DNA of 36,597 nt. Origin: a virus. The notes beneath the pieces are model-generated. The model worked only from the letters and a program-made list of their open reading frames with translations, did no database searches and was not told the DNA's origin. The stretch covers positions 1 through 36,597 of IMG/VR virus record IMGVR_UViG_3300043399_000686. The stretch is one strand, 5' to 3'. Positions 1 through 36,597 of the stretch are shown here, piece after piece; within the stretch, counting starts at the first letter, position 1, and every line of letters begins with the position of its first letter. Both the position numbers and the translations under genes were made by a program.

Positions 1-2
1 TT

Positions 3-893
3 GTGATTCGAAAAACCCTCGGCTGGCAGAAATACAAGGACCGCCTTGCAAAGTCTGTCATCGCCGCCGCAACCGGGCTTTCAGAGGGCACGGTGGACAA
101 GTGCATGGCGAACCTGATCGCCTTTGGGTTGGTCATCCGTGTGGACGAAAACAACATCACCCATGACGGCATCGAATACGAAGTCCAGATGTACGACGAA
201 AAGATTATTTGGACTGCCCTTGAAGACCGTAAGCATGCTCTTGCTGCTCGGAACGCAAAACGCACCGAAGCCGCCCGGAAAGCCCTCAAATTGAAGGTTG
301 AAAATACCCCGTCTGTCGGACAGACCCCCTCTGTGGGACAGCCAGCCAGCCCGGTTGTCGGACAGACCCCCTCCCCGTCTGTCGGACAAGGCACACAAAA
401 GCCAATTAAAACCAAAAAAGATATTGGCGCTGAAGCGCCGACACCGCCTGCGGAATGGGGAATGGGCTGGCAACTTAAGGCAGGGGTTGAGAACGTACAA
501 CTCCCCACGGAAGAGCAGCTCGCCGAAGCCCGCCTCAAAGACGCCGTCGGCATGTTCGGACCAAACTATCAGCACTTTGTCCGCGCTTTCATCCTTGCCA
601 CCGGCATCTTCCCGCTCCGCGAGCATGTTTCCGGGTGGTCGGAAGCCTTCAAGGTGCAGCAAGCCTCAACTGGCTTGACCCCGGAAGACGTGACCGAAGC
701 CTGTAAGCAAATGCTCGCTGAGAACCTGACGATCAAGAACCCGTTTTCAGTGATGAATAAAGTCCCCAACATCCGCGCCAAGCGCAAGGCATCAACCGCC
801 AGCACGCCCAAGCCGCTCGACACACCATTCGCCAATGCCGTAGACAACTACGTCCCGAAACCACGCCCAGCAAGAACGCAAGCCACGAGGTAA
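3..893 (+). CDS. Phage replication protein, lambda O-like (5'-partial)
   Basis: Likely the origin-binding initiator that loads the helicase encoded next. The N-terminus holds a winged-helix pattern typical of the phage replication protein O N-terminal family: RKTLGW, then a K-D pair, then TGLSEGTVDKCMANL, then a hydrophobic wing (residues about 1-45). A low-complexity TPSVGQ-type repeat follows at about residues 101-127 and a less conserved C-terminal half ends the protein. The family normally has 30-50 residues before the RKTxGW motif, so the GTG at base 3 is probably not the real start and the gene is cut by the window edge. Only 3 bases separate its stop from the helicase start, so the two form one operon. 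The repeat-encoding DNA doubles as the candidate origin, listed separately. The family call is by motif; the initiator role is inferred from the motif and the neighbours. Confidence 0.7.
   Translation: MIRKTLGWQKYKDRLAKSVIAAATGLSEGTVDKCMANLIAFGLVIRVDENNITHDGIEYEVQMYDEKIIWTALEDRKHALAARNAKRTEAARKALKLKVENTPSVGQTPSVGQPASPVVGQTPSPSVGQGTQKPIKTKKDIGAEAPTPPAEWGMGWQLKAGVENVQLPTEEQLAEARLKDAVGMFGPNYQHFVRAFILATGIFPLREHVSGWSEAFKVQQASTGLTPEDVTEACKQMLAENLTIKNPFSVMNKVPNIRAKRKASTASTPKPLDTPFANAVDNYVPKPRPARTQATR
311..426. repeat. Iteron cluster with adjacent A-rich stretch: candidate replication origin inside the O-like gene
   Basis: Four copies of the 9-base near-palindrome TGTSGGACA start at 314, 332, 356 and 380, a spacing of 18, 24 and 24 bases. 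The first copy extends to a 15-base imperfect palindrome (311-325). Directly 3' lies an A-rich stretch (about 393-426: CACACAAAAG, AATTAAAACC, AAAAAAGATATT). The lambda origin has the same layout: four self-complementary iterons within gene O followed by an A+T-rich unwinding region. The spacings are multiples of six and also encode the peptide repeat, so codon-level repetition is a competing explanation. Confidence 0.55.
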
Positions 894-896
894 ACC

Positions 897-2273
897 ATGA
901 CAGATACAGCCCCCGCCTATGTGCTCGCCCCTGAAATCCCGCACAACTTTGAAGCCGAAGAAGCCGTTCTCGGTTCCATCCTGATCGCCGGCTCCGAAGC
1001 CTTCCACGCCTGCCGGGTCGAACTCCCTGCGGGCGGCGAAGAATTCTATATCCACCGTCACCGCTTTATCTGGAACGGATGCGAAAAGCTCGTCAATTCA
1101 AACAGCCCTATTGACCTGCTACTCCTGATTGACCAGCTCGAAAAAGATGGAACCCTCGCAGAGATCGGCGGCGAAGCCTATCTAACCGGTTTGATCAACC
1201 GCCCGCCGACCAGCCTCAACGCCAGTAAATACGCCGCTCTCGTGCATGAGCACCACATCCGCCGCGGCATGCTCAACGCCGCCAACGAGATCGCCGCGCT
1301 CGCTTATGACAGCAAACTGACCGCCGACGACGCCGCCAGCCAAGCAACTCACAAACTCTCGACCGCGGTAAGCGTCACGTCAACCAAGCGGGCAATCTCC
1401 CTCGCTGACAGCGTGCGCAGGGTGGATGCCCTGATTGAAGAGCGCCGCCATTCGACAGAACTGCCTGGCATCCCGACCCCGTGGAGTGATTATACAAAGC
1501 TACTCGGCGGCGGTTATCAGCCGGCAGACCTCTCGCTCGTCTGCGGACGCCCAGGTGACGGCAAGACCACCGCCCTCGGTCAATCCGCCTTGTATGCCGC
1601 CAAGTACATGATCGGCGCGAACATCCGCAGAAAGCATGTCGCTCTTTTCTCTTTGGAAATGCCCCATGAGCAAATCACGCTCCGCTTAATTTCGCAACTC
1701 TCCGGCATTGATTACCAGCTCTTGCAGTCCGGGCGCATCCCTGACGAAAAGTGGAATGACTACTACGCCGCCATTGACGAACTCTCCGATCTCGCCATTC
1801 ACTTGGACGACACAAACGGCGCGACGCCTGCGTATATCCGTTCCCGCTGTGAAATTCTCGCCTCCGCCGGCATGCTCGACATCGTGTTTGTTGACAGCTT
1901 GAACCTCATGAAGTCCGGCACCGGACGCAGTTTTGCAGGACGTGAATTTGACGAAGCCAACATCTGCGCCCGTGAATTGAAATACATCGCCAAAGATTTC
2001 AACATTCCGGTCGTGGCTGTGCATCAGCTCAACCGTGATATTGAAAAGCGAAGCGACAACTCCAAGCCGAAACTCGCTGACCTGCGCGACGGCGGAGACA
2101 TGGACGCCGCCAACGTCATGATTATCTGGCACGAGCGCGACGACGATAGAAACATCAAGCAAAGCGCTTTCTGTCAGGTCAAGCACCGCAACGGTCCAGT
2201 CAAAGAAGTGCCAATTATCTTTCAGCAAGCCCGAAACCGCTTCGCCAACGCCACCATACAGAGGTTCAACTAA
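897..2273 (+). CDS. dnaB: Replicative DNA helicase, DnaB family
   Basis: Hexameric 5'-3' replicative helicase that unwinds the fork for phage DNA synthesis in the cytoplasm. At 458 aa it has the normal DnaB length. The N-terminal DnaB domain begins with the usual PHNFEAEEAVLGSIL pattern (about residues 15-30). The RecA-like C-terminal domain shows Walker A GRPGDGKTT (217-225), the H1a-type FSLEMP motif (251-256), Walker B DIVFVDSLNLM (328-338), the glutamine-bearing HQLNRDIEKR motif (376-385) and LADLRDGGD near 393-401. The Walker A has Asp where GRPGMGKT is usual. It lies between the O-like initiator and the sigma gene, whose ATG overlaps this stop (TAATG), so translation is coupled. No primase domain is fused. 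Confidence 0.95.
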   Translation: MTDTAPAYVLAPEIPHNFEAEEAVLGSILIAGSEAFHACRVELPAGGEEFYIHRHRFIWNGCEKLVNSNSPIDLLLLIDQLEKDGTLAEIGGEAYLTGLINRPPTSLNASKYAALVHEHHIRRGMLNAANEIAALAYDSKLTADDAASQATHKLSTAVSVTSTKRAISLADSVRRVDALIEERRHSTELPGIPTPWSDYTKLLGGGYQPADLSLVCGRPGDGKTTALGQSALYAAKYMIGANIRRKHVALFSLEMPHEQITLRLISQLSGIDYQLLQSGRIPDEKWNDYYAAIDELSDLAIHLDDTNGATPAYIRSRCEILASAGMLDIVFVDSLNLMKSGTGRSFAGREFDEANICARELKYIAKDFNIPVVAVHQLNRDIEKRSDNSKPKLADLRDGGDMDAANVMIIWHERDDDRNIKQSAFCQVKHRNGPVKEVPIIFQQARNRFANATIQRFN

Positions 2274-3043
2274 TGTATCAATCCGCCGACCTCAACCACC
2301 CCATCCTTCCCGAAGCCGAAATCCGCGAACTCGTCCGCCGGCACCGCGCCGGCGACGAGGACGCTGCCGCCCGCATCATCAAACACAACGAGCGCATGAT
2401 TTATCGTATTGCCCGCCGCTACCACTCCACCCGCGTATGTGGAGACACACCGCTCGAAGACCTCATGCAATGGGGTCGCATCGGCATGATGAGAGCACTT
2501 GAAGATTTTGACATTGAAAGAGGGAACAAATTCACGACCTACGCATGGTCATGGGTCCGCATGTACATCAGCCGGTACGGCATGCAACAGGGACAAAAGG
2601 TGAAGCTGTCCTACCAAGCCAACCAAAAGCGGGCAAAGATCGGGCACGCCCGCGAGACATTTATGCAGACCGAGCACCGCGAGCCGACGCCTGAAGAATT
2701 GCAGAAAATCGTCGGTATCTCCGCTGAAAAGATCATGGACCTGGGCGTTCCGGTGGTCAGCCTCGAAATGAAGATCAACTCCGTGGACACCATCGGCGAA
2801 GCGCTCCAAGACCGGGACGCCGACCTTGCCCAGCAGATCGAAGACCGTCTCACCGCAGAGACACTCATGCGCCGCATCCGTCGCATGCCGAAACGCACCC
2901 AGCAGATCATCGCCATGTCCTACGGGCTGGACGGCGGCGAGCCGGCGAGCTTGCAGCTCATCTCCGAAAAGCTGGGAGTCACCCGGGAACGTGTCCGGCA
3001 GATCCGCGAGGAAGCCCTGAAATACCTCCGGCAAATGGCATGA
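2273..3043 (+). CDS. Sigma-70 family RNA polymerase sigma factor, primary/group 2-like
   Basis: Predicted to redirect host RNA polymerase to phage promoters. The 256-aa protein has region 2 at about residues 33-103 (GDTPLEDLMQWGRIGMM, then KFTTYAWSWVR, resembling the RpoD segment that melts the -10 element). A region 3-like segment follows at 105-150 and region 4.2 sits at the C-terminus (LGVTRERVRQIREEALKYL, about 234-252), very close to the RpoD -35 recognition helix. Region 1.1 is absent, so it resembles a group 2/3 sigma rather than an ECF factor. The start overlaps the helicase stop (TAATG). A candidate promoter element (3050-3078) begins immediately behind it. Which promoters it reads is unknown; the repeated TTTTCA-N17-TTTATT element is one hypothesis. 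Confidence 0.92.
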   Translation: MYQSADLNHPILPEAEIRELVRRHRAGDEDAAARIIKHNERMIYRIARRYHSTRVCGDTPLEDLMQWGRIGMMRALEDFDIERGNKFTTYAWSWVRMYISRYGMQQGQKVKLSYQANQKRAKIGHARETFMQTEHREPTPEELQKIVGISAEKIMDLGVPVVSLEMKINSVDTIGEALQDRDADLAQQIEDRLTAETLMRRIRRMPKRTQQIIAMSYGLDGGEPASLQLISEKLGVTRERVRQIREEALKYLRQMA

Positions 3044-3049
3044 AATTCT

Positions 3050-3078
3050 TTTTCATTTTCGATGCAATGTTGTTTATT
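3050..3078 (+). promoter_or_regulatory. Promoter-like element, copy A (TTTTCA-N17-TTTATT)
   Basis: TTTTCA at 3050-3055, a 17-base spacer, then TTTATT at 3073-3078 preceded by TTG. The same pair with exactly the same spacing occurs at 8649, 9905 and 11288. This copy lies between the sigma gene and the tRNA-like/structured RNA region and has no ribosome binding site after it. The element is therefore not just part of a translation leader. Confidence 0.55.
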
Positions 3079-3117
3079 CAGTAGAACGACAAAGCACCTT
3101 AACAACAGCACGCAAAT

Positions 3118-3208
3118 GGGTTTGTAGCTCAATGGCAGAGCATCCACGACGCCAAGCGAAACAGCGCGGCATGACGGAAGGTTACAGGTTCGACCCCTGT
3201 CAAATCCA
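3118..3208 (+). tRNA. tRNA-like element with an aberrant, extended anticodon arm
   Basis: The acceptor, D and T arms are canonical. The acceptor is 3118-3124 GGGTTTG with 3201-3207 CAAATCC (one G-U). The D arm is GCTC 3127-3130 with GAGC 3138-3141. The T arm is ACAGG 3184-3188 / CCTGT 3196-3200 with loop TTCGACC. No 5-bp stem with 7-base anticodon loop can be drawn between 3142 and 3183, where 42 bases replace the usual 22 or 23. They fold instead as TCC/GGA, a 5x5 internal loop, GCC/GGC, an AA bulge and GCG/CGC with a six-base loop. There is no encoded CCA and no anticodon can be assigned. It is probably a tRNA-like domain or a decayed tRNA, not a decoding tRNA. Confidence 0.55.
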
Positions 3209-4275
3209 CTAGGGAGGCGGTAAGTCCGCCGAAGCGCGAACGCCCTACGGAGCAAGTCAGCCGGATGTGTAGGCACACAGCCGGAACCACTGGTAAGCCC
3301 CCGACCGTTCGTGAAACCTACCGGGAGACAAGCAACGGAGAGACGTGCCGGCGGTTGTTGCCTCAATCGCCGAGGCTGGCAAGCCTTCGCCACCGGGCAA
3401 GCCCGGAGCGAGAACATGCAAATCAGTCGTCTCCATTTCTGACTATCGGTACTGCCACAATGACTGCGCAAGTCAGCGGGTGAGCAGGTGGCGAAAACCA
3501 TCCGAACGACTGATTACCCCAAGCCCCTCGGTGCGGTGAAGTCCACGAACAGTAAACAAACTGCCGGGGTGCGGAGTGAAATCTTGAAGGAGTGCCCGGC
3601 ACTAAAAACGCAGAGCTTCCGCGAAAGCGGCGATGACCGGGAACGTGGTGCAATTTGCCAAAGTCTGGATCACTCCTTCCCTTTGAATGTCACAGGTAGC
3701 AGCCGTCATGGTTTTTTAGCCATGTAAATGGTGGCTTTCGGCGAACCTCCTGCCTGTTTCATAGACCTGTCAAAGCGTAATTCATGCCCGTAGAACTGGC
3801 AGAGCATCGCCAGACGTAGGAGTGGTGCAGAGACAGGTATCCCCAGCCGTGTCCACGATGTGCAAGCGCCAAATTCGGTCATAACGTGGTATGGAGACCG
3901 AACGGCTGGGTGACCTCGAATACCCCATGACATGGGGAGCCGTGAGCGGCACGCCGGAAACCCCATGCCGGCGATGGTTCTGCTCAAACCATAGAGCAGC
4001 ACGGCTCCCCGCATTTGAATGTTTCGGGAGTAAACCTTCCCTGCCGTGACGAATGGCAGAACCTCCCGTTCATTACCCCGCCGCAGAGCCAAAAGCACGC
4101 GACCCAGCGCGGACGCGCCCGTGTGAAGTAGTCGCGGCGGGGTTCCATCAGCAATCACACGCGAGATCATGAGACGCCGGTAGAGATCGCGTGATAGGAA
4201 GTGGCGCCCTGATTGCAAAATCTTCGCGCCGAGGAGAAGTCCTTGCTTAATAGACAAATTTTTCCGGCGTCTCAT
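3209..4275 (+). ncRNA. Large structured non-coding RNA region (GOLLD/ROOL-like candidate)
   Basis: About 1.07 kb with no credible protein gene. It is packed with perfect or near-perfect helices. Local hairpins include GGCGG/CCGCC (3216-3230) within TAGGG/CCCTA (3210-3247), 3261-3284, 3349-3372, 3393-3406 and a CCGC-GAAA-GCGG hairpin (3619-3630). Longer helices are 3421-3430/3506-3515 (10 bp), 3562-3568/3595-3601 (7), 3842-3849/3903-3910 (8), 3934-3943/4001-4010 (10), 4076-4084/4134-4142 (9) and 4168-4180/4264-4276 (13). A pseudoknot is drawable at 3853-3902. The region sits between a tRNA-like element and a tRNA-Thr, behind a promoter-like element. GOLLD and ROOL are giant ornate RNAs of phages, often next to or enclosing tRNAs; family membership here is inference. 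It could be one RNA or two. Confidence 0.6.
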
Positions 4276-4347
4276 GCCGTGGTAGCTCAGTGGAAGAGCG
4301 ACTGCTTCGTAAGCAGTAGGTCGCGGGTTCGACCCCCGCTCTCGGCT
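4276..4347 (+). tRNA. tRNA-Thr (anticodon CGT)
   Basis: Complete cloverleaf. The acceptor is GCCGTGG 4276-4282 with TCTCGGC 4340-4346 (one T-T mismatch, one G-U). The D arm is GCTC/GAGC. The anticodon arm is ACTGC 4301-4305, loop TTCGTAA 4306-4312, GCAGT 4313-4317. The variable loop is AGGTC. The T arm is GCGGG/CCCGC with loop TTCGACC. Loop positions 34-36 are CGT, reading the threonine codon ACG. The discriminator base is T and CCA is not encoded, so host CCA addition would be needed. Its first base also closes a 13-bp helix with the upstream structured RNA. Confidence 0.9.
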
Positions 4348-4350
4348 CTC

Positions 4351-4425
4351 GGAAGCCTTTAGGCATCTAGGCACCCTAGCTCTGCCGAAGCTGAAAAAAA
4401 AGGCGAAGGCTTCCGACTTCGTTTT
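4351..4425 (+). terminator. Structured 3' trailer and weak intrinsic terminator after tRNA-Thr
   Basis: GGAAGCCTT (4351-4359) pairs with AAGGCTTCC (4406-4414), enclosing GGCA/TGCC (4362-4365/4383-4386) and CTAGG-CAC-CCTAG (4367-4379). An alternative hairpin CGAAG/CTTCG (4404-4408/4417-4421) runs into TTTT, which would make a weak terminator for the tRNA/structured RNA transcript. Confidence 0.4.
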
Positions 4426-4441
4426 CCCCTCCTTTGTCAAA

Positions 4442-4472
4442 GCACATGGCAGTTGTGGTGGCTGCCATGTGC
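4442..4472 (+). promoter_or_regulatory. Perfect 11-bp stem-loop in the leader of the nucleotidyltransferase gene
   Basis: GCACATGGCAG (4442-4452) and CTGCCATGTGC (4462-4472) pair perfectly around a nine-base loop. Flanking CCTCCTTTG and CAAAGGGAG can extend it with interruptions. No U-tract follows, so it is a leader structure or an operator rather than a terminator. Confidence 0.4.
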
Positions 4473-4506
4473 CAAAGGGAGAGCCAATCACCACGAAGGG
4501 AGATTT

Positions 4507-5085
4507 ATGAACCTTGAAGAAGCCCAACAACTCGCCAACCGAATACATGCCGACATGACCCCGTTCACAGTCCGCGCCGAGATTGCTGGCAGCGTCCGCC
4601 GCCGAAAGCAGAATGACATCAAAGATGTGGAGATCGTCTGCATCGCCAAGACCCAGCCTCTCACCGATATGTTCGGCATACAAACCGGAACTGTCAGCCT
4701 GCTCGAAAGTGCATTTCACGCCTTACTCAAACACTGGAACGCATGGACGATCAAAGCTGGCGAGAAATACAAGCAAGTCCTTTTTCCCGGCGGGCAGAAG
4801 CTCGACCTGTTCATCGTAACGCCGGAAACATGGGCGTATCAATTCGCCATCCGCACAGGACCCGCCGACTATTCACACTGGTTAGTCACACCCCGCCGCT
4901 ATGGCGGGGCGTTACCGTCCTATCTGACAGTCAAAGACGCCCGGTTGTGGAAAGGCGAAACCCCGCTTCCAGTATTTGAAGAAGCAGAATTTTTCGACAA
5001 TCTGGACCTTTATCCAATGCCGGCACCATGGGAACGCAAAGCGCCGGAGAATTTCAAACCATACAAGAAACAAGGAGCATCATGA
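4507..5085 (+). CDS. DNA polymerase beta/X-like nucleotidyltransferase
   Basis: A 192-aa protein with the nucleotidyltransferase palm pattern of family X polymerases. It has IAGSVRR (26-32), an acidic pair in DIKDVEIV (D40, E42) and a third acid in KLDLFIV (D100). The segment WAYQFAIRTGPADYSHWL (109-126) matches the conserved part of pol X fingers/thumb. The 8 kDa lyase domain and a PHP domain are absent, so it is a minimal form. The ATG at 4507 is chosen over an upstream ATG at 4453 because a GAAGGGAG ribosome binding site precedes it and the upstream ATG lies in the leader hairpin. The stop overlaps the next gene's start (ATGA). It may fill gaps in phage DNA repair or replication; activity is unproven. 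Confidence 0.75.
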   Translation: MNLEEAQQLANRIHADMTPFTVRAEIAGSVRRRKQNDIKDVEIVCIAKTQPLTDMFGIQTGTVSLLESAFHALLKHWNAWTIKAGEKYKQVLFPGGQKLDLFIVTPETWAYQFAIRTGPADYSHWLVTPRRYGGALPSYLTVKDARLWKGETPLPVFEEAEFFDNLDLYPMPAPWERKAPENFKPYKKQGAS

Positions 5086-6062
5086 GCGATTACATACACA
5101 TCGGCGAAGACCTCGGAATGGGCGCGAATAAGCTATGGGGAGCCGCCGGCGGACAGCAGACCGTCAGCCAGGTAGCCTCGAACGGCAACAGCGCCATCAG
5201 CGGGATGCTCGGCTTGAAAGCCAAGCGCCGCCCGCTTCACATCACCAGTGCCTTCGGCTCGTTCTACGTCGGCGAAGGTGCGCACGAGCACGGACGCCCG
5301 GTTGAAAATCTCGAATTTGACCGCCTGACCGGAGCACCCGAAATGCGCGCCCTGTTCTATGGGGCGCTCGTCAACTATCAAAACGAATACGGCGAGTTTG
5401 ACCGCCCGGTCTCCCTCATGGCAGGCTTGCCCCTGCAAATGATGACCGGCGCGAACGCCAAGAGCTACCAGCAAGCCGTCACCGGCTGGCTGAAAGGCAC
5501 GCACGAATTTGAAGCCGACGGAAAGCCGGTCAAGATCGAGATCGCCAAAGTCCGCCTGACCTCCCAGCCCGTTGGAGCCTTGTTCGACTACGCGCTCGAC
5601 GAAGAAGGCAACTTCCGCCCCGGCGGGACAGACGCCATGTTCGACGAAGTCGGCATTATCTCCATCGGCTTCAACACCCTCGAACTCTTGGTCGTGAAAG
5701 AACAGTCCGCCGTCGAACGCTTCACCCTCGGCAATACCGTCGGCGTCCGCCGCCTGCTCGAACTCATCAACCGCGAACGCCTGTTCTCGCTCGGCGAGCT
5801 TGACGAGAAACTGCGAGCCGGTCGCCTGAAGGCGGAAGTCAAAGCCGCGCTGCCCATTTGGGCGCGTGAAGTCAACGGCGAGATCGAGAAGTGCTGGGGC
5901 GCGAGTCACCGCCGCTTCTTGAAGGTCCTGATCGTCGGCGGCGGAGCGCTGCTCTTGAAAGACGCGCTTACTGCTCAATTCGGCGCGAAGGCATGGACGG
6001 CAGAAAATCCCGTCCTCTCCATTGCCCGCGGGCTGTACAAGCTCTCCGTCATGAAGCGATAG
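5082..6062 (+). CDS. parM: ParM-like actin-family ATPase (plasmid segregation type)
   Basis: A 326-aa actin-fold ATPase. The N-terminal phosphate-1 segment reads IGEDLGMGANKL (7-18), as in ParM/StbA-type proteins. The central QPVGALFDYAL segment is the connect motif region and IISIGFNTLELLVV holds phosphate-2, although the usual Asp-Ile-Gly is Ser-Ile-Gly. VLIVGGGALLL near the C-terminus is the adenosine-binding motif. ParM filaments push plasmid copies apart through an adaptor bound to a centromere. The ATG at 5082 is used because it overlaps the upstream stop (ATGA) and the actin motif starts at once. A small basic protein follows after 2 bases, as parR follows parM. This suggests the phage can persist as a plasmid; a cytoskeletal role during infection is the alternative. 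Confidence 0.8.
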   Translation: MSDYIHIGEDLGMGANKLWGAAGGQQTVSQVASNGNSAISGMLGLKAKRRPLHITSAFGSFYVGEGAHEHGRPVENLEFDRLTGAPEMRALFYGALVNYQNEYGEFDRPVSLMAGLPLQMMTGANAKSYQQAVTGWLKGTHEFEADGKPVKIEIAKVRLTSQPVGALFDYALDEEGNFRPGGTDAMFDEVGIISIGFNTLELLVVKEQSAVERFTLGNTVGVRRLLELINRERLFSLGELDEKLRAGRLKAEVKAALPIWAREVNGEIEKCWGASHRRFLKVLIVGGGALLLKDALTAQFGAKAWTAENPVLSIARGLYKLSVMKR

Positions 6063-6064
6063 CC

Positions 6065-6364
6065 ATGAACGAAGAAACGAGGCGCGGGCGCAAACCCGAC
6101 CTGATCAAGAGCGAGCGCATCCGCATCGAAGGAAATCGAAAACGCGGAGTGAGTGCCCGCGACGATAAAACCTTCGCATGGCTGGACGGCATCGACGAAA
6201 GGGGAGGGGATCGCTTCGGCTCCGTTTGGGAGTTGCTCACCGCCGCCCTCAACGGCGAACTCGGACCCGCAATTCAGGAAGCCGTCGAAGAAGGCGACGC
6301 AGAGAAAGCCCGCGAAGCCGCGAAGCAAATCCTCGCCGCCTTTGTCGTGGACGAAGAAGACTAA
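6065..6364 (+). CDS. Small basic protein, candidate ParR-like adaptor
   Basis: A 99-aa protein. The N-terminal 40 residues are strongly basic (RRGRKPDLIKSERIRIEG) and the C-terminal half is acidic and helical (EEGDAEKAREAAKQIL, then EED). This charge split resembles ParR adaptors, where an N-terminal ribbon-helix-helix domain binds the centromere and the acidic C-terminus contacts ParM. No family motif is certain. The ATG lies 2 bases after the actin gene stop. The ParR role is inferred from position, size and charge. Confidence 0.5.
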   Translation: MNEETRRGRKPDLIKSERIRIEGNRKRGVSARDDKTFAWLDGIDERGGDRFGSVWELLTAALNGELGPAIQEAVEEGDAEKAREAAKQILAAFVVDEED

Positions 6365-6368
6365 TTAT

Positions 6369-6406
6369 TAGCCGTCAGAAATTCGCGGTTGAATTTCTGA
6401 CGGCTA
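6369..6406. repeat. Perfect 16-bp inverted repeat after the parMR-like pair
   Basis: TAGCCGTCAGAAATTC (6369-6384) and its exact complement (6391-6406) flank a six-base GCGGTT loop. Neither strand has a U-tract after it. It begins 4 bases after the stop codon. Options are an RNA end-protecting hairpin, a terminator without U-tract, or a protein-binding site such as a centromere. Confidence 0.55.
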
Positions 6407-6501
6407 GAAATAAAACCGCTCCCCCACTTCTTAAACCCCTCATTTCCCCGATTTCCAAAAGGCAAGACACGCAAATTCACCCAATACACAAGGAGGCACC
6501 C

Positions 6502-6750
6502 ATGCCAAAGAAAGACCCACGCACCATCATCCCTACCCGTTACCTGCCCGCCGGCTCTCGTCGTGTTACTTCAACCGTTGACGGTCGCCGCGTCTGGCTG
6601 ATCCGTGGCAAAGAGTATGCCAGCAAGCGAGAATACTTCGCTTCCATCAGCCAACCCGCTCCCGCTGTGCCAGAAGCCCAGCCCACCGCCTCCGCCGACG
6701 ACATCATGAACGACGAAGAATTCGTGGACGCCGCCGCGGTCGAGGACTGA
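6502..6750 (+). CDS. Hypothetical protein (82 aa)
   Basis: The start follows a strong AAGGAGG ribosome binding site (6490-6496). The N-terminal half is basic with aromatic residues (TRYLPAGSRRV, RRVWLIRGKEYASKREYF), and the C-terminal part is Pro/Ala-rich and then acidic (DDIMNDEEFVD). No family is recognised. It opens the accessory stretch after the segregation-like genes and is followed 4 bases later by another small ORF. Confidence 0.7.
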   Translation: MPKKDPRTIIPTRYLPAGSRRVTSTVDGRRVWLIRGKEYASKREYFASISQPAPAVPEAQPTASADDIMNDEEFVDAAAVED

Positions 6751-6754
6751 CCTC

Positions 6755-7033
6755 ATGAGCGACACATCGTTCTTTGATTGTCGCGGAATAGAAGTCAAAC
6801 GCCTGCCGGCATGGGTGCTCTCGGAAGCCGAAGGAATAATCAAGAGCATCGAAGCCGGCACACATTTTCAGGCAGTCGGCGGGAAGCGCATGCAATTCGA
6901 TAGGTCGTTGATCTCCATTCCCGTGGGTCCCAAACACCGCATGCTTGCCGTGGAGATAGACGGAAGAATACGCTTCCGAAAACTCATGACCCACGAAGAC
7001 TACAACAAGTACGCAAAGAAGGTCCGTCTATGA
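6755..7033 (+). CDS. Hypothetical small phage protein (92 aa)
   Basis: The C-terminal half (QFDRSLISIPVGPKHRMLAV, then HEDYNKYAKK) has the rhythm of small phage proteins with a beta-sheet core followed by a HEDYN motif, faintly recalling RelE/ParE folds, but no catalytic residues can be claimed. No antitoxin-like partner is clear. Its stop overlaps the next start (ATGA), so it belongs to the same coupled unit. Confidence 0.7.
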   Translation: MSDTSFFDCRGIEVKRLPAWVLSEAEGIIKSIEAGTHFQAVGGKRMQFDRSLISIPVGPKHRMLAVEIDGRIRFRKLMTHEDYNKYAKKVRL

Positions 7034-7656
7034 ACGAAAAGCCGCCCTACCAGCCCCGCCTCTCCCATGCCGTTCTGCTCGTCTTCCTCGGCTGTATTGT
7101 CATCGCCTACGCCGCTGTCAATTTCAGCGACGCCGTGCTGACCGTCTCCCTGCTGACCGGTGCTCTCTGCTATCTGTTCTCTCTGCTCGTCATGTGGTGG
7201 TTGACCTCCCGCGAGCGCATTGCTTTCTATGACGCAGTAAGCCGGCTCGCGGACCGTCTCGCAGAACTCGACCCCGATCAATGGCAAGCCCTCGGCATTG
7301 CCTTCCCGACTCTTCGCATCCACTGGAACGGTCGCCCGCTCCAATTCATCGAAGACAGTGATTTCACCGTAGACGAGTTTCGGCGCTTTATGGACGATAG
7401 CGACTTCCGCCAGATTTCTCCCATGCGCAACTGGTCAAACGGGCGCGACCGCCGGACGTGGGAACGGATCAAGACCTGGCTCGAAGTGCGTGGCTATGTC
7501 CAGTACTACTCCGCCGCCGGCAATCATTCATGGCTTTGGAAAGGCAATGCCTTCCACATTCTGAAGATCCGCTACCTCGGCAGCGAGCCAATTCCCGAAC
7601 TTGAACTCACCAAGATCGTCGCCCCCGTGAAAGAGAGTGAACATGTCCAACCTTAG
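7030..7656 (+). CDS. Hypothetical membrane protein with two N-terminal transmembrane segments
   Basis: A 208-aa protein. Two hydrophobic helices (about residues 13-33 and 38-59, the latter ending VMWWL) form a hairpin, leaving a soluble C-terminal domain of about 145 residues rich in Trp and Asp (DPDQWQALGIAFPTLRIHWN, then RTWERIKTWLEVRGYVQYY). The WxRIKxWLExRGY stretch resembles a helical or winged-helix segment. The start overlaps the previous stop (ATGA). No function is recognised; an inner-membrane exclusion or signalling role is possible but unsupported. Confidence 0.75.
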   Translation: MNEKPPYQPRLSHAVLLVFLGCIVIAYAAVNFSDAVLTVSLLTGALCYLFSLLVMWWLTSRERIAFYDAVSRLADRLAELDPDQWQALGIAFPTLRIHWNGRPLQFIEDSDFTVDEFRRFMDDSDFRQISPMRNWSNGRDRRTWERIKTWLEVRGYVQYYSAAGNHSWLWKGNAFHILKIRYLGSEPIPELELTKIVAPVKESEHVQP

Positions 7657-7867
7657 GGTAAAAGGATGGTACGTCGAAGATATTATGCGCTGTCTTGCAA
7701 GTATCTACTTTGCCAGCAAGCCAAACCGCCGCCCAACCTCCGAACGTGACGAAGGCATGCTTTTAGGCTTTGCCGCCGCCGTGTCCGCCATCGCCATCGC
7801 TGTCGGCGGAAACCCGGAGACCATCCTCACGCCGGAAGACGTTCAGCGCATCAAGAGCCTTCGATGA
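7643..7867 (+). CDS. Hypothetical small protein (74 aa)
   Basis: The ATG at 7643 is preferred over a GTG at 7637 because AAGAGAG lies 6 bases upstream. The protein overlaps the end of the previous gene by 14 bases. It is helical, with an Ala/Gly-rich hydrophobic centre (GMLLGFAAAVSAIAIAVGG) that may be a membrane or packing helix, and a C-terminal helix (TPEDVQRIKSL). No family is recognised. Confidence 0.65.
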   Translation: MSNLRVKGWYVEDIMRCLASIYFASKPNRRPTSERDEGMLLGFAAAVSAIAIAVGGNPETILTPEDVQRIKSLR

Positions 7868-8013
7868 TCGCCTACATGCTTTCCCCGTTCTATGTCCATC
7901 GTCTACGAAATGCGACCGACGTGTTTCTACTGGTCTGCGTTGAACTGTTCTTAATTGACCTCCCAGCCATTCTTAGTCGCACAAAAAACCATGTTTATAC
8001 GGAACGCCAATAA
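7864..8013 (+). CDS. Possible small hydrophobic protein (49 aa)
   Basis: The ORF starts with an ATGA overlap on the previous stop, the junction type used throughout this operon. It encodes a peptide with a hydrophobic segment (DVFLLVCVELFLIDLPAIL, about residues 19-37) and a basic tail. It ends just before the truncated methyltransferase frame becomes recognisable. It could instead be an accidental ORF in deletion-junction DNA. Confidence 0.35.
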   Translation: MIAYMLSPFYVHRLRNATDVFLLVCVELFLIDLPAILSRTKNHVYTERQ

Positions 8014-8024
8014 AGAGCAGAAAA

Positions 8025-8639
8025 GGTGAATATTTTCACCGCCTGCTCAACAAAATGCGCGAGCTGGGCTACACCGTAGATTACCGCGTACTGACCGCCG
8101 CAGACTATGGCGACCCGACCACCCGCCGCCGCCTATTTGTGATCGCACGAAAGAGGAAGCCTATGGTTTGGGCACAGCCGACCCACCACCGACACGGCGG
8201 AGACTTGTTTGTAAAGCTGCCGCGCTGGCGTACCGCCCGTGAAGTGATAGACCGGACAATTCGGGGAAAAAGCATCTACGACCGAAGCACGCCACTAGCT
8301 GAAAAGACTATGAAGCGTATTAAGGCAGGTCTGGCGAAATTCCGCGGCGAGCCATTTTTGATCGAATACTATGGAAACGGGCAGGCAAAATCTATCGACG
8401 AACCACTCCCGACGGTGACGAGCCGCGACCGCTTCGCCTTTGTTGAACCAATAATACGAGCTGGGAAGGTTGTAGATATTCTACTCCGCATGCTAAAACC
8501 TCATGAACTGGCTGCCGCAATGTCCTACCCCAAGAATTACCAGTTTCAGGGCACCAAAGACGACAAGGTAAAACAAATCGGTAACGCGGTGCCTATCGAG
8601 CTTGCGAAGAATTTATCCAAAGCCCTCCTATCCTCATAA
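8025..8639 (+). pseudogene. C5-cytosine DNA methyltransferase remnant (C-terminal part only)
   Basis: The frame matches the C-terminal half of Dcm/HhaI-type enzymes, which methylate cytosine C5 in DNA. Similarity begins at about 8025 (GEYFHRLLNKMRELGYTV), continues through DYGDPTTRRRLFVIA (motif VIII), PLPTVTSRDRFAFVEP (motif IX region) and ends with KQIGNAVP (motif X). Motif I (FxGxGG), the PCQ catalytic loop of motif IV and ENV of motif VI are absent. The upstream frame closes at a TAG (7974-7976), and 7868-8024 does not encode them in another frame. The only usable start is the ATG at 8055. As it stands it cannot catalyse methyl transfer, so a 5' deletion is likely. A partner subunit elsewhere cannot be excluded. 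Confidence 0.75.
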
Positions 8640-8652
8640 GAGGGCTTTTTTT
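8619..8652 (+). terminator. Intrinsic terminator after the methyltransferase remnant
   Basis: AAAGCCCTC (8619-8627) pairs with GAGGGCTTT (8640-8648) and runs into a tract of T residues ending at 8652. The stop codon of the remnant lies in the loop. Its T-tract overlaps the TTTTCA box of promoter-like element B. Confidence 0.85.
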
Positions 8653-8677
8653 CATTTCACCTTGAATTTTGTTTATT
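8649..8677 (+). promoter_or_regulatory. Promoter-like element, copy B (TTTTCA-N17-TTTATT)
   Basis: TTTTCA at 8649-8654 and TTTATT at 8672-8677 with a 17-base spacer, within the longer shared run AATTTTGTTTATTAGG. It is placed directly after a terminator and before the ribosome binding site TAGGAG of the gene at 8697. The start would have to be very close to the -10-like box to keep that site in the RNA. Confidence 0.5.
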
Positions 8678-8696
8678 AGGTAGGAGACACCATATT

Positions 8697-9206
8697 ATGA
8701 GCGAAGTCCGCACACGGGGCTATCACCCCAAAATCTGGATCATGAAAGAAGCACAGGACGCCCACGAGCGCCTGCGCGACGACATAGAAGCTGTCCGAAA
8801 TCGCCGGATTGACAACCGCGAGCAGTTTGAAGCCATGCTGGCGGAGATAAAACGGCTTGACCCTGCCGGCTGGGAAACATGGTACGACGACAACAGCAAC
8901 ATCCCCGCAGAGCTTCTTTGGGACAACATGACCGCCGTCTTCGCCGCCATGAAATCCCGCATTGAGCACCTATCCGGCAAGCCCTACACTTACAAGCCCA
9001 AGCGCGACATTTGGTTCCAGTGGTGGATCACCCGCCCCGCCAAGCGCGGCAAGAAGCGCGTTTTCGTGCGGACCGTCCAGTTGACGAAGTCCCTCTTCGC
9101 CGAATGGTGGAAGAAAAACAGACAGCCCGGATGGCGGGCGGAGGTCATTTTTAACCCGCTCAAAATCGAGCGCCGGCTTCAAAAATTCAAGGAGACCCGT
9201 CAATGA
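8697..9206 (+). CDS. Hypothetical protein (169 aa)
   Basis: First gene of a three-gene unit between two terminator/promoter junctions, with TAGGAG 8-10 bases upstream. The protein is charged and helical in its N-terminal half (MKEAQDAHERLRDDIEAVRN) and basic and tryptophan-rich in its C-terminal half (RDIWFQWWITRPAKRGKKR, then FAEWWKKNRQPGW). This suggests a nucleic-acid or membrane-surface binding face. No family is recognised. Its stop overlaps the next start (ATGA). Confidence 0.75.
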   Translation: MSEVRTRGYHPKIWIMKEAQDAHERLRDDIEAVRNRRIDNREQFEAMLAEIKRLDPAGWETWYDDNSNIPAELLWDNMTAVFAAMKSRIEHLSGKPYTYKPKRDIWFQWWITRPAKRGKKRVFVRTVQLTKSLFAEWWKKNRQPGWRAEVIFNPLKIERRLQKFKETRQ

Positions 9207-9598
9207 ACTATGTAATCACCAAAATCGCCCTCGAAGGAATAATTGCCCAAGCAGACATCCGCGATGTCATGCGGGACGGTCACGGCATCCCGAAAGTCTT
9301 TCCAAGCATCGAAGCCGCGAAAGCTCAACTCTTATCTATGGGCTGGGATGTCGAAGATTACGAAAAGAAGGGCATCAAGATCGAGCCGAAAAAGTATTAC
9401 GGCAAGCGCGAATTCCAGAACGCCCGCCGGTTCATCGCCGGCGCGGAGATCGTGAAGCAATACTCTGACCCATGCGTGAGCAATACGACCTACGTCAACG
9501 CCGACGGCACCTGGTTCGAGCATTGGAGCAAGCTGGAAGCGCCGGAAGACGACTATTACCTCAAATTTATGGAGCCGAGCAATGGCAAAGAAGAATAA
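9203..9598 (+). CDS. Hypothetical protein (131 aa)
   Basis: Translationally coupled to its neighbour through ATGA. It is a mixed alpha/beta soluble protein with no signal peptide or membrane segment. Notable stretches are GHGIPKVFPSIEAAKAQLLS, a likely domain start, and the aromatic acidic tail DDYYLKFMEPS. No family is recognised. Confidence 0.75.
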   Translation: MNYVITKIALEGIIAQADIRDVMRDGHGIPKVFPSIEAAKAQLLSMGWDVEDYEKKGIKIEPKKYYGKREFQNARRFIAGAEIVKQYSDPCVSNTTYVNADGTWFEHWSKLEAPEDDYYLKFMEPSNGKEE

Positions 9599-9896
9599 AC
9601 AGGTCGAGCCGAGCGAGCTAGACCTGCACGTCGCCAAGCTTGCCCGGCATCACGCCAAGCAAATCCCCGGCTTCGGCACAATGACCGTCATTGACTGGTT
9701 CGGCATCCGCCACACCCTGACCGATGTCGGCACATTCACAGCGAACGACATGGCAATCAATCACCTTGCAAACACCTACATCAACGCCCTCGAACGGATT
9801 GACCGGCTGAATAAGGAGATCCAACGCCTGAAAGGGGAGAAGCCGGAAACGCCACCCGAACCGGAGCCAGAAGCAACCCAAGAGCCTCTCTTATGA
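9582..9896 (+). CDS. Hypothetical protein (104 aa) with C-terminal coiled coil
   Basis: Overlaps the previous gene by 17 bases. The N-terminus is Lys-rich and the centre is beta-rich (GFGTMTVIDWFGIRHTLTDV). A helix with heptad character (INALERIDRLNKEIQRLKGE, about 66-85) comes next, and the tail is Pro/Glu-rich. The stop codon lies in the loop of a terminator hairpin, so this gene ends the unit. No family is recognised. Confidence 0.75.
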   Translation: MAKKNKQVEPSELDLHVAKLARHHAKQIPGFGTMTVIDWFGIRHTLTDVGTFTANDMAINHLANTYINALERIDRLNKEIQRLKGEKPETPPEPEPEATQEPLL

Positions 9897-9908
9897 GAGG
9901 CTCTTTTT
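9881..9908 (+). terminator. Intrinsic terminator
   Basis: AGAGCCTCTC (9881-9890) and GAGAGGCTCT (9895-9904) pair perfectly around TTAT and run into a T-tract that overlaps promoter-like element C. Confidence 0.9.
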
Positions 9909-9933
9909 CATTCTTGCTCGAATTTTGTTTATT
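9905..9933 (+). promoter_or_regulatory. Promoter-like element, copy C (TTTTCA-N17-TTTATT)
   Basis: TTTTCA at 9905-9910, 17-base spacer, TTTATT at 9928-9933, inside the run GAATTTTGTTTATTAGG shared with copy B. It lies between a terminator and the methyltransferase gene at 9953. Confidence 0.5.
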
Positions 9934-9952
9934 AGGGTAGGAGACCTAAACT

Positions 9953-10738
9953 ATGACATTGACCAAAACCCTCAAATTCGACACCGATACCCTGAATGTG
10001 ATCCGCCGCATGTCTTGGAGTGAAGACGGACTTTCCGCGGTCATTCACGAAACCCTCGACCGCGCCCTATACGAGAAGGTCAACAAAGCCCTGACCGCGA
10101 TGGGTGGAGCATGGAACCGCAAGGCACAAGCCCACCTCTTCAAGACCGACCCCCGCCCGAAAGTGGACGGCTTGCTCGAAGCCGGCAGCCTGACCGTGGA
10201 GCGCGACGGCTTCTTCGAGACGCCCCGCGCCGTGGTGGAGCGAATTTTGCATATCGCCCCGATGGAAGACTCTAAAATGACTGTGCTCGAACCTTCCGCC
10301 GGCTTGGGTGCCATTGCCCGCGTCCTTCGTGAAGACAACCCGACCGCATTTTACACGCTGATCGAAAAGAACCATGACCGCGCCCGCTCTTTGGAGGCTG
10401 AATTCGGCGACAGTATGCACTTCGCCATTGTGCGCGGAGACTTCCTCGATTTCCCGCCCGTGAAGTTTACCAACGGCTACGACCGCATCTACATGAACCC
10501 GCCATTCGAGGAAGGACAGGACATTGACCACGTCCGCCATGCTTACGGCATGCTCGCCGACGGCGGGGAAATGGTAGCTGTGATGTCTGAAGGTGTGTTC
10601 TTCCGCGGCGACCGTAAGGCTACCGAATTCCGCGAGTGGCTGATGGAGTTGAATTTCAACACCGAGAAACTGCCAGAAGGCAGCTTCAAGGAAAGCGGCA
10701 CGGGCGTCAATACCCGCCTCGTGGTGATTAAGAAGTAG
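9953..10738 (+). CDS. DNA methyltransferase, N6-adenine/N4-cytosine type
   Basis: A 261-aa class I SAM-dependent methyltransferase. The SAM site is VLEPSAGLGAIARVL (motif I, 111-125), the acidic end of strand 2 is LIEKN (136-140), RGDFLDF (161-167) is the motif III region and the catalytic motif IV is MNPPFEEGQD (181-190; NPPF fits amino-methyltransferases). The N-terminal 85 residues form a separate part often seen in phage MTases of this kind. The enzyme probably modifies phage DNA to evade host restriction; the target sequence is unknown and no cognate nuclease is present. GGTAGGAGA provides the ribosome binding site. This is the only apparently intact DNA methyltransferase in the window. 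Confidence 0.9.
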   Translation: MTLTKTLKFDTDTLNVIRRMSWSEDGLSAVIHETLDRALYEKVNKALTAMGGAWNRKAQAHLFKTDPRPKVDGLLEAGSLTVERDGFFETPRAVVERILHIAPMEDSKMTVLEPSAGLGAIARVLREDNPTAFYTLIEKNHDRARSLEAEFGDSMHFAIVRGDFLDFPPVKFTNGYDRIYMNPPFEEGQDIDHVRHAYGMLADGGEMVAVMSEGVFFRGDRKATEFREWLMELNFNTEKLPEGSFKESGTGVNTRLVVIKK

Positions 10739-10744
10739 GTCGCC

Positions 10745-11239
10745 ATGCCAAAACGACTGTTCTTAGATAACCGAGTAGAAGCGGCTTCGGTCGCTGAATT
10801 TCTGGACAGGTATTACCGACCTGAACGCTACAAGGGACAAGGCGAAGAATACGCCGCCGTCCTGCTCGCCAGCCACGAGAAGGACTTCCGCGAAAACGGC
10901 TACGACATCATTTCCCACCATGACAGCGTGACCGGGAAGGTGGTCGCCATCTTTGCCGACCTGCACGTCTGGACCAACGGACCCGACAAGGTGGTCGCCA
11001 TCGACGAAGCGCAAGCCCGCGAACTGCTGACCGAATACGCCACCGAAGACTTCGACGACGACATGGACGTTCGTCAAGAGGAAGACAGCAAAACCATCAT
11101 TATTAATTTTGAGGATGAGCTTGATGATTTTCCAGAAGGTTATGAGTTCATTGAAGGCTCAAAAGTCCGCATCCAAGCCACGTGTCAGGCATGGGCAAAT
11201 TGGAACGGGATTGGCTTTCTCTCTACGATCAACTACTAA
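10745..11239 (+). CDS. Hypothetical acidic protein (164 aa)
   Basis: Starts 6 bases after the methyltransferase stop. The N-terminal part is alpha/beta (EFLDRYYRPERYKGQGEEYA, then AIFADLHVWTNGPDKVVAID). A very acidic linker (DFDDDMDVRQEEDSKT) leads to a beta-rich C-terminus. The acidic region raises the possibility of a DNA-mimic or metal-binding role, but no family is recognised. It is followed by a terminator and promoter-like element D. Confidence 0.75.
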   Translation: MPKRLFLDNRVEAASVAEFLDRYYRPERYKGQGEEYAAVLLASHEKDFRENGYDIISHHDSVTGKVVAIFADLHVWTNGPDKVVAIDEAQARELLTEYATEDFDDDMDVRQEEDSKTIIINFEDELDDFPEGYEFIEGSKVRIQATCQAWANWNGIGFLSTINY

Positions 11240-11257
11240 AAGGAGGTGATCCGCTCT

Positions 11258-11291
11258 CGCCCGCCGGCAACCTGGCGGGCGTTTTCTTTTT
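11258..11291 (+). terminator. Intrinsic terminator
   Basis: CGCCCGCC (11258-11265) pairs with GGCGGGCG (11274-11281) around an eight-base loop, followed by TTTTCTTTTT. Confidence 0.9.
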
Positions 11292-11316
11292 CAAAATCCG
11301 GCGTGGATTGTTTATT
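11288..11316 (+). promoter_or_regulatory. Promoter-like element, copy D (TTTTCA-N17-TTTATT)
   Basis: TTTTCA at 11288-11293, 17-base spacer, TTTATT at 11311-11316, then AGGTAAGGAG before the ATG at 11332. The spacer sequence differs from copies A to C while both boxes and their distance are kept. Confidence 0.5.
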
Positions 11317-11331
11317 AGGTAAGGAGACATT

Positions 11332-11706
11332 ATGAACCTGCAAAATATCATAGACAAGGAAGTCCAAGAAAATGCTGCTTATGAGCGCAAAACTGCCGAA
11401 GAGCAAATGCCCAGCATCGAAGCCGACTTCATCAAGTCCTTCGGCATAGCCCCGGACGGTATGTACTACGACCAAGAGCTTGAACGAATTGTCGTTCACA
11501 GTGGCGATCTTGAAATTGTGCGCACTTCGTCCTACTGGTCCGGCGTTACAAAATGCCCGATGTGCGGGAAGAAGCTCGTCACGCAGTCCAGCGGTGCCAG
11601 CAGCGCCCGGAATTTATCTTTCGAGGTGCCTTATTGGCACAAACACGAGCCGGAAGCAATCGAACGCCTTCGCTCTGCGTTACAAGAAATTCTCACTTTG
11701 GAGTAA
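11332..11706 (+). CDS. Hypothetical protein with a CPMCGKK zinc-knuckle half-site (124 aa)
   Basis: TAAGGAGAC supplies the ribosome binding site. The N-terminal half is helical and acidic. A single CPMCGKKLV motif lies at about residues 75-83, the first half of a zinc ribbon. No second CxxC follows, so metal binding would need His residues downstream (HKHEPE) or dimerisation. First of a run of small Cys-containing proteins. No family is recognised. Confidence 0.75.
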   Translation: MNLQNIIDKEVQENAAYERKTAEEQMPSIEADFIKSFGIAPDGMYYDQELERIVVHSGDLEIVRTSSYWSGVTKCPMCGKKLVTQSSGASSARNLSFEVPYWHKHEPEAIERLRSALQEILTLE

Positions 11707-11709
11707 CCC

Positions 11710-12135
11710 ATGAGCAACCAAGTAAAACCCGAAGCAACCGAAAAACCGAGCACCGTTGAAATGCTCGAAGATGCCTACGCCCACCTAGACGTCCTGAAGC
11801 TCAAAAAGGCTGAAATTATCAAGAAGGTGATCCCCGCCGAAGTGCAAGAGCAGCTCGACGCCATCGAGGCGGAATTCGCCTCGCAGATTGCCGCGGTCGA
11901 GGAAGCCATCGACAACCTCGAATACTCCGTCAAGGAAGAAGCAGTCGCCGCCCGCGAGACTATCGAAGCCGGCAGCTTTCAGGTCGTCTTCACACGCGGC
12001 GGATATTCCGTGAAGCCTGACGACGTCCTTCGGGTCGCCGACCGCTGGGAGAAGATCAACGCCGAAGTCGCCGCGGAGTTGCGGAGCATCCTGACCGTGA
12101 AGAAATCCAGCGCCAGCATCCGGGCGCGGAAATAA
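11710..12135 (+). CDS. Hypothetical coiled-coil protein (141 aa)
   Basis: A long helical region (about residues 18-82, with heptads through LEDAYAHLDVLKLKKAEI and AAVEEAIDNLEYSVKEEAVA) is followed by a short beta segment (GSFQVVFTRGGYSV) and a C-terminal helix. The layout, coiled coil then small beta unit, vaguely resembles phage Gam-type host-nuclease inhibitors, but the similarity is too weak for a call. Starts 3 bases after the previous stop. Confidence 0.75.
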   Translation: MSNQVKPEATEKPSTVEMLEDAYAHLDVLKLKKAEIIKKVIPAEVQEQLDAIEAEFASQIAAVEEAIDNLEYSVKEEAVAARETIEAGSFQVVFTRGGYSVKPDDVLRVADRWEKINAEVAAELRSILTVKKSSASIRARK

Positions 12136-12157
12136 TTTTGTATCGTACGAAACAAAA
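12136..12157. promoter_or_regulatory. 22-bp near-perfect palindrome upstream of the SprT-like gene
   Basis: Two arms TTTTGTATCGT and ACGAAACAAAA are complementary at all but one pair. The site fills the short gap between the previous stop and the ATG at 12161. It may be an operator or an RNA hairpin. Confidence 0.35.
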
Positions 12158-12160
12158 GCC

Positions 12161-12778
12161 ATGACCATTACAACCGCTGAATACAAGAAGCTCGAAGGCG
12201 CATATTCTTTTTTCAATATGCGCCTCTTCGACGGCAAGCTCCCGCCCTGCCTGATTACCCTCAACCGGAAGCGCCACGCCGGCGGTTACTTCTCGCCGGA
12301 GCGTTTCAACTCCCGCACGTCGGAGGATAAGTGTGACGAGATCGCCCTCAATCCTGATAGCTTCGCCAACTATACCGACGAATTCATTTACAGCATCCTT
12401 GTCCATGAAATGTGCCACCTCTGGCAGCACCACTTCGGCACTCCGTCCCGTGGCGGCTATCACAATGCCGAATGGGGCAAGGTAATGAAGTCCATCGGCT
12501 TGCACCCATCGAACACTGGCGAGCCGGACGGCAAGGAAACCGGCAATCAAATGACGCACTACATCGTCGAAGGCGGCGCGTTTCAGCAGGCTTGCGCCGT
12601 GTGGATGGCAAGCGAAGAAGTGAAAATCGGCTTCCAGAGCCTCGCCCCGTCACGGGTCGCGTCTGCCAGCCGCAACAAAGTCAAATACACCTGTCCAAGC
12701 TGCCAGCAGAACGCTTGGGCAAAGCCTGACGCCTCGCTCATGTGCGGGGAGCGCCGGGAAGATATGGAGGAAGCATGA
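12161..12778 (+). CDS. SprT-like zinc metalloprotease domain protein
   Basis: A 205-aa protein of the SprT/Spartan fold. The catalytic HExxH reads VHEMCHLWQHHFG (81-93), with a probable third ligand in GGYHNAEWGKVMK (98-110), and the N-terminal AYSFFNMRLFDGKLP (14-28) matches the family's first helix and strand. The C-terminus carries a partial zinc ribbon (YTCPSCQQNAW, then LMCGE), which has three rather than four Cys. In cells this family cleaves DNA-protein crosslinks; in phages the substrate is unknown. The stop overlaps the next start (ATGA). Confidence 0.85.
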   Translation: MTITTAEYKKLEGAYSFFNMRLFDGKLPPCLITLNRKRHAGGYFSPERFNSRTSEDKCDEIALNPDSFANYTDEFIYSILVHEMCHLWQHHFGTPSRGGYHNAEWGKVMKSIGLHPSNTGEPDGKETGNQMTHYIVEGGAFQQACAVWMASEEVKIGFQSLAPSRVASASRNKVKYTCPSCQQNAWAKPDASLMCGERREDMEEA

Positions 12779-13212
12779 GTGATTTGCTTATCACGACCGA
12801 AGCAGACGGCTCCCAATGGGTGCCGCTTGAAAAATACCGCGAGCTGGAAGCCGCGCTCGCCGGACAGCACGAGACCGTCTGCGCCTACTGCTGGCAGGTA
12901 TTCAAACGCGAAGACCATGACGCCGTTCTCGCGCACATCAAGACCTGCGAAAATCGCCCGGAGAAGGCAATCATTGAAACCGGCAGGCGTGTCGAAAAGG
13001 TATACATGCGCCGGATCGCCGCGCTCTTTGATGCCGGCATGAAAGTAGTTGAGTGCCACGAGCAAAAGAAAGGCGTCTCTTGGGGTGATACAGGCGTCCC
13101 ATTGTTCATCGTCCGTGAAAATTTTGAACGTGACGAAGCCGTGAACGAACTCCGTAATCTGCTCATGAAAGGACCGGACGATGCCTCCATTCTCGAAGAA
13201 CCCGAAGCGTAG
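12775..13212 (+). CDS. Hypothetical zinc-finger protein (145 aa)
   Basis: The ATG at 12775 overlaps the upstream stop (ATGA). A C2H2/C2HC-like finger reads CAYCWQVFKREDHDAVLAHI and then KTC (about residues 36-58). The C-terminal half is alpha/beta with a charged tail. The finger could bind nucleic acid or act structurally. No family is recognised. Confidence 0.75.
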   Translation: MSDLLITTEADGSQWVPLEKYRELEAALAGQHETVCAYCWQVFKREDHDAVLAHIKTCENRPEKAIIETGRRVEKVYMRRIAALFDAGMKVVECHEQKKGVSWGDTGVPLFIVRENFERDEAVNELRNLLMKGPDDASILEEPEA

Positions 13213-13429
13213 CCAGCTCCCACAACCCCGCCGTCGCCCGCTTCCCGTCACCCCGCCGGCTCGCTACTGCCCGAAGTGCGAGCGCCAGCTCAAACTTAGC
13301 CCTAAATATCACCCTTGTTACTCCGACATTTACGATTGCCCTACCTGTGAGACCTTGCTCTTTTATGCGGAGACTGACGAATACCCAGGTGAAACGAAAG
13401 GAAAGCCGAGACCACATGCCAGCAACTAA
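13181..13429 (+). CDS. Small zinc-ribbon protein (82 aa)
   Basis: Overlaps the previous gene by 32 bases. After a basic Pro-rich N-terminus (KNPKRSQLPQPRRRP) it has CPKC at about 30-33 and CPTC at 53-56, a standard four-Cys zinc ribbon, with another Cys between (HPCYSD). Small ribbons of this kind often touch nucleic acid or the RNA polymerase. No family is recognised. Confidence 0.65.
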   Translation: MPPFSKNPKRSQLPQPRRRPLPVTPPARYCPKCERQLKLSPKYHPCYSDIYDCPTCETLLFYAETDEYPGETKGKPRPHASN

Positions 13430-13694
13430 AAAACAGCAAGCCTTCGGCTCCGGCGTGGTGGTCGTCCGCCACGTCGAGATTGCCGTCGAAAACGAAAACG
13501 ACTTCTATTCCCTGTGCGTGGAACGTGACCGCATGATCGCCGACAAGGTCACCGACCCGAAGGCATGGCTCTCGCTCGCCGACCGCTTCCAGAAAGCGAA
13601 GGGTACGGGCGTCTCCCATATGGCGGAATGGTGCCGCAAACAGGCGGACCTTTGCAAGAGGGTTCCGAAATATAAGCCGGCTCTTTTGACCTAG
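13416..13694 (+). CDS. Hypothetical protein (92 aa)
   Basis: The ATG at 13416, overlapping the previous stop by 14 bases, is preferred to one at 13347 because protein-like composition starts there and a purine-rich GAAAGGAAAG lies upstream. The protein has a beta strand (GSGVVVVRHVEIAVENEND) and then helices (DPKAWLSLADRFQKAKG). No family is recognised. Confidence 0.65.
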   Translation: MPATKKQQAFGSGVVVVRHVEIAVENENDFYSLCVERDRMIADKVTDPKAWLSLADRFQKAKGTGVSHMAEWCRKQADLCKRVPKYKPALLT

Positions 13695-13703
13695 CGAGAA
13701 ACT

Positions 13704-13985
13704 ATGACACAAATCTCCGACCCCGTTTTCCCGTTCGGCATGATGGTCCACGAAGTGGATTTTCTGCGCTGGGTATCCTCCGGCTGTGACGAACGCAAGG
13801 CGATTGACATCTACCGGAATTCCTACTTCACCATGACCTACCAGCGCATGGAGTTGCGAGGCTTTATTGACAGGCAGATCGCATGGAAGGAGATCGCTGG
13901 CGGTAAAATCGTCTTCTGTGCTCCCTTCGTGCTGACCCGCCTCGGGCAGCGCGTTCTCCGTATCCTGAATTTTGAAAAGAGGTAA
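13704..13985 (+). CDS. Hypothetical protein (93 aa), possibly winged-helix
   Basis: Helices in FLRWVSSGCDERKAIDIYRN are followed by a likely recognition helix and wing (TYQRMELRGFIDRQIAWKE, then VLTRLGQRVLRILNF), a pattern seen in small MarR/winged-helix regulators. The assignment is tentative. It ends 2 bases before the next start. Confidence 0.7.
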   Translation: MTQISDPVFPFGMMVHEVDFLRWVSSGCDERKAIDIYRNSYFTMTYQRMELRGFIDRQIAWKEIAGGKIVFCAPFVLTRLGQRVLRILNFEKR

Positions 13986-13987
13986 CC

Positions 13988-14338
13988 ATGCTCAACGACC
14001 ACAACAACCCCATTGGCTTCGACGATAGGCACATCATCCGCGCTAACGTCCGCATCCCGAATACCGTCATGTTGCCGGAAAGAGAATACGAACTTGTCCG
14101 GCGCTCGCTTGCTCTTCGAATGTTTGAAGTCCTCGAAAAAGTCGAGGGGCGAAAGGTCTTCTTTTCTCCCATCAAATTCGAGCGCTTTCGCCGTTTTGAC
14201 GAGACCGAATTCGTCTTTATGATCGCGTGGGGGATTGTAGAAGAACGGCAGATCACGTTTCAAAAATTTCCGGAATATCCCAAAATGGGATTTCTCAGCC
14301 GGCTTTACTATCTTTTCACAGGGAGGTTCCCCGCATGA
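13988..14338 (+). CDS. Hypothetical protein (116 aa)
   Basis: AAGAGG upstream provides the ribosome binding site. It is an alpha/beta protein with a basic, aromatic-rich C-terminus (GFLSRLYYLFTGRFPA). No membrane segment or family is recognised. The stop overlaps the start of a 23-codon ORF (ATGA). Confidence 0.7.
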   Translation: MLNDHNNPIGFDDRHIIRANVRIPNTVMLPEREYELVRRSLALRMFEVLEKVEGRKVFFSPIKFERFRRFDETEFVFMIAWGIVEERQITFQKFPEYPKMGFLSRLYYLFTGRFPA

Positions 14339-14406
14339 TCCTGATTTGGGACAACGGCGAAGTCTATCTCATTGATCCCGCCCTCATCTACGACCCGTTC
14401 CCGTAA
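14335..14406 (+). CDS. Possible 23-aa microprotein at the end of the early operon
   Basis: An ATGA overlap and a GGGAGG ribosome binding site (14321-14326) precede a 24-codon frame encoding an acidic hydrophobic peptide that starts MILIWDNGEVYLID. It ends 4 bases before a terminator. The start signals favour translation; the size leaves doubt. Confidence 0.4.
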   Translation: MILIWDNGEVYLIDPALIYDPFP

Positions 14407-14410
14407 ACGG

Positions 14411-14445
14411 AAAACCGCCCCCGGATGACCGAGGGCGGTTTTCTT
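14411..14445 (+). terminator. Intrinsic terminator ending the plus-strand gene block
   Basis: AAAACCGCCC (14411-14420) pairs with GGGCGGTTTT (14433-14442), followed by CTTCG. It may work in both directions because the opposite arm also gives a run of T. Confidence 0.9.
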
Positions 14446-14471
14446 CGTACATCCGTGTCATTTAATTAGTA

Positions 14472-14546
14472 TGGTGGCGAAGGAGGGACTTGAACTCTCA
14501 ACCTTCAGGGTATGAACCTGACGAGCTGCCATTGCTGCACCTCGCT
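14472..14546 (-). tRNA. tRNA-Met (anticodon CAT), initiator-like
   Basis: On the minus strand: acceptor AGCGAGG with CTTCGCC, discriminator A and encoded CCA (14474-14472). The anticodon arm is TCAGG-TTCATAC-CCTGA and the T arm is GAGAG/CCCTC with loop TTCAAGT. The core around the D and anticodon arms closely follows bacterial tRNA-fMet (GCAGC, GGCAGCTCGTC, CATAC). The first acceptor pair is an A-C mismatch and the D stem has A11-T24, both initiator traits. The anticodon stem has only two of the three usual G-C pairs. C-C in the D stem and A-C in the T stem are imperfections, so it may be partly decayed. Confidence 0.8.
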
Positions 14547-14585
14547 CCCAAAAATATAAAACATCTGTTCTATTCTGTCAAGAAA

Positions 14586-14620
14586 CAAAACATCCCCTGT
14601 GTTGGGCAGGGGATGTTTTG
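14586..14620 (-). terminator. Perfect 14-bp hairpin, terminator of the late operon (bidirectional)
   Basis: CAAAACATCCCCTG (14586-14599) and its exact complement (14607-14620) around a seven-base loop. The A/T-rich outer arms give a short T run on each strand. It lies between the end of the late operon and the tRNA-Met. Confidence 0.85.
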
Positions 14621-14680
14621 CCTATTGTATCTAAATCTGTAAAGGAGCCGCCTCGATATTAAATGAAGCGTCCGCCGTTG

Positions 14681-16096
14681 TCAAGGATGTTGAAAGGCTT
14701 GAAATTGCGCCACCACACCGTCCGCTTTATCCCACAGAAAGCCCTCCGCCGAGCGTGGCGTCCCGACGTAGCCCTTATCGAAGTGCCAGGTATCGGTCCC
14801 GGAGAGCGAGCGCAAAATGCGCACCGTCACCCCATCCAAGTCCTCGGTTCGATGGAGGATGTCCTTCTTATGGTGCTTGTCTCCGAGGTGGAATTCCCGA
14901 TGGATGCTCGCCGCCCATTTCTCCGGTTCCTCGATCGGCATGATGGACGGCAGTTTGGAGACCTTCTCCCAATAGCCGTGCGTGAAGGCGAGCAGGTTCT
15001 TTCCGAAGTGGATGTATTTTCTCTTTCGGGCTGTGTTATCCACCTTGATGTACTTCTCTTTGTAATAACGAGCTTCCAGCACTTCGCCGAGGTAGAAATT
15101 TCTCTGCTCGTCGTGGTTTCCGGGCACCATGATAATTTTCACCGGCGCAACTTCCGCACACCGGGCGATCATGTCCTCCGCCAGCCGGCGACCCTCGCGG
15201 AAGGTTCTCTGCCAGCGCGTGTCTTCCTGCTGGGGCGTCCCGTGGGTGGTCGTGTTTTCCTTGTTGTCCACGTTGAAGAAGTCGTTACCCATCGGAAGGA
15301 TGATCTGCTCGACCCCATGCGGACGCGAGTAATCCAGAAGCCGGTCAAGAGCCGAAAGCACAACCTTCCGGGCGATCTCGATGTTGTATTCCGTGCCGCT
15401 TTCCTCCGCCCATGTCTCCTTCCCAAAATGCACATCCGGGAAGTCGATCTCATACCATGCTCCCGAAGGCAATCGGGCATATTTGCGCTTCGCCGGATTC
15501 GGCAGCCGCTTTCTGGCGTCGGCGAGCATGTCCTCGATGGCGAGTTTTGCGCGGATCTCCGAGACCCGCCGTTTGAGAGTCACTTGGATGTGGAACAGTG
15601 GGGCAATCAATAATTTGCCGCTGTCTTCCACCTTGCCGTAGGTGGTTTTCCCGTCAACGACCTCCCACTGGACCTTCCGGTCTTTGCGGTAGCCTTCCTG
15701 CGTCTTCACCTTCTGGCGTTCTACTTCCCACTCGTTCATGTCGATCTTGAAGTATTTGATCGCCGCGTCCACCGTGGTAATGCGCTTACTGGTCACCACG
15801 ATGTTGATGAAGTCCTGCCCGATGTCGGCTTCCGCGCTCTCCCTGATGACCGTGTTTTCCTCTTCAGTCTTCTTGTTCGGTTTTCTATCGCTCAAAATCG
15901 AATTGACTTCGCGTTTCAAAACCGGGTCTTTTTCTTTGAGCGTTCCCCAATAGAAGCGAGTGCCGACGAACGAGCGACCCAGCTTTCGGGAGACTTCCCC
16001 AAGTATTGCGCGTTCCGATTGTCGTTCCCGCAACCCCTTCAACATGGCTTTGATAAGGATGTCAGCTTCTGCGGTCGTCCATGCTTTCCCAGGCAT
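14681..16096 (-). CDS. Calcineurin-like metallophosphoesterase with N-terminal helix-turn-helix-like region
   Basis: A 471-aa protein. The catalytic half carries the two-metal phosphoesterase signature: DVHFGK (221-226), MGNDFFNVD (269-277), VPGNHDE (324-330), then a THGYW histidine and a later HREFHLGDKHH metal site. The first 60 residues (WTTAEADILIKAMLKGLRER, then KLGRSFVGTRFYW) look like a Myb/SANT-type DNA-binding helix bundle. The family includes phosphodiesterases and DNA nucleases; substrate unknown. Its start abuts the endolysin stop and it is the last gene of the late operon, an unusual place for a DNA-metabolism enzyme. Confidence 0.85.
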   Translation of the reverse strand: MPGKAWTTAEADILIKAMLKGLRERQSERAILGEVSRKLGRSFVGTRFYWGTLKEKDPVLKREVNSILSDRKPNKKTEEENTVIRESAEADIGQDFINIVVTSKRITTVDAAIKYFKIDMNEWEVERQKVKTQEGYRKDRKVQWEVVDGKTTYGKVEDSGKLLIAPLFHIQVTLKRRVSEIRAKLAIEDMLADARKRLPNPAKRKYARLPSGAWYEIDFPDVHFGKETWAEESGTEYNIEIARKVVLSALDRLLDYSRPHGVEQIILPMGNDFFNVDNKENTTTHGTPQQEDTRWQRTFREGRRLAEDMIARCAEVAPVKIIMVPGNHDEQRNFYLGEVLEARYYKEKYIKVDNTARKRKYIHFGKNLLAFTHGYWEKVSKLPSIMPIEEPEKWAASIHREFHLGDKHHKKDILHRTEDLDGVTVRILRSLSGTDTWHFDKGYVGTPRSAEGFLWDKADGVVAQFQAFQHP

Positions 16097-16840
16097 TTAG
16101 TGAAGCTCCGTATGTGCCTCCCACAGCCGGCGTACCTTTTCTTCGATCGTAGGTTCAACGGGTGGGGTAGTGGGTTCGATAACAACCGGCTCAATGGTCT
16201 CTCCGGTGAAATTCAAATACGTCGCAGAGACCCATTCAGGACGCAAGGAACGAAGCCGCGCCCAATTGCCGGAGCGTTCGACCACATGCACGCGCTCTTT
16301 GCGATAAAGAGCACTGAGCCGGATTGCGCCGGCATCCGGTTCGCTTCGCACGTTCAACCCGCCGTAAGCGATGACTTCCGCGACCGAGAGTTTTTCCGGC
16401 AGGTACTTCAGGCACCACGCCATCGGGTCAACCGCGGTCTGATCGCTGGCATGCAGTCCCGGCGGGCGGATTTCCCAATGCAGGTGAGCGCCGGTCGAGA
16501 CGCCGTCACCGTCCACCTTGTCCCGCGGGTCTCCGCCGGATAAACCGATCAAGTCGCCGGCTTTCACGTTCTCGCCGACGGTGACCAAGAGCTTATTCAA
16601 ATGCCCGTAGATGGAGAGCGAACCGTCCGGGTGCAAGATGCGGATATGCCGACCGTAGCCGGTTTGCGAAGTCGTGGCGACCTTCACCGTGCCGTCCATG
16701 CAGGCATATACCGCCGTGCCGGGCATGATGCCGTAGTCAATGCCCTTATGGCGCTGGTCACCGCCATAGAGAGCTGGATTGAGATTGTTGAAGACCTGCG
16801 TCACTGGCGCGGTCGGGATGGTTGGAAAAACTACATTCAT
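16097..16840 (-). CDS. Endolysin: M23 peptidase plus SH3-like domain
   Basis: A 247-aa peptidoglycan hydrolase. The lysostaphin-type M23 zinc site shows HKGIDYG (H31, D35), IYGH (H80) and GAHLHWE (H119, H121). Residues about 155-212 form a bacterial SH3-type wall-binding domain (GGLNVRSEPDAGAIRLSALY, then WARLRS). The Pro-rich tail ends in a short helix. There is no signal peptide, so release would need a holin. Its start overlaps the stop of a 71-aa hydrophobic protein. The late position fits lysis; a tail-borne hydrolase is less likely because the protein is small and separate. Confidence 0.88.
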   Translation of the reverse strand: MNVVFPTIPTAPVTQVFNNLNPALYGGDQRHKGIDYGIMPGTAVYACMDGTVKVATTSQTGYGRHIRILHPDGSLSIYGHLNKLLVTVGENVKAGDLIGLSGGDPRDKVDGDGVSTGAHLHWEIRPPGLHASDQTAVDPMAWCLKYLPEKLSVAEVIAYGGLNVRSEPDAGAIRLSALYRKERVHVVERSGNWARLRSLRPEWVSATYLNFTGETIEPVVIEPTTPPVEPTIEEKVRRLWEAHTELH

Positions 16841-17052
16841 GCCTGCCTCCGAGATAGAGCACGTTCGAAAACGTGCGCAATTTGTTCTTTGATGTTGGGG
16901 TCTCTGCGAAGCGTTGAGATTGCCAGCGTGATAAAAAACTTTGCCTCAATCATGTCCGCCGCCTCATCGCTTATTGGCGGGGTTTCTGCAAGCAGGGTGT
17001 CTAAAAAGCTAAGAGCCGTTGCCAGAAGGGAGATTGCCGCCGTTTTCAGCAT
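16837..17052 (-). CDS. Small protein with N-terminal hydrophobic helix, holin candidate (71 aa)
   Basis: It lies immediately upstream of and overlapping (ATGA) the endolysin. One hydrophobic segment (AAISLLATALSFLDTLLA, about residues 5-22) is followed by a more amphipathic helix (FFITLAISTL) and a basic C-terminus (ALSRRQA). Size, position and basic tail fit a small holin, but the single clear membrane helix and lack of family motif keep this tentative. It overlaps the upstream gene by 44 bases. Confidence 0.6.
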   Translation of the reverse strand: MLKTAAISLLATALSFLDTLLAETPPISDEAADMIEAKFFITLAISTLRRDPNIKEQIAHVFERALSRRQA

Positions 17053-17647
17053 TTGAAATAACTCTCAGGTTGGGATCAATGATGGTGAGGACCTCTTGCA
17101 AGGTAATCGGTAATCGTGGGGCATGGCTTCCGACCTCGGTTGCCATTTGCAGGATAGCTGCAAGATTGCCTCCGTGATCACGCTGACCAAGATAGAACTG
17201 TGCCGGCAAGCGGACAGACCAATAATGCGACTGCGCTGCCTCGAACTCAGCCCGACTGACTTTGGGGAGTTTATCAAGTGCGGCGAGTAGGTGCTCAACT
17301 TCCTTGATGCGCCCTTCAATCATGATTTCGAGTGCAAGTGCCTTGCGCTTTGCCTTTGCTGCCAAAACCTTTAGTCGTTCAGCCTGGATGCCGGTTGCTT
17401 TTTCTAATGACCCCTCGTACTCCTGTGCTTCTAGCTCTGCAAGGCGCATGTCGTCGTGACTGTCTCCGATGCTGAACATAAGTGCGTACAATTCGTCGAG
17501 TACCTGCTTGCGTTGGGTCTCTGGCGTCGAGTGCTGACCGATAACGAAATGGTCTAATACATAATTGGAGCGAGGTTGCCCCATCTCACGCATCTCGTCC
17601 ATGAGCGCCTGGATGGAATTGAGGGGTTTTGAAATTTCTTCTTTCAT
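17009..17647 (-). CDS. Hypothetical helical protein (212 aa) downstream of the fibre genes
   Basis: A mostly alpha-helical soluble protein. The N-terminal part (NSIQALMDEMREMG) is followed by long charged helices (MRLAELEAQEYEGSLEKATG, then ERLKVLAAKAKRKALALEIM) with coiled-coil character, and a C-terminal region with scattered hydrophobics. AGGAGAA upstream supplies the ribosome binding site. It sits between fibre and lysis genes, so it may be a virion-associated or fibre accessory protein. No family is recognised. Confidence 0.75.
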   Translation of the reverse strand: MKEEISKPLNSIQALMDEMREMGQPRSNYVLDHFVIGQHSTPETQRKQVLDELYALMFSIGDSHDDMRLAELEAQEYEGSLEKATGIQAERLKVLAAKAKRKALALEIMIEGRIKEVEHLLAALDKLPKVSRAEFEAAQSHYWSVRLPAQFYLGQRDHGGNLAAILQMATEVGSHAPRLPITLQEVLTIIDPNLRVISNAENGGNLPSGNGS

Positions 17648-17666
17648 GTTGTTGTTCTCCTGTTTA

Positions 17667-19280
17667 TTATGAAAATGTTCCGTTTGAGCCTTGCGCTCCG
17701 TCAGTCAATCCGACTACTAATTGAGCCGATGTTGAAAACGTCTCGGTTGGGGCATCGAGTTTGTATCCCTGCGATCTTGGTGCAGTAGCCGATCCTGCGA
17801 TATAAGCTGTGGTCAACCCGTCTGTTGCTGACATCGACATCGAGCTTGCCCCTGACGGGAACGATGCGACGGTTGCTTGTGCTCCTGTTGCGTAAACGAT
17901 TTTGTTGCATGCCGCATCATTAGCGTTGTAGCCGGCTGATGCAGCGAATGAAGTTGACGAGTAAGTGTTTACTGCTGCGGGCAAAGCCCCAGCGCCATTA
18001 GCAGACACCGCCCCTGTTGCAATAACGATTTTGTCGCAAGTAGCAGCAGTCCCGCCTCTGACATAAGAGTTTGTGCCGTCTGACAGTTGCGTTTGGTATG
18101 ACCTTGCACTTGTAAGCGGAGTGCTGGCGATAGTGGTCATTGTCGCGTAAGTACACATATCTACTGTTGTAGATACCGATCCACCGGCAACGTATCCTTT
18201 TGTCGCCCCTGATCCAGACGGAGAAAGGTGCTGACGAACTGAGGTTATGTTTGCCGTTGAAACCAAAGATGTAGTCTCTGACGCAAAAGGCATATAAAAT
18301 GCCGTTGCCACAACCGACACAGACAAGCCGCCTATCGCAAAAGCCCCGTAAGTAGAATACGTCAGACCTGCGCTCTGATAATTCGGAGTTGGCAGGTTAG
18401 CAGTACCCACCGTTGACCATGCTGCGACGGTCATGTTCATTTTTTGGACAACCGCCGACGCTGATCCCGTATCGCCGCCTAATGCGTAACCATTTGATCC
18501 GGTCACGACTTGGTTGAAATTTTGGACAAGCATAGCGTACACCTGCCCTTCTGATCCTCCTGCCTTAGCGGACAGAGCAACCGCAAACGCGCCAGATTCG
18601 AAGAAGTATCCGACGCCCTTTGCCTTGCCTACCGTTGTCGATGAGGCTAGGAATTGACCACGAGCCACCGCAGCCGATGTGCAGTTTACGCTCACAATAG
18701 TGCCAGGTCGGAGATAGACGATACCCGCTCCGTTATTCGGGATTGCTTGGGCAGCAATGCCGGCGACACGCAGGTCGGATGGAATGGTTGATGTTTTGAA
18801 TGACAGATCGTTCGCGTCGTCAAAAACGACAATATCGCCAGCGTTCACGCCTGCGCCTGATTTGTTGGTCATAACCGCCTCGGACGACGATGAGACCACG
18901 AGCCAATAAGTGCCGTTGTATCTCAACGTCAGCTCTCCAACGGTATCGAGTGCCGTGTGTTGACCGTTTGGCGTCTGGATGTTTCCCGCCGCATGCCGAA
19001 CGCGAACAATGCGACCAGCGTTGACCCCTTGAAGGGTAATCACGTCGCCGTCTGCGCCTCCGTTGATGGTGTCGAGGTCGTCGTAGGCTGCGGACGCCTC
19101 GGTGTCAACCTTGTAATGTCCCTCGCCGGAAGCGGGAGAGACCGTGATTGCTCCACTGGAAATGGATTTATCAGAGCCGGCTACCTGCACGATGCGGATA
19201 GCGTCCTTGACTACATTGTTATACAGTTGAGGCGTCGCTTGCGTTGAGCCTACTGCCGGGATGGTGGAAGAATTGGGCAT
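17667..19280 (-). CDS. Tail fibre / receptor-binding protein with beta-propeller-like repeats
   Basis: A 537-aa protein very rich in Ser, Thr, Ala and Gly. The N-terminal 250 residues are beta-structured and resemble the fibre shaft/adaptor part. From about residue 265 five or more repeats of roughly 45-50 residues recur with a G-Y-x-x-G-G pattern (NGYALGGDTGS, YGAFAIGGLS, KGYVAGGSVS, NSYVRGGTAA), as in Kelch-type propellers. Such modules at the tail tip usually bind host surface ligands. The ATG at 19280 leaves 9 bases to the upstream gene. The repeat reading is by eye; propeller blade count is not certain. Confidence 0.75.
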   Translation of the reverse strand: MPNSSTIPAVGSTQATPQLYNNVVKDAIRIVQVAGSDKSISSGAITVSPASGEGHYKVDTEASAAYDDLDTINGGADGDVITLQGVNAGRIVRVRHAAGNIQTPNGQHTALDTVGELTLRYNGTYWLVVSSSSEAVMTNKSGAGVNAGDIVVFDDANDLSFKTSTIPSDLRVAGIAAQAIPNNGAGIVYLRPGTIVSVNCTSAAVARGQFLASSTTVGKAKGVGYFFESGAFAVALSAKAGGSEGQVYAMLVQNFNQVVTGSNGYALGGDTGSASAVVQKMNMTVAAWSTVGTANLPTPNYQSAGLTYSTYGAFAIGGLSVSVVATAFYMPFASETTSLVSTANITSVRQHLSPSGSGATKGYVAGGSVSTTVDMCTYATMTTIASTPLTSARSYQTQLSDGTNSYVRGGTAATCDKIVIATGAVSANGAGALPAAVNTYSSTSFAASAGYNANDAACNKIVYATGAQATVASFPSGASSMSMSATDGLTTAYIAGSATAPRSQGYKLDAPTETFSTSAQLVVGLTDGAQGSNGTFS

Positions 19281-19289
19281 ATAAAATCC

Positions 19290-19808
19290 TTATCCTATGG
19301 TGAGTTCGTACTCAAAAGTCAGATCGACCGCGCCGCCGCTGTTGTCGTAGGATTGCAGATAGTGAGAAAACAGAGCGCCGGTATTGAGGGTGGCAGTTGC
19401 CAGCGAGCCGCCGAAAACTCCACACTCTGTAATGGCGAAGCTGCTTTCGGACGCTAGGTAAAACGCTCCAAATGAGATTACATTTCCAAGCCGGGTTTTA
19501 GACGTCCATAGTTTTCGGGACGCCTCCGTGTTCAAGGCGGTGTCGCTGACAGTTGGTGTCGTGTTATCGGTCCCGATTGCATGGTAGGTGAGACCCACCG
19601 CTTCGACGTCAATCAGTACGTCTCCTACTAGCTCTTTGCCGGATGTGACAATCAGATTTTTTTTGGTGTCTGTGAAAACCGCAAGGTCTCCGTAGAGACT
19701 GTGAATTTCAAAGATTGACAAGCCGCGGGATAAATGAAGTTCAAGGACCCCGCGAGGAAAAGCTCGCATTGTAGATTGACCCGAAAGGCGAAAAATGTCA
19801 TTTGACAT
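19290..19808 (-). CDS. Tail fibre-associated protein (172 aa)
   Basis: The central segment TYHAIGTDNTTPTVSDTALN followed by TEASRK is a pattern found widely in phage tail and fibre-linked proteins, followed by beta-rich sequence (FGAFYLASESSFAITECGVF). It lies between two fibre genes and overlaps the next upstream ORF by 11 bases. It is likely a virion or assembly component of the tail tip; exact role unknown. Confidence 0.7.
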   Translation of the reverse strand: MSNDIFRLSGQSTMRAFPRGVLELHLSRGLSIFEIHSLYGDLAVFTDTKKNLIVTSGKELVGDVLIDVEAVGLTYHAIGTDNTTPTVSDTALNTEASRKLWTSKTRLGNVISFGAFYLASESSFAITECGVFGGSLATATLNTGALFSHYLQSYDNSGGAVDLTFEYELTIG

Positions 19809-19998
19809 GAATTACTCCGTTCTTGTCTGCCATTCCCGCAAGCTGAAGCAGAACAAGCAGCAGCTCGTCTTTTTGCTGGGCGTTCAGTTGAGAAAAGGTT
19901 TTGCCATTGTGCTTTTTAAGTTTGTTTCTGCCGTCAGCGATTTTTTCGCTAGAGACTTTGTAGCGATTAGGATTTTTTTTATCTTTCGTTACGCTCAT
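19798..19998 (-). CDS. Small basic protein in the fibre cluster (66 aa)
   Basis: A Lys-rich N-terminus (KDKKNPNRYKVSSEKIADGR) precedes a helix rich in Leu (FSQLNAQQKDELLLVLLQLA). It overlaps both neighbours slightly, as real genes in this operon do. It is too short for a virion fibre and could be an assembly helper. No family is recognised. Confidence 0.65.
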   Translation of the reverse strand: MSVTKDKKNPNRYKVSSEKIADGRNKLKKHNGKTFSQLNAQQKDELLLVLLQLAGMADKNGVIHVK

Positions 19999-20387
19999 GG
20001 TGCCTCCACGGAGTAAATAACCGCTTGCGCCGTTCCCACTTCAACAACAATCGTCACGCCGGGAGTGTCGCAAGTCAGTTCAATTTGGTTTTTGCCGTCG
20101 CTGTCAAGGGTTAGGGTGTCAGCCGCCGCGTTGACAGCGAACGTAATTTCAGCAAGCGGAGTGCCGGTGAATTCAATGCGTGCCGCGTTTTCGCCATTTG
20201 CCAATAGAAGCTGTTCGGAGGGTGTGAGAATTACGGGCACGTTTGGAATATCTGCCAGAGCCGGAACATTTCCGGCATTGATCCATGAAAGCACGTCCTG
20301 ATAATCTCGGTTGTTCGGGTCGGCTGGGATGATTGCGCCGTCCGAGATCCGTTTGATTGCGTCTGATAAGTGAATTAATTGATACAT
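19995..20387 (-). CDS. Tail protein, fibre assembly/connector-like (130 aa)
   Basis: The N-terminal RISDGAIIPADPNNRDYQDV followed by LSWINAGN matches a short motif common in phage tail fibre connector and fibre assembly proteins (DGA-IP-D--N-DY). The C-terminal part is a small beta domain (DTLTLDSDGKNQIELTCDTP). It abuts the carbohydrate-binding fibre, sharing one base. Confidence 0.7.
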   Translation of the reverse strand: MYQLIHLSDAIKRISDGAIIPADPNNRDYQDVLSWINAGNVPALADIPNVPVILTPSEQLLLANGENAARIEFTGTPLAEITFAVNAAADTLTLDSDGKNQIELTCDTPGVTIVVEVGTAQAVIYSVEAP

Positions 20388-21715
20388 TAGAGCCTCGCGT
20401 CTGCGATTAGGTGGATGTCAAGCGGGTTGCCGACTGCGGTCGATGCGTTGCCAGTAGCCACGATAGCGATTGTGTCGGAGTTTGTGACGCCAGCAGTTAC
20501 ACCAGTGGAGGAACAGTCTGCCGCGGCTACACTGTCACGAGCCTGCGCATTTGTGTTCGATGGGTTGTAGAAAGTGACCGTCGGCGTTGCCCTCATTGAC
20601 ACTGGAAGCCGGAGGGTTGCGTACTCCAATAAAGCGCCAGCTTTCCCGGCTATGAAGCGGAACGCGCCTGTAAGACCCGCGTTTTGCGCCGGAGCTGTCG
20701 TGAGCGGGAATGTCTTGTAAAAGTAGCGCCAGCAGCGCAATAACTGGATGCCAAGAGGGACGAATTCGAAGTCGGTCGCCGTTGTTCCGAGTTCTACTTG
20801 CAAGCCGGTGATTGTTATGTAGTTATTGATTGTGCCGGCAAGGTTTGTCTGTCCGGCTGCCCGGTTTGCGTCAGCGAAAGCCGCCCACGCAGCCGGCAAG
20901 GTGCCGACCGTGTAAGTCGAGCCGGCGCCAAAGTAGATAGTGAGCTGCATGGAGTAATTTGCGTCATTGTCAAATGCGCCGGTGGTATCCGCTGCAAAAG
21001 TGATTGTTTTCTTTTCCCATGTCTCCGCCGAGTTGACTGAAAAAGATTTGCATGTGTGCCGGCTGTTGTCGTTATCGAAAAGCTCTACCGCAAACGTGCC
21101 GGTAATTTTCGCCTTGACCCAAAAAGATACCGTCAGTTGTTGCGCCGAAGATGTGCCTTTACGAATACGCTGAAGGTCCTGCCCTTCGAAACGCATGGAT
21201 ACAGACGCAATATCCGAGGACGACGGAGCAGCGTCAGGAGTTGTGCATAGGAATTTCATCGAGTTACGGAAGCCGTAACCGGTCGGCACGTCGGTATCTT
21301 GGGTGACTGTCCACGTGCCAAGAGAGGATAGATTGAAACGGAATTGATCAACCGGGCAAAATGTATCCGCCGAAACAGATCCAGAAGATGTCCCATTTTG
21401 GGAAATTCGCATGTCGCCGTTTATGGCTAGGTTTTTGAAAAAGCCCGATGCAGCCACAAGGGCGCTGATAGATGTCGTGTGACCGCCGACGGTGGATGTC
21501 AAAGATGCGAGATCCGCGAGAATGTCGTCGATGTCACCCTCAATATTCGTGATGAATGACTGCGTCGCCAGCCAGTCACGTAATACGGAGACCGGGATTT
21601 GTTCGACCGATGGTGTGGTAGTCGGATTGACAACACCATAAATCCTCTCGTCGCCAGTGAGCGTAGCCGAGACAGGTTGATCGGTGAGTTTTTGGAACGT
21701 GGAAGGTGTGGTCAT
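20387..21715 (-). CDS. Tail fibre protein with carbohydrate-binding-like beta-sandwich
   Basis: A 442-aa protein. Residues about 1-90 form an N-terminal virion-attachment region with a short helical trimer-like stretch (DIDDILADLASLTSTVGGHT). From FFKNLAINGDMRISQNGTSS (about 91-110) it follows the pattern of the carbohydrate-binding jelly-roll module widespread in phage fibres, ending in FVPLGIQLLRCWRYFYKTFP. A further beta domain forms the C-terminus. Likely role: attachment to host-surface glycans. It is read directly after the tail hub gene. Confidence 0.8.
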   Translation of the reverse strand: MTTPSTFQKLTDQPVSATLTGDERIYGVVNPTTTPSVEQIPVSVLRDWLATQSFITNIEGDIDDILADLASLTSTVGGHTTSISALVAASGFFKNLAINGDMRISQNGTSSGSVSADTFCPVDQFRFNLSSLGTWTVTQDTDVPTGYGFRNSMKFLCTTPDAAPSSSDIASVSMRFEGQDLQRIRKGTSSAQQLTVSFWVKAKITGTFAVELFDNDNSRHTCKSFSVNSAETWEKKTITFAADTTGAFDNDANYSMQLTIYFGAGSTYTVGTLPAAWAAFADANRAAGQTNLAGTINNYITITGLQVELGTTATDFEFVPLGIQLLRCWRYFYKTFPLTTAPAQNAGLTGAFRFIAGKAGALLEYATLRLPVSMRATPTVTFYNPSNTNAQARDSVAAADCSSTGVTAGVTNSDTIAIVATGNASTAVGNPLDIHLIADARL

Positions 21716-21728
21716 TTGCAGAAAATCC

Positions 21729-23309
21729 TTATGGTTGGAACGCTCCGAAGCCCCAAACGAAGGCTACTTCGGGATCGTCCGAAAAATAATACGGTCCAGT
21801 GGATGTTGATTGGTCACTTGTCTCGGAAAGCGAGAGACTGTCTGACCATTGGTACACCTCGTCTAATACCTCGTCGTCACGCCATCCGACACGAGGCTTT
21901 GCATTACGATTTACAGTCAAAATGAAGTCAATCAAGTCGGCGTTGTAAGTTCCGAGATCGATTGTGTGTGTAGTTTTGCCGTCAATAAATATTTTTGTCG
22001 TCACCTTCTGGATCAAGTATTCCGCGTTCAATGCGTGGATGGTATTTGTGAACGGGATTACCATGCCGGCGCGGAGACCTGGCTGCAATGTTTTGAGCGA
22101 GATAGCGGTCTTTTGTTCTGCGCTTTCCAGCAGCCTTGACGTCCCGGCTACTTTGGCAATGTTCTTGTCTGTTATCGTGTCGTCCGTCAGGACATCATCG
22201 AAAATCATGCCAAAATGTTCTTGGCTTGCAGCGTCAACAACACGGGTCCTAAGAGGCACCTCATATTTAGCAATGATTTTGAGTGCGTTTGGCAGGTTAG
22301 GCAAGTTGTTCCTCGCCTCCAACACCTTCTCGGCGTAGTAATAAAGAATTTCATTGTCGTCGGAAAGCGCGTCGATGTAACCTACCTTGACTGAAAGCTG
22401 CGTCCAAGATGGTTCGTCAAACGTCCCGTCATTGCGATAAACAAGGATGCCGGTCTCCCCGTCGGGTGCGTGTAGCTTGAACGGCAGAAGGGCACGCTTC
22501 TCGGTACCGGTTCCGGGCAAATAAAAAGTGGCATCGAGTGATCGGTAGTTTCCGCCTATGACTTCCACACGGTTGACAACATCGGACCCGTCCCGGTTGA
22601 CTTCAAGGTCGTAGTAAGAGATCAGTGTCGAGCCGTTCGGGTTGTCCGAAAAAGCGAATGGCGCACTTGTTTCGCCAGTTGACTTCTCAAAAAAATGCAA
22701 TCGCTTGTTGTAGTCAATGTAAAATTCAGCGTTCGCAAAGTTCGCCAGTTGCTTTAGAACATCGAGCAGGGATTTGCGGTTAAACCGGATGCGTGAATGA
22801 GTTTTGATTTCTGTTACATACGTCACGCTGTCGAAGTTTTCGTCGGGTAAGTAACTCTCAAACAGGTCGGCGATTATTTCTTTGTCGGTCCAGCCATCGT
22901 ATTCTTCTTTGACAACCACTTTTTCGAGACGTATTGAGTAATCAGATGCCCGGACGCTGAAGTCAATGTCTAAGTCTGCGCTTTCTTCTTCGTCAATCTC
23001 CGTGACGTAGCCGGCAAACAAGCGCTCTCCATAATCAAAAATGACCCCATTCCCATTTTCGAAAATGAGACCGTCTCCATTTTCTAGCAAGCCGCCCACT
23101 TCCGCGTTTGTACGGTATCCCTTTGTTACGACAAGCTCCTTCCACGTGGAAAGAGTAATAGCCGACGCCCGCTCTAAAATCAGTTTGCAGGTATCGGCGC
23201 GACGAGACAACATGTTATTGATAGCGATGCCGGCTTTGGGGTCAACATAGTTCGTAACGTCAATGCCATCCAGCCAAACAGTGACCGCCAGCTTTTCAGG
23301 AAACGTCAT
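21729..23309 (-). CDS. Tail hub / baseplate protein (gp27-like)
   Basis: A 526-aa protein whose start overlaps the tape measure stop (ATGA), the usual place of the tail hub. It begins with a beta domain (VTVWLDGIDVTNYV), has a Gly-rich repeat (LENGDGLIFENGNGVIFDYG, about 75-94), and a hub-type middle with helices in LLDVLKQLANFANAEFYIDY followed by beta structure. The last 60 residues are acidic and may dock fibres. It probably closes the tail tube and links fibres. No peptidase motif was seen. Confidence 0.75.
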   Translation of the reverse strand: MTFPEKLAVTVWLDGIDVTNYVDPKAGIAINNMLSRRADTCKLILERASAITLSTWKELVVTKGYRTNAEVGGLLENGDGLIFENGNGVIFDYGERLFAGYVTEIDEEESADLDIDFSVRASDYSIRLEKVVVKEEYDGWTDKEIIADLFESYLPDENFDSVTYVTEIKTHSRIRFNRKSLLDVLKQLANFANAEFYIDYNKRLHFFEKSTGETSAPFAFSDNPNGSTLISYYDLEVNRDGSDVVNRVEVIGGNYRSLDATFYLPGTGTEKRALLPFKLHAPDGETGILVYRNDGTFDEPSWTQLSVKVGYIDALSDDNEILYYYAEKVLEARNNLPNLPNALKIIAKYEVPLRTRVVDAASQEHFGMIFDDVLTDDTITDKNIAKVAGTSRLLESAEQKTAISLKTLQPGLRAGMVIPFTNTIHALNAEYLIQKVTTKIFIDGKTTHTIDLGTYNADLIDFILTVNRNAKPRVGWRDDEVLDEVYQWSDSLSLSETSDQSTSTGPYYFSDDPEVAFVWGFGAFQP

Positions 23310-25459
23310 GCGACCGCTCCCTGCTGTTTCAGGATTTTATAAATTTCACGAGCCACGGCTTCCGGGTCTTTTGTGCCATCTACATTGATGGTGACGGGTG
23401 ACATTCCGCCTGAAGCTGGGGAGACGGACTGCGAGAAAGCAGAAGACACGCCGGCTGAAGTCCCTTCGATTGCTTTGACCGCCGAGCTAGTTGCTTTGAT
23501 GCCGTTTGCGAGACCCTGGACGATATTTTCGCCGAAGCCAAAAAACACCTGTGACGGAGACTTGATTTTCGCCGTGGTAGCGAAAGCCTTTGCGATTTCT
23601 TCGGCTACCTTTTTCGCCAAACCGACGACCGCGCCAATCATTGAAGAAATTCCGTCGTAGAGACCTTGCATGAGCTGTTTACCCATATTGCGCATGGTGC
23701 CTACTAACCCTTGCAAGTAACTGACAATTTGCTGCATGCCGGAAATGAAGCTGTCGTAAATATTCGTGACGAACGTGCTGACAGTTGTCACGATAATTGC
23801 TCCGATTTGCTGCAAGATACTAAGGAACATTCTCCAATTATTGCCCCACACCTGCCCGATTTGGGCTAGGCTGGTACCCATAAAACCGGCAATCATATTC
23901 AAGAAGGCAACGACCACGTTATAGATTGTATTGAAAGTGGTGACAAGAATTGCAAGCAACGTCTGAAATGCGCCTTGAATATCTCCGGTGAAAATTTGCA
24001 TCCAGTACGTGGCGAATTGCAGCAGCAGGTCCAGCAGTCCGGTTAGTAGGGGCTGGATAACCGACCACAATGCGACAACAATCTGTCCAAAAGCAGAAAA
24101 CACTTCGCCGATTGACGCCATGTATTGCTGGATCAATGGTCCATTTGCTACGAACCATTCAGATATTTTGTTGAATTGCTCCGCCACCCACGGGATAACC
24201 GTGCCTCCGAGATCGCCCATAGCCGTCAGCATTGTTCCGAAGATAGACTGTACATTTGCAATAATGCCGGGTCCGTTGGTGACGAAGAAGTCAGCGAAAT
24301 TCTGAAGACCGGGCTGGATTTTCTCAAATGCGCCAGCCAAAGACCAACCAAGTTTTTCACTGAGGGCGAGTAACGGGTCAATAAAGCCGGATGCGATATT
24401 TTGCACGTAATCAAACATACTAAAAAGCTGCTCTTGGACATCCTGCGAGAACATGGACAAAAGCGCCTCCCTGAATTCAGAGGATGCAGGTCCAGCGTCT
24501 TTCAGAGCATCGTATAAATTTTGAAGATAATCAACCGCCACGCCGACACGGTCGCCGATACGTGTTCCAAGTTCTTCCAGAGCGCCGCTGTCCGAAAATG
24601 CAATAAAGTCGTTGAGGATGTTATTGAAAAAGCCAGTAACCCTCTCCGCTGCCGGTCCGAGGATTTTCGGCATAGTCAGGACGAATAAGTCTTTGAACGT
24701 GGATCCCAAGCCCATTAGCGTCCGGCTCATGCGCTCCGCCGCTCCGCCAAAGTTTTCGTCTGCGTATTTCTCAAAACCTTCGGCGAATTGCTGCCAAGTC
24801 AGCTTTCCGCTTGCGATTGCTTTGTTGAAGTCTTCATGGTTCTTGATTTCTAATCCGTAGGCGTCACCAATACCACGAAGAGCGCCGACCAAGTCGAAGC
24901 CGGCGAGCGCGAGTTGGCGGATGTCAACCCCGGTCACCTTGCCTTGCAAGCGGATCTGCGCAAAGTTGTAGCTCATGCGCGAAAGCATTTCATTTGTCGC
25001 CCCGACGCCGGACGCCATATTGAGGATGCCTTTGGTTAAATAAGTTGCTTCCTTTGAAGTAAATCCGAACGCCATGCCGAGGCGGAATGTTTCTTGAACG
25101 GTTCCCAGCTCGTACGGACTGGTAATAGCAATCTTGCGGAGCTGATCTGCGAGATTGCCGGCAATCGGCGCGGCTTTGTTGAGCGCTGTGTTGAGGTCTA
25201 GGGTTTTATCTGTTGCGCGAAGCTCACGAGCTACCAAAGTCGAAAGACCCATGTTGAACGCTTGCATCTGAGCGGTCGCTTCAATGGACGATTTTCCAAA
25301 ATTCCAAATACCCTGCGCTACATTCTGAATAAGCCCTGCGGTTAGGATGCCGCCGGCGATTTGCCCAATCGAGGAAATCGCGGACGCCACGGCTGAGAGT
25401 GGACCGCTTGCATTATCTTTGCCTTCTGCAACGATTGATAAAACGTAAGTGCTGCTCAT
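23306..25459 (-). CDS. Tail tape measure protein
   Basis: A 717-aa protein that sets tail length and occupies the tube lumen. The N-terminus has the tape measure domain pattern (FNMGLSTLVARELRATDKTL, then KIAITSPYELGTVQETFRLG, then TGVDIRQLALAGFDLVGALR), the middle has several hydrophobic stretches (VIQPLLTGLLDLLLQFATYW and TIYNVVVAFLNMIAGFMGTS), and the C-terminus is alpha/beta. ATG 25459 is chosen over 25519: AAGGAA precedes it and it overlaps the stop of the frameshifted chaperone (ATGA). By the usual rule of about 1.5 Angstrom per residue the tail would be roughly 100 nm. Confidence 0.92.
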   Translation of the reverse strand: MSSTYVLSIVAEGKDNASGPLSAVASAISSIGQIAGGILTAGLIQNVAQGIWNFGKSSIEATAQMQAFNMGLSTLVARELRATDKTLDLNTALNKAAPIAGNLADQLRKIAITSPYELGTVQETFRLGMAFGFTSKEATYLTKGILNMASGVGATNEMLSRMSYNFAQIRLQGKVTGVDIRQLALAGFDLVGALRGIGDAYGLEIKNHEDFNKAIASGKLTWQQFAEGFEKYADENFGGAAERMSRTLMGLGSTFKDLFVLTMPKILGPAAERVTGFFNNILNDFIAFSDSGALEELGTRIGDRVGVAVDYLQNLYDALKDAGPASSEFREALLSMFSQDVQEQLFSMFDYVQNIASGFIDPLLALSEKLGWSLAGAFEKIQPGLQNFADFFVTNGPGIIANVQSIFGTMLTAMGDLGGTVIPWVAEQFNKISEWFVANGPLIQQYMASIGEVFSAFGQIVVALWSVIQPLLTGLLDLLLQFATYWMQIFTGDIQGAFQTLLAILVTTFNTIYNVVVAFLNMIAGFMGTSLAQIGQVWGNNWRMFLSILQQIGAIIVTTVSTFVTNIYDSFISGMQQIVSYLQGLVGTMRNMGKQLMQGLYDGISSMIGAVVGLAKKVAEEIAKAFATTAKIKSPSQVFFGFGENIVQGLANGIKATSSAVKAIEGTSAGVSSAFSQSVSPASGGMSPVTINVDGTKDPEAVAREIYKILKQQGAVA

Positions 25460-25665
25460 TTTGGTGTTTCCTTCGGCTTTGGCTGCTCTTCGACCCATGC
25501 ACGCCAGCGCCACAACCATTCAAGGGTGATGCCGGCTTCGATTTCCCACGGCGGGGAGTGGAAAGCGAGTGCCATGTCCATAATTTCTACCCAATCGGGA
25601 GGGGGTTCAGACGAGACGTTCGATTTCCCGGTGAATTTCCTTAGTCCCCGCCGCTCGGAGGGTTT
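25456..25665 (-). CDS. T extension of the tail assembly chaperone, read by -1 frameshift
   Basis: An open -1 frame runs from the slippery site at 25665-25659 to a TGA at 25458-25456 that overlaps the tape measure start. It has no start codon of its own with good signals, but encodes a tryptophan-rich sequence (PPPDWVEIMDMALAFHSPPW, then TLEWLWRWRAWVEEQPK) typical of the T part of G/GT chaperones, which binds tail tube protein and tape measure. It is expressed as a fusion to the protein encoded at 25641-25943. Confidence 0.8.
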   Translation of the reverse strand, partial: KPSERRGLRKFTGKSNVSSEPPPDWVEIMDMALAFHSPPWEIEAGITLEWLWRWRAWVEEQPKPKETPK

Positions 25666-25943
25666 ACTGTGTTCTTGCCCATGACTTCGTCGAAAATTTT
25701 CATCAGGTCTTCAACGGAAAGCATGTCGAGTACCTTCCGTTTCTGCGCCGGGTTTGCCGGCTCAATAACGTGCTCGGTCAAAAGCGCATAGACCTGATCG
25801 ACGTCCTCCGGCTGCGCCTTGTCGAAGTCACCGAGGGCGCGGCGAGCGGAAAGCAGTTGACGGTAACGCGGCAAAAAACCCGGTGCACCTGGGTCCAGCC
25901 GACTGATTTTCACTTCTACGTTCTGGATTTTGATGTCAGACAT
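25641..25943 (-). CDS. Tail assembly chaperone, G-like
   Basis: A 100-aa acidic helical protein between the tail tube and tape measure genes, the standard place of lambda gpG-type chaperones. It has a beta start (IKIQNVEVKISRLDPG), then helices (DVDQVYALLTEHVIEP, then VEDLMKIFDEVMGKN). It coats the tape measure protein during tail assembly. Near its 3' end a slippery heptamer allows a fraction of ribosomes to make the longer GT form. Confidence 0.82.
   Translation of the reverse strand: MSDIKIQNVEVKISRLDPGAPGFLPRYRQLLSARRALGDFDKAQPEDVDQVYALLTEHVIEPANPAQKRKVLDMLSVEDLMKIFDEVMGKNTVNPPSGGD
25659..25665 (-). other. -1 ribosomal frameshift slippery site A AAC CCT
   Basis: Read on the minus strand as GT-A AAC CCT-CC, this has the canonical X XXY YYZ form: the Asn and Pro tRNAs can slip to AAA and CCC. 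It lies within the last seven sense codons of the G-like gene, and the -1 frame is open from there to the tape measure start. Confidence 0.7.
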
Positions 25944-25950
25944 TGCTACC

Positions 25951-26934
25951 TTACGCTAGGCTTGAAACAGTGTTGACGAGGCTGGTTTTGAACCAGTTGC
26001 CGAAAGTGGTGTGATACATCGGCGAGAATGTGAATTCGAGCGAGGCAATGCCGTCAGCGTCTTCGTAAATCTTTGGCGCTTCCGCGGCATAGCCGGCATA
26101 CTGAAGCGTCAAAACCTTTGAGCCGGAAGTAAAGACGGCTGCAATCTGAGCGCGGAATGGGGTCGTTGTCGCTGTGAGGATCGATGTCAACCATGAAATA
26201 CTGTCAGAGTGCACTTCTACGCCGAGTTTGAGCTGGTTGCTGTCCGGTTCGCCCTTCTTGATTTTGTAATCGCGTGGAGTGATAGAGCCGAGACCCATCT
26301 GGACCATGTTGTTCATGTTGAGACCTAACTCGTATTTCATGGCAATCGGGTTAAGTGCGGTAGCGCCCATCGTGCCGCCCCATACGTCGAGATACAATGC
26401 GACTTGGTTTGAGTGGATGAATTCGACCGCTACGTCACTGAGGGACCCCGGTTCGTCAGCTTCAACCGAGTGACCGATAAATTTCGCCTCGTACATAAGG
26501 CGGGTATTGGTTTCAGCCGTCAGGGTGACTTCGTTTGCGATTGCACCCTTCAGGCTTCGACCGTCAAGGGAGTTTCCACGAAAGAGGGTCAGGATGCGAG
26601 GATCTGGCTTTGATGCGATAGGGGCAGCGTAAGCTCTTGTATATGGGTTTGCTCCAGACGGCGTCGCTTGCCCTAACAGACTATCGAGCATGTAGCCAAG
26701 CTGCTCAAAGTTTGCGGCTCCTGAGAGTGAGGCTTCGCCTGTCGCAAAGTCAACGCTGGCATTGTAGGCGGGCACCAGTGTTCCGCGCTGTTCAGGCACC
26801 GCCGAGATTTCCATTGTGGGCTGGATTTCGCCTTCTTCTACGCCCATAAGTTTTGCGGTTGGGGTTACTGCCGTGTCAAATTGGCTTTGAGTTCCGATTT
26901 GCCATTGCATGAGGTCTAGTTCATTGTCAGCCAT
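25951..26934 (-). CDS. Major tail tube protein
   Basis: A 327-aa beta-rich protein encoded directly upstream of the G/GT chaperone. Sequence features such as the N-terminal WQIGTQSQFDTAVTPTAKLM (a pattern shared with phage tail tube proteins), the PTMEISAVPEQRGTLVPAYN strand and alternating beta segments to the end suit the tube fold. It forms the polymerised tube through which DNA is ejected. At over 300 residues it is larger than minimal tube proteins and may carry an extra surface domain. Confidence 0.82.
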   Translation of the reverse strand: MADNELDLMQWQIGTQSQFDTAVTPTAKLMGVEEGEIQPTMEISAVPEQRGTLVPAYNASVDFATGEASLSGAANFEQLGYMLDSLLGQATPSGANPYTRAYAAPIASKPDPRILTLFRGNSLDGRSLKGAIANEVTLTAETNTRLMYEAKFIGHSVEADEPGSLSDVAVEFIHSNQVALYLDVWGGTMGATALNPIAMKYELGLNMNNMVQMGLGSITPRDYKIKKGEPDSNQLKLGVEVHSDSISWLTSILTATTTPFRAQIAAVFTSGSKVLTLQYAGYAAEAPKIYEDADGIASLEFTFSPMYHTTFGNWFKTSLVNTVSSLA

Positions 26935-27115
26935 TGTTGATGGTCTCCTTTACGTCGTTTTTCTTATTAGGGGTGGCGGGCGCAACATATAGCCCGCTTT
27001 CAAGGCATTGCTTTTGCAATTTGACATCGAGCGCCTTGAATTCGCTGTCTGTCAGGTCACGAGCCGGCACGCCAGCGATAAACTGCGAGCCGTCTCCGGT
27101 GTATTTGTACGTCAT
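26927..27115 (-). CDS. Hypothetical small protein (62 aa)
   Basis: It overlaps the tail tube gene by 8 bases and the tail terminator gene by 4, so it is translationally embedded in the operon. Sequence: FIAGVPARDLTDSEFKALDV then a Cys-containing helix. The pattern resembles short phage head-tail accessory proteins with a GVPARDLT motif. No function is known. Confidence 0.7.
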   Translation of the reverse strand: MTYKYTGDGSQFIAGVPARDLTDSEFKALDVKLQKQCLESGLYVAPATPNKKNDVKETINNG

Positions 27116-27570
27116 AGGTCAGGTGCCTCCAAAGAGATTTTTACTATTTCCAGACGGTAAGGATTGCCGTCCAAGTAGGTGACAGTCGTTATTTGGGTCG
27201 GGACCGTGGTGTAGCGGAGAGCGCGGTAATTGGTGCCGCTTTGGTTGTTGGCGAACCATTCAGCAGCGAGGGCTTCGATTTCGTCCACCTTGTCTTCTCT
27301 CTGTTTTTCGGTCAAGGGTTGGTTATCCTTGCCGTCGTACACCATGAAATGCAGCTCAAACTCAAAACGGTTGTCGTATTTCTTTGCTCCCAAGCCGGCG
27401 ATTTGGCGTTCGCTGCCTGCCGAGAGTATCAATACGACGGGACTTTCTCCGTTGAGCTGTCCGGGCTGGTAGCCAAAAACGCTGGATACCGGCTTTCCGC
27501 TGCCGGCGATGGCAGTTGAGAGAGCTGCGGCGATTTCGTCGCGTACGGTTTTGCGTGAGATTACGGTCAT
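27112..27570 (-). CDS. Tail terminator / tail completion protein
   Basis: A 152-aa alpha/beta protein between connector and tail tube genes. A helix at the N-terminus (TVRDEIAAALSTAIAGSG) precedes a beta-sheet (NGESPVVLILSAGSERQI, then FEFELHFMVYD) and a helix (KVDEIEALAAEWFANN), the order seen in gpU/YqbN-like tail terminators, which stop tube growth and join it to the head. Call is by position and fold pattern. Confidence 0.7.
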   Translation of the reverse strand: MTVISRKTVRDEIAAALSTAIAGSGKPVSSVFGYQPGQLNGESPVVLILSAGSERQIAGLGAKKYDNRFEFELHFMVYDGKDNQPLTEKQREDKVDEIEALAAEWFANNQSGTNYRALRYTTVPTQITTVTYLDGNPYRLEIVKISLEAPDL

Positions 27571-27947
27571 GGTAGTAAGGACCTCAAATAAGAAAGTGCG
27601 CGTGATGCGAGTTGATCGCCGTTCCGCCAGGTTCGCTCATAGAAAGCGTGGCTTGAACCTCGTTCGTGTTCGTACGGTCCATAGACCGATGTCCTTTGCC
27701 CTGTGCGTGGATTTCTGGCGCTTTCGCTTAGATGAATAACGTAGCGAGCCGGTCCGGTGTAATCAATGACATGCGATGCACGCATAGCGCCGGTGTCAAC
27801 GTGGGAAAAAGAGATAGCCATGCGGTGTGCTTCAATCGCCATATACTGAACGGCACGACCAAGACCGTTGGAGGGCTTGACCGCGGCTATCGTTTGCAAG
27901 GTCGCCCGTTGAGCTTCCTGAAGACCTTTGATTGTTATGCGGATCAT
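27567..27947 (-). CDS. Neck / head-tail joining protein, HK97 gp10-like
   Basis: A 126-aa protein. The motif HVDTGAMRASHVIDYTGPAR followed by a YV-H-E strand is characteristic of the HK97 gp10 family of tail completion/neck proteins. An N-terminal helix-strand and C-terminal helix complete the fold. Start and stop overlap both neighbours (ATGA type). Confidence 0.75.
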   Translation of the reverse strand: MIRITIKGLQEAQRATLQTIAAVKPSNGLGRAVQYMAIEAHRMAISFSHVDTGAMRASHVIDYTGPARYVIHLSESARNPRTGQRTSVYGPYEHERGSSHAFYERTWRNGDQLASRALSYLRSLLP

Positions 27948-28279
27948 CGTTTCAGGTCCTCAATAACCACATGCACAAAACCGCTTGTATCGCCGAGGAA
28001 GCATTGCTTCAGCTCGTGCGGAGTATCAAGTCCCATGCTGCTCGCCAGCTCTGCCGAAACAGGATCCAGCGGAGTACAGGTCAGATTTGACAGGTGGGTT
28101 GTGGCTGCGGTGCGTTTACCGGTGGCGTCGTCCTTCGTCGAGCGCTTGGTAGCGGCGGACAGGGAGGCGAGCCGGCGGAAGGTGGGCGTCACTTTCTGCC
28201 CGCTCCACTCTGCAACCGATTTGATGGGGTAATCCCGACCAGAGACAGTCAGGAGGTCGCCTTCGATAACGTCAAGCAT
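27944..28279 (-). CDS. Head-tail connector / stopper protein
   Basis: A 111-aa beta-barrel-like protein (MLDVIEGDLLTVSGRDYPIK, then YPIKSVAEW) in the position of the head closure protein between the adaptor and neck genes. Its centre is Thr/Lys-rich. It overlaps the upstream gene by 8 bases. Function is inferred from gene order. Confidence 0.65.
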   Translation of the reverse strand: MLDVIEGDLLTVSGRDYPIKSVAEWSGQKVTPTFRRLASLSAATKRSTKDDATGKRTAATTHLSNLTCTPLDPVSAELASSMGLDTPHELKQCFLGDTSGFVHVVIEDLKR

Positions 28280-28727
28280 AGTAGGGATCGTCGTCGCCCT
28301 TCGTCTGGAAATTCAAGTTGATCTTGCCGGTGCTCAAACTGCCGAGCGAGACGCCGTACTCGCGCTGAATAAAGTCGCGCTTCTCGGCGATGGTTTTTTC
28401 CAGCTTGCCGGTGAAGTCGCTCAAATTCTCCGAGCGCGGACCGGTGGAGAAAGAGACCATGTCCATATTGCCGAGCACGGTTTCCAGCACGCGAAGCTCG
28501 CAGCGGTCGAGGAATTGATTGACCGCCGTTACGCCGGCGAGTTCTGCGTCGGTCGGGTTGGTGATGTCGGCGACGGTGTACCCCATTGCTTGCAAAGTCG
28601 AGGCGATGGGATCGGCGAGGTCTTCATTTGTGCCGTCGTTGGTCGTGCCGTCCAGAGAGACGAACGCAAGCGATTTGCCGGCGCGGCGGATCATAACCTT
28701 TTCGACTTGGGTGCGGGTCAATGCCAT
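28272..28727 (-). CDS. Head-tail adaptor protein
   Basis: A 151-aa mainly helical protein following the capsid genes, in the place of gp6/gp15-type adaptors that dock on the portal. It has a helix at ALTRTQVEKVMIRRAGKSLA, a long central helical part (VNQFLDRCELRVLETVLGN) and a coiled C-terminal helix (LEKTIAEKRDFIQREYG). Call by position and helical nature. Confidence 0.65.
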   Translation of the reverse strand: MALTRTQVEKVMIRRAGKSLAFVSLDGTTNDGTNEDLADPIASTLQAMGYTVADITNPTDAELAGVTAVNQFLDRCELRVLETVLGNMDMVSFSTGPRSENLSDFTGKLEKTIAEKRDFIQREYGVSLGSLSTGKINLNFQTKGDDDPYYA

Positions 28728-28747
28728 GAGCAGGCTCCATTGAGAAC

Positions 28748-28771
28748 GGGGCGGGATTGTTGTCCCGCCCC
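28748..28771 (-). repeat. 9-bp perfect G+C-rich stem-loop between capsid-block and connector genes
   Basis: GGGGCGGGA (28748-28756) and TCCCGCCCC (28763-28771) flank a six-base loop. No U-tract follows on the minus strand, so it more likely protects or sets the end of the abundant capsid mRNA than terminates fully. Confidence 0.6.
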
Positions 28772-28778
28772 GCGTTGC

Positions 28779-29015
28779 TTACTTGTTCTTGCGGTTGCGC
28801 GGCTTGGCGTCTTCCGCCTCGCCGGCTTCGGGCTGCTCGCCTTCGGGATCGCCGGCTTCGGGGTTAGCGTCTTTGCCTTCGCCGGTAGGTTCTTCTTGCA
28901 CAGGCTCGGTTTCCTCAAGGGACATACCGGAGGCTTTCAGCAAGAGATCGAGCTTGCGTTCGATGCGATCGAGCTGGGCTGCCTTGCGCTTTTCGAGGTG
29001 TTTCAGGGATGCCAT
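28779..29015 (-). CDS. Hypothetical charged protein after the major capsid gene (78 aa)
   Basis: The N-terminal half is a basic amphipathic helix (ASLKHLEKRKAAQLDRIERK, then LDLLLKASG). The C-terminal half is a disordered acidic Glu/Pro/Ala repeat ending in a basic RNRKNK tail. It starts 13 bases after the capsid gene. A capsid-linked or DNA-binding accessory role is possible. No family is recognised. Confidence 0.7.
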   Translation of the reverse strand: MASLKHLEKRKAAQLDRIERKLDLLLKASGMSLEETEPVQEEPTGEGKDANPEAGDPEGEQPEAGEAEDAKPRNRKNK

Positions 29016-29028
29016 GTGTCACCACCTA

Positions 29029-30117
29029 TTAGCGGGAGAAGCCGGTCGGGATGGAATAGGAACCACCCGTACCGAATTCGAGCACCACACCGTTCAAGCG
29101 GTTGGCAGCACCGAAACCGAAGCGGTGGGTGTAGTAGGAGGCGTTGAAGGGATACTTCTCGTCCTCTGCCACGAGCTGCAAACCACCAGCCAAACCGGTG
29201 TCAGCGGGATCTTCACGCATGAAGAGAGGCTTGGGGGCGTCGGCGTGGATGGCGATGGCGTAGTTCGTGGGCATGGAGCGCCATTCGACGATCCACACGC
29301 TATTCGCCACGCCGCGGATGCGTCCGGGCATGCCGGCGGGGAGACCAGTTACCTGGTCGGTGTTCGCGCCGGGGATAACATAGCGTTCATTGACCGGGTC
29401 GAAGTCAGCAAGGGCTTCGAGGTAATCGCAGATGGTGGGGGTCGTCAGCATGACGATGTTGGAGCCGCCGGTGGGGGCGCCGAAGTGCTCTTCCAACTCA
29501 TCGCGGACGGTCTTGGTCGGGTCGTTGGTATCGGAGATACCGGACGCGGCATAGTTCGTCTCGATGTAGTGGTTATCCGTGGCTTCGCTGTCAGAGCCGA
29601 GCACGGGCGGATAAAGCACGCTGTCACCATTGGCGAGCGGTTCGACCAAGAGGTCGCCGTAGATCTCGTCCTTGAAGGTCCATTGCGTGTTGTTGAAGAG
29701 CGCCTTCATGATCTGGCGGCGGACGGTGTTCAAGTCCGCGATCATGATGGTGTCGAGGTGCTTATTGAGCTGGGCGACAGTCATATAAGCGCGAGCCACG
29801 CGGTTGGCATTGAGAGCCGCGCCCCATTCTTGCAGGGGGAACGCAACGTCCCATTTCCCGTACGCCTTCATGGCACCGGGAGCGCCGCCCTGCGTGCTCA
29901 TGGGTTCGAGGAAGCCGCCGCCGGGCAGTTCATAGCGGCGCTTGATGTCGGTCGTGACCTGTTCCACGAACAAGCCCATCGCCGACTGAAGTTCTGCATT
30001 GTGGCGGGCGAGTTCCGCCTGAACAGCCTCATAAACGAGTTGCTGTCCCATCGTGCGGATGTAGGTGCGTTCCGCTGCCGCTTCGGTGATACCGAGAGTT
30101 CCGAGAATACCGGACAT
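29029..30117 (-). CDS. Major capsid protein, HK97 fold
   Basis: A 362-aa protein in the head gene order scaffold, decoration, capsid. Features fitting the HK97 fold include a helical N-arm, the extended loop part (GGFLEPMSTQGGAPGAMKAY), a spine-helix segment (TVAQLNKHLDTIMIADLNTV) and the P-domain/A-domain beta segments with SNIVMLTTPTICDYLEALAD. AAGGAGA upstream is a strong ribosome binding site, as expected for the most abundant virion protein. No N-terminal protease or delta domain is fused. Confidence 0.9.
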   Translation of the reverse strand: MSGILGTLGITEAAAERTYIRTMGQQLVYEAVQAELARHNAELQSAMGLFVEQVTTDIKRRYELPGGGFLEPMSTQGGAPGAMKAYGKWDVAFPLQEWGAALNANRVARAYMTVAQLNKHLDTIMIADLNTVRRQIMKALFNNTQWTFKDEIYGDLLVEPLANGDSVLYPPVLGSDSEATDNHYIETNYAASGISDTNDPTKTVRDELEEHFGAPTGGSNIVMLTTPTICDYLEALADFDPVNERYVIPGANTDQVTGLPAGMPGRIRGVANSVWIVEWRSMPTNYAIAIHADAPKPLFMREDPADTGLAGGLQLVAEDEKYPFNASYYTHRFGFGAANRLNGVVLEFGTGGSYSIPTGFSR

Positions 30118-30144
30118 GATGTTGTCTCCTTATGGGGTCACCGA

Positions 30145-30561
30145 TTAGCCGGTGTACCCTTCGACTTTGAGGATTTTGGTAGCGGTGCCGTCTTCGCCGA
30201 AGCGGGCGGTAACACGACCCACGACGAGGGAGGTGCCACCGGCGGCGTCGGCAAGCTCGCCGACGGTGTTCGACACATACACGAGACCGTCGAACGCCAC
30301 ACCGGAAAGGGTGTAGCCGTAGAGGTAGCCTTCTTCGAGAACGGAGACAGGCTGACCGGAGGCGACCGTATTCAGGGCAATGCCGCGGAACTGGTCTTTG
30401 GCGCTGTCATTAGCGTCAGCAGGGGCATACTTGCCGTTGCTGTCGATGTAAACCGGCTGACCGGCTTCGATGGCAGCGGACGCGATGCCGCTGACGATCT
30501 TGTTGGGGTAGTGCGGGTAAACAATGCTTACCTGCGCTGCGGTGCGAGTGATGTCGCTCAT
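30145..30561 (-). CDS. Capsid decoration / cement-like protein
   Basis: A 138-aa beta-rich protein between scaffold and capsid genes. The segments AIEAGQPVYIDSNGKYAPAD and FRGIALNTVASGQPVSVLEE follow the pattern of DUF2190-type decoration proteins, which stabilise the expanded head. AAGGAGAAA gives the ribosome binding site. Confidence 0.78.
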   Translation of the reverse strand: MSDITRTAAQVSIVYPHYPNKIVSGIASAAIEAGQPVYIDSNGKYAPADANDSAKDQFRGIALNTVASGQPVSVLEEGYLYGYTLSGVAFDGLVYVSNTVGELADAAGGTSLVVGRVTARFGEDGTATKILKVEGYTG

Positions 30562-30582
30562 GGATTTCTCCTTATTGGTTTG

Positions 30583-31293
30583 TTAGAGCCGGAGCGGAGG
30601 GCGTTTCACTTCTTCGCTCGGCGGGGTCTTCGGCAGCTTCGGGGGATTGCCGCCGCCGGGAGGGGTTCCCGGTCCTTTGGTGGTGCTGGTGGTTTGTTCC
30701 GCCAGCAAGTAGGGCTTGGCTTTCGCCAGAGCTTCCAGCGCCTTGTCAATGCCGGTGATCTTTCCGTCTTCGTCCTTGATTTCCGCACGCTCGATCAGGA
30801 GCGTCACATCTTCAAGGGCTTCGGGGCGGAAGGCGGCGCGGGTGACCTTGCCGTCCTTATCAAGCACTGGCTGGGATGCCAGCAACTTGATCTCGCCGTC
30901 CACGATGCGATTTTGCAGGGCTTCGGCTTCGGTCTTCTTTTCGGTTTCGAGGCGGTCGGCGCGTTGCTTCTCCGTTTCGGCTTTATCAGCCAACTTTTGG
31001 AGTTCGCTTTTGTTCGCGTCTTCCTGTTCCTTCTTCGCCTTCAAGTAGGCGTCCCATTCTTCTTGGGACTTGATACCGAGCGCTTCCCACAATTGCTTGC
31101 GGGTGCTTTCCTCTGCGCGTTTGGCGCGTTCGCCGGCGATCCGGTTGACTTCTTCTTGCGTGAGACCAGCATTACCCGTGCTGTTCGGTGGTGTCTGTCC
31201 GGTTCCCGGCGCTGGGTCGCCAGCCGGCGGGTCGCCGCCTTCGGTTCCTTTGAGAGCATCGAACAAGACAAAATTTTTACGAAACTTGAACAT
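30583..31293 (-). CDS. Capsid scaffold protein
   Basis: A 236-aa protein dominated by charged helices (QEEVNRIAGERAKRAEESTR, then AKKEQEDANKSELQKLADKA, then EKQRADRLETEKKTEAEAL) and a disordered Pro/Gly-rich C-terminus ending in basic residues. This suits scaffolds, which guide prohead assembly and are then lost. The ATG at 31293 is chosen over a longer frame to 31398 because GGAAGGAA precedes it and the longer reading would run through the leader terminator at 31350-31392. Confidence 0.82.
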   Translation of the reverse strand: MFKFRKNFVLFDALKGTEGGDPPAGDPAPGTGQTPPNSTGNAGLTQEEVNRIAGERAKRAEESTRKQLWEALGIKSQEEWDAYLKAKKEQEDANKSELQKLADKAETEKQRADRLETEKKTEAEALQNRIVDGEIKLLASQPVLDKDGKVTRAAFRPEALEDVTLLIERAEIKDEDGKITGIDKALEALAKAKPYLLAEQTTSTTKGPGTPPGGGNPPKLPKTPPSEEVKRPPLRL

Positions 31294-31349
31294 GGGGTTT
31301 CCTTCCCGCCGTTTCCGCCGGCGTTGCGTGGGTTTCCCGCCTGAAAAAC

Positions 31350-31392
31350 AAAAAAACCCGGAGGGCACAAAGAAAACTTTGTGCGCTCCGGG
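31350..31392 (-). terminator. Strong leader terminator (attenuator) upstream of the scaffold gene
   Basis: CCCGGAG/CTCCGGG and GCACAAAG/CTTTGTGC pair around one G-G mismatch with an AAAA loop (plus-strand reading), followed on the minus strand by six T and GTTTTTC. It lies 40-80 bases downstream of a TATAAT box and upstream of the scaffold start, so read-through or antitermination would decide late gene output. Confidence 0.9.
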
Positions 31393-31445
31393 TATCAATG
31401 CCTCGTCAAGCGGGTGGAATATTTGGTTGTCTGCGCGGCATTATA
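31390..31445 (-). promoter_or_regulatory. Late promoter and conserved leader element, copy 1
   Basis: TATAAT at 31445-31440 on the minus strand, preceded by ACCGCGC. No convincing -35 box is present, which suggests an activator or extended contacts. Downstream, 31413-31390 matches the leader at 34957-34934 in 22 of 24 bases, including the exact 15-base core GAGGCATTGATACCC. A four-bp hairpin GCTT-GACG-AGGC lies at its start. The element overlaps the end of the upstream gene by none or few bases. Confidence 0.65.
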
Positions 31446-31453
31446 GCGCGGTT

Positions 31454-32314
31454 TTATCCATAAGCATCTGCGGGGTGTCGGTCGGGGTAACGACCAGCAG
31501 CCCGCTCCGCAAGGAAGAAATCCGCGCCAGCTCGCATTTTTTCAGTCAGACCGTCATCGAAACCCGCAAGATAAAGAGCAACCGATGAACGGCAGTAGTA
31601 ATGGAACGGTGTCCAGTCCATGAAATTAGAAAAACGGGGTGTTCCTGTAAGTTTGAACGGCTTGTCTAATGGCTGGATTTGGGCATGAGCTTCAAGACAG
31701 CAGTTCGTTGTCCGCTTATCGAGTGCGGCAATTACCTGTTTCGAAAATACAGTGTTGTTGGAGTTGTGACCAACCCAAGAATTGAACGAATTCCAAACCA
31801 ATGTTGCGGCAAGGGAAGCGACCATCGGGGCGACATCTGAAGGTTTCAAGATGCCGGCTCGCTCATCGTCCCCGACAATCTGCACATCCTCCATGTCAGC
31901 GTACAACATAGCACGGACAGTCATGTCCTGAGCATCCACCCGAGCAAGCACCGCGTCCAGCATCGCCACAGAGGTCACTCGCTCATTGAGCAGGGTGCTT
32001 GTGCTTGGCTTGCTTTCGATGCCATAAAAACGGAGTTGTCGGGCAGCTTCATCGGCTCCGAGAAGTTGCGCGTCCAAAAAGAGAGACTGACTGCCGGCTT
32101 TGATGGTGTCGCGCAATCCCTGAAATACATCGTGCGCGGCGATGATCCGGTTTTCCTCCTTGAGCGCGGCTTTCAAGGCTCGCCGGGCATTGCGGTAGGC
32201 AGTCAACACAAACCCGCGGGGGTGGTCAGAGGTGCCGGCTTGCGCGAACAGAGCACCGATGTCGTCGTTCATCCGCAGAGCGGATTTCTGAGCTTGTACA
32301 AGTGGGTTCGGCAT
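31454..32314 (-). CDS. Head morphogenesis protein, SPP1 gp7 / Mu F-like
   Basis: A 286-aa minor head protein encoded directly after the portal gene. Its C-terminal third shows the family's Cys/His pattern: ALDKRTTNCCLEAHAQIQPL, GTPRFSNFMDWTPFHYYCRS, then SVALY. The N-terminal part is helical. It attaches to the portal and takes part in head assembly or DNA entry. It shares one base with the portal gene (TAATG). Confidence 0.82.
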   Translation of the reverse strand: MPNPLVQAQKSALRMNDDIGALFAQAGTSDHPRGFVLTAYRNARRALKAALKEENRIIAAHDVFQGLRDTIKAGSQSLFLDAQLLGADEAARQLRFYGIESKPSTSTLLNERVTSVAMLDAVLARVDAQDMTVRAMLYADMEDVQIVGDDERAGILKPSDVAPMVASLAATLVWNSFNSWVGHNSNNTVFSKQVIAALDKRTTNCCLEAHAQIQPLDKPFKLTGTPRFSNFMDWTPFHYYCRSSVALYLAGFDDGLTEKMRAGADFFLAERAAGRYPDRHPADAYG

Positions 32315-33915
32315 TATTCGATCTTGCGCGGATTGGTCATGGAGCCTTCGCCGGCGTTGAGTTTCTTCTGCGCGTCAATCGCCATGCGCTGGCTTTCGAG
32401 TTTCATCAGGTTTTCTTCCGAGTTCATGAATTCGTTGATCTGCTGTTCCGACCAACCCTGCTTTTGGAAGAACATTTTCATACCCGTCAAGCCGCCGGCG
32501 GTCTTGGCAGCGTTGGCGGCGGTCCAGAAGGCTTCCTCCACTTCGAGGTCATCGAGCGGGTCTTTGGCGAATACCGGGCGGTCGCCGATGGAGTGATCCA
32601 GCATGCCGGCGGCGTAGCTTTCGAGGTTATAGCCTTCAAAGGCGGAGTCGTAATTCCTCCACCCGGCGATGGCGATAGCCATTTGATGAGCACGAACAAG
32701 GGCTTTATCATAGTTCGGGCGGCGGTTCAACACGCGGTCGATGACTGGCTGGCGGTTGAGACGCAGAGCACGCGCCGACACATCGCCGGATGCGTTTTCA
32801 AGGTCTTCGGAGAGTTCCGGGTAATCACGCTCAATCTTGGCGACCAGCTTCTCGATGTTCTCGCCCGTGGCGGTGATGTCCAGCGTCGAGACCAGCGGGT
32901 TCGCAGTTGCGCCAAGCGGTCCGTAGATTGCCGGCATGTCTTCGCGTCCCGCTTCCGGGTTGTCTTCGGTAGGCGTGCTGACCGGTACCGTCGTCCCTGT
33001 GGACGAGCCGGAGACGCCGGCGAAGAACCACACCGAATTGACCATCTTGCGGATTTGGTCGTTCAAGAGCGAGGCTTGGTCGTCCACTTCGCGGAAGTTC
33101 GACAAGCCGGCATGCAGTTCCGACCAGCCCCATGGCAATCCCATGTTACGGTGACGGATAAAGACCATCGGGATGAACGTGTAGTTGATGGAATATTCTG
33201 CGAGGTCATTCGCCCACGGATAAAGTGAGCCGTTGAGGTAGGTTCGGTACACCACGGCGTCGCCGGCGCGGGTCACTTCCTCTCGGTAGGTGACCGGTCT
33301 GCCGTTTACGGGATCGGGTCGGCTTTCTTCGAGGACATATTCCTTCACGTTGCCCCAGGTGTCGATCTCCAATTCCTTGATTTTTCCCGGGTGTAGCGGC
33401 ATCATGTACACGCGCTTTTTCTCGCTGTCGTCCATGATCTTGATGAATGTATCACCCAGCACAGAACCGCGCAGGGTAACCACGTCCTTCTCGCTTTGCC
33501 AGTTCGACCATTCCCAAACTTTCGAAATGGCGGTGCGAAGTTTCGGGTCTTCGGTCTTGGTGATGATCGGGAGCGCCGACGGCACGGATTTCCCGTCGCC
33601 GGCAGCCGGGTCCAGCAAGCCGCCCCAAAGATGCGCCTGCCAGAAATCACCCAGCCGGAAGGCGGGCGATTGCACGGCGCGGATGAAGCGGTACAGCCCG
33701 AAGGTGGTCTTATAGGATTGCGCCCATGTGTGAACGTCGCGGTAGGCGGTGTTTTCATACATCGCCCACAAAATGGCGTAGCGAAGGGAGCGCCCATCGA
33801 ACGTGTTGAAATCCTCGTTCCAGTTGAACGATTTGGTGGAGGTGTAGGTCTCCCGAAATGCTTTACTTGCCGCCATAAGCGATCTCCATGTGCGTTGCAA
33901 AAGGTTCATAGCCAT
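32314..33915 (-). CDS. Portal protein
   Basis: A 533-aa protein in the portal position between terminase and head morphogenesis genes. It has a long alpha/beta core (TAYRDVHTWAQSYKTTFGLY, then RTAISKVWEWSNWQSEKDVV), a crown/stem-like helical region (NFREVDDQASLLNDQIRKMV) and helical C-terminus (ENLMKLESQRMAIDAQKKLN). It forms the dodecameric ring for DNA packaging and exit. Start ATG 33915 has no long overlap upstream. Confidence 0.88.
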   Translation of the reverse strand: MAMNLLQRTWRSLMAASKAFRETYTSTKSFNWNEDFNTFDGRSLRYAILWAMYENTAYRDVHTWAQSYKTTFGLYRFIRAVQSPAFRLGDFWQAHLWGGLLDPAAGDGKSVPSALPIITKTEDPKLRTAISKVWEWSNWQSEKDVVTLRGSVLGDTFIKIMDDSEKKRVYMMPLHPGKIKELEIDTWGNVKEYVLEESRPDPVNGRPVTYREEVTRAGDAVVYRTYLNGSLYPWANDLAEYSINYTFIPMVFIRHRNMGLPWGWSELHAGLSNFREVDDQASLLNDQIRKMVNSVWFFAGVSGSSTGTTVPVSTPTEDNPEAGREDMPAIYGPLGATANPLVSTLDITATGENIEKLVAKIERDYPELSEDLENASGDVSARALRLNRQPVIDRVLNRRPNYDKALVRAHQMAIAIAGWRNYDSAFEGYNLESYAAGMLDHSIGDRPVFAKDPLDDLEVEEAFWTAANAAKTAGGLTGMKMFFQKQGWSEQQINEFMNSEENLMKLESQRMAIDAQKKLNAGEGSMTNPRKIE

Positions 33916-33925
33916 TCCTGTGGCT

Positions 33926-34270
33926 TTATAGTCTCTTTAGTTGGTCGAGTTCAGCCCGCAGCCGGCGGATCTCCGACTCCTGCTTGTGCGTGAGGTCTTC
34001 GAGTTCCTTGATGCGCGTGTCCTTCTGTTCGATGGTTTCGCGCAATTCAACGATCTGCTGCTTTTGTTCCTTGACTTCGCTTTCGAGGTTGAGAATGTCG
34101 GCTTTTAGAGTTTTCTCACGCGCCGCCGAAGCCGCAGCCATTTCAGCGTACAGCTTGGCTGTCTCCGCTTCGAGTTTGTCTTTTTCGGAGGCTGATTTTT
34201 TCCTGTTATCGTAGGAATAAATAATGTTGATGATTAGCCCAATAAATAGGGCGATAATTTCCCAATTCAT
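33926..34270 (-). CDS. Membrane-anchored coiled-coil protein, spanin-like candidate
   Basis: A 114-aa protein with one N-terminal transmembrane helix (EIIALFIGLIINIIYSY, about 4-20) and then an almost unbroken coiled coil to the C-terminus (EKDKLEAETAKLYAEMAAAS, then KQQIVELRETIEQKDTRIKE). The layout matches inner-membrane spanins such as Rz. No second, lipoprotein spanin gene was seen, and the place between terminase and portal is unusual, so an anchoring or exclusion role is equally possible. Confidence 0.6.
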   Translation of the reverse strand: MNWEIIALFIGLIINIIYSYDNRKKSASEKDKLEAETAKLYAEMAAASAAREKTLKADILNLESEVKEQKQQIVELRETIEQKDTRIKELEDLTHKQESEIRRLRAELDQLKRL

Positions 34271-34290
34271 GATGTGCTCGTGGATGCCAT

Positions 34291-34318
34291 AAAGCCGGAG
34301 CGGTCAGGCTCCGGCTTT
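34291..34318 (-). terminator. Perfect 11-bp hairpin between the two membrane-protein genes
   Basis: AAAGCCGGAGC (34291-34301) and GCTCCGGCTTT (34308-34318) around a six-base loop. On the minus strand only three T follow, so it is probably a weak terminator or attenuator. Confidence 0.65.
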
Positions 34319-34331
34319 TGTTGACATTGGG

Positions 34332-34874
34332 TTATCTGTCGTATTGGACACTGATGTTCTCGGTAGGGCTAGGTCCCTCGAACACGGAGATCATCGTGCC
34401 GGCAAGACGACCGGAGTACGACTGCCCGATGACGGGGATGCCGGCGAGCACTTCCTCGTGACCCTTGCGGGATGCCCACAAGCCGTAAGCGAGGGCAAGC
34501 AGCGAGCCGATGGCGTTGGCGATCAAGCCGGCAGACTGGTCAAAGACGGGAACAAGGTCAGAGCGTCCGGTGACTTGCAAGGTAACGAGGGTGATCAGGG
34601 TCAGGACTTGGAAAATGAGGTTGTATTTCGGGGCGGAGTTGTCGGGGAACCATTCGGGCTTCAGGAGCTTGCCGGCGTTGATGACTGCGGCGAACAGGAG
34701 TGCGAAGCCGGTCAGCGTGGCTCCGGTTTTGGCGAGTTCCTGCAACCATGCGATGATTGCGAAGATGTCAGGGGTGCTTTCCTGCATGGCAGGAGCGGGC
34801 GCCGGCGCGGCGTGAACGGCAGCGAAGGGCAGGACAAACACGAAAAGCAGAACGAGCAGGAAGTACTTTTTCAT
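34332..34874 (-). CDS. Membrane protein with signal peptide, holin candidate (180 aa)
   Basis: It starts with a clear signal peptide (MKKYFLLVLLFVFVLPFAAV, cut near AHA/APAPAP), followed by about three hydrophobic segments (LTGFALLFAAVINAGKLL, LIFQVLTLITLVTLQV, IANAIGSLLALAYGLWA) and a soluble tail. GGAGA is 10 bases upstream. It is placed right behind leader cassette 2. A holin with cleaved signal or an envelope protein acting on superinfection would both fit. No family is recognised. Confidence 0.65.
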   Translation of the reverse strand: MKKYFLLVLLFVFVLPFAAVHAAPAPAPAMQESTPDIFAIIAWLQELAKTGATLTGFALLFAAVINAGKLLKPEWFPDNSAPKYNLIFQVLTLITLVTLQVTGRSDLVPVFDQSAGLIANAIGSLLALAYGLWASRKGHEEVLAGIPVIGQSYSGRLAGTMISVFEGPSPTENISVQYDR

Positions 34875-34894
34875 TTGGGGTCTCCGTTTCGGAA

Positions 34895-34933
34895 AAAATA
34901 AAGGGCAGCCGAGACGGTTGTCTCGACTGCCCT
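34895..34933 (-). terminator. Leader terminator (attenuator) upstream of the 34332-34874 gene
   Basis: AGGGCAG/CTGCCCT and CGAGAC/GTCTCG pair around one mismatch with a GGTT loop, followed on the minus strand by TTTATTTTTT. It is the counterpart of the terminator at 31350-31392 but has an unrelated stem sequence. Confidence 0.88.
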
Positions 34934-34972
34934 GGGTATCAATGCCTCATCAGGCGGTCGCTGTAAATTATA
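34934..34972 (-). promoter_or_regulatory. Late promoter and conserved leader element, copy 2
   Basis: TATAAT at 34972-34967 on the minus strand preceded by ACCACGC, no clear -35 box. The leader 34957-34934 matches copy 1 in 22 of 24 bases. Its hairpin GCCT-GATG-AGGC keeps the copy 1 pairing with a C-G to T-G change, a compatible substitution. Confidence 0.65.
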
Positions 34973-34978
34973 GCGTGG

Positions 34979-35188
34979 TTACTCTTGCAATTTCAGGTAT
35001 TTCGGGCGGATGATGTGCTCCGCCTTCATGTCGGCAGCCCTGCCCTCTTTCACTTCGATGATGATGGTCCCGTGTCCCGTCCCCTCCTGCCGGATGATCT
35101 CCAATGCGAACAGGAACGCGACGATCTCCCTGCGGGTCTCTTCGTCCACGCCATCGAACTTGATTTTTGGAAGTACCACATTCGTCAT
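34979..35188 (-). CDS. Hypothetical small protein (69 aa)
   Basis: A small acidic alpha/beta protein (VLPKIKFDGVDEETRREIVA, then HGTIIIEVKEGRAADM) that follows the terminase gene by 4 bases. It is complete with signals on both sides. No family is recognised; its place suggests a packaging or head-related accessory. Confidence 0.65.
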   Translation of the reverse strand: MTNVVLPKIKFDGVDEETRREIVAFLFALEIIRQEGTGHGTIIIEVKEGRAADMKAEHIIRPKYLKLQE

Positions 35189-35192
35189 AATA

Positions 35193-36597
35193 CTAGCCTC
35201 GGTATCCTGAAAGCGGCGAGCGGGCTACCTGCAAGCCGGTTCCGGTTTGCGTGTTGGCGAACGTCAAACACAGGCTGTCCGCCTTATCCGGTGAGCGTCC
35301 GAGCATTTCCCGCATGGTGTCTTTGTCGGTGACCCTGATTTTACCGCCTCTGACAGAATATAGGGGCGTTGTCAACTCTTCGATCAGGTCGTCGTCCGGC
35401 GGGATCATTGCATAGCTGGGATGGTTCGGCTCGTCTCTCAGCCATTCCCGACACGACCACCACAACTCATCCCGAAGCTGGAAGAACTGCCCCATTTCGG
35501 TTTCGTACGTCGGCGAGCTGGCGACCTTCACGCTCTCGGCGATTGTCGTCCGGTCGTGCCGGCTCTTTTCTCCTGCAATGCGATTGATGCGGGTTGCAAT
35601 ACCGGAGCCGATACCAGTAGCGTCTACTCGCAATGTGACAACCCACCCGCTACGCCCGATGTAATCATAGGCTTTGAGTGCGGTACTGTCTGTGTCCAAG
35701 CCTTGCCAGCGTTCCATTTTTGGTACCCAGCCCCCGAAGCGGAAGGTTAGGACGTTCCAGTCCTTCCCGTACTCCGAGACATCCAAGCCGGCGAGCGCGT
35801 TATCCGTCGGCGGCTTCTCGCCGTGCATGGCAACGTAGGTCAGCCAGCGCGAGACCGCGGCGTCCACCCATGCGCGGGAGATGAGCTGTGTCTCTGCCTG
35901 CGGAGGATACACCCCGAGCACCATGTAGAAAAACGCCGGGTTCAGCACCTTGCGCCAGCCGGGCGGGAGAGGCGTGTACTCGGTGCCGGCGTGCGAGCGG
36001 GCGGTCGTGCCGACCAAGTAGTCGGGAAGCTCGAAGCACTCCTGATCGGGCTTCTCGTCAGGAGCCAGCGGGCGCGTCCACTCGTTGATGCGGCGCACGG
36101 TCGTCTCCCGATCCACAGCGCCGGAGAAGATTTCTTTGCCTGTTACGACATTGGGATGCACCAATGCCGACAGGGTGACGACGTTACCGAGCTTCTTCTT
36201 CTCCATCTGCGCCACGGGACCGTATTCACCGCGTGGGTTGAACATGACCAGAAGCCGGGCATTACCGCCGGACATACAGCTTTCGATGCCCTTGTACACC
36301 TCGACCGGCACGGCGTCGCCTTCGTCCACGATGAACAGCAGGTTCGGCGCGTGCTTGCCGGCAAACTTCGCCTGCCGGTGTTCCGGCGTCCCGGTCGTCG
36401 GGATGGTGACGCCGGTCAGAAATTCGAGGGAGCTGCGCTTGATGTTGAGGTCGCGGGTGATCCGGTCGTCTCTGAAGACGTCCGGGTGCTTTTCGATAAT
36501 GGAGCCGATCTCGCCCCACAGGATTTTTTCAAGGTGGCTTTCCGTCGGCGCGGTCGTGTAGACCTGGCTGTTCGGGTAGCTTTTGTAGAACCATGCC
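35193..36597 (-). CDS. Terminase large subunit (N-terminus cut by the window)
   Basis: The ATP-driven packaging motor and nuclease that cuts phage DNA. The frame is open to the right edge. It begins with the ATPase segment YTTAPTESHLEKILWGEI, and Walker B reads LLFIVDEGDAV. The Walker A lies outside the window. The nuclease half has GLDVSEYGKDWN with the first Asp, RVDATGIGSG with the second and SPDKADSLCL with the third, the usual acid triad. The GTG at 36329 is not the start, because the Walker B runs through it. No small terminase gene is in the window, so it probably lies just beyond. Confidence 0.93.
   Translation of the reverse strand, partial: AWFYKSYPNSQVYTTAPTESHLEKILWGEIGSIIEKHPDVFRDDRITRDLNIKRSSLEFLTGVTIPTTGTPEHRQAKFAGKHAPNLLFIVDEGDAVPVEVYKGIESCMSGGNARLLVMFNPRGEYGPVAQMEKKKLGNVVTLSALVHPNVVTGKEIFSGAVDRETTVRRINEWTRPLAPDEKPDQECFELPDYLVGTTARSHAGTEYTPLPPGWRKVLNPAFFYMVLGVYPPQAETQLISRAWVDAAVSRWLTYVAMHGEKPPTDNALAGLDVSEYGKDWNVLTFRFGGWVPKMERWQGLDTDSTALKAYDYIGRSGWVVTLRVDATGIGSGIATRINRIAGEKSRHDRTTIAESVKVASSPTYETEMGQFFQLRDELWWSCREWLRDEPNHPSYAMIPPDDDLIEELTTPLYSVRGGKIRVTDKDTMREMLGRSPDKADSLCLTFANTQTGTGLQVARSPLSGYRG

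Follow-up and report, generated by a model that had tools for sequence, protein, structure and literature searches.

Positions 3044–4506 of this DNA probably hold a large structured RNA, about 1.1 kb long, that matches no known family. The window, meaning the whole stretch of DNA that was analysed, is an entire virus record in IMG/VR, 36,597 bases long, from a divergent bacterial virus. Helix statistics, strand asymmetry, the lack of coding signal and the loci of relatives support a large structured RNA with a tRNA-like element on one side and a tRNA on the other; the RNA's transcription, processing and mode of action we infer. GOLLD and ROOL are very large folded phage RNAs that assemble into cages, and ROOL is an abundant RNA in the cell. 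The purpose of such cage-forming RNAs is the question on which the present case bears. If true, a further large RNA among tRNAs, unrelated to these two and with equivalents at this locus in relatives, would be an independent case for what these RNAs share, and its tRNA-like flanks allow the formation of its ends to be predicted in a testable way.

Genomic setting and coding potential

The left end of the window reads rightward, in the order O-like replication protein, DnaB helicase, sigma-70-like factor, the gap at 3044–4506, a protein without assigned family (4507–5085, the first gene 3′ of the gap) and an actin-like protein. The original prediction that the gap contains no credible protein gene is borne out by codon usage and by family searches. 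With the phage's own genes as training set for a codon test, open reading frames within the gap scored −0.43 to −0.06 bits per codon; leave-one-out genes scored +0.08 to +0.46 and the gene at 4507–5085 +0.24. The test is supportive only, since an apparent gene at 6178–6750 likewise scores negative. Frames inside the gap had no Pfam match and a single PHROGs match, at E = 0.035. The longest (3706–4719, minus strand, 337 aa) runs antisense across the tRNA and reaches into the next gene. By codon scores, Pfam and PHROGs, a coding role for the gap is unsupported.

Features in and beside the gap:
2273–3043, plus strand: sigma-70-like factor gene, directly 5′ of the gap (Pfam Sigma70_r2/r3/r4; PHROG 351)
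3118–3208, plus strand: tRNA-like element, a proposed processing signal (Rfam tRNA model, 49.5 bits; not called by ARAGORN)
3209–4275, plus strand: proposed structured noncoding RNA body, about 1067 nt (fold z = −4.55; no coding signal)
3421–3430/3506–3515, plus strand: 10-bp helix, mean pair probability 0.80
3586–3594/3671–3679, plus strand: 9-bp helix, pair probability 0.77
3842–3850/3902–3910, plus strand: 9-bp helix, pair probability 0.83
3934–3944/4000–4010, plus strand: 11-bp helix, pair probability 0.79
4075–4084/4134–4143, plus strand: 10-bp helix, pair probability 0.98
4168–4180/4264–4276, plus strand: 13-bp terminal helix, pair probability 0.97
4276–4348, plus strand: tRNA-Thr (CGT) (ARAGORN; Rfam tRNA model, 63.4 bits)
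4349–4416, plus strand: hairpin with an 11-bp stem (4349–4359/4406–4416), a possible transcript end, not called as a plus-strand terminator
4442–4472, plus strand: hairpin with an 11-bp stem (4442–4452/4462–4472), from the stem count

Base pairing and flanking tRNA elements

Intense base pairing with long helices had been claimed for the gap, and the statistics agree. Eight perfect Watson–Crick stems of at least 10 bp occur in 3044–4506, a number that none of 200 dinucleotide shuffles reached (mean 0.93, maximum 4). At a threshold of 9 bp, 11 stems were observed (shuffled mean 3.5, maximum 9), and at 11 bp there were five (shuffled mean 0.19, maximum 2), while gene tiles of equal length had 0–3 stems of at least 10 bp each. 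Between the tRNA elements, the 1,067-nt stretch has a folding z-score of −4.55 on the plus strand and −2.03 on the minus strand. Tiles of 240 nt from the region were mostly unremarkable (z from 0.1 to −3.4), and that short tiles are weaker than the whole fits long-range pairing. Six long helices are present in the ensemble, with mean pair probabilities of 0.77–0.98. Stems 3951–3960/4261–4270 and 3386–3394/3487–3495 have pairing probabilities of 0.00 and 0.07, which points to chance, alternative or pseudoknotted pairings. One candidate long stem, 3381–3391/4402–4412, spans the tRNA boundary.

Among the tiles sampled in the window, folding was strongest in the one with a tRNA-Met (14472–14546, minus strand), located where the rightward gene block switches to leftward. 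Separately, a suggestive internal duplication within the gap (3584–3768 versus 3932–4074) did not reach significance (40 and 23 of 500 shuffles).

Both elements said to frame the region match the Rfam tRNA model, and the right-hand one is also called by ARAGORN. The left-hand element retains intact acceptor, D and T arms at tRNA spacing; in place of a 5-bp anticodon stem with a 7-nt loop it has just three pairs followed by a long arm. The right-hand tRNA does share a base with the last helix, as had been predicted: G4276, its first base, forms the last pair of the 13-bp terminal helix. The promoter-like element proposed for the left end fared worse, as no sigma-70-like site was found there. 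Neither a consensus promoter nor a plus-strand terminator was found for the region, and read-through transcription is therefore assumed.

We consider it an even call that the plus strand of the region yields a structured noncoding RNA, some 1.07 kb long, which is co-transcribed with the tRNA elements, freed by tRNA-processing enzymes and maintained as a stable folded molecule. Read-through from the DnaB–sigma genes would probably be the source of this plus-strand transcript, which would include both tRNA elements, and the left-hand tRNA-like element and right-hand tRNA-Thr would act as processing signals. The RNA would gain its 5′ end, near 3209, when the 3′ end of the tRNA-like element is processed, and its 3′ end, at 4275, when RNase P cuts before G4276 at the tip of the 12–13-bp terminal helix. 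By analogy with the ornate phage RNAs of tRNA islands, the freed RNA may remain stably folded while infection proceeds.

A degenerating tRNA array is an unlikely alternative, in which 3118–4348 would be a functionless spacer, tRNA-derived and full of hairpins, left from a locus that once carried several tRNAs. The element at 3118 could then be a tRNA with a spoiled anticodon arm, and a D-arm-like 15-mer, AATGGCAGAGCATCC, recurs in four copies (3131, 3606, 3795 and 4052; 80–100% identity); other odd tRNA-like elements in related phages would fit as well. Decay, however, should not generate an excess of long helices, and the regions of relatives retain their size and place and hold a highly conserved motif. 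It is improbable that the region acts at the level of DNA, for example as a replication origin, or as a long untranslated leader controlling downstream genes, rather than as a free RNA. The adjoining replication genes (O-like, DnaB) and the many inverted repeats would suit such a role, but the plus strand folds more strongly than the minus strand, short repeats are dispersed with no iteron array, GC skew shows no marked change, and relatives carry embedded tRNAs at the same place.

Comparison with known RNA families

The region had been proposed to encode a GOLLD- or ROOL-like RNA or a new one, and only the second option survives. A covariance-model scan of 3000–4520 against Rfam 15 (cmscan, E ≤ 10, permissive filters) returned tRNA and chance matches only, with no match to GOLLD, ROOL or other large RNAs, so that the RNA is not recognisable as either. 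Introns, tmRNA and RNase P RNA likewise gave no Rfam match. Both GOLLD and ROOL are phage or prophage RNAs that often lie near tRNA islands (PMC12286853). Like GOLLD, which often exceeds 800 nt, the window region is large, extensively paired, phage-encoded and set in a tRNA neighbourhood; unlike GOLLD, it has no match at E ≤ 10 to the Rfam model of that family (conserved 3′ region). GOLLD forms an oligomeric nanocage. To ROOL, a large ornate phage or prophage RNA often near tRNA islands, the region is similar in kind, and again it differs in that the Rfam model of that family returned nothing at E ≤ 10. A strongly diverged GOLLD or ROOL missed by the covariance models is very improbable: size and tRNA neighbourhood are comparable, and in GOLLD the 5′ region is poorly conserved and the linker can hold tRNAs (PMC12286853), yet nothing matched at E ≤ 10 in the window or at E ≤ 5–10 in the regions of relatives. 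The best reading is that the window RNA resembles the ornate phage RNAs in kind and lies outside those families.

The same locus in related phages

Relatives were located by terminase homology, and few of them carry tRNA loci; protein searches with single neighbours (the sigma factor and the 4507–5085 protein) recovered none. The same phage occurs in a second metagenome, at 99.7% identity over window positions 16680–36597, a match that leaves out 3044–4506. In relative G003 (terminase 67%), DnaB and sigma (43%) genes are followed by about 1.2–1.37 kb without a clear gene, which carries tRNA-Met and tRNA-Thr and whose first 823 nt fold with z = −4.67. In G055 (terminase 48%), a DnaB-type gene is followed by about 1.15–1.2 kb of gene-free sequence with tRNA-Thr and tRNA-Met. 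A third relative, G002 (terminase 58%), has the sigma gene and no gap, which indicates that the RNA is dispensable. Outside the tRNAs, the window aligned with neither G003 nor G055 above the shuffled level; the mutual alignment of G003 and G055 beats all but 4 of 200 shuffles. RNA similarity searches among phages, plasmids and related viral records gave nothing beyond tRNA or chance matches. A 15/16-base match between window 3345–3360 and G055 was dropped, having a one-mismatch copy elsewhere in the window and an alignment at the shuffled level. The window RNA may be the counterpart of the relatives' RNA, a likeness limited to place and style.

The match between G003 and G055 gave a pattern that IMG/VR contains 22 times in exact form. 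Eleven distinct occurrences around the core GACGAAGGAAAGUCGNUAACUAAACC share a similar noncoding context, and the other matches look coding or unrelated. This core, absent from Rfam, is common to G003, G055 and nine further phage contigs. The noncoding motif GACGAAGGAAAGTCGNTAACTAAACC, which is conserved in at least 11 phage contigs and has no Rfam family, is often followed by TGACAG.CGGGAAA..GACCGG. Its sites are:
Strand sign not given: L049 11753–11785; L146 2060–2092; L214 7926–7958; L218 9509–9541; L222 9515–9547; L224 357–389; L226 1862–1894
Minus strand: L211 2731–2763; L215 4407–4439; L217 2866–2898; L220 9892–9924

In G003 and G055 the motif sits within the gene-free stretch that carries the tRNAs, in the same genomic position, and its conservation there implies that the relatives' RNA is conserved. 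L211 aligns with G003 across several blocks, with one compensatory pair in a hairpin 3′ of the core. An Rfam scan of the motif loci found only tRNAs, in nine of the loci scanned. Two 55–56-nt queries did not find the motif in GenBank phages, and its exact pattern was absent from 395 genomes of the phylum to which a MAG with a related terminase belongs. While the motif-bearing RNAs occupy the same genomic place in two terminase relatives, GACGAAGGAAAGUCGNUAACUAAACC itself is absent from the window (cmsearch, model R1, filters off), where the best score was 11.8 bits, outside 3044–4506, against 46.7–52.4 for members. This missing motif counts against a structured RNA in the window, as do the lack of a plus-strand promoter or terminator, the unremarkable tiles, the absence of the region from G002 and the lack of an alignable homologue. 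It is possible, though we think it unlikely, that these loci form a new, fast-evolving class of giant phage RNA, with one site 3′ of DnaB/sigma, tRNA-shaped modules and the core motif in most members; expanded, armless and circularly permuted tRNA modules would then provide both processing ends and structural cores.

The tRNA-like elements around the motif loci are often unusual. In G003, a 189-nt stretch (L049 11117–11305) encloses two large arms, with its ends forming the acceptor stem and T arm. A 178-nt match to the tRNA model (L214 6230–6407) has an acceptor stem and T arm with large insertions elsewhere, and L222 has possible armless minihelices, judged by eye. Circularly permuted tRNAs were found in G051 (two), G059 and G020 (one, by eye), with genes at:
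L060 ~5390–5480, minus strand
L144 ~4776–4690 and 4515–4445, minus strand
L145 2434–2500

In these genes the T arm and the 3′ half of the acceptor stem come first, and a joint of 3–16 nt connects them to the 5′ half and the D arm; CCA is encoded in at least one. The permuted pattern had six matches in real sequence, three of them clear tRNAs, versus four in shuffled sequence; the clear cases are set apart by an acceptor stem paired along its whole length and by D and T arms that match the consensus. A 2014 review of permuted tRNA genes does not mention phage (PMC3978253), and we found no report of phage permuted tRNAs in the literature. Directly 5′ of tRNA or permuted-tRNA modules in L144 and L060 (both minus strand) lies a repeated element like GATACTTTGAGGGCTTACATGA, which could be a promoter or processing site. 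The tRNA and structured-RNA locus of G020 also contains an open reading frame for an HNH-like endonuclease (L060 5697–6278, minus strand; CxxC...DHL...NL.AC.KCN, by eye).
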